This document shows, in pieces, positions 1-64,000 of a DNA stretch of 64,000 nucleotides; position 1 is the first letter of the stretch; each line of letters begins with the position of its first letter. A program made the translations under genes and the position numbers. Source of the stretch: Xylanimicrobium pachnodae JCM 13526 = NBRC 107786. Its GTDB lineage: Bacteria > Actinomycetota > Actinomycetes > Actinomycetales > Cellulomonadaceae. Below the pieces are notes generated by a model. It was not told the DNA's origin. It searched no databases and was given only the letters and a program-made list of their open reading frames with translations. The stretch spans positions 62,001 to 126,000 of the forward strand of contig BCWJ01000005.1 of assembly GCA_001592145.1 (NCBI GenBank). Reading direction: 5' to 3'.

Positions 1-410
1 GCCCGACGACGGCGGACGTCGTCGGACCGGACCCCGTGCACCTCAGCGACCGCCAGGGAGAACGCCGCCGACGCCGCGAAGAACGTGGCGACGTCGGCCG
101 TGGTGAGCGCGACGCCCGTCGCGGTGCCCACCGCCGGAACCGCCGCCGCCGCACCCACCGCGCCGCCCGCCGCCGTCACCACGCGCAGGTACTCCTGCTC
201 CAGGATCTGGATGACGCGCGCCGGGGACGCCTCCGGGTTGCGACGCCGCACGGCATCGACGTGCCGCCGGATCGTCGCCGACGGCACCTGCACCGCCTTG
301 TCCACGAACGCGTCCAGCAGCGACGTCGGGCGGTAGTCCACCCAGCGGGCCGGATCGCCGCTGCCCTCCGGGACGACGACGGAGGACACGTCGGGTGCGG
401 GGTCCACCAT
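1..410 (-). CDS. Hypothetical protein, partial (runs off left edge)
   Basis: An open frame starts with ATG at 410 and continues without a stop to the left edge, giving about 136 residues of an unfinished protein. The N-terminal third is polar, with VDYRPTSLLDAFVDKAV and RRHVDAVRRRNPEASP. It is followed by an Ala/Gly-rich hydrophobic stretch (roughly residues 80-120) that could be a membrane-associated helix pair. The layout recalls EcsC-like actinobacterial proteins, but that is only an impression. Its ATG overlaps the stop of the OsmC gene (TGATG), so the two are probably translated together. Confidence 0.6.
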   Translation of the reverse strand, partial: MVDPAPDVSSVVVPEGSGDPARWVDYRPTSLLDAFVDKAVQVPSATIRRHVDAVRRRNPEASPARVIQILEQEYLRVVTAAGGAVGAAAAVPAVGTATGVALTTADVATFFAASAAFSLAVAEVHGVRSDDVRRRR

Positions 411-865
411 CACACCTCGGGGGCCGGCTGGGCGTAGGAGATGGGGGCCACCTGCGCGCCCGCCTTGAGGGTGTTGCCCACCGTGCAGGCGCGGTCGATG
501 GATCGCTGCGCCAGCATCAGGGTCTTGTCCCGGGCGGCGTCGTCCAACGAGGACAGGTCGATCTCGAACGTCTCCGCGAACGCCGGGTACCGGTCCTCCG
601 AGGCGTGCTTGGGGCCGTCCACGCGGATCGTGACCTTGTAGTCGTCGCCCAGCACGCGCGAGAACTTGGAGTCGCTGCTCATGCCCGCGCACGCCGCCAG
701 GGCGATCTTCAGCAGCTCGCCGGGCGTGAACACCGCACCGGCCTCCACCGGGCCGATGTCCACCCGGGCGCCACGGCCCGAGAACCCCGTGTAGGTGCGG
801 GTGCCGTTGCGCTCCACCCACAGCGGGTCGGTGGGCACGGGAGTCATGGGCGTCTCGTCAGTCAT
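410..865 (-). CDS. OsmC/Ohr-family peroxidase-like protein
   Basis: A 151-residue protein of normal OsmC length. OsmC/Ohr proteins reduce organic hydroperoxides in the cytoplasm with two reactive cysteines. Both are visible here, in ALAACAGMSSDSKF (about residue 64) and DRACTVGNTL (about residue 128). The central KVTIRVDGPKH and FEIDLSSLDD strands fit the fold. The ATG at 865 is chosen because GGGAGGA lies just upstream and because residues before it are low-complexity translation of a neighbouring repeat. The gene sits 23 bp after the exported Ser/Pro-rich gene and overlaps the truncated gene that follows. The exact substrate (fatty-acid peroxide, sulfide or other) cannot be read from sequence. 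Confidence 0.88.
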   Translation of the reverse strand: MTDETPMTPVPTDPLWVERNGTRTYTGFSGRGARVDIGPVEAGAVFTPGELLKIALAACAGMSSDSKFSRVLGDDYKVTIRVDGPKHASEDRYPAFAETFEIDLSSLDDAARDKTLMLAQRSIDRACTVGNTLKAGAQVAPISYAQPAPEV

Positions 866-888
866 GGGGAGAATCCTCCCACCAAGGG

Positions 889-1230
889 CTACTCGGTGAC
901 GGGGAGTTCCGTGGTTGGGGCGGGCGACGGCGACGACGTCGGCGCGGCTGATGTCGATGGGGACGACGTCGACAGGGACGACGGTGATGGGGATGACGTC
1001 GGCAAGGCGGACGCTGATGGGGACGACGGGGATGGGGACGACGGGGATGGGGACGACGGGGATGGTGGAGCAGGTGGCGATGTCTCCCAGGCGCGAGACC
1101 ACACCGGGTTCCCGCTGACGTGCACGGTCAGGTGCGACGCGGACGCCTCACCGAGGGTGGCGAGGCCCCACCCGGTGAGGGCGATCGCGATGGCGGCCAG
1201 GATCCGCCGGGTGCGGGACGCTGACTTCAC
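889..1230 (-). CDS. Short exported Ser/Pro-rich protein with SipW-type signal peptide
   Basis: A 113-residue protein starting with GTG at 1230 and overlapping the signal-peptidase stop (GTGA). Residues 1-32 form a signal peptide (RTRRILAAIAIALTGWGLA then GEASAS|HLTVHVSGNPV) closely matching that of the TasA-like protein at 1800-2297, including the ASASHL cleavage region. After only about 18 residues of mature sequence the protein becomes a Ser/Pro/Thr tail of about 60 residues built from PSPSS repeats, ending TELPVTE. It lacks the beta-sandwich body of TasA-like proteins, so it may be a truncated paralogue or a wall-spanning peptide. It is probably processed by the adjacent peptidase. Confidence 0.7.
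   Translation of the reverse strand: MKSASRTRRILAAIAIALTGWGLATLGEASASHLTVHVSGNPVWSRAWETSPPAPPSPSSPSPSSPSPSSPSASALPTSSPSPSSLSTSSPSTSAAPTSSPSPAPTTELPVTE
950..1072. repeat. Imperfect tandem repeat (9- and 18-bp units) inside coding sequence
   Basis: On the plus strand the unit GGGGACGAC/GGGGATGG recurs many times, most regularly from 1019 to 1064, with diverged copies upstream. On the coding strand it makes the PSPSS tail of the exported protein. Such arrays change copy number by slippage, so the tail length may vary between strains. Confidence 0.75.
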
Positions 1231-1793
1231 GGTGCCGGTTCCTCCGGGGTGTCGGGGGAGTCGTCGTCGGTGACCACTGTGGTGGTCTCGCGCGGCGGCC
1301 ACAGGAGCAGCGCCCCGATCAGGCAGATGATGGCCACTGGGAGCAGCGGACCCGTGGGGATGACGTTCGCCACGTGGGGGACGCGCCAGGTGACGACGCC
1401 CAGGACGTTGTCCGGGGTCGCCGTCCAGATGTCGTCCCAGGTGTTGCCGTCGCCGCGCGTGGTCCAGCCGCCATCGGGCGTGCCTCTGACGATGCGGTGG
1501 ACGACATACCCCTCGACGTCCTGGGGCCGGTAGACCACGACATCGCCCACCTCGGCCTGATGCCGGAGGCCAATCACGAGATCGCCGGAGTCGTACGTGG
1601 GCTCCATGGAGGTGCCGGACACGATGGTGAGGCTGACGAGTCCACCCCACTGCGCCGGCCAGAGCAAAAGGATGACGGCGACGATGAGGACGGTGCCCGC
1701 GCCCCACCGCACTGCTTGCCAGGTGCGGCTGTGGGCGGGGCCGCGTTCGTGGTGGACGATGCGAGGGGCGCGGGTGCCGACGGGTGCAGTCAT
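1227..1793 (-). CDS. SipW-like (ER-type) signal peptidase I
   Basis: A 188-residue membrane serine peptidase. It has an N-terminal transmembrane helix (about residues 30-50, GAGTVLIVAVILLLWP), box B with the nucleophile serine in SGTSMEPTY (about residues 60-68), and a VVHRIV box in which His replaces the Lys of bacterial Lep. TRGDGN follows, and a second hydrophobic helix near the C terminus (LLPVAIICLIGALLLWP). The Ser/His pairing marks the SipW/archaeal-eukaryotic type, which in Bacillus processes TasA-class exported proteins. It is flanked 6 bp upstream by one SipW-type substrate and overlaps a second downstream, so all three are likely one operon. Confidence 0.92.
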   Translation of the reverse strand: MTAPVGTRAPRIVHHERGPAHSRTWQAVRWGAGTVLIVAVILLLWPAQWGGLVSLTIVSGTSMEPTYDSGDLVIGLRHQAEVGDVVVYRPQDVEGYVVHRIVRGTPDGGWTTRGDGNTWDDIWTATPDNVLGVVTWRVPHVANVIPTGPLLPVAIICLIGALLLWPPRETTTVVTDDDSPDTPEEPAP

Positions 1794-1799
1794 GACGTC

Positions 1800-2297
1800 T
1801 TACTTGGATCCAGCCTTGTAGACGTTGTCCTGCACGACGACGGCGACGCGGTCATACGCGGGGAACGCACTCTTGTCGAAGACATCGTCGAGTTGGTACG
1901 TGTCATGGCCCGGCACATACTTGACGTTCGCCGTCGCCACCGGGTCGTTTCCGGAGTCCTTGTAGAAGTAGACCCGGATCGAGGTGTTGTCTGGGACGTT
2001 TGCTGCGCCGATGAGTTCGAGGTTCAACGTCGGGGCTAGCACCGCTTCATGGGCCAAGGTCGTGGCCTCGCTCTTGTTGATCACGTCCTGGTAGAGCACT
2101 GATACGCGGGCACCCTCGATGTCCAGCGACTTCGGGCTCACCACCGTTGCAACGCCGGAGGCGACCGGGTCGCCGGCGGCCGTCACGTTCAGGTGGGACG
2201 CCGACGCCACACCCAGGGAGGTGATCCCGAGCCCGACGAGGAGGATCGCGGCGACTTTGCGGCGCTTGGACCGCGTGGTGGTGGTTGTTGTTGCCAT
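1800..2297 (-). CDS. SipW-dependent TasA/camelysin-like exported protein
   Basis: A 165-residue protein with a SipW-type signal peptide: basic RSKRRK, hydrophobic VAAILLVGLGITSLGVA, then SASHLNVT. The mature part (about 130 residues) shows alternating beta-strands and conserved-looking segments GDPVASGVATVV, LNLELIGAANVPDNTSIRVYFY and DRVAVVVQDNVYKAG. This is consistent with a small TasA/camelysin beta-sandwich. Its gene directly precedes the SipW-like peptidase with a 6-bp gap. In Firmicutes such proteins form biofilm fibres; whether this one polymerises is not visible. It lies divergent to thyA, with the promoter region in 2298-2553. Confidence 0.8.
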   Translation of the reverse strand: MATTTTTTRSKRRKVAAILLVGLGITSLGVASASHLNVTAAGDPVASGVATVVSPKSLDIEGARVSVLYQDVINKSEATTLAHEAVLAPTLNLELIGAANVPDNTSIRVYFYKDSGNDPVATANVKYVPGHDTYQLDDVFDKSAFPAYDRVAVVVQDNVYKAGSK

Positions 2298-2540
2298 GGA
2301 CGACTCCTTCGCAGGCGCGCGGCGATGATGGAGGTCGAGTGCTCGCGCGCTGTCAGCCTCGACCCGCGGCGGTAGCCTCAGGCGACGGTTCTCTCAGCGG
2401 ACGAGGCTGGCGCTGAGTGTTCGCTGGGAGGGTGCGTAGGTGCGCCAAACCGGACATTGCGACGGGCGTCTCCGAGCACATCGCGACACCCCTCGGTGAG
2501 CGTCGTCGGCCCCCGGCGGCGGGGGAGCGCCGCCGAAAAC

Positions 2541-2546
2541 TAGACT
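2541..2546 (+). promoter_or_regulatory. Candidate -10 box of thyA, possibly leaderless
   Basis: TAGACT lies 7 bp before the thyA ATG, so transcription would start at or next to the start codon. No SD-like sequence is present. No convincing -35 is visible. Confidence 0.45.
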
Positions 2547-2553
2547 CGCGCCC

Positions 2554-3375
2554 ATGAGCGCGCAGCCGTCGTCGGCCCCCATCCCCACCCCGTACGAGGA
2601 CCTGCTGCGGGACGTGCTGGCGCACGGCACCCGCAAGGAGGACCGCACGGGGACGGGCACCACGTCGGTGTTCGGGCGGCAGCTCCGCTACGACCTGGCG
2701 CAGGGGTTCCCGCTGATCACCACCAAGCGGGTGCACCTGAAGTCGATCGTGTACGAGCTGCTGTGGTTCCTGCGCGGTGAGTCGAACGTGCGGTGGCTGC
2801 AGGAGCACGGGGTGAGCATCTGGGACGAGTGGGCCTCGGAGACCGGCGAGCTCGGCCCGGTGTACGGGGTGCAGTGGCGGTCGTGGCCCACGCCCGACGG
2901 CGGCCACGTCGACCAGATCCAGCAGGTCATCGAGCAGATTCGCGCCAACCCGGACAGCCGCCGCCTCATCGTCAGCGCGTGGAACGTGGCCGAGGTGCCG
3001 AACATGGCGCTGCCGCCGTGCCACCTGCTGTTCCAGTTCTACGTGGCGGACGGCAAGCTGAGCTGCCAGCTCTACCAGCGCTCGGCCGACCTGTTCCTGG
3101 GCGTGCCGTTCAACATCGCCTCCTACGCGCTGCTCACGCACATGGTGGCCGCGCAGACGGGCCTCGATGTCGGCGAGTTCATCTGGACGGGCGGGGACTG
3201 CCACATCTACGACAACCACGTCGAGCAGGTGCGCGAGCAGCTCGCGCGCGACCCGTACCCGTACCCGCGCCTCGCCCTCGCCGCGCGGGACTCGATCCTC
3301 GACTACGAGTACGGCGACGTCGTCGTGCACGACTACCAGCACCACCCCGCGATCAAAGCGCCCGTCGCGGTCTGA
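2554..3375 (+). CDS. thyA: Thymidylate synthase
   Basis: Converts dUMP to dTMP with methylene-tetrahydrofolate in the cytosol. The 273-residue length is typical. Visible family landmarks are the phosphate-binding Arg region near [12 protein letters not shown], the catalytic cysteine in [32 protein letters not shown] (dUMP contacts) and the C-terminal IKAPVAV ending with a small hydrophobic residue. folA follows after 16 bp, the usual thyA-folA pair in which dihydrofolate made by ThyA is recycled. The ATG start has no ribosome site but a -10-like box close by. Confidence 0.97.
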
Positions 3376-3391
3376 GCTCGTGGGGGACGCA

Positions 3392-3964
3392 GTGATCGCG
3401 CTCATCTGGGCCCAGGCCCGCGACGCCGCCGGCCGCCCCGTCATCGGCGCCGGCGGGGACATCCCGTGGCGCGTCGCGGAGGACTTCGCGCGCTTCCGCG
3501 CGCTCACGTCCGGGCATCCCGTGGTCATGGGGCGGCGCACCTGGGACTCCCTGCCCCGCAAGCCCCTGCCCGGGCGCACCAACGTGGTGGTCACCCGCGA
3601 TCGGTCATGGTCGCCTTCCTCCGGGTCCGACGACGACGCCGTCGCCGTCGTCCACTCCCTGCACCAGGCGGTGGCGGTCGCACAGGCCGCGCCGGGCGGG
3701 GAGCTCGTGTGGGTGATCGGCGGGGGGCAGATCTACGAGGAGGCCCTGCCGATCGCGGACCGCCTCGAGGTCACCGAGATCGACCTGGAGGTGGCGGGCG
3801 ACACGCTGGCCCCGTTGGTGCAGCGTGGGGCGCACGGGGGCGGGGCCACGGGCGGGTGGCACGAGGCCGAGCACGGGCACGGCGGCTGGCTGACCCCCGC
3901 CGCACCTGACGCGCCGCGCTACCGGTTCCGCACCTACGTGCGCCGGGCGGCGTCGGGCCGCTGA
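3392..3964 (+). CDS. folA: Dihydrofolate reductase
   Basis: NADPH-dependent reduction of dihydrofolate to tetrahydrofolate. The protein has 190 residues, slightly longer than the common 160 because of Gly-rich insertions near the C terminus (RGAHGGGATGG). Motifs are IALIWAQARDAAGRPVIG, the substrate site IPWRVAEDFARF with the acidic residue expected in this loop, HPVVMGRRTWDSLP and VWVIGGGQIYEEAL (cofactor site). The GTG at 3392 is chosen because GGGGGA precedes it by 4-5 bases and it puts IALIWAQ at the N terminus; an in-frame GTG at 3380 is the alternative. Co-transcribed with thyA. Confidence 0.95.
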   Translation: MIALIWAQARDAAGRPVIGAGGDIPWRVAEDFARFRALTSGHPVVMGRRTWDSLPRKPLPGRTNVVVTRDRSWSPSSGSDDDAVAVVHSLHQAVAVAQAAPGGELVWVIGGGQIYEEALPIADRLEVTEIDLEVAGDTLAPLVQRGAHGGGATGGWHEAEHGHGGWLTPAAPDAPRYRFRTYVRRAASGR

Positions 3965-4361
3965 CCTCTGACCCTGCCCGCGACGCCGACGCGGACGGTC
4001 TGCAATCCGAACAGTTTGTGCTCTGCAATGTGTACGGCCGACGGCGACGGCGTTGACGCGCGCTGCAGGAGTGTCCGCGAACTGTCCATGACCGTGCCGC
4101 GGATGGACAGTTCATGGACAGTTGGGCTTGGTGGCCCGGGTGGGCCTCCGGCGCGTAGCCGTGTGGAGTGGCGCACCGTCGCGCGGCGGGCTGTGACGGG
4201 CCGGTGGCGCTGTTTGGTCTTCTGGTGCGTGGTTTCACGCACCGGGAGCGCCATTTCGCGCACGCAGGCACGAGGTTGAGCGCCTCATGGGGGAGGCTTG
4301 TGCCGCATTCGCAGGGTTCTGTGGGTGCGTGACCGGCCGACGACGAGGGGAGTGTTCCGCG
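3965..4361. other. Intergenic region, no convincing gene
   Basis: About 400 bp between folA and the sortase. I see no gene with good codon structure. It contains a direct repeat of TCTGCAAT (3999-4006 and 4022-4029) and the inverted/direct repeat described at 4079-4123. The sortase ribosome site GAGGGGAG is at its right end. Confidence 0.6.
4079..4123. promoter_or_regulatory. Operator-like inverted repeat with a third half-site
   Basis: GAACTGTCCAT (4079-4089) and ATGGACAGTTC (4103-4113) are perfect 11-bp inverted copies separated by 13 bp. A third copy, ATGGACAGTT, follows immediately at 4114-4123 in direct orientation. Position upstream of the sortase and surface-protein genes suggests binding of a dimeric regulator; a terminator is less likely because no T-run follows. 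Confidence 0.5.
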
Positions 4362-5045
4362 ATGACTTCGCCACGCCGTGCTCGGCAGCGCCGCTCGGGG
4401 CGCTCCGCCGTCGGCCGCATCGTGTCGCTGCTCGTCGCCGTGGTCTGCCTGGCCGGCGCGGCCGTGCTCGCCGGGATGGCGTTGCGTCCCGCGCCGTCGG
4501 ACGCTCTCGTGGACCTGGCAGGTAACCGCGTGGTGCTGGACGAGGTGCCCGACGTCGCCGCGGCCGACCCGGTGGAGCTGCCCCAGGGCGACGACGGCGC
4601 CGGGCGGTTCCAGGCGCCGGCCCATGACCTGGACGTGCCGTTGGTGGCGATGAACGTGGTGCGGGGTGTGATCAACCCGCCCACCCTCACGGACGCGTTC
4701 ATCGTGCGGGGCTTCGGCGAGCCGACGTTGGACGGCTCGGGCCTGGTCGTGGTGGCGATGCACGCCGTGCGCGGCGGTGACGCCCCCGGCAACGTGTTCT
4801 TCGAGATGGAGCCGACGTCGTCTCCCGTGCTGGTGGCCGCCGGTGACGTGCTGCGCGTCGACGGCGTCGAGTACGTGGTGACCCGCACGGCGGTGGAGGG
4901 CAAGGGTGCCGTGGCCACGTCGTCGGACGTGTGGGGTGACGCGGCGCAGCGCGACGGTGAGCTCGTGGTGATCACGTGCCTGCAGCGCGCGGGCGAGACG
5001 GGTGCCGCGGCAGACAATCTTGTGATATTCGCCGAGCGCCAATGA
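4362..5045 (+). CDS. Sortase-family transpeptidase (class F-like)
   Basis: A 227-residue membrane-anchored cysteine transpeptidase. A basic N terminus (PRRARQRRSGRS) is followed by one transmembrane helix (about residues 19-41). The catalytic residues expected for sortases are visible: His134 in VVAMHAVRGG, Cys206 in LVVITCLQR (the TLxTC-type motif) and Arg226 in LVIFAER at the very C terminus. Sortases cleave a C-terminal sorting motif and join the protein to the wall or to other pilins. The start at 4362 has GAGGGGAG upstream; a longer in-frame ATG at 4287 gives an implausible Cys-rich lead. The next gene encodes a giant surface protein, its likely substrate. Confidence 0.85.
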   Translation: MTSPRRARQRRSGRSAVGRIVSLLVAVVCLAGAAVLAGMALRPAPSDALVDLAGNRVVLDEVPDVAAADPVELPQGDDGAGRFQAPAHDLDVPLVAMNVVRGVINPPTLTDAFIVRGFGEPTLDGSGLVVVAMHAVRGGDAPGNVFFEMEPTSSPVLVAAGDVLRVDGVEYVVTRTAVEGKGAVATSSDVWGDAAQRDGELVVITCLQRAGETGAAADNLVIFAERQ

Positions 5046-5537
5046 GTGGAGCATAATGCGACAAACCTCTGAATGGCTCTCAGGGCTGTTGTAAAGGCGG
5101 TTCCGCAGGAATTCTTTGGTGGCCGGCGGCAATTGTTAGCACAGGCACCAAAATGCGTTTGAGGACGAACGCAAATCGGCGACGACGCCTGATCACAGAT
5201 CGGTAACGACGCACGTCTCATCGGGCGAGCACGCAGGGAGCGTGCCAGGTAGCACGCAGACGGCTCCTGGTTCCACGGCACCGGCGATCGATCGCCGCCT
5301 CACAGGGCCGCTGGCAGCGCAAACGCAGCCCAACAGCCTACGTGGTGCCGCACCGCGAGGGCGCAGACACGCCGCCTGCGGCCATCTCACGACGTGGCGC
5401 CTCCATCCCGCGACAACCCTCTTGCTGTTCACGCAGCGCCACCGGCGCTCACGTGGAGTACAAGCCAGCCGGAAGCCTTGTCGGACGCGCGGTCCGTCGA
5501 CTAGTGGGCCGCCATCCGAATGAAGGAGGTGGCTGTG
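5046..5537 (+). other. Long upstream region of the giant surface-protein gene
   Basis: A roughly 490-bp gap that is clearly more AT-rich at its left end than the surroundings. A CATAAT (5052-5057) and several TTG-containing tracts could be promoter elements, but I cannot fix a start site. The ORFs in it look spurious. It ends with a textbook ribosome site AAGGAGGT (5523-5530) placed 8 bases before ATG 5538. Confidence 0.5.
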
Positions 5538-8500
5538 ATGAGACTCAAGCGAGTGATCTCGGCAACGACTGCAGCAGTTCTCGCGTTGCTCGGCACGGTC
5601 GCGGTGGGCGTCTCAGCCACCGCGGAGCCGGAAGCAATGGCCTGGAAGACCGTCGTCGACCCGGAGACGCACCACGAGTACCCCGGTGCAGGTGGACAGG
5701 ACGCGGCGGCATGGTTCAACTCGACCAGTCACGCCGGCCGTGTCTGGACGGACAAGTCGGTGTTCGACCAGACCGTCACGGCGAAGCCGGGTGACGAGAA
5801 CGAAGGTGCACGGCCGGTCGTGGTCGAGCCCGGGCAACTCGCCGTCGCGCTGTCGGCCCTCGGCGCGACCCGCCATGTCACCAGCGAGATCCCGACGCCG
5901 ATCGACGTGGTCCTGGTGCTCGACGTGTCGGGATCGATGGCGTTCTGCACGACCTCGAGCGGGAACTGCAACACCGCTTCGACCTATCAGAACTCCCGCG
6001 CCTACGCGATGGCGCAGGCCGTAAACACGGCGATCGACGTGATCCTCACGGACAACCCCGAGAACCGGATCGCGCTGACGCGGTTCAGCTCCGGCTCCGG
6101 GGTGATGCAGTCCCTGGGAACGCCGCGCGTGCTCTCGAACTCCACCGGGGAGACTCCGGAGTACGTGCGCTTGGAGCACAGCGACCAGACGACCCTGCGT
6201 CTGCGGTACGTCGACGACAGTGGTTCCGAGGTCAGGGAGACGATCACGGGTGGCACCAACACCCAACTCGGCCTCTACACGGGGATGAACATCCTCGCCA
6301 CGCAGACGGCTGCGGAAGTGACGGGTGACAACCAGCGCCTGCCCAACGTGGTCCTGCTCTCCGATGGCCAGCCGACGTACTCGGCTACGGCGACGGACTG
6401 GTGGGCGCCAGGAACTGGGTACCAGGGACCCGGCTCGGGCTCGTACTACGGCAACGGGTTCAAGGCGGCGATGACCGCCTCGTACCTCAAGAACAAGATC
6501 ACGGCCGTCTACGGCAGCACCGACAACCCGATCCAGATCGACCCGCGCGTCTACACCGTCGGGCTCGGCATCACGGGTCTGTCCGGAAACGACCTTGACC
6601 TCGCCATGGCGACGCTCGACCCGAAGGCCAACTTCGGCAACACGACCGGTTCGATGTTCCGCTCGTTCAACTCGGCCTTCGCAACGTATCTTTCGGGCGG
6701 AACGCCGACTGTGACGGTCAACGCAAATAGCGGACAGAACTCGTCCGCAGGTGTGAACTACCTGGTCGGCCAGGTGCCTCAGGGCGACAGTAACCAGGTC
6801 ACCGACCTGCGGTACAACGACGCCTTCTACGCACCGGTGACCAAGGACGACCTCGTCGATGTGTTCACCGAGATCGCAAAGCAGATCGTCGCGCCGGTGG
6901 GGAACCCGCCGACGGAGACCGAGCAGGGTTCCGCGGGTACCTCCGGCCACGTGACGTTCACGGACCCCCTCGGCCAGTTCATGGAGGTCGAGCGGATCGA
7001 CCAGCTCACGTTCTGCTCGGTGCAGGGTGAGGACCCGGACACCTGCGAGCTGGCGACGTTCACGCCCACCGGCTCGACGAACACCGCGACCTCTACCGGT
7101 TCGATTGACTCGTACACCTTCACGGGCTCGTACGCGGCCAACGAGATCTACGGCACCAGCAACGTCGGGGACATCAAGGTCACGGTCGAGCGCTTCACCG
7201 ATCCCGCGATCGGTGACACGGTGACGGTGAAGATCCCGGCGTCACTGCTGCCGCTGCGTAACAGCTACATCGAGGAGAACGTCAACGGTGAGCCCACCTC
7301 CATGGAGGTGACTGTCTCCCACCCGGTGCACGTCTACTACGTCGTGGAACCCAAGGACGGCGTGGTGGACAGTCTGGGTGACCCCTACGCGCTCAACGAG
7401 GTGTACGCCGGCGCGGGCGACGCGCTCGCACAGTACGTGCGCAGCAACACGGTGGGCGGCCGCGTCCAGTTCTTCTCGAACGACTTCACGGCGGCCGCGA
7501 GCGGCAACACGGCGAAGACGACGGCGATCTTCACGCCGGCCGAGCAGAACCTGTTCTACCGCTTCGGCGAGAACACGACGCTGTACAAGGATGCCGACCT
7601 GCAGCAGACGTTCACCCAGGCGGAGTGGAATGCCTTGGATGACGACACGACGGTCTACTACGTGTTCAACTCCTACGTGCGTGAGGGTGGCAATGCCACC
7701 TCCGTGCGGCCGGACCCGGTGCTTCTCCAGACCACCAAGACGCTCCTTGAGGCGCCGGGCAAGGATGTGGAGGTGCAAGGCCGCAAGCTGATCGTGGTCG
7801 ACAACGCGATGACAGCCCCCAAGGGGATGCGTGACTTCTCGGGCCGTGCCACGAACCTGGACCACGTCAAGTGCGACGCCCTCTCCTGGGTCGACGGTGT
7901 CCCGAGCTGCAACACCACCAGGGCTGCGGCTGCGAACGACACGGGCACCGCGGAACTTGCAAGGTCGACGGCCTACATCGGCCAGTCGGTGGTCGTCTCG
8001 CTGGGCAACAACGGGTTGCTGTCGGCGCCGGTCCCCGGCACCCTCACCATCTCCAAGGAGGTGGCCTACGCGACCGGTCTGAACCCGAACCTTGACCAGA
8101 CGTTCGACTTCACCGTCACGTTCGGCGGGAGTGTCACCGAGGGTGCCACCTTCCCCTACTCGGTCTACGCGCAGTCCGACCTCACCACCCCGCTGGAGGG
8201 CAGGAGCGGCACCGTCGGTTCCGGCGGCACGATCCAGCTGAAGCACGGGGAGATCGCCGAGGTCTCGGGCCTGCCTCACGACGCCGACTACACGGTGTCC
8301 GAGGTGACGCCGCTGCCGTCGGGGTACACGCTCACGTCACCGTCCGGTCCGGTCACGGGCACCGTCACGGTGCCTCAGGAGACGCCCGACCGTGCCGCCT
8401 TCGTCAACACCTACGCCCCTGCGGCAACCCCGGCCGTGGCGACGCCGACGATCCAGAAGGTGCTCGACGGCGAGAACTGGCAGGCGGGCGACGTCTTCCA

Positions 8501-11500
8501 GGCGCTGCTGCGTCCGCAGTTCGGTGGTGACGACGTCGTCCGGCCGCTCGGGACGGACCCGAGCGCGGCAGCATTCGGTGAGATCGCCTTCACCGCGCCG
8601 GGCACGTACGTGTACACGATCACCGAAGTGGACGGCAACGAGCCCGGGGTCTCGTACTCCGGTGCCGAGTACACCTGGACCGTCACCGTGACGGACAACG
8701 GCACGGGGACGCTCACGGCCACCGACACGCTGACCAAGGTGCGTAACGACGCCGGTGTCACCGTGTCTGAACCCGCGGCCACCGCGGTGTTCACGAACCT
8801 CTACTCGCTTGACTCGGAGACGGGCAACCTGCAGGCCACCAAGATGGTCGAGGACCGGACCCAGCCGGGCGACCCGCACCGTGCCCCGACCCTCGAGCAC
8901 GACTTCTTCTACTGGTACCTCGCCAGCAGCTCGGCCGACGCGCCGGCGGCGCCGCGGTTCCCGGGTGACCTGACGCAGGTCACGGTGTCGACGTCGGGCT
9001 CGAGCGTGGTCTCACCGGACCTGACGTTCGGTCAGGAGCACGTGGGGTACACGTACTACTACGCCGTCAAGGAGCTCCCGAACGCGGCTCACCAGGGCGT
9101 CATCTACGACACGTCGGCGTACATCTACCGGCTCGAGGTGCTCGGGGCGTCGTCCGACGCCGAAGACGCGCCGCAGGTCCAGGTGGTCTCCTCGCGCTGC
9201 AAGACGGAGGCCTCGGCGATCGTGAACGGGCAGGTGCCGCAGGGTTGCACCTTCTCGGAGAACACGGAGACGTTGTTCCTCAACGTCTACGAGGCTGCCC
9301 CCGGAACCGCGGAGCTGGGGGGCACCAAGACGCTCAGCGGACGCCCCTGGGCCGACGGTGACGCGTTCACCTTCGACCTCATGGCGAACAACGCCGCGAC
9401 CGACGCGGCCATCGATGCCGGGATCGTGATCATGCCCTACGCGAAGTCCCTCGAGGTCGTGGCTGCCGACCAGACCGGCGGTACCGCAGCGTTCCTGTTC
9501 GACGCCGTCACCTTCACGAAGCAGGGCGAGTACCAGTTCCGAGTCGTGGAGCGTGCCTCGGGCCTGCCGGACGTGGTGGACGACCTGCACCCGGCGGTAT
9601 ACGACGTGGTCGTGACCGACCCCGATGTGGACGGTGACCTGGACGTCGCCGTGACGGTGCGTGGCGGCGACGCTGCCACGACGTTCACCAACCGGTGGGT
9701 GTCTGCGAGCACGTACAGCGGCGTCGACCTGGTGAAGGTGCTGCCGGAGCGTGACCTGCGCTGGAACGAGTTCTCGTTCACGGTCACCGCTAACGACCCG
9801 GAGTCGGCCGCGCGGCTGAACGTCCCCGCGGAGGGCGTGACCGTCACCAACGGTGAGAACCACGGTGACGTCTCGCTGGCCACGGTCCTGGGCCCGGTGA
9901 CCTTCACCCAGGCCGACCTGGACCGCACGTTCACCTACACGGTGGTGGAGAACAACACCGGGCTGGGTGGGGTCACCTACGACCCCGCCGTGCACACGGT
10001 GACGATCACTCCGGTGTACGACGCCGAGGACGGTGTGCTGGACGTCATCACCACGGTCGACGGAGAGGTGCAGTACTCCACGCTGGCCGGTGACACGCCC
10101 CTCATCACGTTCACCAACCACTACGCCGCCACGTCGACGACCGTGACGCTGTTCGGGGCTCCGTTCGAGCTCTCGAAGACGATCGACGGGCGTGACTGGG
10201 CGGAGGGTGACGCGTTCACCTTCCAGTTGTCGGCCGTGACCGAGGGCGCCCCGCTGCCGGAGCCGACGACGGTGGTGGTGACGGAGGCGAACGCCGGTGG
10301 CTTCAGCTTCGGTGAGGTCACCTTCGAGGAGGTCGGCACGTACGTGTACGAGGTGCGCGAGGTCACCCCTGACCAGGCGGACCCGAACATGACGTACGAC
10401 CAGCGTGTCGCGCGGCTCACGGTGACGGTGGCCGATCCGGGTGAGGGCGAACTGGTGGCGACGTCGGTCGTCAGCAACGCTGATTTCGTCAACCGGTACG
10501 TGCCCACCACCTGGACGCTGAGCAAGTCGAGCGACCAGGATGCGGCGGTCGCCCCGGGTACGGAGATCACCTACACGATCACTGCCGCCGACACGTCGGA
10601 TGCTGGTGCTGCACCGGTGACGAACGTGGTGATCACGGACGACCTCTCGGACGTCCTGGGCGCCGACGACGCGCGCAAGGCGGAGTGGGTCGGCTTCGTG
10701 GGTGAGCCTGCGGGCGCCGTGTTCGACGGCACCACCCTCACGTGGACGCTGGACGAACTGTCCGGGGAGCAGACGCTCTCCTACACGGTGAAGGTCACCG
10801 ACGACGCCCACGGCGTGACCCTGCGCAACGTGGTCACGGGCATGGGCAACGTCGGCGAGGACGGTCAGGGCGACACTCCGCCGGAGGCCTGCGTGGCAGG
10901 CACTGACGCGGCGAACGAGCCCGGCTGCTTCACCGTCCACTCGACGGCGCCGGCCTGGACCATCGAGAAGTCGAGCCCGACGGCGGCGAAGGTCGCGCCG
11001 GGTGAGACGGTCGAGTACCAGGTGGACGTCACGTTCCTGGGCGACGAGGGCACCAACATCCCGGGCGTCGTCGTCGTCGATGATCTGGCGGACGTGCTGG
11101 CCAATGCCCAGTTCAACAAGGGGTCGATCGTCGTGTCGGCCGGTTCGGCGGAGCCCGCGGAGGACGGCACGCTCGTCTGGACGATCGGCGACCTGTCCGC
11201 CGATGCGACGCTGACCTACTCGGTGACGGTGAACGCGGATGCGTTCGGTGTGGACCTGGTCAACGTGGTCACCGGTTCGGGTGGCGAGGACACGGACGAC
11301 GACGGCACGGGTGACGACACCCCGCCGCTGGCGTGCGTGGACGGCGAGGAGGAGCAGTGCTCCACCACGCACTCGACGGACCCGACGTGGACGCTCACGA
11401 AGTCGAGCGACGACCCGGACGGCAAGGCGGTCCCTGGCCAGCTCATCACCTACACGCTGACCGCCACCGTGACCGGTGAGGTGCACGGCACGGTGCCGAA

Positions 11501-12494
11501 CGTGGTCATCACGGACGACCTGTCCGGGGTGCTGGGCCACGGTGAGCTCATCAAGGGTTCGCTTGAAGCCAGCCAGGGAGACCTGGTGGAGGACGGCGAG
11601 ACGCTGGTGTGGACCATCGACCCCCTGGAGGAGGTGGCTACCGCCACGTACACCGTGAAGGTGGCGGCGGACGCCTACGGCGTCGACCTGGTCAACGTGG
11701 TCACCGGCTCCGGTGGCCCGGACGACGACGGCAACGGTGAGGGCGACAACCCGCCGACCTCCTGCGCCGCCGACGTGGAGGACGTCGACGACCAGTGCAC
11801 CACCACGCACACCGTCGACCCGACGTGGACGCTCGCCAAGACCAGCGACGACCCGGACGGCAAGGCCGAGCCCGGTCAGGTCATCACCTACACCCTCACG
11901 GCCACGCCTCTGGGCGAGAACGTCGATGCGCTGACCGGCCTGGTCATCACCGACGACCTCTCCGACGTGGTCGCCGACGGCAAGGCGACGTTCGAGGCGA
12001 TCCTCGGCGACGACGTGAACGCCGTGCTGAACGAGGAGGGCACCGCCCTGGTCTGGACGCTTGACGGGCTCCCCGAGACCGCCACGCTCCAGTACACGGT
12101 GCGGGTCGCGGACGACGCTCACGGGGTCACCCTGCGCAACGTGGTGACCGGCACCAGCGTCGACGGGAACCTCCCGCCGGCCACGTGTGCCGCACCCGAG
12201 CTGATGGACCCCGCGACCCTGGACGTGACGCCCATGGCGCTCGACAGCCAGGCGCTGGAGTTCGTCGACGAGGAGTGCTCGACGGTGCACGTGACCGACC
12301 CGGTGGACCCGGCTGACCCGGCTGACCCGGCCGACCCGGCCGCGAAGCCGGGAACGACGGCCAAGGCGGTCACCGGTGGTGACGTGCTGCGGAACCGTAC
12401 CGGTCTCCTGTGGACCGCTGGCGTGCTGCTGGTGGGTGGCCTCGCCGCCCTGGTCCCGGTGCTGCGGCGCCGTCGGAACGGGGGTCTCAACTGA
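5538..12494 (+). CDS. Giant VWA/pilin-like cell-surface protein
   Basis: About 2,318 residues. The signal peptide is residues 1-30. A von Willebrand A domain begins near residue 122, with an intact metal-site motif DVSGS at 129-133. The middle holds a series of Cna-B/FctA-like isopeptide pilin domains (recurring GRxWxxGDxFTF, GTYVYxVxE and FTNxY). From about residue 1,650 come at least five DUF11-like repeats of roughly 140 residues (WTLxKSSDxxxxxxPGxxxTYTL ... NVVITDDLSDVL ... LRNVVTG), often ending in Cys pairs. The C terminus is a DPADPADP linker, KAVTGG, a hydrophobic helix and RRRRN. A start at 5538 is chosen over 5520 for its strong SD. It is probably a stalk or adhesin displayed at the envelope, anchored by the adjacent sortase or held in the membrane. 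Confidence 0.9.
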   Translation: MRLKRVISATTAAVLALLGTVAVGVSATAEPEAMAWKTVVDPETHHEYPGAGGQDAAAWFNSTSHAGRVWTDKSVFDQTVTAKPGDENEGARPVVVEPGQLAVALSALGATRHVTSEIPTPIDVVLVLDVSGSMAFCTTSSGNCNTASTYQNSRAYAMAQAVNTAIDVILTDNPENRIALTRFSSGSGVMQSLGTPRVLSNSTGETPEYVRLEHSDQTTLRLRYVDDSGSEVRETITGGTNTQLGLYTGMNILATQTAAEVTGDNQRLPNVVLLSDGQPTYSATATDWWAPGTGYQGPGSGSYYGNGFKAAMTASYLKNKITAVYGSTDNPIQIDPRVYTVGLGITGLSGNDLDLAMATLDPKANFGNTTGSMFRSFNSAFATYLSGGTPTVTVNANSGQNSSAGVNYLVGQVPQGDSNQVTDLRYNDAFYAPVTKDDLVDVFTEIAKQIVAPVGNPPTETEQGSAGTSGHVTFTDPLGQFMEVERIDQLTFCSVQGEDPDTCELATFTPTGSTNTATSTGSIDSYTFTGSYAANEIYGTSNVGDIKVTVERFTDPAIGDTVTVKIPASLLPLRNSYIEENVNGEPTSMEVTVSHPVHVYYVVEPKDGVVDSLGDPYALNEVYAGAGDALAQYVRSNTVGGRVQFFSNDFTAAASGNTAKTTAIFTPAEQNLFYRFGENTTLYKDADLQQTFTQAEWNALDDDTTVYYVFNSYVREGGNATSVRPDPVLLQTTKTLLEAPGKDVEVQGRKLIVVDNAMTAPKGMRDFSGRATNLDHVKCDALSWVDGVPSCNTTRAAAANDTGTAELARSTAYIGQSVVVSLGNNGLLSAPVPGTLTISKEVAYATGLNPNLDQTFDFTVTFGGSVTEGATFPYSVYAQSDLTTPLEGRSGTVGSGGTIQLKHGEIAEVSGLPHDADYTVSEVTPLPSGYTLTSPSGPVTGTVTVPQETPDRAAFVNTYAPAATPAVATPTIQKVLDGENWQAGDVFQALLRPQFGGDDVVRPLGTDPSAAAFGEIAFTAPGTYVYTITEVDGNEPGVSYSGAEYTWTVTVTDNGTGTLTATDTLTKVRNDAGVTVSEPAATAVFTNLYSLDSETGNLQATKMVEDRTQPGDPHRAPTLEHDFFYWYLASSSADAPAAPRFPGDLTQVTVSTSGSSVVSPDLTFGQEHVGYTYYYAVKELPNAAHQGVIYDTSAYIYRLEVLGASSDAEDAPQVQVVSSRCKTEASAIVNGQVPQGCTFSENTETLFLNVYEAAPGTAELGGTKTLSGRPWADGDAFTFDLMANNAATDAAIDAGIVIMPYAKSLEVVAADQTGGTAAFLFDAVTFTKQGEYQFRVVERASGLPDVVDDLHPAVYDVVVTDPDVDGDLDVAVTVRGGDAATTFTNRWVSASTYSGVDLVKVLPERDLRWNEFSFTVTANDPESAARLNVPAEGVTVTNGENHGDVSLATVLGPVTFTQADLDRTFTYTVVENNTGLGGVTYDPAVHTVTITPVYDAEDGVLDVITTVDGEVQYSTLAGDTPLITFTNHYAATSTTVTLFGAPFELSKTIDGRDWAEGDAFTFQLSAVTEGAPLPEPTTVVVTEANAGGFSFGEVTFEEVGTYVYEVREVTPDQADPNMTYDQRVARLTVTVADPGEGELVATSVVSNADFVNRYVPTTWTLSKSSDQDAAVAPGTEITYTITAADTSDAGAAPVTNVVITDDLSDVLGADDARKAEWVGFVGEPAGAVFDGTTLTWTLDELSGEQTLSYTVKVTDDAHGVTLRNVVTGMGNVGEDGQGDTPPEACVAGTDAANEPGCFTVHSTAPAWTIEKSSPTAAKVAPGETVEYQVDVTFLGDEGTNIPGVVVVDDLADVLANAQFNKGSIVVSAGSAEPAEDGTLVWTIGDLSADATLTYSVTVNADAFGVDLVNVVTGSGGEDTDDDGTGDDTPPLACVDGEEEQCSTTHSTDPTWTLTKSSDDPDGKAVPGQLITYTLTATVTGEVHGTVPNVVITDDLSGVLGHGELIKGSLEASQGDLVEDGETLVWTIDPLEEVATATYTVKVAADAYGVDLVNVVTGSGGPDDDGNGEGDNPPTSCAADVEDVDDQCTTTHTVDPTWTLAKTSDDPDGKAEPGQVITYTLTATPLGENVDALTGLVITDDLSDVVADGKATFEAILGDDVNAVLNEEGTALVWTLDGLPETATLQYTVRVADDAHGVTLRNVVTGTSVDGNLPPATCAAPELMDPATLDVTPMALDSQALEFVDEECSTVHVTDPVDPADPADPADPAAKPGTTAKAVTGGDVLRNRTGLLWTAGVLLVGGLAALVPVLRRRRNGGLN

Positions 12495-12533
12495 CTCACC
12501 GATTTCTGATCGCACCCTGACCACTCCCTGACC

Positions 12534-12581
12534 AGGCCGACCGGTGCTCGCGTCGTCACAGACGCGGGCGCCGGTCGGCCT
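12534..12581. terminator. Hairpin between convergent genes
   Basis: AGGCCGACCGG (12534-12544) pairs perfectly with CCGGTCGGCCT (12571-12581), with further GCGTC/GACGC pairing inside. It lies between the surface-protein gene and the convergent iron-transport operon, so it may end transcription both ways. No clear T-run is present. Confidence 0.55.
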
Positions 12582-12715
12582 GTGCCGTTCGGACGCGGGA
12601 CGCGCGTCGCGGTGTGTCACGCGAAACCGTTGGCGGTGGGCGAGACGATGGATGTGGGCACCTCGCGCGTGCTCCGCATCGCCGAGCCCACGTAGCCCGG
12701 AGTCGTGGCGGGCGC

Positions 12716-13474
12716 TCAGCCGTAGTACAGCGCCACGGGCCGCCCGTCGATCTCGCGCACGTCCACCGTGGTGTCGTACACGGCGCGCAGCACGTCGGGT
12801 CGCATGATCTGGTCGCGGGCGGCGTCGGCGACGATGCGGCCGTCGCGCAGGGCGACGATGCGGTCGGCGTAGGTGGCGGCGAAGTTGATGTCGTGGAGCA
12901 CCACGATGACGCGGCGACCCAGCTCGTCGGCCATGCGTCGCACGAGCTTCATGATCTCGGTCATGTGCCGCAGGTCCAGGTTGTTCAGGGGTTCGTCGAG
13001 CAGCACGTACTTGGTGTCCTGGGCGAGCACCATGGCGATGAAGGCGCGCTGGCGTTGCCCGCCGGAGAGCTCGTCGAGGAACCGGTGCCGGTACTCGTCC
13101 AGGGACAGGTAGTCGATGGCGCGGTCGATGTGCTCGCGGTCGGCGACGGTCAGCCGCCCGCGGGAGTGGGGGAACCGGCCGAGCTCCACGATGTCCTGCA
13201 CGGTCAGGCGGGCCACGATGTGGTTGTCCTGCCGCAGCACGGCCAGGGTCTTGGCGAGCTGCGCCGACGGCGTGGAGCGCACGTCGCGGCCGTCGACGTC
13301 GACGCGTCCGGCGTCGGGGTGCAGGAGCCGGCCGACGAGCCCGAGCAGCGTGGACTTGCCCGCCCCGTTGGGGCCGATGAGCGCGGTGATGCCCTCGCCG
13401 CCGAACGAGACGGAGACGTCGTCGAGCACCGTGGTGCGGCCGTAGCGCTTGGTTGCGCCGTGCAGGGTGATCAT
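12716..13474 (-). CDS. Iron-siderophore ABC transporter, ATP-binding protein
   Basis: A 252-residue cytoplasmic ATPase that powers uptake of ferric siderophores. Walker A is GPNGAGKST (about residues 34-42), Q-loop LRQDNH, signature LSGGQRQR (137-144), Walker B YVLLDEPLNNLD, and the switch His in VVLHDINFAA. It is closest in style to the FepC/YclP subfamily. The ATG at 13474 overlaps the stop of the upstream permease gene (ATGA), implying translational coupling. It is the last gene of a four-gene operon that begins with a lipoprotein under apparent DtxR control. Confidence 0.95.
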   Translation of the reverse strand: MITLHGATKRYGRTTVLDDVSVSFGGEGITALIGPNGAGKSTLLGLVGRLLHPDAGRVDVDGRDVRSTPSAQLAKTLAVLRQDNHIVARLTVQDIVELGRFPHSRGRLTVADREHIDRAIDYLSLDEYRHRFLDELSGGQRQRAFIAMVLAQDTKYVLLDEPLNNLDLRHMTEIMKLVRRMADELGRRVIVVLHDINFAATYADRIVALRDGRIVADAARDQIMRPDVLRAVYDTTVDVREIDGRPVALYYG

Positions 13475-14523
13475 CGTGCGCCCTTTCTGAGCACCAGGGT
13501 GAGGAAGAACATCCCGCCGGCGAACTCGATGACGGTGGAGAGCGTCGCGGTGAACGCGAACACGCGCTCGAGCACCAGCTGCCCGCCGAGCAGGCAGATG
13601 ACGGCGAGCAGGGCGGCGGTGGGCACCGTGAACCTGTGCCGGAACGTCCCCGCGTACGAGTAGGCGAGGTTGGCGACGATCAGCCCGAAGAACAGGATCG
13701 GGCCCACCAGCGCGGTGGAGGCGGCCACCATGACGGACACCATCGTGAACAGGAGCATCACGGTGCGGCGGTGGCTGACGCCCAGGCCGATGGCGGCGGG
13801 CTCGCCCAGGGTGAGCACGTCGAGGGTGGGCAGCAGGGGGATCAGGGCGGCGCAGGCGAGGGCCACGAGCACGGCCGTGAGGGCCAGCAGGGTGCGGTCG
13901 GGGCGGGTCAGGGACGCGAACCCGGCGTCGCTGAGCACCTGGAACGCGACGGGGTCCAGCATGCGCTGCATCCACTCGGTGAAGCTGCGGAACAGGGTGC
14001 CCAGCACGATGCCGACCAGCAGCATGAGGTGGATGGAGCGCCGCTTGCCGCCGAACAGCCACGTGAACAGCACCACGGAGAACGCCACCATGACGGCCAC
14101 CTGGATGCCCCACAGCACCAGCGGGTCGAACCGCAGGAACGACGTGGCTCCCGCGGTGAACACGATGACGGTGGAGATCAGCAGGTAGAACGCGTCGAAC
14201 CCCATGATCGACGGGGTCAGGATCCGGTTCTGCGTGATGGTGTGGAACACAACGGTCGAGACGCCCACGGCGGTGGCCACCACGAGCATCGCCGCGAGCG
14301 TCAGCCCCCGGATCTTCAGCGCGTAGGCGAGCGAGCCGGGCACGTCGGTCAGCAGGTACAGCCCCGCCAGCACGACGACGACGACGCCGAGCAGCGCGAT
14401 GCGCAGGCCCCGCCGATCCCACCAGCGGGACCACCAGCGGGCCGCCCGTGGTGTCAGCGGCGACGTCGTCGGCGGTGTGGTGACGACGGCGACGTCGGGC
14501 GGGGAGGTGGGTTCAGTGAGCAC
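13471..14523 (-). CDS. Iron-siderophore ABC transporter permease (second)
   Basis: A 350-residue FecCD-type membrane protein with a 40-residue polar N terminus and about nine hydrophobic segments. The family-typical region LTLGEPAAIGLGVSHRR, the coupling helix that contacts the ATPase, is visible around residue 235. GPILFFGLIVANLAYSY follows. The GTG at 14523 overlaps the end of the other permease by 11 bp. The order binding protein, permease, permease, ATPase matches YclQNOP-type importers for catecholate or petrobactin-like siderophores; the ligand itself is not determined by sequence. Confidence 0.92.
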   Translation of the reverse strand: MLTEPTSPPDVAVVTTPPTTSPLTPRAARWWSRWWDRRGLRIALLGVVVVVLAGLYLLTDVPGSLAYALKIRGLTLAAMLVVATAVGVSTVVFHTITQNRILTPSIMGFDAFYLLISTVIVFTAGATSFLRFDPLVLWGIQVAVMVAFSVVLFTWLFGGKRRSIHLMLLVGIVLGTLFRSFTEWMQRMLDPVAFQVLSDAGFASLTRPDRTLLALTAVLVALACAALIPLLPTLDVLTLGEPAAIGLGVSHRRTVMLLFTMVSVMVAASTALVGPILFFGLIVANLAYSYAGTFRHRFTVPTAALLAVICLLGGQLVLERVFAFTATLSTVIEFAGGMFFLTLVLRKGAR

Positions 14524-15538
14524 GGCTCCCCCGTCGCAGCAGCAGCCAGAGGAACAAGCCCGCGCCGACGACGCCGACGATGACGGACAGGGGGATCTCG
14601 TACGGGTAGCGCAGGGTGCGGGCCAGGATGTCGCAGGCGACGACGAAGCCGGCGCCGAGCGCGGCGACCCACCCGATGGAGCGGCGCACGTTGTCGCCGA
14701 TGATGAGGCTGACCACGTTGGGGACCACCAGGCCCAGGAACGGGATGACCCCGGCCGTGACGAGCACCGCAGCGGTGGACACGGCGATGACCACCATGCC
14801 GGCGGCGACGACGCGGCGGTAGTTCAGCCCCAGGTTGGTGGCGAACTCCTCGCCGAGCCCGATGACGGAGAAGCGGTCGGCGGCGACCCACCCGACCACA
14901 CCCATGGCACCGGCCACCCACAGGAACTCGTAGCGCCCGGCCATGACGCCGGCGAAGCTGCCCTGCGTCCACTGGCCCAGGGACTGCAGCAGGTCGCGGC
15001 GGTAGGCGATGAACGTGGTGACCGCGGCGACGATGCCGCCCAGCATGATGCCGACCAGCGGCACGAGCACGAGCTGGCGGGTGGGCACGGCGCGGATGAT
15101 GCGCAGGAACACCCAGGTGCCCGCCAGGCCGAACACGGCGGCGACGCCCATCTTGCCCACCAGGGCCATGCCGGGCCACCAGATGAGGGTGACGAGCATG
15201 CCCAGGGTGGCGAACTCGCTGACCCCGGTGGTGCCCGGCTCGACGAACCGGTTGCGCACCAGCATCTGCATGATGAGCCCGGAGATCGCCAGGGAGGCGC
15301 CCGACAGGAGCAGGGCGAGGGTGCGCGGCACCCGGCTGACGGCGAGCACGAACAGGGCGCGCTCGTCGGCGCCGCCCGTCAGCACGGTCCACGGCGAGAC
15401 GTCGGAGACGCCGATGAACAGGCTGGTGGCCGCGAGGACCACCAGGGCGACGCCGACGGCCACCCCCGCCCCGGTGCGCGCGGGCTGCGCCGTGCGGGCG
15501 GGTGCGGGGGTGGCCGCGGTGGCGGCGACGGTGGTCAC
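14513..15538 (-). CDS. Iron-siderophore ABC transporter permease (first)
   Basis: A 341-residue FecCD-type permease with about nine transmembrane segments. Landmarks are SRVPRTLALLLSGASLAISGLIMQMLVRNRFVEP (the RLPR-type start of the family), GEEFATNLGLNYRR (coupling region) and TAGVIPFLGLVVPNVVSLIIGDN. It starts with GTG at 15538, 31 bp after the stop of the binding-protein gene, and overlaps the second permease. The two different permeases presumably form a heterodimeric channel. Confidence 0.93.
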   Translation of the reverse strand: MTTVAATAATPAPARTAQPARTGAGVAVGVALVVLAATSLFIGVSDVSPWTVLTGGADERALFVLAVSRVPRTLALLLSGASLAISGLIMQMLVRNRFVEPGTTGVSEFATLGMLVTLIWWPGMALVGKMGVAAVFGLAGTWVFLRIIRAVPTRQLVLVPLVGIMLGGIVAAVTTFIAYRRDLLQSLGQWTQGSFAGVMAGRYEFLWVAGAMGVVGWVAADRFSVIGLGEEFATNLGLNYRRVVAAGMVVIAVSTAAVLVTAGVIPFLGLVVPNVVSLIIGDNVRRSIGWVAALGAGFVVACDILARTLRYPYEIPLSVIVGVVGAGLFLWLLLRRGSRAH

Positions 15539-15569
15539 TGCGGCCGCCGCGGGGCCGTCCGTGCGGGGC

Positions 15570-16595
15570 TCACTGGGCCGCGACCTGCAGCACGTCGTCG
15601 ATCATGATCTGCGTGGTGTCGAGCCCGCCGAACACGATGTACCAGGCCGTCGGGTTCAGGTAGCGGACGTGGTCCTGCTGCGCGGCCGTGGTGCGGTCCA
15701 CGATCTCGTTGTCGAGCACCGCTGCGGCCGGCTGGGCGCCCTCCGTGCCGATCGCCGCGTCCCGGTCCACGACCCAGAGCCACTGCGGGTCGTGCTCGAG
15801 CAGGAACTCGAACGAGATGGGCTCGCCGTGGGTGGCCGCCTTGATGTCGTCGAGCACGGGTTCGACGCCGAACACGTCGTAGATCAGGCCGCCGCGGGCG
15901 CCGCGCGGGTCGTTGCCCGTGTTGGGGGACAGGGCGCTGAGCTGCCCGCCGGAGACCATGATGGCCAGCCCGGTGCCGCCCGCCTCCTGCACGGCCGCCT
16001 TGGCCTCGTCGATCCCGGCCTCCAGGTCGGTCAGCGTTTCCGCGGCCTTGTCCTCCGCGCCCAGCACCTTGCCCAGGAAGGTGGTGTTCGCCTCCAGCGT
16101 GTCCAGGTAGGAGCCGCGCAGGCTCAGGTCCACCGTGGGTGCGATCTCGTTGAGGTCCTTCCACAGCCCCGCGGAGCGACCGCCGATGACGATGAGGTCG
16201 GGCTGCTGGGCCTCGATGGCCACCAGGTCGGCCTCGAACAGGGTGCCCGCGTTGAAGGCGTCGTCGGCCAGGTAGCCCTTGAGGTAGTCGGGCACCGAGT
16301 CCAGGGGCGCGCCCGCCACCGTGCCGCCCAGCGCGCCGATGGTGTCCAGGGCTGCCATGTCGAACACGACGATCGTCTCGGGGTGGGTGGGCACCTCGAC
16401 GGTGGTCTCCTCGTAGACCGGGTCGGCGTCCTCGCCCGTGGCGGTGTTGCGGTCCCAGGTGTAGGACACCGACGTCGCGGCCGCCTGGTCCTTGGGCGCG
16501 CTCTCGCCGGCGGTGGAGCCGGACGCGCACCCGGCCACGGTCAGGGCGAGGACGGCGAGCGCCGAGGCGACGGCGGCCGATCGGGTTCTGGGCAT
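15570..16595 (-). CDS. Iron-siderophore ABC transporter, substrate-binding lipoprotein
   Basis: A 341-residue lipoprotein. Its signal sequence ends in the lipobox LTVAGC, so Cys23 would be acylated and the protein tethered outside the membrane. The mature part has the FepB/YclQ fold signatures TIVVFDMAALDTIGALG (near residue 75), QPDLIVIGGRSA and NPTAWYIVFGGLDTTQIMIDDV at the C terminus. It captures the ferric siderophore and passes it to the permease pair. It is the first gene of the operon and lies directly below two tandem DtxR-like boxes, so low iron should switch it on. Confidence 0.94.
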   Translation of the reverse strand: MPRTRSAAVASALAVLALTVAGCASGSTAGESAPKDQAAATSVSYTWDRNTATGEDADPVYEETTVEVPTHPETIVVFDMAALDTIGALGGTVAGAPLDSVPDYLKGYLADDAFNAGTLFEADLVAIEAQQPDLIVIGGRSAGLWKDLNEIAPTVDLSLRGSYLDTLEANTTFLGKVLGAEDKAAETLTDLEAGIDEAKAAVQEAGGTGLAIMVSGGQLSALSPNTGNDPRGARGGLIYDVFGVEPVLDDIKAATHGEPISFEFLLEHDPQWLWVVDRDAAIGTEGAQPAAAVLDNEIVDRTTAAQQDHVRYLNPTAWYIVFGGLDTTQIMIDDVLQVAAQ

Positions 16596-16660
16596 GGGTG
16601 TGACGCTCCTTCATCCGCGCGGTGGCGCGGCGTGTCGACGGGGCTGCAGGGGCAGGTGAC

Positions 16661-16703
16661 TTAGGTAAGCCTTGCCTACTGCGGGTGAGGTTAGCCTCAC
16701 CTT
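16661..16703 (-). promoter_or_regulatory. Two tandem DtxR/IdeR-like iron boxes
   Basis: TTAGGTAAGCCTTGCCTAC (16661-16679) matches most of the 19-bp DtxR consensus. A second site, GTGAGGTTAGCCTCACCTT (16685-16703), contains the perfect palindrome GTGAGG-TTAG-CCTCAC. Both lie 66-108 bp upstream of the siderophore-binding lipoprotein, where an iron-loaded repressor would block transcription. Confidence 0.8.
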
Positions 16704-16893
16704 GCCTCGCCGAAGGAGGGGTGTCTCAGCGAATGAGATATGCCGCGAGATGTTGGCCGCGCCCGCACCGCCCGTGGCGCGCCGCGCCCGGTTCGCCTGG
16801 CTGCATCAGATGCCTGGGAGTCGTTGCATCGGATGACTGATAGGCGACGTCTTGCCTAATGGCGAGGAGTGCGCCCCGGCCCGGTAACCACAG

Positions 16894-16935
16894 CGGCTCG
16901 GGGCGGGCCACCGTTCGGTGACTCGCCCCGAGCCG
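16894..16935 (-). terminator. Probable xylB terminator
   Basis: CGGCTCGGGGCG (16894-16905) and CGCCCCGAGCCG (16924-16935) form a perfect 12-bp stem with an 18-nt loop, 31 bp past the xylB stop. A T-run is missing, as is common in very GC-rich genomes. Confidence 0.65.
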
Positions 16936-16966
16936 TCGCATGTCCGCACCGCGCGGCGCCGTCCGG

Positions 16967-18466
16967 TCAGACCAGGTCGCGCACCGCCGCGTACTGCTCG
17001 CGCACCAGCGGGACCGGGTCGGCCGGGAGGGTCTTCGTCATCGTCGTCGACCACGCCGGCTGGGGCACGGGCGAACCGGCGGGGGCGCCGGCGGCGTGCG
17101 AGGCCAGCACCCAGGCGGCCTGGCGGGCGGCGCCGTCGGCCACGTACTCGCCCGGCTCCGGGATGGAGATGGGCAGGCCGAAGATCTGCGGGGCGATCTC
17201 CTGGACGGCCGGGGACTGCGCCGCCCCGCCGATGAGCATGACGCGCTCGACCGGCACGCCCTGGGCGCGCAGGGCGTCCATGCCGTCGGCCAGGCCGCAC
17301 AGCATGCCCTCGATGTACGCGCGCGCCACGTGCGCCTGCGTCATGTTCTTCAGGCGGATGCCGTGCAGCGTGCCCGTGGCGTTCGGGCGGTTCGGGGTGC
17401 GCTCGCCCTGCAGATAGGGCACCAGCACCAGGCCGTCGGACCCGGCGGGGGCGCTCAGCGCGAGGTCCGCGAGCTGCCCGAAGTCGGCGCCCAGCACCGC
17501 GCGGGCGGCGTCGAGCACCTGGGCGGCGTTGAGCGTCACGGCCAGCATGAGGGCGTTGCCCGTGCAGTCGGCGAAGCCGTTGATCGCGCCCGTGCCGTCC
17601 TGCGTGCGCTGCGGCGCGACGGCCGAGACGACGCCCGAGGTGCCGATCGAGATGGCGATGTCGCCCGGCTCCATGCCCAGGCCGATGGCGGCACCCGCGT
17701 TGTCGCCGGCGCCCGGGCCGATGAGCGCGGTGCCGTCACCCGCGACGCTCGCGTGCGCGGTGGCACCCGACGCCGTCGGGCCGATGACGCGGGGCAGCAC
17801 GATGTCGTCCCGGCCGAACGCGAGCGCGAGCAGGTCACGCCGGTACTCACCCGCCTGGGCGTCGTAGTAGCCGGTGCCCGACGCGTCCGACGCGTCCGTG
17901 AAGATCTGGTCGAGCTGCGGGCCCAGCGGTGCGCTCGGGTCGCCCTCCGGGCCGTACCCGGCGATGCGCCACGACAGCCAGTCGTGGGGGAGCGCCACGG
18001 CGGCCACGCGCGCGGCGTTCTCCGGCTCCGCGTCGCGCAGCCAGCGCAGCTTCGTGATCGTCAGGGACGCCACCAGCACCGAGCCGACGGCGTCGGCCCA
18101 CGCCTGGGCACCCGCAGCGCGGTCACCGCTGTGCCCGTGAACTGCGGCGAGCTCGAGGATCAGGTCCTCCGCGGCCTGCGCCGACCTGGTGTCGTTCCAC
18201 AGCAGGGCGTCACGCACAACGTTGCCCTGCGCGTCCAGGGCCACCATGCCGTGCTGCTGCCCGCCCACGGACAGGGCGGCGACGTCGGCCAGACCACCGG
18301 CCTTCTCGGCGGCCTCGGTGAACGCCGTCCACCAGTGCCGGGGGTCGACGGCGGTGCCGTCCGGGTGCTTCGCCGACCCGGAACGCACCAGGGCGCCCGT
18401 CTCGGCGTCGCGCACGACGATCTTGCAGGACTGGGTGGACGAGTCCACCCCGGCAACGAGGGGCAT
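16967..18466 (-). CDS. xylB: Xylulokinase
   Basis: A 499-residue FGGY-family kinase that phosphorylates D-xylulose to xylulose 5-phosphate for the pentose phosphate pathway. The N-terminal nucleotide fold starts [15 protein letters not shown]. The substrate segment [13 protein letters not shown] carries the conserved QQHG. The second half holds the ATP-site loop [27 protein letters not shown] and [16 protein letters not shown] (FGGY signature region). It lies downstream of xylA on the same strand, separated by an intergenic hairpin repeat. The ATG at 18466 gives the normal kinase N terminus; a longer reading frame includes the repeat and is unlikely. Confidence 0.96.
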
Positions 18467-18485
18467 CAGTGCTCCAGGAGTTCTC

Positions 18486-18550
18486 GGTGGTTGAGCTTGT
18501 CGAAACCACCCCGGTGCGGCCGCCATGTGGTTTCGACAGGCTCAACCACC
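18486..18550. repeat. REP-like intergenic hairpin (copy 1)
   Basis: The arm at 18486-18509 (core GGTTGAGCTTGTCGAAACC) pairs with the arm at 18527-18550 (core GGTTTCGACAGGCTCAACC) over 24 bp with a single wobble. It lies between xylA and xylB. A related copy is at 33523-33567. It could attenuate read-through to xylB or stabilise the xylA message. Confidence 0.8.
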
Positions 18551-18637
18551 GGAGGGCGGGGCGGGTACTACGGCGACGAGCCCTCGTCGTCGGCAGGGGT
18601 CGGCCGACGACGAGGGCTCGCGTCCCGGGGAGGAAAC

Positions 18638-19792
18638 TCAGCCCAGGATGTGGTTCAGCGCGAGCTGGTGCAGGTGCACCAGGCCCTCGTGGCGCTGGCC
18701 CAGGGTCTCGATGTCCGGGTCGGCCTCGGCGAGGAACGACTCGAAGGACTCGCCCTCGGCCAGGGTGGTCGAGTTGTCCAGCACGCCGGCCTTCTCGAAT
18801 GCGGCCTGCACGTCGGCGTCGGCGCGGTACGCCTTCGACGCGGCGGCGAGCTTGGTGTAGGTGGCCATGTTGGCGGCCGCCGACTCCCAGATGCCGTCGA
18901 TGTACTCGGTGCGCGACGGCTTGTAGTCGAAGTGGCGGTAGCCCACGTAGGGGGCGATGTCGCCGTTCGGGGAGCCGTTCTCCAGCAGGTCCACGGTGAA
19001 GAACGCGTCGAGCAGGTTGCCGTGGCCGAACACCAGGTCCTGGTCGTACTTCGGGCCGTTCTGGCCGTTGAGGTCGATGTGGAACAGCTTGCCGACCTTC
19101 AGGGCCAGGGCGAGGCCGTGCGTGTAGTTCAGGCCGGCCATCTGCTCGTGACCCGTCTCCGGGTTCACGCCCACGATGTCGCCGTTGTCGAGCGTGTTGA
19201 TCAGCGCGATGGCGTGACCGATCGTCGGCAGGAAGATGTCGCCGCGGGGCTCGTTCGGCTTCGGCTCGAGGGCGACGCGCATGTCGTAGCCCTTCGACTT
19301 GATGTAGGCGGCGACGGTGTCGATGCCCTCGGCGTAGCGGGCGTGGGCGGTGCCCAGGTCCTTCGAGTTCGCGTACTCGACGCCCTCGCGGCCGCCCCAC
19401 ATGACGAACGTGGTGGCGCCCAGCTCGGCACCCAGGTCCACCTGCTTGAGGACCTTGCGCAGGCCGTAGCGGCGGATGTCGCGGTCGTTCGAGGTGAACG
19501 CGCCGGCCTTGAACACGGGGTGCGAGAACGTGTTGGTGGTGACCATCTCGCAGACCAGGCCGGTCTCGGCGGAGGCCTTCTTGACGGACTCGATCGCGGC
19601 GGCGCGCTCGGCGTCCGTGGCGTCGATCGGGAACACGTCGTTGTCGTGGAACGTGAAGGCGTGCGCGCCCAGCTCGGCGAGCTTGCGGATGTTGTGGGCC
19701 GGGTCCAGCGCGGGACGCGTGGCGTCACCGAACGGGTCCACGCCCTGCCAGCCGGTGGTCCACAGGCCGAACGCGTACTTGATCTCGCTCAT
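18638..19792 (-). CDS. xylA: Xylose isomerase
   Basis: A 384-residue metal-dependent isomerase converting D-xylose to D-xylulose, of the shorter class I actinobacterial type. Visible active-site elements are FHDNDVFP (catalytic His/Asp pair, about residue 48), [13 protein letters not shown] (metal Glu and the substrate Lys), [11 protein letters not shown] (metal Glu), [17 protein letters not shown] (metal Asp residues) and GYRHFDYKP near the C terminus. The ATG at 19792 has TGAGGAGAACC upstream. The divergent ROK-family gene is the likely repressor; xylB follows downstream. Confidence 0.98.
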
Positions 19793-19863
19793 GGTGGTTC
19801 TCCTCATCGAGTGCAGTCGAGGCGTCAGGGTCGATCCTGCCGCGCGGGTGACCCCGCCCGGCA

Positions 19864-19905
19864 TTAGTTGTATGGCTAAACGATTACCTACGGCTCGGCT
19901 AGAGT
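19864..19905. promoter_or_regulatory. Divergent xylA / xylR control region
   Basis: TTAGTTGTATGGCTAA (19864-19879) is a partial dyad (TTAG...CTAA) of the kind bound by ROK repressors. TAGAGT (19900-19905) is a good -10 box 6 bp before the GTG of the regulator, implying a leaderless transcript. The assignment as an operator is inference from position. Confidence 0.45.
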
Positions 19906-19911
19906 CAACCC

Positions 19912-21102
19912 GTGGTAGCCGATTCGACGACGATGCCGTCCCTCGCCGCAGCCCGCCAGCACACGCTGCGCGAGCGCAACCTTGAACTTGTCGCTCGCGC
20001 GGTATATGAGGCGCCAGAACCAGTGTCACGCGCCGACGTCGCCTCGTCGACCGGCCTGGCCAGGGCCACCGTGTCCACCCTCGTGGACCGGTTGGTGGCG
20101 GGCAGGTTGCTCGCCGAGCTGGCGCCGGTCAGCGCTCAGCGCGCGGGACGCCCCGGAGTGCCCCTGGTGCCCGCGGCGCGATCTGTCGTAGGGATCGGCC
20201 TCGAGGTGAACGTCGACTACCTCGGTGCGAGTGTGATTGATCTCATGAACGACGTGGTTGACGAGCGCGTGGAGCCGGGATCGTTTCACGACAGCAACCC
20301 CGCCGAGGTGCTGCCACGCGTGGGTGACCTGGCCCGCGAGCTCATCGCCTCCGCCGAGTCCGAGGGCATGCGGGTGGCCGGCGCCCGCCTCGCCCTGCCC
20401 GGCCTCGTCGACGCCCACAGCGGGCTGCTCCAGGTGGCGCCCAACCTGGGCTGGTCCACGCTCAACCCCGTACCGCTGCTCGGCCTGAGCGGCCTGCGCG
20501 TCGACGTCGCCAACGAAGCCAAGCTCGCCGCGCTCGCCGAGCTGACCGGGGACGTCGCGTCGTCGTTCCTCTACGTCTCCGCCGACGTCGGTATCGGCGC
20601 CGCCATCGTCGTCGACGGCCACCTGTTCCTCGGGGAGCGCGGCTGGAACGGGGAGATCGGGCACGTCCAGATCGACCCGGCCGGGCCGCGCTGCGGCTGC
20701 GGCGCCACCGGCTGCCTGGAGCAGTACGCCGGCAAGGAAGCCGTCAACCGGGCGGCCGGCCTGCCCGCCGACGCCCCCGTCGAAGCGCTCGTGCGGGCCG
20801 TCGAGGCCCGGTCGCCCGCCGCCCAGGCGGCGCTCGAGCGGGCCGCGAGCGCGCTCGGCACGGCGCTCGCGGACTTCGTCAACCTCGTCGACGTCGGCAC
20901 CGTGGTGCTCGGCGGCGCGTACACCACGCTGCTGCCGTGGATGCGTGACGACGTCGAGGCGACGCTCGCCGACCGCGTCCTGTCGGCACCGTTCGCGCCC
21001 GTGCGGGTGCGCGGCGCCGTGGCCGGGCCGTACGCAGCGATGGCGGGCGGTGCGCGTGAGGTGCTGCGCGACGTGCTGGCGTCGCCCGCCGACTGGGTGT
21101 GA
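19912..21102 (+). CDS. ROK-family transcriptional repressor (XylR-like)
   Basis: 396 residues. The N-terminal winged helix-turn-helix (about residues 15-75) contains [26 protein letters not shown]. It is followed by a ROK sugar-kinase-like domain with [31 protein letters not shown] and the zinc motif [17 protein letters not shown] regulators release DNA when they bind a sugar. Divergence from xylA points to control of xylose use, with xylose as probable inducer. The GTG start at 19912 has no SD but sits just after a -10 box. The kinase activity of the ROK domain is probably lost or vestigial, as in other regulators of the family. Confidence 0.92.
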
Positions 21103-21137
21103 GCCGGTACGCTGGACGCGCTGCCGAGATGCGGCAC

Positions 21138-21210
21138 GCCTGCGTAGCTCAGTGGATAGAGCAACCGCCTCCTAAGCGGTAGGTCACGCGTTCGAGTCGC
21201 GTCGCGGGCA
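21138..21210 (+). tRNA. tRNA-Arg (anticodon CCU)
   Basis: 73 nt with a full cloverleaf. The acceptor GCCTGCG pairs with CGCGGGC (one G-U). The D arm is GCTCAGTGGATAGAGC. The anticodon stem ACCGC/GCGGT encloses loop CTCCTAA, giving anticodon CCT. The T arm is ACGCG-TTCGAGT-CGCGT and the discriminator is A. CCA is not encoded. Confidence 0.97.
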
Positions 21211-21279
21211 CCGAGCCCGACAATCGGGCCCTGCGGCGTCGGCCCTGCCGAGCAGGCCGATCTGGCCCATCATCGTGAC

Positions 21280-22332
21280 GTGGCTTCCGTGTTGCGCCGG
21301 CGGACGGTGAAGTGGGCGATCGGGCTCGTGCTCGCCTGGTTCGCCTACCAGGCCGTGCAGCAGCTCGTGGGCGCCGTGGACTGGGCGGCCGTGGGCCGGG
21401 CCCTCACCGGCGTCGAGGTCTGGGTCTTCGCGCCGCTCGTGCTCCTGCTGGTGGTGCGCCAGGCGCTCAACGCCACGCCGCTGACGTACTTCGTCGAGGG
21501 CCTCGGGCTGGTGCGGTCCGTGCAGAACGACACGGTGGCGAACCTGTTCGGCACCATCGCGCCGCCCCCTGCCGACGTGGTGGTCCGCGTGCAGATGTTC
21601 CGCTCCTGGAGCCTGGACCCGGTGTTCGGGATGACGGGCGTCAGCCTGAACTCGACGGCGTTCTACGTGATCCGCTTCGCCATGCCGGTGCTGGGCCTGC
21701 TCGCGCTCGGGGGCCGCGAGCTGGAGGTGCGGGAGTGGATCCTGGCGGGGTGCTGCACGCTCGCCGCGGTGGTGTGCCTGGTCGCGTTGCTGTTCGTCGC
21801 CCGCTCCGACCGGTTCGCGGCCCTGGTCGGGCGCACGGCTGCCCGCGCGGTGGCGCTCGCGCGGCGGTCGGTGGACCCGGACGCCTGGGCCGACTACGTG
21901 GTCCGGCTCCGCGCGAGTGCCGGGGTGTCGCTGCGTCGCGGGCTGGTGCCGTCCCTGCTGGTGCTGGTCGCGATGGTGCTGGCCGACGGCGCCATCGCGT
22001 TCGCGTCGGTGCGCGCGTTCGGGGTGGGCGCGGACCGCCTGCCGCTGCTCGCGTTCCTGTCCGCGTTCCTGCTGGCCTACCCGCTCACGCTGCTGCCGCT
22101 GTTCGGCTTCGGTGTGCTCGACGCCGTCCTGGTCGGTTCGCTGACCACGGTGGCCGGTGCCGCCGCGGAGCCCGACCTGGTCGCGGCCACCCTGGTGTGG
22201 CGGTTCGTGACCATCGCGGGCACCCTCGTGCTCGGCGCGCTCTCGCTCGCCGTGTGGCGGCTGAGCCGCCGCACCCGCGATCATGCGCCCGACGACGACG
22301 ACGGCGGCGCGTCTGCGGGGACCCTCCCGTGA
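21280..22332 (+). CDS. Lysylphosphatidylglycerol-synthase-TM/flippase-like membrane protein
   Basis: 350 residues with about eight hydrophobic segments. The pattern is that of the UPF0104 / LPG synthase transmembrane family: an N-terminal helix IGLVLAWFAYQAVQQLVGAVDW, a conserved-type RQALNATPLTYFVEGLG segment, TVANLFGTIAPPPADVVVR and a late LSAFLLAYPLTLLPLFGFGVLDAVLVGSL. Members move lipids or lipid-linked sugars across membranes, but this one has no aminoacyl-transferase domain. The start is GTG at 21280, with GTG 21289 as the alternative; neither has a strong ribosome site. It is followed closely by the AbgT gene. Confidence 0.8.
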   Translation: MASVLRRRTVKWAIGLVLAWFAYQAVQQLVGAVDWAAVGRALTGVEVWVFAPLVLLLVVRQALNATPLTYFVEGLGLVRSVQNDTVANLFGTIAPPPADVVVRVQMFRSWSLDPVFGMTGVSLNSTAFYVIRFAMPVLGLLALGGRELEVREWILAGCCTLAAVVCLVALLFVARSDRFAALVGRTAARAVALARRSVDPDAWADYVVRLRASAGVSLRRGLVPSLLVLVAMVLADGAIAFASVRAFGVGADRLPLLAFLSAFLLAYPLTLLPLFGFGVLDAVLVGSLTTVAGAAAEPDLVAATLVWRFVTIAGTLVLGALSLAVWRLSRRTRDHAPDDDDGGASAGTLP

Positions 22333-22363
22333 CCGGCCCTGACGACCTCGACCGGAGGGAACC

Positions 22364-24049
22364 GTGAGCCCAGACTCCGCCGACTCCACGGGTGCCGGGC
22401 CCACGGGTGCTCGTCCCACGGGGATGGCCCGGCTCCTCGACGGGATCGAGCGCGTGGGCAACAAGGTGCCCGACCCCACGGTCCTGTTCGTGTACCTCAT
22501 CGCGTTCGTCGCGGTGCTGTCCGCGATCCTGGCGTGGGCGGGGGTGTCGGTCACGGAGCAGACGGTGGTGCCGGACCGGTCGCAGGCCTTGCTCGGCGAG
22601 CTGAACGAGCACCTGGGCGGCAACTACTCGCTGTACGACTCCGTGACGGGCGAGCCCGCGACCCTCCCGCACTACGTGGTGGAGACCACCGAGTACCCGA
22701 TCCGCAACCTGCTGTCCGTGGCCGGCCTGCGGTTCTTCTTCTCCTCCTTCGTGGACAACTTCGCGGGGTTCGGCGTCGTCGCCGTGGTGCTGATCTCGAT
22801 GGGCGGGGTGGGGGTCGCGGAGCACGCCGGGATGATGGGTGCGCTGATCCGCCGCATCGTCCGGGTGGCCCCGCCCCGGGCGCTGACGTTCATCCTGGTG
22901 CTGGTGGGCGTGGTGTCCTCGGTGGCCACCGACGCCGGCTACCTGATCCTGGTGCCGCTCGCCGCCGCGGCGTTCGCGTCGGTGGGGCGCCACCCGCTCG
23001 CGGGGATGGCCCCGGCGTTCGCGGGCGTGGGCGCCGTGTTCGGCGTGAACCTGCTGATCACCCCCACCGACTCCATGCTCACGGAGATCACCAACGACGT
23101 GCTCTCCGGCCTGGGCAAACCGGGCATCAACGTGACGCAGAACCTGTACTTCTCCGTCGTGTCGTCGATCGTGATGGCGCTGGTCATCGCGCTGTTCACC
23201 ACGCGGTTCGTGGAGCGTCGGCTGGGCCCGTGGGACCCGTCGCAGGCCGGGGAGGCGCCGCCCGCCGACGCCGTGGACGCCGCCGCGGAGCAGCGCGGGC
23301 TGCGGTTCGCCGGGTGGACGCTGCTCGGCGTCGTCGTCGTGCTGGCCGCCCTGACCCTGCCGCCGCGAGCGCCGCTGCGGGACCCGGACACGGGCGACAT
23401 CATCGGCACCACGCCGTTCATGACCAGCCTGATCTTCGTGATCGCCCTGGCGTTCCTGCTGTGCGGCATCGCCTACGGGCGCGGGGCGCGGACGCTGGCC
23501 GGCGGCGCGCAGATCGTCCGGGCGGTCGCCACGACGTGGGGCACCCTGGCCGGGCTGCTGGTGATGCTGCTGGCGATCGCCCAGTTCATCGCGCTGTTCA
23601 ACTGGTCGAACCTGCCCACCGTGACGGCCATCGAGGCGGCCCGGGCGCTGGAGCACGTGCACGTGCCGGCCATCGTCCTGCTGCTGATCTTCATCCTGGT
23701 GATCGTGCTGCTGGACCTCATCCTGCCGGGGCTGATCCCCAAGTGGGCGATCTTCGCCCCGGTGTTCGTGCCCCTGTTCGCGACGCTGGGCGTCGCCCCG
23801 CAGACCCTGCTGGCCGCCTATCGCGTGGGCGACTCGCCGAGCAACGTCGTCACGCCGCTGATGGTGTACCTGCCGTTCATCGTGACCGTGGCCCGCAAGT
23901 ACGCGAAGAACGCCGGGCTGGGCACCGTCATCTCCCTGATGCTGCCGTACACCGTGGTGGTCCTGGGGAGCTGGATCGTGCTGTTCGTCGCCTGGTTCTA
24001 CCTGGGCGTCCCGTGGGGGCCGGGCGCGCCCGTCCACCTGCCGTCCTGA
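22364..24049 (+). CDS. AbgT-family transporter
   Basis: A 561-residue inner-membrane protein of the AbgT family, which carries p-aminobenzoyl-glutamate and, in some members, exports sulfonamides. The family start RLLDGIERVGNKVPDPTVLFVYLIA is clear. It is followed by FFFSSFVDNFAGFGVVAVVLISMGGVGVAEHAGMM, the hairpin SSVATDAGYLILVPLAAAAF, NLLITPTDSMLTEI, and the second repeat with GDSPSNVVTPLMVYLPFIV. A GTG start at 22364 has GGAGGG upstream. It overlaps the convergent patatin gene by 52 bp at the 3' end. The transported molecule cannot be decided from sequence. Confidence 0.93.
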   Translation: MSPDSADSTGAGPTGARPTGMARLLDGIERVGNKVPDPTVLFVYLIAFVAVLSAILAWAGVSVTEQTVVPDRSQALLGELNEHLGGNYSLYDSVTGEPATLPHYVVETTEYPIRNLLSVAGLRFFFSSFVDNFAGFGVVAVVLISMGGVGVAEHAGMMGALIRRIVRVAPPRALTFILVLVGVVSSVATDAGYLILVPLAAAAFASVGRHPLAGMAPAFAGVGAVFGVNLLITPTDSMLTEITNDVLSGLGKPGINVTQNLYFSVVSSIVMALVIALFTTRFVERRLGPWDPSQAGEAPPADAVDAAAEQRGLRFAGWTLLGVVVVLAALTLPPRAPLRDPDTGDIIGTTPFMTSLIFVIALAFLLCGIAYGRGARTLAGGAQIVRAVATTWGTLAGLLVMLLAIAQFIALFNWSNLPTVTAIEAARALEHVHVPAIVLLLIFILVIVLLDLILPGLIPKWAIFAPVFVPLFATLGVAPQTLLAAYRVGDSPSNVVTPLMVYLPFIVTVARKYAKNAGLGTVISLMLPYTVVVLGSWIVLFVAWFYLGVPWGPGAPVHLPS

Positions 24050-24933
24050 GGTGCGGTACCGGCTCCCATCCGCCGCAGCACGTCGCGGGCCTCCTGCGCG
24101 CCCAGCCCGATCAGCTCGGTGGTGTGCCGGAAGCTGAACGGCAGGCCCGTCTCGAACTCCGGGTCGAGCTGGATGCGGTGCACGGCCACGCCGGGCGGGA
24201 ACTCGTGGATGGCGTTGTGCGCGATCGAGGACTCCGCGACGGTCACCAGGGTCGCCCACGGCGAGCGCAGCTCCGTCAGGGCCGGGGCGCGGTTGACCTC
24301 CAGGGACCACACGGTGTCCCCGGGGCGGGCCAGGTCCACGGCCGCGTCGGTGGGCAGCGCCACGTGCACCCCGTAGTCGACGTGCAGGTGCCCGTCGATC
24401 TCGACCGGCGGGTAGATGGCGGGCAGCGCGCACGAGGCGGCGACGACGTCGACCAGGCTCCCGGCGTCGTGCCACGTGGACCGGCCGGCGTCGACGTCGA
24501 ACGTGGCGACGCGCACGGGGGTGGGCAGGTCCTCCAGGCGGGGCACGGGGATGTGCTCCGTGATGAACTCGCGCAACCGGTCGCCCGAGGCGAGCGAGGG
24601 GCGGTGGCGCAGCACGTTGAGGACCATCACGGGCGGCAGGCCCACCAGGTCGAAGCTGCCCAGGTCGCGGTAGATCGCCTCCAGCGCGTCCACCTGGGGG
24701 AGCGAGACGTGCTGCGCGAGGAACGTCGCGTTCAGGGCGCCCACCGAACCCGCCACGAACTGGTCGGGCACCACGCCGTGCTCCAGCAGCACGCGCAGCA
24801 TCCCCACCTGGGCGGCTCCGCGCGACGCCCCGCCCGAGAGCACGACGACGCAGCGCCCCGGCTCGGATGGCGGCTCCGTCTCCGGTGGCGGAACCGGCCG
24901 GGGGCGGCGCGTGAGCCGTCCGAGGTCGAACAT
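23998..24933 (-). CDS. Patatin-like phospholipase
   Basis: A 311-residue serine acyl-hydrolase with the catalytic dyad arrangement of patatins. The oxyanion loop SGGASRGAAQVGML lies near residue 33 and the nucleophile Ser in FVAGSVGALNATFL near residue 62. The second catalytic residue is probably the Asp in HLHVDYGVHVALP (the usual DG[GA] is DYG here). No signal peptide is seen, so it is likely cytoplasmic or peripheral, of the RssA/YlbK type. Its 3' end overlaps the convergent AbgT gene. The physiological lipid is unknown. Confidence 0.9.
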   Translation of the reverse strand: MFDLGRLTRRPRPVPPPETEPPSEPGRCVVVLSGGASRGAAQVGMLRVLLEHGVVPDQFVAGSVGALNATFLAQHVSLPQVDALEAIYRDLGSFDLVGLPPVMVLNVLRHRPSLASGDRLREFITEHIPVPRLEDLPTPVRVATFDVDAGRSTWHDAGSLVDVVAASCALPAIYPPVEIDGHLHVDYGVHVALPTDAAVDLARPGDTVWSLEVNRAPALTELRSPWATLVTVAESSIAHNAIHEFPPGVAVHRIQLDPEFETGLPFSFRHTTELIGLGAQEARDVLRRMGAGTAPQDGRWTGAPGPHGTPR

Positions 24934-24974
24934 GGTGCTCCGAGCGTATCCAGCGGCGCCGCGCCCGGCCCGCG

Positions 24975-26330
24975 CTACAACACGCGCTCGGGACGAGCGA
25001 GGATGCCCGGCACCAGCCGGTGCGCCACGGACGCGCCGCCGCGCACCAGCGCCACCCCCACCGCGAACACGGCGACGACGACGCCGACGGCCAGCGGCTG
25101 CAGCAGCACGGCCATCCCGACGATCGGGAACACCAGGACCAGGGACACGGCGGCCGAGCCGAGGAGCACCGTCCACAGCGCCGTCATCACCGACCGGCGC
25201 GCGGCCGCGGCCAGCAGCGTGGGAGGCACGCCCAGCCGGTCCAGGGACACGTACACCCGGGCCCGGTCCAGGGTCGCCGCGGCCTGGTTGATCGCGACGG
25301 TGCACGCCACCATGACGAACGAGATCCCCAGGGTCACGAGCACTCCCGTGCGCATGTCGTGCATCAGCCAGGTGTCCTGCTGGGTGGACCGGTCGCCCAC
25401 CACGTTCACGAGCGACAGCCCGGCGCCCGCGATGACGCCCACGAACGTGACCACGCTGATCCCGGCCACCTGCCGCCACGCGGCCTTCGGGTCCTCCAGG
25501 ATCATCCGGCTCGCCAGGAGCGCGGCCACGCCGTCGGCCCGCGCGTGCAGGCGCCGTGCGCGCACACGCACGTACCAGGGGCCGACGGCGTCCAGGGCGA
25601 GCAGCCCCAACCCGAACGTGGACCCCATCGCGAGCACCACCCCGGCGAACCCGAGCACCGAGCCCACCGCCTGGAGGCTGGACACGGCGAGCCACGCGAC
25701 CGCGACCAGGACGGCGGCCGCGACGGCCCGCCGCCCCCGCGCGGCGCCCGGCTTCTGCCGGGTGCGCACCCCGAGCGGCGTGACCACGACGCCGCGCAGC
25801 CCCACCGTCGCGGACCCGGCGGCCACCAGCGCCACGCCCAGCCACACCAGCGGCACCACCCACCACGGCAGCCACACGCGCGACCCGAGCGGTTCGCCCG
25901 CGAACTGGAGCAGCCCCACCAGCGGCGCCGCCGCGGCGTACAGGGCGGTGCCCGCCACGGCCCCGGCCAGGGCGACGGCTGCCGCCTCGGCCACGGTGAG
26001 CAGCGTGACGGTCGACGTCGTCGCGCCCAGCAGGCGCAGGGACGAGAGGCGGTCGTCCCGGCGTCGTGCTGAGAGCTTCGCGGCCGCCGCGCTCAGCGTG
26101 ACCAGCGGGACCACCAGGAGGGACAGCGCGATGACGGCGAGCGCGACGTAGAACCCCGCGTTGGTCCCGTCCATGGTGAAGAAGGCCTGCGAACCGCCGA
26201 CGACGATCAGCAGCAACCCCGTGACGAGCGCGAACGACACCAGCGGCAGGGCCGCCGCCATGCGGTCGCCGTCCGGGCGGCGCGCGAACAGCCGCGCGAG
26301 CGCGATCGTGGTGCGCAACGAGCCCGTCAT
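24975..26330 (-). CDS. FtsX-like ABC transporter permease
   Basis: 451 residues with about eight to ten hydrophobic segments in two halves, each resembling a MacB/FtsX-type core. The N-terminal TTIALARLFARRPDGDR and LSARRRDDRLSSLRLLGATTSTVTLLTVAEA carry the LRLLGAT coupling motif typical of peptide-exporting permeases. A second half holds ASRMILEDPKAAWRQVAGISVVTFVGV and SLDRLGVPPTLL. There is no large extracytoplasmic domain. The ATG at 26330 overlaps the stop of the ATPase gene, so the pair is translated together. It likely exports a lipid or peptide or acts in envelope-stress resistance. Confidence 0.88.
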   Translation of the reverse strand: MTGSLRTTIALARLFARRPDGDRMAAALPLVSFALVTGLLLIVVGGSQAFFTMDGTNAGFYVALAVIALSLLVVPLVTLSAAAAKLSARRRDDRLSSLRLLGATTSTVTLLTVAEAAAVALAGAVAGTALYAAAAPLVGLLQFAGEPLGSRVWLPWWVVPLVWLGVALVAAGSATVGLRGVVVTPLGVRTRQKPGAARGRRAVAAAVLVAVAWLAVSSLQAVGSVLGFAGVVLAMGSTFGLGLLALDAVGPWYVRVRARRLHARADGVAALLASRMILEDPKAAWRQVAGISVVTFVGVIAGAGLSLVNVVGDRSTQQDTWLMHDMRTGVLVTLGISFVMVACTVAINQAAATLDRARVYVSLDRLGVPPTLLAAAARRSVMTALWTVLLGSAAVSLVLVFPIVGMAVLLQPLAVGVVVAVFAVGVALVRGGASVAHRLVPGILARPERVL

Positions 26331-27055
26331 GCCCGGGCCTTCGCGGACGTGGTCTCGGTGGCCGGGGTGCGCCGGGTGTCGGCCACGATCACCCCGTCGC
26401 TCAGCGTGACCACCCGGTCGCAGCGGGACGCCACCTGGGCGTCGTGCGTGACCACCACGAGGGTGCGGCCCTGCGCGACGGCGGCGAGCAGCAGGTCCAG
26501 CACCTCGGCCCCGGTGCGCGAGTCGAGGGCGCCCGTGGGCTCGTCGGCGAACAGCAGGCGGGCCCCGGTGACCTGGGCGCGCGCGATCGCCACCCGCTGC
26601 GCCTGCCCGCCGGAGAGCGCGCCGAGCCGCCGGTCCTCCAGGCCCGTCAGCCCCAGCGCGGCGAGCCACTGCGACGCCTGGGCCTGCGCGAGCGCGCGCG
26701 GCACGCCGTTGAGCATGAGTGCCACGGCCACGTTCTCCAGGGCGGTCAGCTCGTCGAGGAGCAGGCCCTGCTGGAACACGAACCCGAGCTCTTCGCGCCG
26801 GAGCCGCGACCGGCCGGAGTCGTCGAGCGCGTGCACGGCCACGGGCCCCTGCGCCGTCTGGAGCGTCACGGAGCCCGCCGTGGGCGTGAGGATGCCGGCG
26901 AGCAGGTGCAGCAGCGTCGTCTTGCCCGAACCGGAGGCGCCCATGACCGCCACGGACTCGCCTGGCAGCACGTCCAGCGACACGTCGCTCAGGGCCGGCA
27001 CGGTGGAACCCGGGTAGCGCATGGTCAGGCCGCGGGCGCTCAGCAGAGGACTCAT
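26327..27055 (-). CDS. ABC transporter ATP-binding protein (MacB/LolD type)
   Basis: A 242-residue ATPase with Walker A GASGSGKTT (about residues 40-48), Q-loop FVFQQGLLLDELTALENV, signature LSGGQAQRVAIARA, Walker B LLFADEPTGALD and VVVTHD. The QQ-L-LTALENV and FADEPTGALDS wording is characteristic of the LolD/MacB subfamily that pairs with FtsX-type permeases, here encoded immediately downstream. The ATG at 27055 is the first codon giving the family N terminus. An inverted repeat cluster (27142-27221) lies upstream and could affect its expression. Confidence 0.94.
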   Translation of the reverse strand: MSPLLSARGLTMRYPGSTVPALSDVSLDVLPGESVAVMGASGSGKTTLLHLLAGILTPTAGSVTLQTAQGPVAVHALDDSGRSRLRREELGFVFQQGLLLDELTALENVAVALMLNGVPRALAQAQASQWLAALGLTGLEDRRLGALSGGQAQRVAIARAQVTGARLLFADEPTGALDSRTGAEVLDLLLAAVAQGRTLVVVTHDAQVASRCDRVVTLSDGVIVADTRRTPATETTSAKARA

Positions 27056-27141
27056 GGCACCCACTGTGCCGCGCCGCCCGCTCCGCCGCGTCGGGCTCGC
27101 GGCGGACTCCGCGGCGTCGTCGTCATCCCCAGGGATGACTC

Positions 27142-27221
27142 GGTTCGTGAGTTTGTCGACGGTTCGTGCGCTCGGGCCCACGAATCGTCGACAAACCCAC
27201 GAATCGACCACGAACCCACGA
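27142..27221. repeat. Long inverted repeat with extra half-copies
   Basis: The arm 27142-27168 (core GTTTGTCGACGGTTCGTG) pairs with 27179-27205 (core CACGAATCGTCGACAAACC) over 27 bp with three mismatches, around a 10-nt loop. CACGAAC-type half copies continue to about 27221. It sits between the MFS gene end and the ABC ATPase start, so it could be a terminator, operator or mobile palindrome. Confidence 0.7.
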
Positions 27222-27281
27222 ACCGCGCGGTGCCGGGCTCAGGCGCCGGGCTCCGGTGCCGGACTCGGACGCGCGGCGAGG

Positions 27282-28544
27282 TCAGCCGCCCGCGGCGTCG
27301 GCGTGCGCGATGTGGCCCAGCGACTTCCAGATGAGGGCCAGCGTGACCCCCGACCCGGCGAACGCGAACCAGAACGGGGCCGTCAGCCCCCAGTGGTCGG
27401 CGATGACGCCGCCCAGCCCTTGACCGATCACCATGCCCGCGAACACGCAGATCAGGTACACCGACCCGACGCGCCCCTGGAACTCCTGCGGCACCGCCCG
27501 CAACCGCACGGTCTGCGAGACGGTGCCCCACACGAACGCGTACGCGCCGAACTCGACCATGATGAGGATCGCCACCCAGCCGGTGCTCGTCAGCGCGAAC
27601 GCCAGGTGGGTGAGCACCTCCAGCAGCAGGCACACCCGCATGATGGCGGCCAGCGAGAAGCGCCGCTCGATGCGGGAGAACAGGCCGGTGCCGATCAGCC
27701 CGCCCACGGCCGCACCCGTGGTGAGCAGGCCGTAGCCCACCTCGGTCATGCCGAGGTGGTCGCGGGACCACAGCACCAGCACGGCCCACGCCGCCGCCCA
27801 CGTCACGTTGAACACCAGGATGACGACGGCGAGCATGCGCACCGCCGCGTTCCCCCACAGCCAGCGCAGCCCCTCCGCGATGTCGCGGCGCACGTGCGTG
27901 CGTTCGCCGTCCGACGGCGGCAGGAACAGGCCGGGGGCGCCGTCGGGCGCGGGGTACCGCGCGATGCGGGCCACGAGCACCACGGCGAGCAGGGCGCACA
28001 CCACCTGCATGACGAAGGGGAACACGGCGCCGAGCGCGAACAGGAACGCCCCCACGGGCGGCCCCACGAGCTGGTTCCCGGTGAGGTAGCCCGCCTGGAG
28101 GCGGTGCGTGCCCACGGACAGGTGCTCGCGCGGCACCAGCGCCGGCAGGAGCGTGCTGGCGGTGGTGTCCACGAACACCTCGGCCGTGCCGTACAGGAAC
28201 ATCGTCACGAGCACGATGGCGATGGAGACGGTCCCGGTGACGATCGCCGCGCACAGCACCGCGACGATCACGGCCCGCACCACGTTGCCCACGACGACGA
28301 CGCGGCGCCGGTCCGTGCGGTCGGCGAACGCCCCCGCCCACAGCCCGAACAGCAGCCAGGGCAGGCGTTGCAGCAGCGCCGCCAGGGCCACCAGCGTGGG
28401 CGACGACGTCTGCGACGCCACCAGCAACGGCCCCGCCGCGAGCGCGATGCCGTCCCCCAGGTTGCTCGTCCACGACGACCCGAGCAGCCACCGGTACGGA
28501 CGGCCCAGCCGGTGGGGGACCATCACCTCGCCAAGTGCGCTCAC
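27282..28544 (-). CDS. MFS transporter (drug-efflux type)
   Basis: A 420-residue major-facilitator protein with about twelve hydrophobic segments. The cytoplasmic loop motif AGAFADRTDRRRVVVVGN between helices 2 and 3 is the A-motif of the superfamily. The protein starts WLLGSSWTSNLGDGIALAAGPLLVAS, as in MFS_3/enterobactin-exporter-like proteins. The substrate is unknown. GTG at 28544 is the longest plausible start; ATG at 28523 is an alternative. It is divergent from the large helicase-like gene. Confidence 0.87.
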   Translation of the reverse strand: MSALGEVMVPHRLGRPYRWLLGSSWTSNLGDGIALAAGPLLVASQTSSPTLVALAALLQRLPWLLFGLWAGAFADRTDRRRVVVVGNVVRAVIVAVLCAAIVTGTVSIAIVLVTMFLYGTAEVFVDTTASTLLPALVPREHLSVGTHRLQAGYLTGNQLVGPPVGAFLFALGAVFPFVMQVVCALLAVVLVARIARYPAPDGAPGLFLPPSDGERTHVRRDIAEGLRWLWGNAAVRMLAVVILVFNVTWAAAWAVLVLWSRDHLGMTEVGYGLLTTGAAVGGLIGTGLFSRIERRFSLAAIMRVCLLLEVLTHLAFALTSTGWVAILIMVEFGAYAFVWGTVSQTVRLRAVPQEFQGRVGSVYLICVFAGMVIGQGLGGVIADHWGLTAPFWFAFAGSGVTLALIWKSLGHIAHADAAGG

Positions 28545-28668
28545 GAGCCCGTGACCCTACGCCCGCGGTGCCTCAGATCCGAGGGGAAATGGCGCTGCGC
28601 CACCACCGCTCGCCGCCCCAACCCCGTGGTGCGCGGCGTGCCGCCGTGGGCCGCGGCGCGCGGGTGCG

Positions 28669-28674
28669 TAGCGT
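28669..28674 (+). promoter_or_regulatory. Candidate -10 box of the helicase-like gene
   Basis: TAGCGT lies 7 bp before the GTG at 28682, the spacing seen for other leaderless genes in this window. Confidence 0.4.
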
Positions 28675-28681
28675 GCTCAGG

Positions 28682-31600
28682 GTGAACGCCGTCCGACGCA
28701 CCTCCGCCGCTCGCGACGTGGCCACCGCGGCCGCCGCGCCCCAGTCCGCCGCGCCAGGGAACGACGCCGCGCGCGAGCCGGACGGGGCCCGGCCTCGCCC
28801 GCGACTGGTCACGCCGCCGTCGCCCGAGCAGCTGGTCGCCGACGCCGTCGCCCGCTGGCGCGAGACCCTCGTCGAGCAGGTGGGCGGCTCGTCGCTCGCG
28901 GACGTCGGCCTGCTGGGGGAGGCCCTCGTGGACCTGTCGGCGGCGCACCCCTCCGGGGTCGCCCAGCTCTTCGCCGGCCGCCCCACCCGCCTGTCGAACC
29001 TCATCCGCGAGGCCGCCCGGCTGCCCGCCGCCCGCCGTCGTGCCCGCGCGGTGTGTGCGCGTTCCGCCGACCACGCGCAGCGGTTCGGCCTCGCGCCCAC
29101 GTACCTGGCCATCGGGGTGGCCACGTGGACCGAACCCGTCGGCACCCCGCCGCCCACCGGTCGCCCGTCGCAGGAGATCGCCGCGCTCGCACGCGTCGCC
29201 GCGCGCAGCGGCCCGCGGCCCGAGGCGCGCCTCGAGGAGCGCAGCGGAGAGAGCACAGGGGAGCGCGCCGCAGAGAGCACAGGGGAGCGCGCCGCAGAGA
29301 GCACAGGGGAGCGCCCCGGAGAGAGCACAGGGGAGCGCGCCGCAGAGAGCCCAGCGGAGCGCACCGGGGAGAGCCCCGCGCAGCGTCCCGAGGTCAGCCC
29401 CGCGTCGCTGCCCGGCGCGCCGGCGCCCGACGCCGCCGCCGCGACCGACCAGGACTCGCTCGCCGACGGCCGCCCCGCCGATAGCCGCCCCGCCGACGGC
29501 CGCCCCGCCGATAGCCGCCCCGCCGAGGACGGCCCCGACAGCGGGCTGCTGCTCACCCAGTCGCTGCCCGTGGTCACCATGACCAGCCCGCACTCCCCGG
29601 CCCTGCGGCACCGCCCGTCGCTCGCGGTCGCCGAGCAGGCCGACGACGAGGACGCCCCGGCGATGCGCGTCGTGCACGCCCCGGTGCTGCTGCGCCCCGT
29701 GACGATCACCCCGCGAGGCGACGGCGAGAGCGACTACGAGCTCACCCTCGAGGCGTCGGCCGAGATCAACCCGGTGCTCGCCCGCACCCTGCGCGCCCGC
29801 GGTGCGCTGCTGGATCCCGTGGCGCTTGCCGAGTCGTCGTTCGCCGCGCACGGGTTCGAACCCACCGGGCTGCTCGACCGCATCAACGCCCTGGGCAACG
29901 CCGTGCTCGACGGCTTCTCCCTGGACCGCCGCATGCTGGTGGGCACGTTCGTGCACCCGGGGCAGGCGCTCGTGGACGACCTCGACGAGATCGGCCCCGC
30001 CCTGGTGCGCCACGAGGTGGTGGCGGCGCTCGCGGGTGTGGACGCCGCCGCGGACGCCGTCGGCTCGCTCCAGCTCCCGCCGCGCGCCGGGGGCGACCCG
30101 GCCCCGGCCACCGAACGCGGGGTGGGCGACCTGGACCCGCACCAGCGGGCCGTGGTGGACGCGCTGGCCACGGGCGGGCACCTGTACGTGGACGCCCCGG
30201 TGGGTGCGGACGTCGCGGGCACGGTCGCCGCCGTGGTCGCGGAGGCGACCGCCTCGGGGCGTTCCGTCCTGTACGTGACCGGCCACCGCCGTGCGGCGGA
30301 CGCCCTGGCGGCCCGCCTCGCCGCCCTGGACCTGGACGGGCTGCTGCTCGACGTGCCACCCGTGCAGACGTGGCGTGACGACGTCTCGCGGCGCCTGCTG
30401 ACGGCGATGGCGTCCGAGCCGGAGCCGCTGGACGACGACGGCATGGCCCGGCTGCGGGACGCCCTGATCGGCGCGCGCGCCCAGCTGGCCGACTACATCG
30501 CGGCCCTGCACCTGAGCCGCGCCCCGTGGAACGTCTCGGCCTACGACGCGTTGCAGGCGTTGGCCCGGCTCACCGCGGAGCGCCCCGCGCCGTCCACCAC
30601 GGTGCGGCTCAGCCCCGCCGTCGTCGTCGCCCTGGACGCGGACGCCCGACGGGCCGCCGTCGCCGACCTGGAGCGGGCCGCGGAGCTGGGCGCGTTCACG
30701 CTGCGGGCGACGTCGACCCCCTGGTACGACGCGAACCTGCTCACCGACGAGGACGCCGCGAACGCGCTGGTGCGGGTCAACCGGCTCAAGGACACGACGC
30801 TGCCGCAGCTGCGGCGGCAGATCGACTACGTCATCGACGTCACGGGCCTGACCCCGCCGACGACGGTCGCCGCGTTCGGTGAGCAGCTCCGCATGCTGGG
30901 CGGCATGCGCGGCACCCTGGACGTGTTCCACCCGATGGTGTTCGAGCGCACGGCCGCCGACCTGGTGCAGGCCACCGCCACCCGTAAGTGGCGCGCCGAG
31001 CACGGCGTCGAGATGGGCGTGTTCGCGCGGCGCCGGCTGCGCAAGCGGGCCAAGGACATGGTGCGCCCGGGCATCCGGGTGCCCGACCTGCACGGTGCGC
31101 TGTGCGAGGTGCAGGCGCAACGCGAGGTGTGGGCCCAGCACGCGGCGCGTGGCGGCTGGCCCACCCTGCCCGAGGGCCTGGCCACCATCGAGGACACCTA
31201 CGAGGCCGTCAGCATCGACCTGGAGGCGCTCGAGGCCGCGCTCGCTCCCACGCCGCTGGGCGGAGGCCTGGCCACGCTGGACCTCGACGCCCTGACGGAA
31301 CGGCTCACCCGCCTGTCCGCCGACGCCGACGCGCTCGACACCCTGCCCGACCGCACGGCGGCGCTGCGCCGGGTGCGCGCCGTGGGGCTCGGGGACCTGG
31401 CCGACGACCTGGCCGCCCGCCGGGTGGACGCCGAGCTCGTGGGCGCCGAGGCCGAGCTGGCCTGGTGGGGGTCGGTGTTCGAGCAGCTCCTCGCGGCCGA
31501 CCCGGCGCTCGCGGGGCAGGACGGCGCCGGGCTGGACGCGCTGGCGCGGAGGTTCCGCGAGCTCGACCGCCGGCACGTCGCCGCGCTCAGCGGCCCGGTG

Positions 31601-33232
31601 CGGGCTGCGGTGCGCACCCACCTGGGGGCGGCCATGCGTGACGACCGGGAGGGCGCGGAGGCGCTGTTCACCGAGCTGGTCGAGGGCAAGGTGAAGTCGG
31701 TGCGCGACCTGGCCGAACGTCACGGCGACGTGCTGCGCCGCCTGCGCCCCGCGCTCGTGTCCACGCCCACCCTGGTGCCGCACCTGCTGCCTGCCTCGCG
31801 CACCGTGGACCTGGTGGTGCTCGACGCCGTCCAGCACGTGCCGATCGAGTCCGTCATCCCGGCGATCGCCCGCGCGCGCCAGGTCGTCGTCGTGGGTGAC
31901 CGCCGGTCGGCGTCGGGCACGGCGGTGCACGCTCTGGCCGGGCTGCTGCCCACGGTGACGCTCAAGCCGCGCGAGTCGCGGCGCGACCCGGAGCTCACGC
32001 GGCTGCTGGCCCGGCACGGCTACCAGGGGCTGGTGGGCCCCGCTCCGCTGCCGCGGGCCGAGTCCCTGGTGCACCTGGACCTGGTGGACGGGGCGGGCAT
32101 GCCCGATCCCGAGTCGGGTGCCGTCGAGTCCACGCAGGCCGAGGTGGACAAGGTGGTCGAGTTCGCGATCGAGCACGCGCTGACCCGCCCCGAGGAGACC
32201 CTGGGCATCGTCACGGTCACCGCCGTGCACGCCGACCGGATCCGCGAGGCGCTGCTGGCCGAGGTGCGCGCCAACCCCGCGCTGGCCCCGTACTTCTCCG
32301 GCTCGCGCCCCGAACCCGTCGTGGTCGCCGACGTGACCGGCGTCGCCGGGCTGTCCCGCGACGCGATCGTGCTGTCGCTGGGCTTCGGGCGCACCCCGCA
32401 CGGCCGTGTGCTCCACCGGTTCGGCGTGCTCAGCGAGCCGGGCGGCGAAGCGATGCTGCTCGGAGCGCTGGGCGCGACGCGGCGCCGCTTCCAGGTGGTG
32501 ACCTGCTTCCTCGACACCGACCTGGACCCCGACCGGTTGCGCGGCGACGGGCCCCGCCTGCTCGCCGAGGTGCTGCGCTTCGCCCGCACCCGCTCCGACG
32601 TCGCCGACCAGGTGGAGATCGGCAACGGCGTGGATGTGGCCCGTGCCCCCGACCGGCTCGTCGTCGACCTGGGCGAACGGCTGTGGCGGCTCGGCTACCT
32701 GGTGGAGACCGACTACGGACTGCCCGACGGCGACCACATCCCGCTGGTGGTGGGCCACCCCGACCTGCCCGACGAGCTGCTCGTCGCCGTGCTCACCGAC
32801 GACGCCGCCTACGTGGCCGAGCCCTCGGTGCGGGTCCGGGACCGCCAGGTGGCCGAACGCCTGGAACGGCTCGGCTGGGTGGTCACGCAGGTGTGGAGCG
32901 CCGCCGCGTTCCTCGACCCCGACGGCGAGGCGGACCGCGTCCGACGCCTCGTCCAGGCCGTGCGCGACGACCGCCTCGGCAGTGCCGGGGGGCTCGTCCA
33001 GCCGCGCGAGATCGTGGTCCCCGTGATCCTGGAGGAGGACGACGACGAGGCCGCCCCGCTCGTCGAGCCCGCGACCCTGGCCGACCCGAACCTGGCGTCC
33101 GACCCGAGCCTGGCGTCCGACCCGAGCACGGCATCGGCACCGGACAGGGTTGCTGACCCGGACGAGGACTCCGAGCGGGCCGAGGCTTCCGAGTCGGGCG
33201 ATACGTCCGGCGGCGCTTCCGGCGACGACTGA
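28682..33232 (+). CDS. Large helicase-like protein with degenerate ATPase motifs
   Basis: About 1,516 residues. An N-terminal region of about 180 residues is followed by a low-complexity linker made of two tandem repeats, then a superfamily-1-like core. Where a Walker A should be I read HLYVDAPVGADVAGTVAAV instead of GxxGxGKT, and where a DEAQ box should be I read LVVLDAVQHVPIESVIPA. Motif-like VVVGDRRSA and VTAVHADRIREALLAEV follow. The last 130 residues (ERLWRLGYLVETDYGLP ... RLERLGWVVTQVWSAAAFLDPDGEADRV) resemble the PD-(D/E)XK-like MTES_1575 domain. It may therefore have lost ATP hydrolysis. The start is GTG 28682, with only moderate certainty. Confidence 0.75.
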   Translation: MNAVRRTSAARDVATAAAAPQSAAPGNDAAREPDGARPRPRLVTPPSPEQLVADAVARWRETLVEQVGGSSLADVGLLGEALVDLSAAHPSGVAQLFAGRPTRLSNLIREAARLPAARRRARAVCARSADHAQRFGLAPTYLAIGVATWTEPVGTPPPTGRPSQEIAALARVAARSGPRPEARLEERSGESTGERAAESTGERAAESTGERPGESTGERAAESPAERTGESPAQRPEVSPASLPGAPAPDAAAATDQDSLADGRPADSRPADGRPADSRPAEDGPDSGLLLTQSLPVVTMTSPHSPALRHRPSLAVAEQADDEDAPAMRVVHAPVLLRPVTITPRGDGESDYELTLEASAEINPVLARTLRARGALLDPVALAESSFAAHGFEPTGLLDRINALGNAVLDGFSLDRRMLVGTFVHPGQALVDDLDEIGPALVRHEVVAALAGVDAAADAVGSLQLPPRAGGDPAPATERGVGDLDPHQRAVVDALATGGHLYVDAPVGADVAGTVAAVVAEATASGRSVLYVTGHRRAADALAARLAALDLDGLLLDVPPVQTWRDDVSRRLLTAMASEPEPLDDDGMARLRDALIGARAQLADYIAALHLSRAPWNVSAYDALQALARLTAERPAPSTTVRLSPAVVVALDADARRAAVADLERAAELGAFTLRATSTPWYDANLLTDEDAANALVRVNRLKDTTLPQLRRQIDYVIDVTGLTPPTTVAAFGEQLRMLGGMRGTLDVFHPMVFERTAADLVQATATRKWRAEHGVEMGVFARRRLRKRAKDMVRPGIRVPDLHGALCEVQAQREVWAQHAARGGWPTLPEGLATIEDTYEAVSIDLEALEAALAPTPLGGGLATLDLDALTERLTRLSADADALDTLPDRTAALRRVRAVGLGDLADDLAARRVDAELVGAEAELAWWGSVFEQLLAADPALAGQDGAGLDALARRFRELDRRHVAALSGPVRAAVRTHLGAAMRDDREGAEALFTELVEGKVKSVRDLAERHGDVLRRLRPALVSTPTLVPHLLPASRTVDLVVLDAVQHVPIESVIPAIARARQVVVVGDRRSASGTAVHALAGLLPTVTLKPRESRRDPELTRLLARHGYQGLVGPAPLPRAESLVHLDLVDGAGMPDPESGAVESTQAEVDKVVEFAIEHALTRPEETLGIVTVTAVHADRIREALLAEVRANPALAPYFSGSRPEPVVVADVTGVAGLSRDAIVLSLGFGRTPHGRVLHRFGVLSEPGGEAMLLGALGATRRRFQVVTCFLDTDLDPDRLRGDGPRLLAEVLRFARTRSDVADQVEIGNGVDVARAPDRLVVDLGERLWRLGYLVETDYGLPDGDHIPLVVGHPDLPDELLVAVLTDDAAYVAEPSVRVRDRQVAERLERLGWVVTQVWSAAAFLDPDGEADRVRRLVQAVRDDRLGSAGGLVQPREIVVPVILEEDDDEAAPLVEPATLADPNLASDPSLASDPSTASAPDRVADPDEDSERAEASESGDTSGGASGDD
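29249..29368 (+). repeat. 24-bp tandem repeat, about five units
   Basis: Units GAGAGCACAGGGGAGCGC plus a six-base tail recur at 29249, 29273, 29297, 29321 and, degenerate, 29345. They encode ESTGERAA repeats in the linker of the helicase-like protein. Because 24 is divisible by three, copy changes keep the frame. Confidence 0.9.
29462..29521 (+). repeat. 30-bp perfect tandem duplication
   Basis: Two identical 30-bp units (29462-29491, 29492-29521) encode ADGRPADSRP twice in the same linker. Confidence 0.9.
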
Positions 33233-33304
33233 GCCCCGCCGTCTTCGCTCGGCGGCGGGTGGCGGGCGCGGATGGCAGGGCGGCGGGTGGGGGAGAATCG
33301 AGGC

Positions 33305-33493
33305 GTGGCTGACGTTCCCGAACCCCCGAACCCGGCGGAGCGCCGTCCCGCGCGCCGGGGTCACCGCCGCGTGGTGCGCCCTGGCGTGGAGCGCGAGCAG
33401 ATCCCGGGCGTGACCGAGGACGAGCGCGGCGGCCACGGGGAGAACGACGAGCGCCTGCTGCGCGACCTGCCCCCGCACTGGGGCCGCCGCTGA
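33305..33493 (+). CDS. Small conserved-type hypothetical protein
   Basis: A 62-residue hydrophilic protein beginning VADVPEPPNPAERRPARRG and ending DERLLRDLPPHWGRR. It is very rich in Arg and acidic residues and has no membrane segment. GTG at 33305 starts it, about 70 bp after the helicase-like gene on the same strand, so it may be co-transcribed. The ending LRDLPPHWG is the sort of short motif retained in real small actinobacterial proteins, but I know no function for it. Confidence 0.7.
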   Translation: MADVPEPPNPAERRPARRGHRRVVRPGVEREQIPGVTEDERGGHGENDERLLRDLPPHWGRR

Positions 33494-33522
33494 ACGGATG
33501 CTCGCCGGGTGCCAGGGCGGTG

Positions 33523-33567
33523 GGTTTCGACAGGCTCGACCCTCGGGTGGTCGAGCCTGTCGAGACC
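33523..33567. repeat. REP-like intergenic hairpin (copy 2)
   Basis: GGTTTCGACAGGCTCGACC (33523-33541) and GGTCGAGCCTGTCGAGACC (33549-33567) form a 19-bp stem with one wobble and a 7-nt loop, between two convergent genes. The core GACAGGCTC is shared with the copy at 18486-18550. Confidence 0.8.
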
Positions 33568-33572
33568 GGGGG

Positions 33573-33977
33573 CTACTTGGTGTCGGTGCTCTGCTGGGCG
33601 AGCAGGTCGCGGATCTCCTGGAGCAGCACGACGTCGGCGGTGGGGACCTCCGGCTCGGGCGCCTCGGCCTCGCCGCGCCTGATGCGCGCGGTGAGGTGGT
33701 TCACGGGGACGACGACGACGAAGTACAGCGTGGCGGCCACGATCACGAAGTTGAGGACGGCCTGGAGGAACAGGCCGATGCTGAACGTCGACTGGTTGAG
33801 CGTGAACGACCAGACGTCGCTGATGTCGGGCTGGCCGAAGATCGCGGCGATGAGCGGATTGAGGATGCCGTCCAGCAACCCCGTGACGACGGCGGTGAAC
33901 GCGCCGCCGATGATGATGCCGACCGCGAGGTCGAGGACGCTGCCGCGCAGCAGGAACTCCTTGAAACCCTTGAGCAT
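33573..33977 (-). CDS. mscL: Large-conductance mechanosensitive channel
   Basis: A 134-residue pentameric channel that opens under membrane tension to release solutes on osmotic down-shock. The N-terminal amphipathic MLKGFKEFLLRGSVLDLAVGIIIGGAFTAVV is the family signature, with the pore-lining helix at about residues 15-40. A periplasmic loop and the second helix NFVIVAATLYFVVVVPVNHL come next. The C-terminal helix DVVLLQEIRDLLAQQ ends the protein. Start ATG 33977. It stands alone, convergent with the small gene before it across a hairpin repeat. Confidence 0.97.
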   Translation of the reverse strand: MLKGFKEFLLRGSVLDLAVGIIIGGAFTAVVTGLLDGILNPLIAAIFGQPDISDVWSFTLNQSTFSIGLFLQAVLNFVIVAATLYFVVVVPVNHLTARIRRGEAEAPEPEVPTADVVLLQEIRDLLAQQSTDTK

Positions 33978-34090
33978 GGGGCCACCGTAGCGCCGACCCC
34001 CGCATCTGTCGGGGAAAGCGTGGCCCTCGTGTGCCATCGGCCGGTGGGGGAAACACGCCGGAACCGGTGAAGCCACGGCCGCGAGTGCCG

Positions 34091-34825
34091 TCAGGGGACG
34101 AGCACCGCGGCGATCGTGCCGGTCCCGGAGGCTGCCGACAGCGGTGGCGCCTCCTGCGGGGTGACGGCCACCAGGGTGACGGGCGCGGTGCCCGACCCCG
34201 TGCCTGACCCCGTGCCCGTCCCGGTGCCCCCGCCGAGCAGCCCGCCCGACCCGGAGGTCGCGCTCTCGCGCGACCCGGCCGGCAGCACGAGGGCACGGCG
34301 CGCGAGGTAGGCCGCTGCGACACCCTCGGGGGTGGCCTGGAGCGCGTCGTCGGGGTACGTGGTGGACACCAGGTCCACGTGGTCGCCGGGGCGCAGCAGC
34401 ACGGCGGTGGCGTCGTCGAGGCGCACGGGGACGACGACGGTGCCGTCGGGTGCGAGCGCAGCCACCTCGCCACCGGCCACGAGCGCGGCGGACAGCGGCA
34501 GTCCGGCCTCCAGCGCGACGGCGGGCACCCGTCCGACGGCGTCCGCGGGTTCGGTCAGGGCGCCGGGTGGGGCAAGGTCCGCGGGCACGGCGACGACGGC
34601 GACGTCGTCGGGCTCGACCTGCGTCCCGGCGGTGAGCAGGTGGGTGGGCACCACGACGGAACGCAGGGGCGCGGGCGCGGGCCGCAGCGCCTGCACGGTG
34701 GCGGACGCGGCGAGCCCGCAGCACGCGGCCACCACCAGCCAGCGCAGCCGCCACGCCCAGCGGCGTGCGGCGCGGGCGCGGCGGCGTCGTCCCGGGGTGC
34801 GGGCGGTGAGTGCGGCGGAGCTCAT
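34091..34825 (-). CDS. SAF-domain protein (CpaB/RcpC-like)
   Basis: 244 residues. After a very basic N terminus (GRRRRARAARR) a single membrane helix spans about residues 28-48. A SAF domain follows at about 55-116 (VVVPTHLLTAGTQVEPDDVAVVAVP ... GRVPAVALEAGLPLSAALV), then a RcpC-like stretch VVPVRLDDATAVLLRPGDHVDLVST. A Gly/Thr/Ser repeat (GTGTGTGSGTGSGT) precedes the C-terminal strand. CpaB proteins help assemble Flp/tad pili. No other pilus gene is in this window, so a pilus role is only possible, not shown. Confidence 0.82.
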   Translation of the reverse strand: MSSAALTARTPGRRRRARAARRWAWRLRWLVVAACCGLAASATVQALRPAPAPLRSVVVPTHLLTAGTQVEPDDVAVVAVPADLAPPGALTEPADAVGRVPAVALEAGLPLSAALVAGGEVAALAPDGTVVVPVRLDDATAVLLRPGDHVDLVSTTYPDDALQATPEGVAAAYLARRALVLPAGSRESATSGSGGLLGGGTGTGTGSGTGSGTAPVTLVAVTPQEAPPLSAASGTGTIAAVLVP

Positions 34826-34932
34826 GGCCGCGACGCTAGGAGCGGCGAGGTGCGGGCTCACCGCGACCCGGGCGGTCCTGTGCACAACCCGTCCTGGCAG
34901 CCCTCAGGGGGTAGCGCGGCGGGCGCGGGAGC

Positions 34933-35229
34933 TCAGGCGGAGGCGGGCTTGGTCGACGACGTCGAGGAAGACGACGACGACTTCGACGACGATGACTGGG
35001 ACGACGACTTGGACGACGACGACTTCGACGACGACGTGGAGGCCGACGAGCTGCCGCGCGAGTCGGTGCGGTAGAAGCCCGACCCCTTGAACGTCACGCC
35101 GACGCTGCCGTACTGCTTGCGCAGCGGTCCCTGGCACTCGGGGCAGACGGTGAGCGCCTCGTCGGTGAACGACTGGTGGATGTCGAAGGCGTGACCGCAG
35201 GCGGCGCACCGGTAGGCATAGGTGGGCAC
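34933..35229 (-). CDS. FmdB-family zinc-ribbon protein
   Basis: A 98-residue protein. Its first 42 residues are a zinc ribbon with CxxC pairs (YRCAACGHAFDIHQSF and VCPECQGPL), the FmdB/regulatory-type domain. TFKGSGFYRTD follows, as in other family members. The last 40 residues are almost pure Ser/Lys (SSSSKSSS repeats). The function of the family is uncertain; some members regulate amidase genes. It is divergent from the penicillin acylase gene, with a CIRCE-like dyad between them. Confidence 0.92.
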   Translation of the reverse strand: MPTYAYRCAACGHAFDIHQSFTDEALTVCPECQGPLRKQYGSVGVTFKGSGFYRTDSRGSSSASTSSSKSSSSKSSSQSSSSKSSSSSSTSSTKPASA

Positions 35230-35284
35230 GAGTTCTCCTCAGCAAAGGTCGGGCGGCGGGTGCGCGGTGAGCCTTGCGGCAGAC

Positions 35285-35309
35285 TGGCACTCCTGCATAC
35301 CAAGTGCCA
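35285..35309. promoter_or_regulatory. CIRCE-like dyad
   Basis: TGGCACT (35285-35291) and AGTGCCA (35303-35309) form a perfect dyad. Read as GCACTC-N9-AAGTGC it differs from the HrcA/CIRCE core (GCACTC-N9-GAGTGC) by one base. It lies 55 bp upstream of the FmdB start, in the divergent region with penicillin acylase. Confidence 0.5.
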
Positions 35310-35392
35310 ATGATACGCGCGCGTCGCCTGTTCCCCAGCGGTGCGGCTGCGACAGCCCGCCGCAGCGGCCGGGCCGTGGGGGGCGCCCACGG

Positions 35393-35398
35393 TAGTCT
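35393..35398 (+). promoter_or_regulatory. Candidate -10 box of penicillin acylase gene
   Basis: TAGTCT is placed 7 bp before GTG 35406, suggesting a leaderless transcript. No SD is present. Confidence 0.45.
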
Positions 35399-35405
35399 CG
35401 CTGTC

Positions 35406-38033
35406 GTGTCAGCGCCTGTGACGGATGCCCCCGCCGAACAGCCCCGCGCCCCGAAGCGGCAGCGCTCGCGCCTGCGCCGCGTCGTCGTCGGCGTCGCCGT
35501 CGTCGTGGTCCTGGTGCTGGTGGCGGCGGTGGCCTTCGTGACCGTGACGGTGCGCCGGCCGCTGCCGCAGACCAGCGGCACGCTGGTGCTCGACGGGCTG
35601 AGCGCGGACGTGCGCGTGGTGCGCGACGACCTGGGCGTGCCGCAGATCTACGCCGACACGGCCGAGGACCTGTTCCGCGCGCAGGGCTTCACCGCCGCTC
35701 AGGACCGGTTCTTCGAGATGGACTATCGCCGCCACGTCACGTCCGGCCGCCTGGCCGAGCTGGTGGGTGACGTCCCCGCGGCGATCGACGCCGACAAGGT
35801 GGTGCGCACCTTCGGGTGGCGGCGCGTGGCCCAGCAGGAGTGGGACCTGATCTCGCCCGAGACGCGCAGCTACCTCACGGCCTATGCCGACGGCGTCAAC
35901 GCGTACCTGGCGACCCGCAGCCCGGAGGAGCTCGCCGTCGAGTACACGGTGCTCGGGATGACGGTGGACCTGGGCGAGCCCGAGCCGTGGGACCCGGTGG
36001 ACTCGCTCGCCTGGCTCAAGGCCATGGCCTGGGACCTGCGCGGCAACTACGACGACGAGCTGGACCGGGCGCTGTCGTACTCGGTGCTCAAGGACGTCTC
36101 GCTGGTCGACGAGATCTTCCCGCCGTTCGCGGCGTCCGGGAACACGCCGATCCTGGCCCCGGGAGACCTGCCGGACGACCAGGCGGGCGGCACGGCCACC
36201 CCGGCCGCCGCGGTCACCCCGACCCCCGACGACTCGCCCGCGCTCGAGGCGGCCCTGAAGTCGGCGCGCGACGCCATCTCCGCCGTGCCCACGCTGGTGG
36301 GCCACGGTGAGGGGACGGGCTCCAACTCGTGGGTGGTCGCGGGCAAGTACACGGCGTCGGGCAAGCCCATGCTGGCCAACGACCCGCACCTCTCGCTGAC
36401 CGCTCCGGGCATCTGGTCGCAGGTGGGCCTGCACTGCAACGCCGTGTCGGCCGCCTGCCCGTTCGACGTCGCCGGGTTCTCGTTCGCCGGCTTCCCGGGC
36501 GTGATCATCGGGCACAACGGCGACCTGTCGTGGGGCCTGACGAACATGGGCGCCGACGTCACCGACTTCTTCATCGAGCGCCTGCGCGAGAACACGGTGC
36601 AGCGCGGCGACGACTGGGTGCCCTTCGAGACCCGCACCGAGACCATCCGGGTGGCCGGCTCGGCCGCCATCGACATCGACGTGCGCACCACGAGCCACGG
36701 GCCGATCATCTCGGACGTGCTCGACGTCGGGACGATCACCGGGTCGCCGACCGCTCAGGGCACCCTGGTAGGCACCTACGCAGTCGCCCTGTCGTGGACC
36801 GCGCTGACCCCCGGCCGCACCGCCGACGCCGTGTTCCTCATCGACCAGGCGAAGAACGCCGACGACATCCGCGAGGCCGCAGCCCTGTTCGACGTGCCGG
36901 CCCAGAACATCGTGTTCGCCACCGCGGACGGCCACATCGGCTACCAGGCGCCGGGCCGCGTCCCCGTGCGCGCGACCGTACCCGACGCGCCCGTGCCGTC
37001 CGACGGGACGTGGCCGCGCGACGGCCGCGACCAGCGCTACGACTGGCAGGGCTGGGTGCCCTCGGAGCAGATGCCGCGCGCCCTGGACCCGGAGGCCGGG
37101 TTCATCGTCGCCGCGAACCAGGCCGTGCTGCCCGACGGCGTCGGCCCGTTCCTGACCACCGACTGGGACTACGGCTTCCGCTCGGAGCGCATCCGCACGC
37201 TGCTGCAGAAGCAGATCGACTCCGGCACACCGTTCACCGCGGCGGACTTCAACCGCATCCAGAACGACGACTGGAGCCCGTTCGCCGAGGCGCTCGTGCC
37301 CGCGCTGCTGGACGTACGCATCGAGGACCCGTGGGACGCCGACGGCCAACAGCTGCTGCGCGACTGGGACGGGCGCATGTCCTCCGACTCGGCGGCCGCC
37401 GCCTACTTCTCCGCGGTGTGGCGCAACCTGCTGGAGGACACGTTCTGGGACGACATGCCGCCCAGCATGCGGCCCGACGGCGGAGCCAAGTGGCTGGTGG
37501 TCTTCAAGTCCATGCTGGAGCGGCCCGACGACCCCTTCTGGGATGACCGTTCCACCCTCAACGTCACCGAGTCGCGCGACGAGGTGCTGCTCCAGGCCAT
37601 GGTGACCGCGCGCCGTGACATGACCGTGCGGATGTCCAAGAACCCCTCCGACTGGCGGTGGGGCACGCTGCACACGCTGCGTCTCGAGCACCCGATCCTG
37701 GGCGGTGACTCCGTCCCCGAGCTGGTGCGCAAGCTCGTCAACCCGTCACCGCTCGGCGTGCCCGGCAGCTCGTCCGTGGTCAACGCGACCTCGTGGGACG
37801 CCGGCAGCGGCAGCTTCGGTGTCACGTCGGGGCCGTCGATGCGCATGGTGGTGGACATGGGCGACCTCGACGGTTCCACGTGGGTGAACCTCACCGGCAC
37901 GTCCGGCCACCCCGGGTCGCGGCACTACACCGACCAGCTCCGCGCCTGGGCCGACGGGGACACCTTCCCGTTCGCCTTCACGCGGGACGCCGTGGACGCC
38001 GCGGCCCAGGACGAGCTGACCCTGACGCCGTAG
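35406..38033 (+). CDS. Penicillin acylase family (Ntn-hydrolase) protein
   Basis: An 875-residue precursor. A membrane helix (about residues 25-45) anchors it or acts as an uncleaved signal. The alpha-chain part holds DLGVPQIYADTAEDLFRAQGFTAAQDRFFEMDYRR. Self-cleavage is expected at GTG|SNSW, freeing Ser306 as the N-terminal nucleophile, followed by MLANDPHLSLTAPGIWSQVGLH and WGLTNMGADVTDFF. The beta chain continues to a conserved-type MRMVVDMGDLDGSTWVNLTGTSGHPGSRHYTDQL. Substrates of such enzymes include N-acyl-homoserine lactones and beta-lactam side chains; the true one is unknown. The stop codon lies in the first unit of a tandem repeat. Confidence 0.95.
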   Translation: MSAPVTDAPAEQPRAPKRQRSRLRRVVVGVAVVVVLVLVAAVAFVTVTVRRPLPQTSGTLVLDGLSADVRVVRDDLGVPQIYADTAEDLFRAQGFTAAQDRFFEMDYRRHVTSGRLAELVGDVPAAIDADKVVRTFGWRRVAQQEWDLISPETRSYLTAYADGVNAYLATRSPEELAVEYTVLGMTVDLGEPEPWDPVDSLAWLKAMAWDLRGNYDDELDRALSYSVLKDVSLVDEIFPPFAASGNTPILAPGDLPDDQAGGTATPAAAVTPTPDDSPALEAALKSARDAISAVPTLVGHGEGTGSNSWVVAGKYTASGKPMLANDPHLSLTAPGIWSQVGLHCNAVSAACPFDVAGFSFAGFPGVIIGHNGDLSWGLTNMGADVTDFFIERLRENTVQRGDDWVPFETRTETIRVAGSAAIDIDVRTTSHGPIISDVLDVGTITGSPTAQGTLVGTYAVALSWTALTPGRTADAVFLIDQAKNADDIREAAALFDVPAQNIVFATADGHIGYQAPGRVPVRATVPDAPVPSDGTWPRDGRDQRYDWQGWVPSEQMPRALDPEAGFIVAANQAVLPDGVGPFLTTDWDYGFRSERIRTLLQKQIDSGTPFTAADFNRIQNDDWSPFAEALVPALLDVRIEDPWDADGQQLLRDWDGRMSSDSAAAAYFSAVWRNLLEDTFWDDMPPSMRPDGGAKWLVVFKSMLERPDDPFWDDRSTLNVTESRDEVLLQAMVTARRDMTVRMSKNPSDWRWGTLHTLRLEHPILGGDSVPELVRKLVNPSPLGVPGSSSVVNATSWDAGSGSFGVTSGPSMRMVVDMGDLDGSTWVNLTGTSGHPGSRHYTDQLRAWADGDTFPFAFTRDAVDAAAQDELTLTP

Positions 38034-38102
38034 CCGCGGGCGGCTCAGCGACGCCGTGGCCGCGGGCGGCTCAGCGACGCCGTGGCCGCGGGCGGTCCGA
38101 CG
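38025..38102. repeat. 26-bp tandem repeat, three units
   Basis: Units start at 38025, 38051 and 38077 (ACGCCGTGGCCGCGGGCGG plus seven bases); the third is diverged at its end. The first unit contains the end and stop codon of the penicillin acylase gene. Confidence 0.85.
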
Positions 38103-38112
38103 TCGCCGTGGC

Positions 38113-38775
38113 TCAGCCTTCGAGGCTGCGCACCCAGCGCAGGTCCTGCGTCGTCGCCACCGCGTGGACGGGCCGGTCGTGCTCCTCGGTGGGCAGGGGG
38201 CGGTCCGCGGCGTCGTACACCTCCTCGGGGAACACCACGGCGATGACGGGGACGCCGTCGGGCACCAGCGCGAGCATGCGGTCGTACCAGCCGCCGCCCT
38301 GACCCAGCCGGTTGCCCGCCGTGTCGACGGCGAGCGCCGGGACGACGACCACGTCGGCCTGGGCGACGGCGTCGGCGCCGAGGGTGGGGCCGCCGGGCTC
38401 GGGCGGGCGGCCCGGGGCCCGTTCGCGCAGGGTCTCCCCGGGCTCGTAGGCGGCCCAGTCGCGGGCGAGGCCCTTGCCGAGCACGGGGAGCAGCACGCGG
38501 GTGCCGCGCCCGGCCAGGCGGTCGATCAGCACGTGGGTGCCCGGCTCGCCGGCGCGGGCGGCGTAGGTGGCGACGCAGCCGGCGGCCCGAACCTGCGCCA
38601 CGGTGTCGAGGACGTCGGCGAACGCGGTCGCGGCGTCGGCCTGCCCCCGCGGCGGCCGGGCGCTACGGCGGGCGCGGATGGCGCGGCGCAGCTCGTCCTT
38701 GGCCTCGGCCGGGTCGGCCAGGAGGCCCACCGGGTACGGCTGGTGTCCGATCGGATGTCTGGAGTCGCCAGTCAT
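38113..38775 (-). CDS. 5-formyltetrahydrofolate cyclo-ligase
   Basis: A 220-residue ATP-dependent enzyme converting 5-formyl-THF to 5,10-methenyl-THF. The N-terminal ELRRAIRARRSARPP is the usual phosphate-contacting basic segment. The C-terminal half has DVVVVPALAVDTAGNRLGQGGGWYDRML, the diagnostic ATP/substrate loop with G-x-GGG-x-YDR, then PVIAVVFPEE. Its ATG at 38775 is divergent from the RimJ-like gene with 68 bp between. It is convergent with the acylase gene across the 26-bp repeat. Confidence 0.95.
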   Translation of the reverse strand: MTGDSRHPIGHQPYPVGLLADPAEAKDELRRAIRARRSARPPRGQADAATAFADVLDTVAQVRAAGCVATYAARAGEPGTHVLIDRLAGRGTRVLLPVLGKGLARDWAAYEPGETLRERAPGRPPEPGGPTLGADAVAQADVVVVPALAVDTAGNRLGQGGGWYDRMLALVPDGVPVIAVVFPEEVYDAADRPLPTEEHDRPVHAVATTQDLRWVRSLEG

Positions 38776-38843
38776 GGCGTCATTGTGTCAGTGTCCCCTC
38801 CAGATCCTTTGCGACGAACGGGACAGCGGGAGAGTGAACAGGG

Positions 38844-39455
38844 ATGCCGAGGATGTGGCCGGTCGTTCTGCGCGACGCCGAACCGGGCGGCACCGTGACG
38901 CTGCGGCCGCTGCGCCGCAGCGACGCGCGGGAGTGGATGCGGCTGCGCGCGGACAACGCGGCCTGGCTCGAGCCGTGGGAGGCGACGACGCCCGGCGCGG
39001 GGCGGGGTACCACCACGTTCGCTGAGTACGTGCGCGTGCTGACCCGGCAGGCGCGCGCCGGGACCACCCTCCCGTTCGCGGTGGAGCACGCCGGCGAGCT
39101 CGCGGGACAGCTCACCGTGTCGTCCATCACCTACGGGTCACTGTGCTCGGCCTCGATCGGGTACTGGGTGTCGCGTCATGTGGCCGGCCGCGGGGTGATC
39201 CCCACGGCGGTGGCGCTGGCCACCGACTACTGCTTCCAGGTGCTGGGCCTGCACCGCATCGAGATCAACATCCGCCCGGAGAACGAGCGCAGCCTGCGTG
39301 TCGTGGCGAAGCTGGGGTTCCGCGACGAGGGCACACGTGCGCGGTACCTGCATATCCAGGGCGCCTGGCGCGATCACCGCACGTTCGCGCTCACGGCCGA
39401 CGAGGTGCCCGACGGGCTGATGGGCCGTTGGCAGCGGCTGCGCTCCGGTGCCTGA
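38844..39455 (+). CDS. RimJ/RimL-type GNAT N-acetyltransferase
   Basis: A 203-residue GNAT enzyme. Landmarks are VTLRPLRRSDAREWMRLRADNAAWLEPWE, LAGQLTVSSITYGSLCSASIGYWVSRHVAGRGVIPTAVALATDYCF (acetyl-CoA motif A region) and LHRIEINIRPENERSLRVVAKLGFRDEGTRARYLHIQGAWRDH. This wording is that of ribosomal-protein acetyltransferase-like RimJ proteins. In many actinobacteria this gene sits beside galU, moeA/glp and sepX/glpR; here the sepX/glpR-like gene follows directly but galU and moeA are not in the interval. The target protein is unproven. Confidence 0.93.
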   Translation: MPRMWPVVLRDAEPGGTVTLRPLRRSDAREWMRLRADNAAWLEPWEATTPGAGRGTTTFAEYVRVLTRQARAGTTLPFAVEHAGELAGQLTVSSITYGSLCSASIGYWVSRHVAGRGVIPTAVALATDYCFQVLGLHRIEINIRPENERSLRVVAKLGFRDEGTRARYLHIQGAWRDHRTFALTADEVPDGLMGRWQRLRSGA

Positions 39456-39513
39456 GATGCCGGTCTTGAGGGACACGCCGACGGGTTTGCGGGCCGCTGA
39501 CGGTTTGCTCCCC

Positions 39514-39519
39514 TAACGT
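39514..39519 (+). promoter_or_regulatory. Candidate -10 box of the SepX/GlpR-like gene
   Basis: TAACGT is 6 bp before GTG 39526, again leaving no room for a leader or SD. Confidence 0.45.
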
Positions 39520-39525
39520 CGTGGC

Positions 39526-41115
39526 GTGACGACCCCCGCGGCAGGCCTGGCAGCGCTCGCGCTGTTCGTCCTGGTGCTCGGATACTGGGTGCCGTTGCGG
39601 GTGCGCCAGCGCCAGGAGCTGGCCGAGTCCCGCACGGACGACCGGTTCTCGGCCGGCCTGCGCATCCTCGCCGTCGCCGCCCGGGGCCGGGTCCCGGCGG
39701 TCGCGACGGCAGGGGAGTCCGTGGACGCCTCGGGGCTGATGCTCGGCGGCGGGGACGGTCCCCCTGCGCTCGAGAGTCACCCTGCGCCGGAGGGTCGGCG
39801 CGCGTCCGTCGGCGGTGCGTCCGTCACCGATCTGCCCGTGGGTGGCGTCATGATGTCCGCCGCGTCCCCAGGCAGAGGGCCGACGGCGGAGCGCGCGATG
39901 GCGGAGCACCCGATGGCGGACCGCCCGACCGGGCACGCCACCCGGGCCGGGGGCGCGGGGGCTCGCTCGGCGGAGCACGTGGCCGCAGCGCTCCCGAACC
40001 ACGGTGCCGCACACCGTGAGCTGCTCGCGGCACGCGCCCGGCGTGCGAGCCGCCGCCTGCGCGTCACGCTGCTGCTGGTCGCCGCCGTGGCGGCCACCGG
40101 GTCCGCCGCTGCCGCCGGGCTGCTGCCCGGGTGGGTGGTGCTGGCTCCTGCCGTGCTGCTGGCCCTGGTGCTCGTGCTCGGCCGGATCGCCGCCAACGCT
40201 GCCCGCCGCGCCGACGCGCGCTGGGCGGCCGAACGGCGTGCCGCCCAGCGTCGGGCCTTGCAGGCGCGCGCCCTCGCGGCGGGTGGCCCGCCCGCCCCGC
40301 GCAACCGGGCACGGGTCACCGGCCATGCCGTGCGGGGATCGTCCGCGATGACGCAGGCGCTGCGTCGCGTGGCTCCGCACGAGGTGGCGGGTGCCGACGG
40401 GTCGCGCGCCACCGGCGACATCGCCAGGAGGTCGGGCGGGGCCGCCCCTGAGGCGGTTGCCGTCGATGGTGCGGCCGCACCGGACGCGCAGGCGCACGAG
40501 CAGGACGGCGCGCAGGCGCACGGGCAGGACGGCGCGGTGGAGCGTGCTCCGGCCGACGGTGTGCGGGCGGACGGTGCTCCGGCCGGCGGTGTGGCCCGCG
40601 AAGCCGTCACGGAGGCGACGCGGACCGCGGCGTCGTCGGCCGCGTCGTCGTCGGCTGCATCGTCGTCGGCCGCATCGTCGTCCGCTGCACGAGCGTCGGC
40701 CGCGTCGTCGACCGGGACGCCGCTGGGAGCGTTTGCCGGTACGTCGGCGGGGAGGTCTGCAGGCGCAGCTGCGGGAACGCCGCTGGGTACGCCGTGGGAG
40801 GCGCGGCCCGTGCCGCTGCCCACCTACGTGACCAAGCCCGCGGCCCCGCGGCGCGAGCCGCGCCCCCTGACCGGGGCGACCCCGGTGGTGTCGACCGGGT
40901 GGACCAGCTCGACGTGGCAGCGTCTCGACGACCCGGGCGAGACCGTGGGCGAGGCGAACACGTCGTGGTCGCTCGGCACGCCCGCCGTGGAGGTGCCCGT
41001 GGCCCCGGAGCCGGCGACCGACGAGGCGCTGCGCGCCCCGGAGCCGCGCCCCGTCACCGAGACGCTGGGCCTCCCGCTGGAGCAGATCCTCGCCCGTCGG
41101 CGCGCTGCCGGCTGA
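39526..41115 (+). CDS. SepX/GlpR-like divisome membrane protein
   Basis: 529 residues. The N terminus is a membrane helix followed by YWVPLRVRQRQELAESRTDDRFSAGLRIL, matching the layout I know for actinobacterial SepX/GlpR (LVPMWLRR-x-DEL...-ERFS...-R-L). Two more helices lie near residues 178-225. A long Ala/Ser/Gln low-complexity linker (including AASSSAASSS repeats) follows, then a C-terminal conserved tip LPLEQILARRRAAG. In Streptomyces SepX and in Corynebacterium GlpR, these proteins support Z-ring function, GlpR by binding the gephyrin-like Glp. Position after the RimJ-like gene agrees with the known order. The linker is longer than I would expect. Confidence 0.65.
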   Translation: MTTPAAGLAALALFVLVLGYWVPLRVRQRQELAESRTDDRFSAGLRILAVAARGRVPAVATAGESVDASGLMLGGGDGPPALESHPAPEGRRASVGGASVTDLPVGGVMMSAASPGRGPTAERAMAEHPMADRPTGHATRAGGAGARSAEHVAAALPNHGAAHRELLAARARRASRRLRVTLLLVAAVAATGSAAAAGLLPGWVVLAPAVLLALVLVLGRIAANAARRADARWAAERRAAQRRALQARALAAGGPPAPRNRARVTGHAVRGSSAMTQALRRVAPHEVAGADGSRATGDIARRSGGAAPEAVAVDGAAAPDAQAHEQDGAQAHGQDGAVERAPADGVRADGAPAGGVAREAVTEATRTAASSAASSSAASSSAASSSAARASAASSTGTPLGAFAGTSAGRSAGAAAGTPLGTPWEARPVPLPTYVTKPAAPRREPRPLTGATPVVSTGWTSSTWQRLDDPGETVGEANTSWSLGTPAVEVPVAPEPATDEALRAPEPRPVTETLGLPLEQILARRRAAG

Positions 41116-41196
41116 CCGGTGGTGGCCCTGACCGGCCGTGGTTACCGTGGCCTTAACGGAGCACGCACGGCGGGTCGAAGGGCAGGGGGAGCGGCC

Positions 41197-41406
41197 ATGA
41201 GCGGCAACGGTGCCGAGCAGCCGGAGGTCGAGGTGGAGGTCACCGAGGTCGAGATCACCGAGGTCGAGATCACCACCGGGGCGGGCGTCGCCACGGAGCA
41301 GGAGAGCTTCGTCGAGCGCATGGAGAAGGCGGCGCGGGGCGTTCCCGGCGCGTTCCCGGTGGACGACCCCGACCAGACCGGCGAGGACCGCTTCGACGCG
41401 GGGTGA
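41197..41406 (+). CDS. Small acidic hypothetical protein
   Basis: 69 residues, strongly acidic. The N-terminal third is a repeat of EVEVTEVEITEVEIT from 15-bp DNA repeats. The second half QESFVERMEKAARGVPGAFPVDDPDQTGEDRFDAG looks like a normal globular tail. AGGGGGA precedes ATG 41197 by about 9 bases, which supports translation. No membrane segment or known domain is seen. It stands between the SepX/GlpR-like gene and the TPP riboswitch. Confidence 0.6.
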   Translation: MSGNGAEQPEVEVEVTEVEITEVEITTGAGVATEQESFVERMEKAARGVPGAFPVDDPDQTGEDRFDAG

Positions 41407-41447
41407 GGGCTGGACAGCCCCCGGGCGCGCGGTGCTAGCGTTGCGGC

Positions 41448-41545
41448 AGAGCACGGGAGTCCAGTGAGCTGGGCTGAGAGGGAGTACTCGAACTCCGACC
41501 GTCGAACCTGATCTGGATCATGCCAGCGCAGGGAGCGAACCTCAG
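41448..41545 (+). promoter_or_regulatory. TPP riboswitch (THI element)
   Basis: Both strongly conserved parts of the aptamer are present: GGGCTGAGAGGGA (41471-41483) and GAACCTGATCTGGATCATGCC followed by AGCGCAGGGA (about 41503-41532). A -10-like TAGCGT is at 41436-41441. Downstream, CCTCC (41571-41575) can pair with the SD GGAGG (41591-41595), suggesting that bound thiamine pyrophosphate blocks translation of the ykoF-like gene. Confidence 0.95.
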
Positions 41546-41599
41546 GTAAGGGCAGGCAGTCGCCTGTCCACCTCCGTGCCGTGAGTGCAAGGAGGAGCC

Positions 41600-42319
41600 G
41601 TGAGCACCACTGCCAGCACCACCGCTGCCAGCACTACCGCTGCCAGGACACAAGGGACTCAGCCGGCCACGGAGGTCGCGGCCGATCCGATGCGCTTCGG
41701 CGTGGGGGCGCGCGTCACGGTCGCCGTCATGAGCGACCGCTACGTCTCGATCATCCTGGGTGCGCTGCGGCGTGCCGACGCGAGCGGGCTCGTGCTGGAG
41801 ACGGGCGACGTCAGCACGTACGCGGGCGGCGGGGAGAACGACCTGCTGCGCTGGCTCACCGACGTGACCGCCGCGGTGGCCGAGTCGGGTGAGCACGCGT
41901 CGATCACCGTGCACCTGTCCCGTGGCTGCCCGGGGGAGGCCCGGTGCGACCTTCCGGGCGGAGCGGGTCCCCGCGCCGTCGAACCGCCGTCAGGCCGCAC
42001 GATCGGCTACGTCGGCGCCGCCGAGTGGGCGCTGTACCCGCTGGCCGACGACGTGCGCGCCGGGGTGCGACCCGATCACATGCGGGACATCTATGCCGCC
42101 ATCGAGACCGCTCAGGGTAACGGGACGTTCCGGGAGTCGGCGCACTTCGTCACACGCCTGGAGGGTGACCTAGGCACGATCCTGGAGACCGTGGTGCGCG
42201 GGTGGGCAGGCGTCGGCGCGTCCGTGCAGCACGTCACCAGCCACGTGACCCTGTCGATCAACAGCCCCAGCCCTGTCACTCGCGCAGGCACCGGCAACGG
42301 CACCGCTCGTGAGCACTGA
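41600..42319 (+). CDS. ykoF: YkoF-family thiamine/HMP-binding protein
   Basis: A 239-residue soluble protein with two ferredoxin-like halves as in Bacillus YkoF, which binds thiamine and its pyrimidine precursor. The first half has FGVGARVTVAVMSDRYVSIILGALRRADASGLVLETGDVSTYAGG. The second has EWALYPLADDVRAGVRPDHMRDIYAAIETAQGNG and SVQHVTSHVTLSINSPSP. The Ser/Thr/Ala N terminus is repetitive and poorly structured. GTG 41600 is fixed by GGAGGAG five bases upstream. It is the first gene of the riboswitch-controlled operon and overlaps ykoE. Confidence 0.93.
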   Translation: MSTTASTTAASTTAARTQGTQPATEVAADPMRFGVGARVTVAVMSDRYVSIILGALRRADASGLVLETGDVSTYAGGGENDLLRWLTDVTAAVAESGEHASITVHLSRGCPGEARCDLPGGAGPRAVEPPSGRTIGYVGAAEWALYPLADDVRAGVRPDHMRDIYAAIETAQGNGTFRESAHFVTRLEGDLGTILETVVRGWAGVGASVQHVTSHVTLSINSPSPVTRAGTGNGTAREH

Positions 42320-42935
42320 GCTGGGGCGGCGCGCGCCGCGGCTCGCGCTGAAGGACGTGGTGCTCATGGTGACGCTCGGCGTCGTCTTCGGGTTCCTGTA
42401 CTGGGTGTTCGTGCAGGCCTGGAACGGGCTGGCCGTGCTCATGGGCCCCGCCGGCGACCTGGCCCAGCACGTGCTGCTGGGCGCGTGGCTGCTGGCCGCG
42501 CCGGTCGCGGTGGCCGTCATCCGCCGCCCGCTGGTGGGGGTGATCGCCGAGGTGATCGCGGCCGTGGTCGAGGTGTTCTTCCTGGGCAGCCCGGTGGGGC
42601 CGCTGCTCCTGGTCGCGGCCGCGCTGCAGGGCATCGGCAGCGAGCTGCCGTTCGCGTTGGGCCGCTACCGGCACTTCGGGTGGGCACGCTACGCGGCGTC
42701 GGGCGCGGCGGGGGCCGCGCTCGTGTTCGTGTTCACTGCGTTCCGGGACGCCTGGTGGGGCACCGACCTGCTCACCGTCCGGCTGCTGGTCCAGGTGGCG
42801 TCCGGCGTGGTGCTGGGCGGCCTGCTCGCCAAGGTGCTGGTGGATGCGCTCGCCCGCACCGGGGCGGTGGACGGCTTCGCCATCGGCCGCGCGCAGGGCG
42901 TCATCCCCGGGAGGTACGAGCGCCGTGTCCGGTGA
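42309..42935 (+). CDS. ykoE: ECF transporter S component, YkoE type
   Basis: 208 residues with about six membrane helices, the substrate-binding subunit of an energy-coupling-factor importer for hydroxymethylpyrimidine or thiamine. Family-like sequences are LKDVVLMVTLGVVFGFLYWVFVQAWN, IRRPLVGVIAEVIAAVVEVFFLGSPVGPLLLVAAALQGIGSELPFALGRYRHF and ASGAAGAALVF. GTG 42309 lies inside the ykoF 3' end, and the gene's own 3' end overlaps the ATPase gene. Confidence 0.93.
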   Translation: MSTELGRRAPRLALKDVVLMVTLGVVFGFLYWVFVQAWNGLAVLMGPAGDLAQHVLLGAWLLAAPVAVAVIRRPLVGVIAEVIAAVVEVFFLGSPVGPLLLVAAALQGIGSELPFALGRYRHFGWARYAASGAAGAALVFVFTAFRDAWWGTDLLTVRLLVQVASGVVLGGLLAKVLVDALARTGAVDGFAIGRAQGVIPGRYERRVR

Positions 42936-44709
42936 CGGCACGGCTGGTGGCCCCGCGACCGGCGACCCCTCGACCGGCGACCCCGCACTGGTGGTCACCC
43001 GCGACCTGGAGGCCGTGTTCGCGTCGGGTGACGGCGTCGGCCCGCTCGACCTGGTGATCGCACCGGGGGAGCAGGTGCTGGTGCTGGGCCCCTCGGGTTC
43101 CGGCAAGTCCACGGCGCTGCACCTGCTGCACGGAGCCATCCCGCACACCATCGACGCGCAGGTCACCGGGGCGGTGCGCGTCGCCGGGCGCGACGTGCAC
43201 CGCACGCCCGTCGCCGCGCTCGCCGACGTCGTCGGCGTCGTCGCGCAGGACCCCGAGACCGGGGTGTGCCTGCCCGACGTCGACGACGAGGTCGCCTTCG
43301 CGCTCGAGAACCTGGGGGCGCCGACGACGACGATCGACGACGCCGTGCCCCGCGCGCTCGACCTGGCGGGCGCACGGCACCTGGGCGGGCGCCGCACCGA
43401 CGAGCTCTCCGGCGGCGAGCTGCAACGCGTGGCGCTCGCGGCCGCCGTCGCGGCGGGGCCGGCCCTGCTATTGCTCGACGAGCCGACCGCCATGCTCGAC
43501 GCGGCGGGAGTGGCCAGCGTGCGGGAGGCCGTCGCGCGGGTTGCCCGGGGCGGCGCGGCGAGCGTGCTGGTGGAGCACCGGCTCGACGAGTACGCGGGCG
43601 ACGCCGGGACCGCGGGGCTGCCCGCCCGGTGGGTGGTGCTCGACCGTGACGGGCGGGTGCGGGCCGATGGACCGTCTGCCCAGGTGCTCGCGGAGGCCGG
43701 CCGGGACCTGCTCGCCGACGGGTGCTGGCTGCCCGTCGACGCCGAGCTGGACGTGCTGTTCGGCAGCGCGGACCTCGACTCGCCGCAGGTGCGGGCCGGG
43801 ATCGCCGAGCATGCCGGGCGGGTGCGCGAGCGCGCCGAGGAGCGGTCGCGACGGGCTGCGGTCGGGCCAGTGGGCGCGGGCGCTCTCGCGGGTGTGGGGG
43901 AGGGCGAGGTGCTGCAGGCGTGCGGCCTGGACGTCGCCCCGCTCGGCGCACCCCGGCCCACGCGGCGGCGCCCCGGGCGGGCCGTGCTGCGCGGCGTGGA
44001 CCTCACGCTGCACCCCGGCGAGGTGGTGGCCGTCGTCGGCGAGAACGGTGGCGGCAAGACGAGCCTGCTCGCCACCCTGGCCGGGGTGCGGCCACCGCTC
44101 GCCGGGACGGTGCTGGGCCCGCGGCCGGGCCTCGTGTTCCAGAACCCGGAGCACCAGCTCACCCGCCTCACGGTGCGCGCGGAGATCGGCGCCGGGTTGC
44201 CGCCCGGCCCCGCGCGCGACGCCGCCGTCGACGACGCCCTGGACCGGTTGGGCCTGACCGACCTGGCCGAACGCAACCCGTTCCGCCTGTCCGGCGGGCA
44301 GAAGCGGCGCCTGTCCCTGGCCGCCGTCCTGGTGCACGACCGGCCCCACCTGCTCGCCGACGAACCCACGTTCGGCCTGGACCGGCACGGCACGATCGCC
44401 GCCGCGCGGGCGCTGGCCGCGCAGGCGCAGGCGGGCCGCGGGGTCCTGTTCACCAGCCACGACCTGCGCACCGTGGCCGCGTACGCCACGCGCGTCGTCG
44501 TCGTCGGCGACGGGCGGCTGCTCGCCGACGTCGACCCGCACACCCTGGTGCGCGACGACGCCCTGCTCACCGCCGCGCGGCTGCGGGTGCCGCGCCTGGT
44601 GCGTCACCTGGCCAGGTCCGCCCCCGGCGCCGCCACGTTGCGCACGGAGCTGCAGGGGCTCGACGACGCCGTGCTCGGGCTGTCCCAGACCGCGGGGGTG
44701 CTGCCATGA
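42925..44709 (+). CDS. ykoD: ECF transporter ATPase, two fused ABC domains (YkoD)
   Basis: A 594-residue protein with tandem ATPase domains. The first has Walker A GPSGSGKST, signature LSGGELQRVALAAAV and Walker B LLLLDEPTAMLD. The second has GENGGGKTS, FQNPEHQLTRLTV, LSGGQKRRLSLAAVL and LLADEPTFGLD, then TSHD. The second Walker A has Gly in place of the usual Ala/Ser (GGGKT), which is tolerated. GTG 42925 follows GGGAGG. Together with YkoE and YkoC it forms the complete importer, with YkoF as accessory. Confidence 0.95.
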   Translation: MSGDGTAGGPATGDPSTGDPALVVTRDLEAVFASGDGVGPLDLVIAPGEQVLVLGPSGSGKSTALHLLHGAIPHTIDAQVTGAVRVAGRDVHRTPVAALADVVGVVAQDPETGVCLPDVDDEVAFALENLGAPTTTIDDAVPRALDLAGARHLGGRRTDELSGGELQRVALAAAVAAGPALLLLDEPTAMLDAAGVASVREAVARVARGGAASVLVEHRLDEYAGDAGTAGLPARWVVLDRDGRVRADGPSAQVLAEAGRDLLADGCWLPVDAELDVLFGSADLDSPQVRAGIAEHAGRVRERAEERSRRAAVGPVGAGALAGVGEGEVLQACGLDVAPLGAPRPTRRRPGRAVLRGVDLTLHPGEVVAVVGENGGGKTSLLATLAGVRPPLAGTVLGPRPGLVFQNPEHQLTRLTVRAEIGAGLPPGPARDAAVDDALDRLGLTDLAERNPFRLSGGQKRRLSLAAVLVHDRPHLLADEPTFGLDRHGTIAAARALAAQAQAGRGVLFTSHDLRTVAAYATRVVVVGDGRLLADVDPHTLVRDDALLTAARLRVPRLVRHLARSAPGAATLRTELQGLDDAVLGLSQTAGVLP

Positions 44710-45452
44710 CCGACACGCAGCCGACCGGCACGCAGCCGACCGGCACGCTCCTCGAACGCCGTAACCCCACCGTGAAGGTGGCCCTGCTGTGCGCGGTGTC
44801 CCTGACCACGCTGTTCCTGTTCGACCTGTCGGTGCTCGCCTGGCTGTGGGGCCTCGGCGTCGTCGGCGCGCTCGCGACCACCCGCCTCGGGGCGCGGCGC
44901 CTTGTCCTGGCGCACGCCCCGTTCGTGGCGTTCGGCGTCGGGCTCGTGGCCGTCAACGCGGTCACCCGGCCGGGCCCGGCGCTGGTCACGGTGCTGGGCA
45001 TGGACGTCACCCGGGCGGGACTGGCCGTGGGGGCGGCGCTCGCGTTGCGCGCCCTGCTGATCGGCGTGGTCACGGTCGCGTTCCTGGCCTCCACGCCGCC
45101 GCGCGAGCTCATGGTGAGCCTGACCCGTCACGCCCGCCTCTCGCCGCGTTACGCCTACGCGCTGCTGGCCGCGCACCGGATGCTCACCGCCATGCCCCGG
45201 CGGTGGGCCACCATCCGGGCGGCGCAGGCGGTGCGCGGCTCGGGGCCCGCCCTGCCCGAGGCCGGCCGCGCCGTCGTCACCCTGCTGGTGGGCGCGATCC
45301 GCGGGGCGGAGCGCACGGCGCTGGCGCTCGAGTCGCGGGGGCTGGGGTCGGGGCCGCGCAGCGTGTGGCACGTGGTGCCCCTGACCTGGGCCGACGGCGT
45401 TTTCGCGGTAGTGGTCACGGGGGTGGCAGGGGCCGTGCTGGCGTTCGCCTAG
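44706..45452 (+). CDS. ykoC: ECF transporter T component, YkoC type
   Basis: A 248-residue membrane subunit with about five helices that couples the ATPase to the S component. The family coupling motifs are recognisable as ARLSPRYAYALLAAHRMLTAMPRRWATIRAAQAVRG and VGAIRGAERTALALESRGLG (Ala-Arg-Gly type). ATG 44706 overlaps the ykoD stop (ATGA). The 3' end overlaps the convergent MFS gene by 4 bp. An N-terminal TGTQPTGTQPTGT duplication is an oddity of this copy. Confidence 0.94.
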   Translation: MTDTQPTGTQPTGTLLERRNPTVKVALLCAVSLTTLFLFDLSVLAWLWGLGVVGALATTRLGARRLVLAHAPFVAFGVGLVAVNAVTRPGPALVTVLGMDVTRAGLAVGAALALRALLIGVVTVAFLASTPPRELMVSLTRHARLSPRYAYALLAAHRMLTAMPRRWATIRAAQAVRGSGPALPEAGRAVVTLLVGAIRGAERTALALESRGLGSGPRSVWHVVPLTWADGVFAVVVTGVAGAVLAFA

Positions 45453-46696
45453 GCCCCCTCGGTCACCGGCGTCGGCGCGCGGTGGCGGCCCAGGGCCGCG
45501 ACGACCACCACCAGGACGACGGCGCCGAGCGCGTTGATGGCCTCGAACCCGCCGACCGCGAGCACCGGGCCGGCCACGGCAGCGGCGGCCGCCCCGGCGT
45601 AGTTCATCGTCGCGTCCGCGGCGCCCTGCAGGGACACGCGGACCGCCGGGTCGGGGGTCGCGGCGATCATGGCGGACCCGGCCAGCGTGGTGGCCGACCA
45701 GCCCAGACCCAGCAGGAACAGCGCCGCCGCCGTGAGCGGTCCCGTGTCACCGCCCGCCACCGCGAAGCCGAGGCCCAGCGCGCCCACGAACAGGCCCACC
45801 CCCACCCATGCCGTGCGCGCTGCGCCCACCCGGTCCGTCAGCCAGCCGAACACCGGGCTGAGCGCGTACATGCCCAGCGTGTGCAGGCTGATCACCAGGC
45901 CCACCAGCTTCAAGGTCATGCCGTGGTGCTGCATGTGCAGCGGCGTCATCACCATGACCGCGACCATGATCGCGTGCCCGCCCGCCACCGCGACCACGCC
46001 GGTGCGCGCGGCGGGCTCACGTCCTGCCCAGCGCAGCGCCGCCAGCGCCCCCACCGGGCGGGCACCGCGACCGCGTGCGGCGTCGTCGTCGGCGCGGAAC
46101 CGCGGATACGCGACGACGACGACGAGCCCCGCCAGCGCGAAACCGACCAGTGAGAACAGGTACGGACCCGCGAGCGTGGGCAGGCCCAGGTGCTTGCCCA
46201 GGCGGTCGCCGGGGTCGGTCAGGTTGGGGCCCAGCACGGTGCCCACCGTCGTCGCCCAGATGACCAACGACATCGCACGCCCGCGGCGGGCGGGGGCGAC
46301 GTGGTCCGTCGCGGCGTACCGCGACTGGAGGTTGGTGGCCTGCGCCACGCCGAACAGCGCCAGCCCCGCGAGCAGGATCGGCAGGCTGTTGCGCGCCGCA
46401 CCCCACAGGATCACCCCGGCGCCCACCACCGCCACCGCGTACCCGATCCCGAGCGACCAGCGCCGCCCGCGCGTCGCCGCCAACCGCGCCAACGGCACCG
46501 CGACCAGACCCGCACCCAGCACGCCCGCCGCCTGCCCCACCCCGGCAGCCGCGGTGCCCCCGGCCCGCTCGATCACCAGCCCGCCGACGGCGAAGCCCGA
46601 CGCGACGCCCACCCCGCCCAGCAGGTTGCTGAGCGTCAGGGCGGTCAAGGCGCGGCCGAGGGCGGTGCGTGCGGTGGTGGTGGCGGTGCGGGGCAT
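45449..46696 (-). CDS. MFS transporter
   Basis: 415 residues with about twelve hydrophobic segments. The loop between helices 2 and 3 is LARLAATRGRRWSLGIGYAVAVVGAG, the A-motif position. The second half opens after FRADDDAARGRGARPVGALAALR with GHAIMVAVMVMTPLHMQHHGMTL and a second motif FGWLTDRVGAARTAW. The MQHHG segment resembles actinobacterial YcaD/YttB-like MFS proteins. The substrate is unknown. ATG 46696 is taken because the longer frame begins in non-coding-looking sequence. Confidence 0.88.
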   Translation of the reverse strand: MPRTATTTARTALGRALTALTLSNLLGGVGVASGFAVGGLVIERAGGTAAAGVGQAAGVLGAGLVAVPLARLAATRGRRWSLGIGYAVAVVGAGVILWGAARNSLPILLAGLALFGVAQATNLQSRYAATDHVAPARRGRAMSLVIWATTVGTVLGPNLTDPGDRLGKHLGLPTLAGPYLFSLVGFALAGLVVVVAYPRFRADDDAARGRGARPVGALAALRWAGREPAARTGVVAVAGGHAIMVAVMVMTPLHMQHHGMTLKLVGLVISLHTLGMYALSPVFGWLTDRVGAARTAWVGVGLFVGALGLGFAVAGGDTGPLTAAALFLLGLGWSATTLAGSAMIAATPDPAVRVSLQGAADATMNYAGAAAAAVAGPVLAVGGFEAINALGAVVLVVVVAALGRHRAPTPVTEGA

Positions 46697-46885
46697 GGGC
46701 CTGCCTTCGGGGTCGGTCGGGTGTCGCGCGAGGTCTGAGAGTCTCTTCTCCGTGACCATCATTCGGCATGCGGCGCCCGTCCGGTTCCCGAGTCCGGCCC
46801 CGTGAGAGCTCGCCCGGAGGCTCACCTGCGCCCGGCGCGACCGAGGGCCTCGACGCCGGGGCCAAGCGCGCCCTCGCATGAACGC

Positions 46886-47344
46886 GTGCCCGTTCCCCGA
46901 CGCGTCCTGCGCAGCGACGATCCCGCCGCGGCGGCCCTGCTCGACGGCGGGTGGAAGGTCATCGCCCGGTCCTGGGGGGCCGGGCTGAGGTCGAGCAGCA
47001 TCGACGTGTCACGCACCGCCGCCGCGACCGTCGTCGGCGGGATCGACGTCCGCGAGCTCACGCCCGACGACGTCGTCGCCGCGCTTGCCCTCGACGCCGC
47101 GACCCTTGACGACTATCCCGGCGACATCGCCACGGCGCACACGCCGCTGACGGCGCGAACCGCGACGCCGCGCCCCGAACGGCGCGCCTGGGGTGCGTTC
47201 GCCGGGACTGAGCTCCTGGCCATGACCTACGTCGACGTCGCAGGCGAGGCAGCGAACCGGGCCCTGGGGTACGAGCTCGACGAGGAGTGGTGGACGCTCG
47301 CTGCACCCCGTCGACCGGGTGACGGGTCCGATGAACCCGCCTGA
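46886..47344 (+). pseudogene. GNAT acetyltransferase lacking the acetyl-CoA core
   Basis: The frame from GTG 46886 encodes about 152 residues. The N-terminal half reads like a GNAT protein (GGWKVIARSWGAGL, VRELTPDDVVAALALDAATLDDYPGDIATAHTPLT, RRAWGAFAGTELLAMTYVDV). The end reads like the last helix and strand (ANRALGYELDEEWWTLA). The segment that should lie between them, with the RxxGxG/A acetyl-CoA motif and about 45-50 residues, is missing in frame. I infer an internal deletion and a non-functional enzyme; it could still be made as a protein. Confidence 0.6.
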
Positions 47345-47478
47345 GTCCGACGCCGCGATGCCAGACGATGGCGAGGAGCCGGCTCCCCTCCGGCGCGGCT
47401 CGAACCTCCCGCTCCGCGCGGGCGCGCTCACCTTGACGGGGTGCCCGCGTCCCTGCTGAGGTCGAGCTGCTGCACCGC

Positions 47479-47976
47479 CTACGCGTCGCGCATGAGCACC
47501 ACGGGAAGGACGGCGCCGGTCAGGCTCCGGCGGTCCTCGTGACCGACGACGGTCAGGCCGAGGTGCTCGTAGATCGCGATATTGCGCGTCTCGGCGGCAC
47601 GGACGCGGCACGACAGCCCGCGCAGCCCCATCTCCCGGGCTGCACCCCGCAGCGCCTGGACGAGCGTGGACGCCAGTCCACGGCCGCGCGCCGTGGGCAA
47701 GATCGCAAGCCGGCCGAAGTACAGAGTTCCGTCGCTGGCGGTCTGATACTTGACCATCGCGACCGCCTCACCGTCGGTGCGGGCGATGGCCAGCCGGGTC
47801 CCGTCCCGCATCTCGTTGCGCAGCGAGCGGGGTGTCTCGAACATGGCGCCTGACGCCTCACCCCGAGCGCTGTACTCCGCGAACGCGCTGTGCATGACGG
47901 TGATCGCTGCGTCGACGTGCTCCGTTCCCACGTTCAGGTCGATCTCGATCGGGGCGTTGCCGACGTCCGTACTCAC
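47479..47976 (-). CDS. GNAT N-acetyltransferase
   Basis: A 165-residue acetyltransferase starting with GTG at 47976. Motif A is complete: LYFGRLAILPTARGRGLASTLVQALRGAAREMGL with the RGRGLA acetyl-CoA loop (about residues 97-102). RAAETRNIAIYEHLGLTVVGHEDR follows. The N-terminal part ITVMHSAFAEYSARGEASGAMFETPRSLRNEM matches a subgroup of single-domain GNAT proteins. The acceptor is unknown. It is the last clearly chromosomal gene before the integration scar. Confidence 0.88.
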   Translation of the reverse strand: MSTDVGNAPIEIDLNVGTEHVDAAITVMHSAFAEYSARGEASGAMFETPRSLRNEMRDGTRLAIARTDGEAVAMVKYQTASDGTLYFGRLAILPTARGRGLASTLVQALRGAAREMGLRGLSCRVRAAETRNIAIYEHLGLTVVGHEDRRSLTGAVLPVVLMRDA

Positions 47977-48033
47977 GGGCGGAGAGAGTACCCGCCGGTC
48001 CTGCGCCGCGCTCGGCGCCCTCCGGCTACGCGA

Positions 48034-48063
48034 AAGGGCCGCTGACCTGCGTCAGCGACCCTT
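48034..48063 (-). terminator. Terminator of the truncated tRNA/tmRNA
   Basis: AAGGGCCGCTGAC (48034-48046) pairs with GTCAGCGACCCTT (48051-48063) with one mismatch and a 4-nt loop. On the minus strand it is followed by TTTCG. It lies 4 bp past the tRNA 3' end, as expected for a tRNA gene terminator. Confidence 0.75.
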
Positions 48064-48067
48064 CCAG

Positions 48068-48104
48068 TGGTGGAGCTAGGGGGATTCGAACCCCCGACCT
48101 TCTC
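48068..48104 (-). other. Orphan 3' end of tRNA-Ala or tmRNA: attachment-site scar
   Basis: On the minus strand this reads variable loop AGGTC, T arm GGGGG-TTCGAAT-CCCCC, acceptor strand TAGCTCC, discriminator A and encoded CCA. Sequence upstream does not form an anticodon arm or 5' acceptor strand. It is thus a displaced 3' fragment, the usual product when an island integrates into the 3' end of a tRNA or ssrA gene. TAGCTCCACCA fits tRNA-Ala (GGGGCTA 5' end) or ssrA. Confidence 0.8.
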
Positions 48105-48579
48105 CTGAGGGTTCACATCCCAGGCTCATGCCTGAGGGGACGTCTCTCGCGCCGGGTCGGCATGACGGCAACCAGCGGGAACGCTGGAAATCAGCCAATC
48201 CTGAACGCTTGAATCCATCGTTCCACACGCTGGCGCCCGTGGGCTCTCATCGTCGGCCGCTAGCCGGGAACGCGCGTGCGACGGCGTACGCGGACGACCA
48301 TCGCGTACGTAATGCGTACGTCAGGGGGGCACCTTCTGCAACACCGGGCGTTGCAGTAGTAGTGAGTACATCGTGCCGGGGCCTGCGTGTGGTCAGGCGA
48401 CACGTGGGGCCAGATCACGCGACAAGGACCCGCTGGCCGGCTCGGTCGGTCCGGCCAGCGGCCAGACAGGGCCTCCATGCGCAACCTGCAAGACCTGGGA
48501 GGCGGACTCGGTGACTATCGCCCGACACAGTTCATCATCGAGCGCCCTCGCGTCGACAGACGCGAGGCGCCGCTGGAGC
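48105..48579. other. Non-coding-looking junction region of the island
   Basis: No convincing gene. It holds clustered GTACG-containing palindromes (about 48280-48325) and a perfect hairpin CGCTGGCCGG/CCGGCCAGCG (48431-48440 and 48451-48460). Confidence 0.5.
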
Positions 48580-48711
48580 CCGGGCGGCCGCGTCGCGAAC
48601 CAGGACGCGACGGTGGGGGAACCCAAACGGCTGCGCCTGCGCACGTTCACGATTCCCGCCACGATCGCCCGCCGAGCCGGTGCCCGCGTGCTGCGACGCC
48701 AGCCGGCGTGA
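48580..48711 (+). pseudogene. IS1380-type transposase, C-terminal fragment
   Basis: The plus-strand frame ending with TGA at 48709-48711 reads GEPKRLRLRTFTIPATIAR then RAGARVLRRQPA. This matches the C-terminal WEPKRLRLR signature of IS1380-family transposases as I know them. Only about 40 residues remain. It points toward the larger minus-strand fragment, so the two pieces are not parts of one intact gene. Confidence 0.6.
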
Positions 48712-48715
48712 ATAG

Positions 48716-49650
48716 TTTGCGCATCCGGTCCACGTCGGCGAACCGCAGCCGCACGCCGGGGAGTTCGGCGATCCAGGCGCCGTCGCGGACCCAGTCGTGC
48801 GCGTCGCGGGCGGGCCTCCACGCGTTCGCCTCGTCGACGTCTTTGAGCAGGTCAGGGAATGGTCCAACAGGACGAACCCGAAGGAGTAGCCGAGCCGCTG
48901 CGGGGCGGGAAACTCGATGAGCCTGTGGGCGGACCTGGCCCCGTCGGCGCGGATCAGCGCCTGCGCGATGCCCGGCTGCGGCCGCGGCGTGATCGGGCGG
49001 CGGAGCCGGCGCCTGCTTGATGACGGCGAGGTGGTCGCCACCCGTGTGCTGCCGGCGTTGCCCGGGCGCGGCAGCATCGCCAGCGGTTCCCCGGTGCCGT
49101 CCCGGCCGTGGGCGACGAACGCGGCAAGCGGGTGGAAGCCGAACCCGCGTCTGAACGTCGGGCGCGCGTTCAGATTCTGCGAGTGCGCCATCACCAGCCT
49201 GGCGTACCGTCGATGACCAGCGGCGACCTCGCCTCAGCGTCGTGGTCCGGGGCGTGCTCACCGGCCAGCGCCTACGCCGGCGCACGAGTGTGGGCGCGAG
49301 CAGTATCGATCGCCGTTAGCACCGCATCGGCCTGTGCCGCCAGGGCCGCGATGGTGCGCGAGATCTTCGGATCCGACGCGACCGGGCCGTAGAGCGCGGG
49401 CTCAGGCCGCACCTGGGCGACGTCGGCCAGGCAGTCGCCGCCGAGTGGCGAGCGTCATGGCCAGCTCGGTGACCACCTTCGCTGGTTCGTGCCTGGCGAG
49501 CGGCTTACATCACCCTGCCAGCGACTTGCTCGACGCGGCGTCCAGCCCGGCCGCGCGAATCGTCTCAGCGGCACCCCGCCGGCGTTGCCCACCGGGCCCG
49601 CGGGCCGGACATCACAGTTCACGCGCGGGTAGAACCCTCTACGCTTACGC
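48716..49650 (-). pseudogene. IS1380-type transposase, N-terminal and central remnant
   Basis: Reading the minus strand across several frames recovers the family order. AETIRAAGLDAASSKSLAG is at about 49,517-49,568. GDCLADVAQVRPEPALYGPV and SDPKISRTIAALAAQADAVL lie at about 49,300-49,445, and ALAGEHAPDHD at about 49,240. ARPTFRRGFGFHPLAAF and MLPRPGNAGS are at 49,060-49,170, then DHLAVIKQ, LIRADGARSAHRLIEF, and AWIAELPGVRLRFADVDRMR near 48,730. At least four frameshifts and a stop in the hinge make it non-functional. The catalytic C-terminal part is absent on this strand. Confidence 0.7.
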
Positions 49651-49713
49651 ACCTGAAGACGTGCTCCATGGTCGACCACTATCCGGACGCCCTCAACGGT
49701 GAAAGCCTGAGGA

Positions 49714-51597
49714 CTATCGCCCCTTGCGGTTCCTGCGCAGGTCCGCCATCAGGCGCTCGTCAGACCGGAGGATCTGGAAGGCGCGCACGGGAGAGTGCAC
49801 GAACGCGGCATGGAGCCGGTCATCAACTGCGGTCGGTGCGACGCCAAGGGTCTCGATGATGCCGAGAGCGGTGTCGGCGACGTAGGCCCACTGGAGCGCT
49901 GTCTGCGTCTTCGCGGGTCGCAGCCATGCCTCGTTCCCTGCGACGTGGAGTGCCGACACACGTTCGCGGACCCGGTCAGCGGTGCCCTCGCCCAGCACCG
50001 CGGACGCCAGGGTCATGCCGAGCAGCGTGGCAACCAGCGGAAGTTCCTCCCAGCCCGCTGCCTTGCCGCGCAGTGCCTCCGGCCACTCGACGGCGCTGTG
50101 AGCGCGCGTTGCCGTCGACAGCAGCGCGACGAGATCGCGGATCCGCGACTGCGACTTCATCGCATCGCCGCGTGCCGTCGCCCTGTCGAGGAACGAGTCG
50201 ATGTGGCGTGCAGTCGATAACTTGCGGACTGTCCCGTTGCTGTCCACGGGGTCGGTCAGGACGAGCGACGAGAGCCAGGAGACGACCTTCGTGCGCTTGA
50301 ACCGTTCGGTGCTGACACCGCACGACCCGATGTAGCTACCGACGGCGCGAACCTCGACCTCGACAGGTGTGAGGAACGGCGCGGTGACCTCGAAGCCCGG
50401 CCCATCCCCGGCGACGGTCGCGAAGGCCCTCATGACGTCGAGCTCGTGATAGACCGCGTTGCGGATCTCCTCCGCGTTGAGGTGCTTCCCCTGCTTGTTG
50501 TAGAGGTTGAAGACCTCGTGCACCTGCCGCGGGGTTGCCTCGAGGTACTCGATGATGGGCACCTTGTAGTCGGTGGCGCCCTCGAACACGTCGAAGACGC
50601 TCGCCTCACCGCCGCCGACGAGGACGATCTCGTCCTCGATCTCGTGGAAGAAGCGTCCGGCCATCCGACTGAGCTCCGTGCCCTCCCCGAAGTCCTTCGC
50701 GAGCGGGAAGGGGAAGTAGAGCAGGCGTTCGGTTGCCAGGGTCAGGGTGTCACCGGTCGCATCCTTCCAGGCACGACGGAAGGCTGGGTAGTCCTTCTGG
50801 AAGAGGTGCTGAAGATCGTGGCCCGGGCGTGCGAGATCCGCATCGCGCACCGCGCGCAACGCGCTCGGGTGCTTGCCCACGAAGCGGAGGATCGACGTCA
50901 GGCGCTGCTTGCCGTCGACGACCTCGTAGGGGGACGACGCGATCGAGTCGGGTCGGAGCACGATGATCGACGGCAGAGGGATGCCGCGCAGGATGGACTC
51001 GATCAGCAACTGCGCGTCCTTGGTCGGCCACACGTCACCCCGCTGGTATGTCGGGTTGAGATCCAGCTTCTCGCGCTCCGCCTTCATCACGAAGTCCCGG
51101 ATGGTCCAGGTGTCAGCCTTCGCCCGTATCGGCTCACGACTGGAGGCGACCGTCGCCTCGTCCCATGCGTCATACCAACGTTCTGAGGCGGCCTTCGGGG
51201 TGGACTCCTCGATGTCTCCGAGATACCGCTCGCGAAGCGCGACAGCACGCTCCACCCGCTCAAGAAGGTGCTCGAGACCCTGCACGGTCAGGCCGATGCT
51301 GTTGGTCTCGACGTTGCCCGCAAGCCCTCCCTTGCCCAGGCCGGAGAAGAGGTCTCGCAGGACCTCCTTGGTGCTGAGGTAGCTCTCGATCCGCTGGTCG
51401 AGACGCAACCAGTCCTGGACGAGTTCGAGGTAGTCGACCCAGGCCTCGCTGCCAAGGTCGACGTCCGACGACTCGAACGCGCGCGCGACGGCCACACCCT
51501 CCGGCGTCGCTGACGGCTGCGACAGGGCAGCGAGCCCCTGGGCCAGCGCGATCTCCAGGGTCTGGCGGTCGGCGTCGACCGCCTTAAGGGTTGACAT
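49714..51597 (-). CDS. DUF262-domain protein
   Basis: 627 residues. Residues 1-165 are a helical N-terminal extension. A DUF262 (ParB/Srx-like) domain then has NPTYQRGDVWPTKDAQLLIESILRG (from 181) and the motif DGKQR at 228-232, intact relative to the DGQQR used for nucleotide binding or hydrolysis in GmrS-type proteins. The C-terminal 250 residues (FNLYNKQGKHLNAEEIRNAVYHEL and onward) are unassigned; I see no DUF1524 HNH domain, so it is not a standard GmrSD. ATG 51597 has GAGGAG eight bases upstream. It diverges from the helicase operon, sharing a 155-bp control region, which links it to that system. Confidence 0.85.
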   Translation of the reverse strand: MSTLKAVDADRQTLEIALAQGLAALSQPSATPEGVAVARAFESSDVDLGSEAWVDYLELVQDWLRLDQRIESYLSTKEVLRDLFSGLGKGGLAGNVETNSIGLTVQGLEHLLERVERAVALRERYLGDIEESTPKAASERWYDAWDEATVASSREPIRAKADTWTIRDFVMKAEREKLDLNPTYQRGDVWPTKDAQLLIESILRGIPLPSIIVLRPDSIASSPYEVVDGKQRLTSILRFVGKHPSALRAVRDADLARPGHDLQHLFQKDYPAFRRAWKDATGDTLTLATERLLYFPFPLAKDFGEGTELSRMAGRFFHEIEDEIVLVGGGEASVFDVFEGATDYKVPIIEYLEATPRQVHEVFNLYNKQGKHLNAEEIRNAVYHELDVMRAFATVAGDGPGFEVTAPFLTPVEVEVRAVGSYIGSCGVSTERFKRTKVVSWLSSLVLTDPVDSNGTVRKLSTARHIDSFLDRATARGDAMKSQSRIRDLVALLSTATRAHSAVEWPEALRGKAAGWEELPLVATLLGMTLASAVLGEGTADRVRERVSALHVAGNEAWLRPAKTQTALQWAYVADTALGIIETLGVAPTAVDDRLHAAFVHSPVRAFQILRSDERLMADLRRNRKGR

Positions 51598-51752
51598 CAA
51601 GTTGCTCCTCGCACTCGTCCCGCGGACCCGCGCCAGAGTAGCTCCGGTCACCGACAGGTCGTGCGTGGCCACGGGTGAAAAGGTGCCGCGAACTACAAGG
51701 TTGTCGGTGGTCCCTCACATAATGACCATGCATCCAAAGGAGGTTGACGCAC

Positions 51753-54700
51753 GTGCGCGCGAGCAGGGCCGATCTGCAGGAGTACGTCCGCTGGAATGAC
51801 GTCGTCGCGGACGTCCTCTTTCCCGTGCGAGACGAACCGTCCCCGGCATACCTCGACGTGGAGGAGCATGAGATCGCCGAGATCGGCGAGCGGCTCAACG
51901 TCGACGCCAAGGACGTCGTAGACGGGCTCGTCGACGTCGTCGGGCGCACGGTGGACCGCGACTCCTACCGCGACGGGTTCCGTCTCCATCTCGAGCGGGT
52001 GAAGACCTGGCGCGAGCGCAAGACCACCGACATATACCCTTCGGTCGCGACCCTCGCCGTCTTCTCGCTCGCCGCGGAGCGCATGTCTGCCGGGGGCGGC
52101 ATGGCCTCGAGCAACTACTACGGGCGGCTCCACGACCTGCTCGGCGGTGACAAGGACCGGCTGAGCCGCGGATACATGCGCGTCGCGGAGCCGCTCTGGG
52201 CGGGGCTGAACCTCTGGCTCACGACGCTCGGTGGCCGTCGCGGCACTCCGACCGCCTTTGCGCTCGGCAAGCGATACATCGGGCTGCCGCTCTCGCAGGC
52301 CCTCGTCCGTGAGGCTGACCGGCGCAAGCTGGAGCGGTTCTTCGCCGAGTTCGACTTCGCACCGCGCTCAGAGGTCCCCCCGACCGAGCTCGAACCGCTG
52401 CTCGGTGTGTGGCTCTCCGACGAGCAGCGACGGCACTCGCACCTCGGCAGGCTTTGGGCGCAGTCGACGCTGCGAGAGCGCATCGCTGGGGTGGCGTCGG
52501 TCGAGCTCCAGTCCTGGAACGGCCTGGACGAGTCCGAGGAGGCTGGCACGACTCCGCGCGGCCGCGCGCTGCTCGGCCTCCAGTTCCGCGGGTTCCCCCA
52601 GCGCAGGGCGCTGGTCTTCCCGTACTTCTTCCTGAGCGAGTCGGGAGCGGCTCGCACTGCCAGCCTCGCGACGCCCGACGGCAGTCGCCCCGTGCTCCTC
52701 GTCCCCTCGCTCGACCTCCAGGGTGCGATGTCGCTGGACGCCCCGGAGGAGATCGACCCAGCCGACTTCCTCGAGGGCGTTCTCCAGGTGGAGGACGAGC
52801 GCAGCGGGCAGGTTGTGCACCCACCGCGGGCGATGCTCGTCTTCCGCAAGGACGAGCTCTCGAACATCTGGCTCGAGACGCGTCAGGTCCTGATGGGCGA
52901 CGACGTCGTCGTCCTCGCCGCCGATCGCACTGTCGCCACCGTGCGGACTCTGCTGCGCGAGATCGCGCGGCCCGGCTGGACCGCGGACTCAGCCCGGGCA
53001 GGGATCCCCGCAGGCTGGACGCTCTTCGAGAACGTCGAGGTCTTCGGGCGTCCGTCGACCGCGACCGAGAAACTGAACCAGGACTTCCATGCGCTTGTCC
53101 CGCTGACAAGCAGCCAGCTCAAGCTCTCGGGTGGGTTCGCACTCCCTGGAGCGTCGCGCAGCCGCTGGCACGCCAGCCGTGCCCCTGAGGTCCGTGCGAT
53201 GCACGACGGCGGCCCGTTCAAGGTCTGCCTCCTTGACCTGGACGTCGAGGCGACCCAGGACGACGACCGGCTTCTCGATTCATGGTCGGACGACGGCAGC
53301 GGTTCGGTGCTCGTCGACCTCGGCACGCAGGAGCTCCAGGACGGTCACTACGCGCTCGAGATGCGCGCCGGCGACAGGACGGTCGCCAGGCGGGAGTTCA
53401 CGCTGCACTCGGCGGACGACCATGACGCGGACCAGTGGTCGCGGCACGAGACGATCGTGCACTCGCTCGATCGACCGTTGGCCGCTCTTGGGGCCGCCGC
53501 GTCTTTTGATGAAGGGGCGTGCATCGTCCAGGGCGTCGTCATCGCGTCCGACGATCTGCCACAGGCCGCCGCCGTGACGCCGGCTGACCGACCGTGGTGG
53601 ATCCCCGCCAGCGACGCGGTTCGCCCACCGTCGGTGGCACTGCACAAGCCAGACCCGAACTCGTGCCTGTACACCGGCAGGCACAGGCTCGAGCTGCCGG
53701 TTGCGATGAGCGACAACGCGCGCGAAACCGTCACCGGGACGTGCTCCTACTGCGGGACGAAGAAGCGGTTCTCCGCAAACTTCTACCGGAACCGGTTGGC
53801 CTTCGAGCGGAAGAAACAGGCAGTCTCGGCTGACCGCAGCGCGATCGACGTCTCGATGCTGCCACCCGTCGTCACTGGTTCGGCATCCGCGACCGACGAC
53901 TGGGACGTTGCCCTGGACGCGCTGCGTTTCCTCGGCGGCGGCCCGTTCTCGGCCCTTGAGCGCGTGGCACGTCAGATCGACGCGAGCAGCCTCTTCGTCG
54001 CCGACTTCGTGACGACGCTCGAGGCGCTCGGGCACATCGAGGTGCGGCGGGCCGCGGACACGCTGCAGCCCGAGGCGTGGGAGATCGCGCCGACCGCGAT
54101 CGTCGACACCGGCGCGGCGCGGGTGCTCACCGGATTCTGGACCGAGTCGCTGATCACCGAAGCGATGAAGTCGTGCGCAGAGCACGGACGCACCCTGGTG
54201 GCGCGCCCGTACGAGAGCGGCCTGAGCCGCTTCTCGACCGACGCGACGAGCGACGAGCTCGCGGAGTGGCTCGATGTCGAAGGGGTCCTCCTTCCTGGGC
54301 GCACCGGCCACACGATCGCGTCGTTCCTGCCGAGGCTCAGCGAGGTGGTCGCCGCCCTCCCACGCACGCCCGCCCCGACGATGACAGACCTTCAGTGGTT
54401 CGACCCCGCTCGTGCCGCGTGGGTCGATGCGGTCGGCGCCGACTCGCCAGGTGCGTTCCGCATCGGGCGCTATGCAGCCAAGTACTTCGTGCGTACCGAC
54501 ACGGACCTCGCGTGCGGCACGCTCGCCCGGGCGTCGGTGTCGTTGGCTAAGCACTTTGCCGCAGCGACGCTGACCGGCCGGTCGCTGCTCGCCTATGCGA
54601 GCCGCGCACGCACGCTCGTGGTGCCCCTCGGAGCCCTCCTGCCCGGCATGTACGAGCGTGCGGTCGTCCTCGACTCCGGTATTCCCGCGCAGAAGGTCCG

Positions 54701-54770
54701 TGGACAGCACGTGTACCGCGACGTGAGCGAAGACGTCGCGGCCCGGATCGCCTACCTCCTCGAGAACTGA
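51753..54770 (+). CDS. Large partner protein of DUF1998-type helicase (Druantia-like position)
   Basis: 1,005 residues, no family I recognise with certainty. GTG 51753 is set by the SD AAAGGAGGT nine bases upstream. The first 600 residues have no motif I know. A zinc-like [10 protein letters not shown] pair (Cys664, Cys667) follows. Then comes a possible winged-helix stretch ([26 protein letters not shown] ... [15 protein letters not shown]). The rest is alpha/beta with [21 protein letters not shown]. The stop lies 5 bp before the helicase ATG, so the two are made together. Size and placement fit DruH of type III or DruG of type II Druantia; sequence-level proof is lacking. Confidence 0.75.
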
Positions 54771-54775
54771 GCACC

Positions 54776-57700
54776 ATGACGACGACAGCGCCGAACCCGC
54801 TCTCCGTGGGCCGTGCGATCAACGAGACCGTCCTGCGCTACATCGACACCGCGTTCTATCTGCGCGACGACGGTCTGCGCCGTGAGCGGCGCCGGCTCCT
54901 GCTCGACGACGCACGGCTGATGCCCGACCCGTTGCTAGAGCCCGTGCTCCCCTACGACGGTGTCGCCGACGCCGTCGAGGCTTGCGTAGGCGTCGGGATG
55001 ACCGTGGCAGAGGCAGAGTGGCTCGTCCACGGACTGTTCGGGACGAGCCCTGGAGACGACGTGAGGCTTCGGCGTCACCAGGCGGAGGCGCTTGCCACCG
55101 CACTGGCATCGGAGGGGCCGATGAACCCGGTGGTCACCTCGGGCACCGGTTCCGGCAAGACGGAGTCATTCCTCCTGCCGGTCCTCGCCCGTCTGCTCAT
55201 GGAGGCGCGGAAGTGGGGGCCGGCCATCAGCGCGCACCACTGGTGGGAGGGGGACTACTGGTCGCCCGTCCGGGCCCGCGAGACACGTCCGTCGGCGGTG
55301 CGGACCATGGTTCTGTACCCGACGAACGCACTCGTCGAGGACCAGATGTCCCGCCTTCGTCGGACTGCACGGCGGATCGCCGATCTCGGCGGTCCCGCGC
55401 TGTGGTTCGGCCGCTACACCTCTGCGGCCCCCGGCGGCACACGACTCCCGTCTACGACTCGCAAGGACGAGAAGGTCACGGACGTCGGCCGCGATCTGCG
55501 CCTCCTGGTGAAGGAGTACGAGGCACTCGCGTCGAACCCCGAGGTTCGCGACTATCTCTCCGACCCCCGCCGCGTCGAGCTCATCACGCGCTGGGACATG
55601 ATCTCGAACCCGCCAGACATCCTGGTCACCAACTACTCGATGCTCAACGTGATGCTGATGCGTCGCCTCGAAGAGCCGATCTTCGACCAGACCCGCGCGT
55701 GGCTCGCATCCGACCCGCAAAACGTCTTCACGCTTGTCGTGGACGAGCTCCACCTGTATCGCGGGACGCAGGGTTCCGAGGTGGCGCTCATCCTCCGCAA
55801 CCTTTTGATGCGCCTGGGACTCGAACCGGAGTCGCCCCAGGTGCGGGTCATCGGCACGAGCGCCTCGCTCGACGGCGACCGCTCCGAGTACCTTGAGCGC
55901 TTCTTCGGCATCCCGCGCTCCACTTTCAGGCGGATCACCGGCGAGACCCGGCCCGTGCTTGCGGACCTGCCTGTGGCGGCGACCTCCATCGGCACCATGG
56001 ACGCCGAGGCGCTGAGCAACATCCTGGCCGAAGCATGCCGAGACGAGCACGGCGTGATCAGGGCGACTGACCTGGAGACCATCGGCCGTCGAGCGTTTGG
56101 GCCGTCGTCGACACTCAGCGACGTCGAGCGGGCACTCCGGGCGATCGCCGATGCTCCGGACGGTTCCGGCATCCCGTTCCGCGCCCATTACTTCATGCGG
56201 ACGATGCGCGGCATGTGGGCCTGTTCGAACCCTCGGTGCACGGAGATCGCGCAGGACGAGGCGAGGGAGCAACCCGGCATCGGCCGACTTTTCGCGCGTC
56301 CGGTGCACCAATGCCGGTGCGGCGCACGTGTACTTGAGCTGATCTACTGCGGCAAGTGCGGCGACGCAAGCCTGGGTGGCCATGTCGTCGCGAGCGGTAG
56401 CGGCGGGCACTTCCTCGGCATCGACCCCGCCGACAGCGAGCTGGATCGGCCAAAGTTCCTGTTCGAGCGGCGGAACGACGAGTACCGCTGGTACTCGCCG
56501 TCGTCGGACGGCGTCGGTACGCAGTGGTCGCACGGCGGCCCGCGCAAGGACGTCACCTTCCAGTTCTCGCGCGCGTCCTTCGACCCGATGAGCGGCTTCC
56601 TGCAGCCCGACGCCAGCCGGTCAGCAACGGGTACGCTGCTAATGGCTAAGAACTCGGACGACGAGTTCCGACCTCCGGCCCTTCCCTCGCACTGCCCCAG
56701 GTGCCTCCACACGCGCCGTCAGACTGAGTTCAAGCGCGGGCGCGTCGCTTCGGCGTTGCGCGCCCACACCCAAGGCGCCACCCAGGCGACGCAGCTGCTC
56801 GTCGCCGAGATCTTCCGCGAACTAGGAGACGAGCAGGGCACCAGCCGGACCATCGTCTTCACCGACTCGCGAGACGACGCCGCTCGCATGTCCGTCGGGC
56901 TCTCGATGAACCACTACAACGACCTCGTGAGACAGGAGGTGGACCAGGCGCTGTCTGCCCCTGTCGAGGACGCCGGGCTCATCCTCCGCGAGGGTGTCGC
57001 CGGTCGTCTTCCGGCCGACCTCGCCTCCCGGTTCGGTGAGCTCGCTGCGGCCAACCCGCTGCTCCTGGCTGCCTATGCCGCGATCAACGGCGGATACGGC
57101 ACCCCAGAGCAGAAGGCTGCAGTCGAGGAGTTCGAGGCTCGAGTGGCGGCAGACCGCTCGCGCGCATGGACGAACCTCGTGCGGCACCTCGCCCGTCAGC
57201 TCGTCGCGCTGGGAGTGCCGCCGGGCGGCCCGAGGGCCTCGCGGCTCACGCTCGGGGACAGCCGGACCCCGTGGTTCCACGCGTTCGAGCCGCCGAGCCC
57301 GAACCTCTGGATCCCGATCACTGATGCGACGGACCGCCTCGAGTATCAGAAGCGGTTCCATGCGTACATGGCGACGTCGGTCGCCGAGGTCCTCGCCGGG
57401 GCGTCACGGAACTCCCGCGACGCCGAGGACAACCTCGTCGCGGCTGTCGTCCCAAGAGCCCTTGCAGACGACCTCGACGGCCTCCGGTCGACAGCCCTTC
57501 GCTCGGCCATACGCATCTTACTGTCGAGCGGTCGCTGGGCTCCTCAGGACGCGGACGCCGCGTCGCGCGCGTCGCTTCTCCCACGTGATGTCACGAACTA
57601 CCTCGGGCGAGCAGCGATCAGGCTCGGGGTCGCGGCGGAGGAGCTCGAGGCCGACTTCCAGCGGGTACTCGACCCGATGCTCGTCGGCAGCGTCGTCGAT

Positions 57701-60079
57701 CTCGCCGCTGCTGACGTGCCACTTCTCGTGATTCCAGGCGGCGAGGCCGTGTGGGTCTGTGAGCGGTGCGGGCAGCGCCACCTCCACGAGTCGGCGCGGA
57801 CCTGCATCCGGAACGGATGCGACGGCGAGCTGGCGCAACGGGCTCTGGGTGACGTTCGTGAAGAGGACTACTATGCGTGGCTCTCGACGCAGCGGCCGCA
57901 AAGGCTCGCCGTCGCAGAGCTCACCGGCCAGACACGACCGCCGGAAGAGCAGCGCCGCAGGCAGCGCGTGTTCCGAGGCGCGCTGAAGCCAGCGCCGATC
58001 GAGAACCCGCTGACCTCACCGTTAGACGTCCTCTCCGTCACCACGACGATGGAGGTCGGCGTCGACATCGGGTCGCTGCGCTCGACGGTGATGGGAAACA
58101 TGCCGCCCAAGCGGTTCAACTACCAGCAGCGTGTCGGCCGCGCGGGACGCAAGGGGCAGGCATTCTCGTTCGCCGCCACGCTGTGCCGCGACCGGTCGCA
58201 CGACGACTACTACTTCGCCAACCCCGCACGCATCACGGGCGACCCGCCCCCGCAGCCATTCCTCGACACGAACCGCCCCAAGATCCTCAAGCGGGTCGCG
58301 GCGGCTGAGCTCATGCGCCGTGCATTTCGATCGGTCCCAACGCCGCCGAAGCTGCTCCGTGAGAGCGTCCACGGCGCATTCGGCCGAGCGGACGGCTGGA
58401 CCCAGGGGTCAGACCAGGGCGTCCCTCCCATGCGCTACGTCGTCGAGACGTGGCTGCTGAATGCTCCCGACGTCGAGCACGTCGTCCGCCGGCTCGCGGC
58501 CCACACGGGCGTTCCGAAGCAGGTGGTCGACGAGATCGTCGAGTGGGCGCGCGACGGCCTCGTACTCGACGTCGACGACGTGGTCGACTCGCCGGTCTTC
58601 ACCCAGACTGCCCTGAGCGAGCGGCTGGCGAACGCTGGCATTCTTCCGATGTTCGGCTTCCCGACTCGCGTGCGGACTCTCTACCGGACGGGTGCCGACA
58701 ACAGGCTCACGGACGAAGAGATCAGCGACCGTCCGCTCGACCAGGCGGTGTCCCTGTTCGCACCCGGTGCAGAGGTCGTCAGCGACGGGTGGGTCTACAC
58801 GGTGAACGGCTTTGCCTCGGTGTACCGGGACGCGCGCGGCAACGTCCGGACTACTGATCCGCTGCACTCGTCGTTCGTGCTCGAGCGCTGCCCTGTCTGC
58901 GGGTCGTCGACGATCGGCGCGACCGGTCCGGGCAGCAGATCAGACAGGGGGGAACAGCCCAAGTGCCGGGTGTGCTCGGAGAACGTCGTGCCGATGACCG
59001 TCTACCAGCCGGAGGGCTTCCGGACGCACCCGAAGGCGAAGGACGGCGACCTGAGCGACACCCAGGTGCCGACGGCGTCCCGGCCGGTGCTCGAGTGGAC
59101 GGACCTCGGCGGCAAGCGGCCGGCGCGCTCCGGTGCGATGGACATCTGGCGCCTGGAGGACGCCAACCTTGTCACGGTCAACGACAACCGTCGCGCGCAG
59201 TTCGAGCTCTACCGTCATAGCGACCACTCGGTCATCGTCCCCACGATCGAGACTGACAGCATCACGATGCCGAAGATCGGCCAAGGTGCGATCGGTGACA
59301 TCCGGACCACGGACGCTGCCCTGCTGCTCGTGCGCACGGACCGCGTGCCGAGCCAGGTTATCCCGACAGACGGCGCCGACTGCCCGTCCGGACCCGCGGC
59401 GATCATCTCCTTCGCGGAGGCGCTGCGCCGCGGCGCCCAGGCCGAGCTGGACATCGACCCTGACGAGCTCACCGTCGGGCTGCAGCCTCGCCGGCACGAC
59501 AACGGCACGAGGACGGCCGCCGTGTACATCGCGGACACCCTCGAGAACGGTGCAGGGTACGCGCTCGAACTCGCCGGCCCGCGGATGGATGACGTCGTCA
59601 AGCAGATCGCGTTCGGTGCGGGAGAACGCTGGTCGGCCCGTTCGCACGTCGAGTGCGACTCGTCCTGCCCCGACTGCATCCGCTCGTGGGACAACCGCCA
59701 CCTGCACCCCGTGCTCGACTGGCGTCTCGCTCTCGACGTCGCCGAGCTCGCTCTGAACCGGGACCTCACGGTCGGCAGGTGGTTCGACCTGGTACCCGCG
59801 GCGATCGCCGCGTTTGAGGCCGGCTTCCGTGCGATGTTCGAGAAGCACTACCGGGTCGAACAGATCCACGGTGTGCACGTGCTCGTCCACGGCTCCCGGG
59901 CGGCCATCGTCGGCCATCCGCTCTGGAGCCGACGTCCCGAACACCACAACGACGTCCAGCGCGCGGTCGCCGAAGCGGTGAGCGCTAACGCGTGGACGGC
60001 GACCTGGACAGACGCTAGAACGCTGCGCAACCGCGGGGTGCTCGTGGCGCGGGCCTTGGCGGACGGCTTCATCGACTGA
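54776..60079 (+). CDS. DEAH-type helicase with C-terminal DUF1998 region (DruE-like)
   Basis: 1,767 residues. Walker A is GTGSGKT (123-129), then [18 protein letters not shown], Walker B DELH (323-326) and [10 protein letters not shown] (motif III). A zinc-like insertion has CSNPRC (from 483) and [17 protein letters not shown]. The second RecA half has [26 protein letters not shown] and motif [13 protein letters not shown] (1117-1127). The C-terminal part is DUF1998-like: [16 protein letters not shown] (from 1584) and [14 protein letters not shown] (1627-1640). All ATPase motifs look intact. This architecture and size match DruE, the helicase common to Druantia systems; Hrq1/MrfA-like and DpdJ-like helicases are relatives but usually shorter. 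Confidence 0.9.
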
Positions 60080-60236
60080 CGATCGGGCCACCTTCGGGCG
60101 CTCCGACGAACAGCGCGGCTGAACACCACGACGATGCTCGACCTGGCCTTCGGGCACGGCACGTGTTCTCGCGCTGGGAGCCTCCATTCTGCCACCATGG
60201 GAGGAACGAACGAGTCCACGACGCGACGGGCACTTC

Positions 60237-61226
60237 ATGGCGAACGAGTTCCGCGAGGCCGACTATCTTGACCTGTCGTCGGCCGCTGCCCGTTCGCAGT
60301 GGCGGAGCATCGCCGCACGTTCGTATGCACCCGAAGGCAAGCGTCAGGTCACCTTCCTGCCAGTCGAAGCCCTCCTCTGCCTGTCCGCCATGTACCTCGT
60401 GGACCACAGCCGGTTTGGGAGCACCTCGGCGGCTCGTGCTCCGGAGCCGGTTCAGGCGCTCGCGCGTCTGTTCAAGCGGCCACCGTCGAGCGTCCTCGCC
60501 AAGATGGCCAACCTAGATGGCACGCGTTCCCATGGCGGGCGCTGGGACCTGATCGCCGGGGCGAAACTGCGCTCTGATTCCGTTCGAATGACTGCGACAT
60601 ACCGGACGATCCTCGACGCAGCACGCGCCGAGGGGGTCGATTCCACCGAACTGCCAGACTTCCTTGCGCTCGAGAACGCTGGTGAACTCGTCATGCTGGG
60701 CCAAGAAGAGCTCGATCGCGACGCTGTCGACTCCGTCGTCGAGACCGAGCTCGCAAGGTGGCGCGCGCGGCAGGACGACATCTCGGAGCAGGACACCGTT
60801 CGGCTGTTGCTCTCACACGTTCGGGTAGGACAGCACCGATTCGCGGGGGACGTCTTGGCTAACTGCGGACGCGCATGCGTCTTCTGCGGCTTCCAGTTGC
60901 CGCCGGACAGGGGGCCATCGCTCCTTCGCGCCAGCCACATCAAGCCTTGGCGCGACTCGCAAAACAAGGAGCGGCTCGATGTCCGCAATGGCATCGCGGC
61001 GTGCCCTACCCATGATGCTGCGTTCGATGTCGGACTCTTGACCATCGACCCCGATCTGGTCGTACACCGGTCGCCGCGGCTTGAGGCGTCGATGAGCAGA
61101 AACGCGGCCGTCCGCCGATTCTTCGGCGAGGACGCGATCGGCTCGACGCTGCGGCTGCCTGTGAGGTCAGTTGCTCCGTTGCCAGTCTTCATCAACTGGC
61201 ATATGGATCACGTCTACGTCGCTTGA
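60237..61226 (+). CDS. HNH endonuclease
   Basis: 329 residues. The C-terminal HNH domain is intact: CVFC (214-217), SHIKPW with the catalytic His234, LDVRNGIAACPTHDAAFD with Asn251 and His259. The N-terminal 200 residues are helical and contain no domain I can name. The wording SHIKPW...NGI-LCPTHDAAFD is that of restriction-type HNH_2 enzymes. It begins 157 bp after the helicase on the same strand and could be part of the same system or the nuclease of the methyltransferase opposite it. Its 3' end overlaps the degenerate vsr gene by 13 bp. Confidence 0.9.
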   Translation: MANEFREADYLDLSSAAARSQWRSIAARSYAPEGKRQVTFLPVEALLCLSAMYLVDHSRFGSTSAARAPEPVQALARLFKRPPSSVLAKMANLDGTRSHGGRWDLIAGAKLRSDSVRMTATYRTILDAARAEGVDSTELPDFLALENAGELVMLGQEELDRDAVDSVVETELARWRARQDDISEQDTVRLLLSHVRVGQHRFAGDVLANCGRACVFCGFQLPPDRGPSLLRASHIKPWRDSQNKERLDVRNGIAACPTHDAAFDVGLLTIDPDLVVHRSPRLEASMSRNAAVRRFFGEDAIGSTLRLPVRSVAPLPVFINWHMDHVYVA

Positions 61227-61561
61227 GACGCGCCTACAGACCGCTGCCTGACGAATGCCAGCACACGCTCGGTCGCTCCGGCCGGAGTCTCGTGCTCCCA
61301 GACTCGTACGACGGTCCAGCCCAGCTCCGTGAGCAGACGCTCCGTGTCGCTGTCTCGCGCGCGGTTTGCCGCAAGCTTGACGCTCCACCACTCGCTGTTC
61401 GCCCGTGGGTGCGTGCCATGCTCGGGCCCACACTGGTCGAACGGGGTCCCTCGCCCAACGCTGATGCGGGCCCACCTCAATTCACGTGCGGCATGACTCC
61501 AGCGGACCTGCCCACCATGGACTGCCAGTCTGAGCCGAGCCCGTCGATCTGCTTGAGTCAT
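61214..61561 (-). pseudogene. vsr: Degenerate Vsr (very short patch repair) endonuclease
   Basis: 115 residues. The end of a Vsr fold is clear: CGPEHGTHPRANSEWWSVKLAANRARDSDTERLLTELGWTVVRVWEHE. The N-terminal half is not. The family segment FVDGCFWH, which carries the catalytic Asp and His, is replaced by GRGTPFD, and the IR-x-T motif is absent. The remaining frame is open, so a protein may be made, but it should not cut T:G mismatches. It sits 16 bp downstream of the C5-methyltransferase gene, the usual partner of Vsr. Confidence 0.7.
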
Positions 61562-61577
61562 GTCCTAGCCCCTCCGA

Positions 61578-63143
61578 TTATCCCGCCACGCCGACCACGT
61601 CGCCCGGTGCGTCGGGCCCCTCTGGGAGGATTGCCTCGATGATCCGCCTGCCATCAGGCGTGAGGCGAAGCAGATCCCGGTCGCGAACGACGTGTCTGCG
61701 CAGGATGTGCTGGACGACGCCGACGTTCACACCGTTGCCCATCTGCTTGTATGTCGCTGAGGCTTTTTGCTTCCCAAAGTCAAACCACTCTGGAAGACCT
61801 TGCAGACGCGCAGTCTCGCGCGGTGAGAGTCGCCGCTCGAGCGGGCCGATAATCGACGTCTGGGTGATCGCGACGAGTGCAGGAAGGTATGTCGGCCGCT
61901 TGGCACGGATGCCCGACGGACGGAAGTGCATCACGGTACCCCACAGCCTCGGTGCATCTTGCGCCTGCCACTCCAGCTTGCGACGTGACGCCGGGAACAG
62001 GTCTGTGTATACCCCCCAGCGGTAGGCCCATGCCACGATCTCCGCGTAGTGCCGTTCGAAGAAGTCGTAGTTGCGGCGAAGGTGTGACTGCTTCCACGCG
62101 GGTAGTGAGTCGTCGATCGGAGGACGCGTCACCGATGGAGGAACGAGGTCGTCGGGGATATCGGTTCGTGCGACGTACCGTTTGCGGTCCTTGACGACCT
62201 CGCGCTCCGGCGCCAGGAACTTCCGGGTGACAACGAGCCGGGAGAGTTCCGGGAAGTGCGTCCAGGAGTCCGCCCAGTAGGGGAAACCTTCTAAAGGCCT
62301 CCCGGTCACGCGGCGGATCGTCGACTCAAGGTCGTCCCATGCGTCGATCCAGAGCGTCTCGGCCTCGGTGAGGCGAAGGTCGACGTTCGTCGGCGCGGGG
62401 TCGTCCGGACGGATGATCCCGCTTGTGAAGAGATCCCACCCAGTCTGGCGGTCACCCGGCTCAAAGAGCTCGGTCCCGCCCTCGGAGCGTGGGAACCGGT
62501 CTGCCATCGAGGCAACAGGTTCGGGGCCGATCGCCTCCGGGTCGATCTCGCCGGTCTCGGTGCGGGGGATGCGTTCCTCGCGCAGATGCTCGGGGATCAG
62601 CGTTGCCGTGATGAAGACGCGTTCACGGACCTGGGGCGTGCCACCCAGCCAAGCTGGAAGCAGGTGCGGCGAGAAGATCGCGGGAGCGCCGGAGACCTCG
62701 TAGCCGAGAAACCGCAGGGTCTCGATGATTGTCAGCCACTCGTGGCGATGTCGTGGTCCGACGAGATTGCGTACGTTCTCCAGGAGTAGGACCGGAGGCC
62801 GGCGCTCCTCGATGATCCTCGCGATGTTCCAGAACAGGGTGCCGCGGGTCTCAGCCATGCCGTGCTGGGCACCAGACTTCGAGAACGGCTGGCAGGGGAA
62901 TCCACCGGTCAGGACGTCGATCTGGCCGTCGTAACCCCGGAGTGTCACACCGTCGTCGTTCGCGTCCTTGGTGATGTCGCCGAGTGCCGGCATGTCCCAG
63001 TTGCGCTCGTAGACGGCCGCCGCATCCTTGTCGATCTCGACGGCGTACTTGCATTCGCCGCCTGTGGCGGCGAGGGCCGCGTGGAACCCACCGATGCCTG
63101 CAAACAGGTCGATGAAGGTGTACTTGGCGTTGGCCTTGCTCAA
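61578..63143 (-). CDS. DNA (cytosine-5) methyltransferase
   Basis: 521 residues from TTG 63143, chosen for GGTGGGAG just upstream and for starting close to motif I; ATG 63203 would add 20 residues. All motifs are present: FIDLFAGIGGFHAAL (I), GGFPCQPFS with the catalytic Cys84 (IV), LLLENVRNLV (VI), RERVFI (VIII), RLSPRETARLQGLPEWF (IX) and YKQMGNGVNVGVV (X). A target-recognition region of about 150 residues lies between VIII and IX, longer than in Dcm. The site methylated cannot be read off. In the neighbourhood it could protect self DNA in the way of DruM in type II Druantia, or belong to a type II restriction system with the HNH gene. Confidence 0.93.
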   Translation of the reverse strand: MSKANAKYTFIDLFAGIGGFHAALAATGGECKYAVEIDKDAAAVYERNWDMPALGDITKDANDDGVTLRGYDGQIDVLTGGFPCQPFSKSGAQHGMAETRGTLFWNIARIIEERRPPVLLLENVRNLVGPRHRHEWLTIIETLRFLGYEVSGAPAIFSPHLLPAWLGGTPQVRERVFITATLIPEHLREERIPRTETGEIDPEAIGPEPVASMADRFPRSEGGTELFEPGDRQTGWDLFTSGIIRPDDPAPTNVDLRLTEAETLWIDAWDDLESTIRRVTGRPLEGFPYWADSWTHFPELSRLVVTRKFLAPEREVVKDRKRYVARTDIPDDLVPPSVTRPPIDDSLPAWKQSHLRRNYDFFERHYAEIVAWAYRWGVYTDLFPASRRKLEWQAQDAPRLWGTVMHFRPSGIRAKRPTYLPALVAITQTSIIGPLERRLSPRETARLQGLPEWFDFGKQKASATYKQMGNGVNVGVVQHILRRHVVRDRDLLRLTPDGRRIIEAILPEGPDAPGDVVGVAG

Positions 63144-63404
63144 CTGGTCTCCCACCTCTGAAGCTTGACAGCTCTCCACCCAGCAAGCAAGTACGGCGCG
63201 CACGACGGCGGAAGAACTCCCGACAACGTAGCTTGTGCAACCGACACGCCCGACTCGTTCGTCCGCAAGAAGCGGTTCAGCGGGTCAGTCGGGTCCGGGT
63301 CCGGACGAGGGGCTCTCGTGCACCCCGACCGAGCAGAGCGTGGCTCGCCATGACTACGCGCCGTTGTACCCGGCCAGCGTCGGTCGGTCTGGTAGGACTT
63401 GGCC

Positions 63405-63909
63405 ATGGGTCTCCGCTCCTTCTCAGACGTCCCGAACCGGATAGTGCGGCTGTACCTCCAAGAAGCGGGCCGCCAGTATGACGCGACCGTGGTCTGCCGC
63501 GCTTCGGCTCGATGCCCCGCGAACTGATCGCACGGTTCGGGTCGTGCTGCGCGTACTGCGGAGAGCCGGTCCAGCGACTCGTCGAGGAGCACCTCGTCCC
63601 GATCAACCGCGATGCCGTTGGACTACATGCCTGGGGAAACATCGTCCCGCCTGCGAATCGTGCAACGACATCAAGGCGGGGAAGCCTTGGACGACCCATC
63701 CCCAGCTCGACGACGCTCGACGTGCGGCGATCACCGCCTACATCGCCGAGTACGCATACGCGCCTGATGTCGCGGAGCTCCGCCCCGTCCTCGAGAAGCT
63801 CTACGCGCTGGCTGACAGCCAGACGCGTTCTCTGGTCGACTTCGGCTTGGTGGCCTCACGTCCGTTCATCACGGGACTCCACGTCAGAAGTGCCAGCCCT
63901 GACCTCTGA
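63405..63909 (+). pseudogene. HNH endonuclease with two frameshifts
   Basis: From ATG 63405 the frame reads MGLRSFSDVPNRIVRLYLQE, then shifts near 63,487 to RGLPRFGSMPRELIARFGS and CCAYCGEPVQRLVEEHLVPI with NRDAVGLHAWGNIVP. It shifts again near 63,650 to ACESCNDIKAGKPWTTHPQL, which runs to TGA at 63909. Joined, this is a complete HNH gene with CxYC, EEHLVP (HNH His), N and CxxCN. Each break would be mended by one base in a C run, so it is either a recent pseudogene or sequencing error. Confidence 0.75.
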
Positions 63910-63919
63910 TGACCGCTCC

Positions 63920-64000
63920 CTATGCGAGCGCCTCGGAGTAGATCAGGAAGTTGTCGATGTGCTTCTTCAGGATCTTGACCTTGAGCTCGCGGGCGGCCCC
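63920..64000 (-). CDS. C-terminal end of an unknown protein (runs off right edge)
   Basis: The last 26 codons of a minus-strand gene, ending HIDNFLIYSEALA and TAG. The coding style (ELKVKILKKHIDNF) is convincing but too short to assign. It faces the frameshifted HNH gene tail to tail. Confidence 0.55.
   Translation of the reverse strand, partial: GAARELKVKILKKHIDNFLIYSEALA

Follow-up and report, generated by a model that had tools for sequence, protein, structure and literature searches.

The question raised by this locus is whether a giant helicase gene and the gene preceding it form a new subtype of phage-defence system or belong to a known one. The window (the whole 64,000-nucleotide stretch of Xylanimicrobium pachnodae DNA analysed here) carries druF (51753..54770, + strand; 1,005 residues) and druE (54776..60079, + strand; 1,767 residues, an SF2 helicase of the YprA/MrfA kind). 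The intergenic gap is 5 bp (54771-54775), so that the layout given in the earlier note, a protein of 1,005 residues and, 5 bp further on, a helicase of 1,767 residues, is borne out by the coordinates. A TTG codon 9 bp upstream of the GTG start of druF would extend the protein to 1,008 residues; GTG is preferred because an AAGGAGG ribosome-binding site (51737..51743, + strand) lies 9 nt ahead of it. The start codon of druE is ATG, and inspection of the sequence upstream of it revealed no AGGAGG-like site; translational coupling is therefore the likelier route of its translation. Thus the Shine-Dalgarno support previously claimed for both starts holds for druF but not for druE. GC content at third codon positions is 0.87 in druF and 0.85 in druE, against 0.50 and 0.51 at second positions; this excess, together with the full-length homology of both proteins, excludes chance ORFs.

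DruE is matched by the Pfam families DEAD, Helicase_C and MZB, and its helicase motifs are intact, as had been proposed. Pattern matching located Walker A (GTGSGKTE, residues 123-130; 55142..55165, + strand), the Walker B or DExH box (DELH, residues 323-326; 55742..55753, + strand), TSAS at 361, [11 protein letters not shown] at 1089, and motif VI (QRVGRAGR, residues 1118-1125; 58127..58150, + strand), the last being invariant across the 10 sequences aligned. The enzyme had been called a DEAH helicase; it is of the DExH type, but the box does not literally read DEAH. Six CxxC motifs were found by pattern at residues 525, 640, 995, 1372, 1397 and 1631. The DUF1998-like end that had been noticed corresponds to the Pfam MZB family (MrfA Zn-binding, the DUF1998 region; PF09369, E 4e-8), which matches residues 1546-1635 (59411..59680, + strand), near the C-terminus.

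The HMM search recommended for both proteins was run against PADLOC and gave full-length matches to DruE2 and DruF2. For DruE the DruE2 model (PDLC00015) scores 1,447 bits over residues 7-1761; DruE4, DruE1 and DruE3 score lower, with 1,243 bits for the type IV model and up to 393 bits for the DruE3 models. A sequence search of the PDB returned the large helicases 9wae and 9tu7 first and YprA/MrfA (6znp) next. In fold, the predicted C-terminal part is similar to MrfA (6znp; Z 13.9, 183 residues, rmsd 4.9) and also to DrmAB (Z 10.7, 239 residues, rmsd 4.4). DISARM combines DrmA with a separate DUF1998 protein, DrmB, whereas here the helicase and MZB form one chain, and DrmA reaches at most 39.7 bits among the best 25 of the 30 PADLOC families listed for the helicase. 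Like the repair helicase MrfA/YprA, DruE is an SF2 helicase with a C-terminal zinc-binding MZB/DUF1998 region, and this domain and the MrfA-like fold would suit a stand-alone housekeeping enzyme of the MrfA/Hrq1 type with an unrelated neighbour. However, DruE is far larger than MrfA/YprA; the DruE models, not MrfA or Hrq1, match best, scoring far above other models and covering the full length; and its partner is a conserved defence protein. Profile annotation of 29 loci that had been found by DruF placed DruE downstream of DruF and on its strand in every one of them. The pair is also rare and island-borne, with DruF in 1 of 11 genomes of the genus, the window's own. The model scores and the DruF adjacency refute the housekeeping reading, to which we attach a negligible probability. 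Best matches to repair helicases and a partner lacking conserved association were what the earlier note had held to speak against a Druantia core with an intact DruE; the opposite was found for both, and the proposal stands.

The partner had been described as a protein of no nameable family, and a possible new subtype had been argued from this. It is DruF: the PADLOC DruF2 model (PDLC00023) matches residues 7-1004 of 1005 (738 bits, E 5.5e-222), a second model (PDLC00016) matches the full length (715 bits, E 4.2e-215), the type IV model reaches 142 bits, and the 11 PADLOC families matched at E up to 1 are all DruF or DruL. The full-length match rules out a new protein family, which removes the ground on which a new subtype had been proposed. 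We consider it almost certain that the two proteins are a Druantia DruF-DruE pair. The protein is a long form of DruF, whose residues 755-1003 (54015..54761, + strand) match DruL4 (PDLC00057, E 1.3e-12). DruL4 also matches the C-terminal third of the DruF of locus L060 (114 bits), where the two are likewise fused, and L059 and L013 encode DruL as a separate gene. These matches suggest that type IV DruL corresponds to the last third of the long DruF. DruF is split in L058, which may reflect a frameshift rather than two genes. Neither the DruF sequence nor the DruF profile had a significant relative in the PDB. The structure prediction that had been advised for the partner produced a model (mean pLDDT 74.7), but none of its 863 Foldseek matches was as good as E 0.001. 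The best VIA match was a common beta-sandwich (Z 9.2, 91 residues), from a list dominated by beta-sandwiches at residues ~451-553 that says little on other parts. The predicted model offers no convincing catalytic or sensor fold.

Next to which Druantia loci does the pair belong? The 29 loci leave out L047, which is the same locus as L016. Gene calls in the related loci were made from ORFs and codon-position GC, with uncertain starts, and the profiles built in this analysis match their own members by construction. Loci L025 and L017 stop at contig ends, and L025 was omitted from the DruE tree. In this tree the window and L016 group at 100 SH-aLRT, within a six-member actinobacterial clade (window, L016, L058 in genome G549, L056 in G497, L021 and L017), also at 100. 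The PD-(D/E)XK nuclease DruK was annotated by profile in 10 of the 29 loci, and PADLOC, run on five of these (L012, L013, L018, L020, L049), agreed in 5/5. By the same annotation no DruK was found in the window's island and none was seen in the six-member clade; the window's own genome has one weak partial match to the DruK model, on contig 49 (E 3.7e-9, 120 positions). The PADLOC library should hold a DruG model; none of the proteins scanned in this analysis matched one. Among the neighbours in the window, DruG is absent from the matches of P0003, P0004 and a 344-residue ORF at E up to 10, from the best 25 of 62 PADLOC families for the methyltransferase P0005 at E up to 1, and from those of the neighbouring restriction enzyme. 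The gene directly after druE is an HNH gene according to Pfam, not DruG. The 655-residue third gene of the alphaproteobacterial loci was considered as a DruG and rejected, the four proteins scanned (4/4) matching only SF1-helicase models (GajB, NERD+UvrD and others), with no DruG at E up to 10. A search of phage records gave one partial match, on a 4.3-kb record.

The giant SF2 helicase with DUF1998/MZB that characterizes Druantia of any type is present as DruE. Type II has the gene order DruM-DruF-DruG-DruE. The window resembles it in having a DruE2-type protein beside a long DruF of the type II kind and a nearby cytosine methyltransferase that matches a DruM2 model. The window differs in that no neighbour scanned matches DruG, in the methyltransferase, which lies outside the operon on the other strand 1.5 kb downstream and in the matched region shares 28% identity with its counterpart next to an alphaproteobacterial DruF-DruE pair, and in its host, which belongs to an actinobacterial order; the PADLOC paper reports type II from Proteobacteria only (PMC8565338). 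This candidate DruM scores better as MTase_II and has a restriction enzyme alongside. The PADLOC paper also treats DruG and DruM as requisite components of type II and assigns type IV a separate DruL (PMC8565338). Type IV (DruE-DruF-DruL, with neither DruM nor DruG) is approached by the presence of DruE, DruF and DruL-like sequence and the missing DruG match, but here DruL is fused to DruF, a DruM-like gene lies near, and the type II models score higher than those of type IV. The DruE-DruF-DruK loci (L012, L018, L019, L048-L052 and the divergent L020) share the order DruF-DruE, but their third gene, DruK after DruE, is lacking in the window's island and clade. Type III (DruH-DruE) also consists of a large partner and a giant helicase, but here the partner is DruF and none of its PADLOC families is DruH. 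As judged from its sequence, the locus fits no published Druantia type exactly. It is a variant form of Druantia rather than a new system, and the case for a variant (no DruG match and no DruK, the DruF-DruL fusion, its own DruE clade) is weaker than the one claimed for a subtype. Taken as a whole, the locus very probably encodes the DruF-DruE core of a type II-lineage Druantia system and sits on an integrative island.

From these homologies a role of DruF-DruE in phage defence is highly likely. DruF would act as sensor and adaptor, recognizing a feature of replicating phage DNA and recruiting or activating DruE, through parts that are predicted to comprise a helical N-terminal region, an Ig-like beta-sandwich, conserved zinc-ribbon-like cysteines and the DruL-like C-terminal part. 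DruE would spend ATP to translocate on and unwind the phage DNA, and phage replication would be blocked. This division of roles is a tentative proposal, with chances a little short of even. It is drawn by analogy: one study describes type III DruE as a helicase-nuclease effector and DruH as the likely sensor (PMC13192584), and DruF may be a sensor by analogy with DruH rather than by demonstrated homology. Among the matches listed, no mechanism paper on types II or IV was found in the open-licence literature.

Another study predicts an inactivated Vsr domain in DruE of types I and II and an active PLD nuclease domain in type III DruE (PMC12458937). In the 10-sequence alignment no invariant nuclease triad or D...E-x-K set was found at the C-terminal end of DruE; the only invariant positions after residue 555 are R569, H615-W618 and D647 (model numbering), and a weak resemblance to Argonaute (Z 5.0, 81 residues) was all that the model's final ~100 residues yielded. 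DNA degradation, if any, would therefore come from elsewhere: from DruK in the sister loci and, in the window, from host recombination nucleases or the neighbouring restriction genes. One candidate is a 329-residue HNH endonuclease encoded on the same strand 157 bp after druE (60237..61226, + strand; Pfam HNH_2, E 3.3e-11), which could replace DruK as the nuclease effector. Its position, the missing triad in DruE, and the occurrence of HNH-profile genes in 5 of 29 loci (window, L012, L013, L048, L050; profile built from the first three), more distant HNH genes thus adjoining Druantia in the last four, are compatible with such a role. However, the closest relative, L016, has no HNH gene at this place, and only 4 of 198 genomes of the order carry this HNH at E 1e-30, the window's own included. 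In all three others it lies away from DruF, in one genome each among genes without profile match, next to large genes that look ARMADA-like by eye, and beside a C5 methyltransferase. A fixed Druantia component is thereby rejected. The HNH protein is probably a neighbour rather than a part of Druantia, and an effector role seems distinctly improbable.

The pair could be incomplete if a third gene is needed, since the PADLOC paper counts DruG and DruM among the requirements of type II (PMC8565338). Conversely, the DruF-DruL fusion and DruE might be complete in one actinobacterial clade without DruG, DruK or DruM, DNA cutting being left to any available restriction enzyme or host nuclease. We regard this as possible, with rather more doubt than confidence. 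If true, types II and IV would share DruF-DruE as their true core, with third genes as exchangeable additions; the suggested change of third gene from clade to clade would simplify Druantia classification. The reduced pair is the simplest object for asking whether a helicase and DruF alone defend.

The C5 methyltransferase P0005 (541 residues; 61578..63203, - strand, converging on the operon; Pfam DNA_methylase, E 3.8e-76) is a candidate either for a DruM-like protein or for a restriction-modification enzyme: it matches DruM2 (PDLC00034) at E 1e-175 and MTase_II (PDLC03220) at 1,084 bits. Were it to form one unit with DruF-DruE, it would act as a DruM in trans, with 5mC marking self and unmarked DNA being attacked. 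Of the 17 DruF genomes of the order, 14 have a C5 methyltransferase no more than 15 kb from DruF; for the control marker PglZ, with a 20-kb limit, the figure is 1 of 24 genomes (Fisher p 2.6e-7, for genomes that share ancestry and cut-offs that differ). Where a gene had given several hits in this comparison, these were combined manually (24 and 17 genes). Five of the 25 PglZ matches are weak (E 1e-9 to 1e-11), and the control count is lowered because several lie near contig ends; many control assemblies are fragmented. Ten of the 17 DruF genomes yielded a single PF00145 gene that is also within the 15-kb limit, and the nearby gene occurs on either side and either strand. Away from DruF there are 26 methyltransferase genes (9 + 17, that of G597 at 17 kb set apart); four of the 20 compared are of the window's type (L081, L082, L088, L090).

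Within the six-member DruE clade, however, the window and L016 are the only members in which a nearby methyltransferase was seen: G549 yielded none, that of G497 sits 2.9 Mb from the pair, and the stretches examined of L021 and L017, the latter cut by its contig end, have none. As two of the three exceptions are thus near relatives of the window, the enzyme is not obligatory. In the window it also has its own restriction enzyme, and an ordinary type II methyltransferase is its better-scoring match. This type II restriction enzyme (MTaX1; 63920..64000, - strand, the C-terminal end of a gene extending beyond the window to L006:7389) scores 806.7 bits with REase_II (PDLC03409) in PADLOC and E 8.4e-25 with Pfam MTaX1, and has a homologue in L016. 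A unit with DruM in trans is unlikely in our view. Somewhat favoured is an independent restriction-modification cassette, formed by the methyltransferase, the Vsr remnant, the restriction enzyme and the DUF262 protein, that shares defence islands with Druantia and has no mechanistic link to it. The methyltransferase and restriction enzyme occur as a set in the window and L016, G474 has GmrSD_N, Z1 and DUF4420 genes next to its methyltransferase, G733 has DUF262-profile and Z1 genes there, and G549 and G497 have DruF-DruE without it nearby. Against an independent cassette, the enrichment far exceeds that for PglZ, another defence marker, within the same set of order genomes, and the methyltransferase is retained even as its location and its partner genes vary. 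The association, strong but not universal, is a testable lead on self/non-self marking.

Finally, the attachment repeats, the tRNA and an integrase indicate that druF-druE belongs to an integrative island of ~26 kb inserted in tRNA-Ala. The left repeat (48070..48104) is an exact 35-bp copy of the 3' end of tRNA-Ala(CGC), with a second copy at L006:16003-16037, and the tyrosine integrase of the island lies at L006:14260-15774. A search of the genus gave no empty junction for this site. In G403 and G405 a single ~345-bp stretch resembling the left flank (71-73% identity) lies 15.8 and 30 kb away from this tRNA, an arrangement that hints at other insertions at that place. Divergent from druF is a 652-residue DUF262/GmrSD_N protein (49714..51672, - strand; Pfam GmrSD_N, E 3.1e-23), and L016 has a 47% identical protein at the same place. 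The Vsr-like remnant (61214..61561, - strand) is similar to Vsr in its C-terminal half only (E 4.6e-25 with a profile made for this analysis); longer Vsr ORFs are found in L012, L016 and L019. This remnant and a broken HNH-like ORF are signs of decay beside druF-druE.

Both ORFs of the candidate operon were found where the earlier note had placed them, with the sizes claimed. The first opens with a GTG at 51753 and runs to 54770 on the forward strand (1,005 aa); the second opens with an ATG at 54776, five bases past the stop of the first, and ends at 60079 on the same strand (1,767 aa). Third-position GC bias is strong in both. The Shine-Dalgarno site proposed for each gene is present before the first, as AAGGAGG nine nucleotides upstream of the start, but no evident site precedes the second. 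A search of PADLOC-DB assigns residues 7-1004 of the first protein to DruF2 (738 and 715 bits with two models) and residues 7-1761 of the second to DruE2 (1,447 bits), the best scores of the other DruE models on the helicase being 1,243 (DruE4), 561 (DruE1) and 393 bits (DruE3). No Pfam model exceeded threshold on DruF, which is why this partner had been left nameless. The helicase had been described as DEAH, but its box reads DELH; Walker A, TSAS, motif V and QRVGRAGR are likewise all present by pattern search, and Pfam detects an MZB (DUF1998) region. K128 lies in the Walker A motif and D323 in the DELH box. DruE2 and DruF2 models are already in PADLOC-DB. A protein of genome G062, from the window's own order, reaches 1,401 bits with the closest DruF model, and the family is therefore known outside Proteobacteria too. 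As far as the literature searched can tell, what is new is the DruK-less clade without a recognised third gene, the reading of DruF as a fusion with DruL, and the figures for how often a methyltransferase lies nearby.

The C-terminal third of DruF is also matched by DruL4 (residues 755-1003, E 1.3e-12, PADLOC-DB). DruL stands as its own gene between DruF and DruE in loci L059 (135 bits) and L013 (341 bits), and L060 holds a fused form, with DruF4 over residues 13-583 and DruL4 over 703-1030. Because the matching sequence is separate in L059 and L013 and fused in L060, these profile matches indicate that the long DruF is DruF plus DruL, and we infer that type IV DruL and the terminal part of the long DruF are one module. 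In the DruF model, built from 12 sequences (mean pLDDT 74.7), the N-terminal quarter is helical, the middle is β-rich and the C-terminal third is mixed. The linker preceding this third is a low-confidence, cysteine-containing region in which C638, H644, C664 and C667 are invariant in the 12 sequences. The best structural match is an Ig-like sandwich at residues 453-555 (6oe6, Z 9.2, 91 residues, rmsd 2.7). No nuclease fold stood out in the DruF match lists, where absence is not proof. Matches of the DruE C-terminal model (mean pLDDT 69.3) include MrfA at Z 13.9 and DrmAB at Z 10.7.

DruF is sparsely distributed. Counting the window's own genome each time, it was found in 2 of 396 genomes of the phylum using the window's DruF as query, in 17 of 396 genomes of the order by profile search (three of them, G418, G597 and G804, being short partial matches), and in one of the 11 genomes searched within the genus. 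Eleven DruF loci came from a scan of genome contigs and two from plasmid records. Using profiles built in this analysis, we annotated 29 distinct loci, every one selected via DruF (the window, L012-L026 and L048-L060; L047 duplicates L016). In all 29, DruE shares the strand of DruF and lies 3′ of it; between the two genes are DruL in L013 and L059 and a split DruF end in L058. DruK is present in 10 loci, among them L018 from Cellulomonas sp. Root485. In six, all alphaproteobacterial (L014, L015, L022-L024 and L026), the gene after DruE is SF1-helicase-like (655 aa); all six have a C5 methyltransferase and five have an MvaI/BcnI-profile gene. By position this third gene was a candidate DruG, but the PADLOC DruG models match none of the four scanned. 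The remaining 13 loci, two of which (L017 and L025) stop at a contig end, have neither DruK nor the SF1-helicase-like gene, a 21-bit SF1-helicase-profile match to an upstream, opposite-strand gene of L060 being excluded from the counts. An HNH-profile gene occurs in 5/29 loci, and a C5 methyltransferase lies inside the fetched stretch in 19/29.

A rapid maximum-likelihood analysis of 28 DruE proteins (L025 omitted; SH-aLRT support only) groups the window with L016 (100), from Pseudactinotalea terrae, a member of the window's order (Micrococcales, Actinomycetota in NCBI). L056 and L058 join next (99), followed by L017 and L021 (100), giving a six-row clade in which neither DruK nor an SF1-helicase-like third gene was found, L017 stopping within or just past DruE. 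What lies 3′ of DruE differs within the clade: an HNH gene in the window (60237-61226, +), a converging methyltransferase in L016, an ORF without PADLOC match in L058, and in L021 (Nocardioides sp. GY 10127) a 340-aa DUF4268 protein directly after DruE (18266-19288; PADLOC PDC-S11). In L056, from genome G497, a SAVED-type gene converges on DruE (4598-5785; PADLOC SAVED6, 286 bits) and is part of another defence system. The alphaproteobacterial loci form a separate clade (100). Support for the backbone that joins the remaining actinobacterial rows is low (25 and 53), and the branch leading to L057 is very long. Judged by eye from protein starts, a pair of large genes resembling ARMADA/BREX-like helicase and PglX-type genes adjoins Druantia in L057 (3-4714), and a similar-looking pair lies beside an HNH homologue in L078 (10575-18517).

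The window also carries a C5 methyltransferase gene (PF00145; 61578-63203, −). METHYLTRANSFERASE: of the 17 DruF genomes of the order, 14 have a PF00145 gene no farther than 15 kb from DruF, and 15 have one within 20 kb; in 10 of those 14, no other PF00145 gene was found in the genome. The control consisted of the 24 genomes of the same order sample with PglZ, a BREX marker. A PF00145 gene lay within 20 kb of PglZ in one of them, as a partial match, a count lowered by fragmented assemblies and weak PglZ hits. The Fisher p-values, 2.6e-7, or 5.4e-5 counting only genomes with a methyltransferase, are too small, because the genomes share ancestry. Ten of the 17 have a methyltransferase of the window type (>400 bits with a profile from three of this type). 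The position of the methyltransferase varies, upstream or downstream of DruF-DruE and on either strand. The proximity could mean that the methyltransferase is essential to the system; however, two of the three exceptions to the 15-kb distance, G497 (2.9 Mb away) and G549 (none found), belong to the window's clade, the third being G597 (17.4 kb). A type II REase (PDLC03409, 807 bits), homologous to that of L016, lies just beyond the window's edge at 5920-7389 of the adjoining stretch L006, and a Vsr-like remnant, of which related loci hold longer ORFs, occupies 61214-61561, with the HNH gene on one side and the methyltransferase on the other. On the simplest reading, the methyltransferase belongs to an R-M cassette that accompanies Druantia. 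Upstream of DruF-DruE in G474 (L101:3683-11178) and G733 (L102:1209-8143), methyltransferase, DUF262 and Z1 genes adjoin, a set that is a recurrent cassette near Druantia; a DUF4420 gene was identified in that of G474. Beyond the start of the window's methyltransferase gene, at about 63520-63720, fragments of HNH-like motifs are split between two forward frames and are apparently a broken HNH gene.

For the pair itself, sequence establishes the gene identities and the intact ATPase motifs; neither DruG nor DruK was recognised beside it. Three published reports bear on its action. For type III, sensing is probably the task of DruH, and DruE is a helicase-nuclease that acts on ssDNA-containing replication intermediates (PMC13192584); DruH-DruE of M. 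smegmatis stops phage DNA circularisation and replication (PMC13316683); and an inactivated Vsr domain is predicted in the DruE of types I and II (PMC12458937). In the window's system DruF may act as the sensor or adaptor and DruE as the motor, and DNA cutting would be supplied in trans or be dispensable.

Druantia is most likely the cargo of an integrative island of about 26 kb, since the 3′ end of tRNA-Ala(CGC) is repeated exactly over 35 bp at 48070-48104 and at L006:16003-16037 (74003-74037 in window numbering), a tyrosine integrase lies just inside the right end, and GC content, taken in 2-kb bins, is 0.74-0.77 up to 48 kb but 0.60-0.70 within the island. Within the genus this tRNA may be a hotspot for insertion, because G403 and G405, both of that genus, carry a short left-flank-like stretch 15.8 and 30 kb from it. 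The island's lowest-GC bin holds a 259-aa ORF (L006:10995-11774; 68995-69774 in window numbering) that has no Pfam match at E 0.01. Elsewhere in the window, 5520-12494 encodes a 2,324-aa surface protein, probably of pilus or adhesin type, with VWA_2, FctA (Spy0128-like isopeptide), DUF7601 and DUF7927 repeats.
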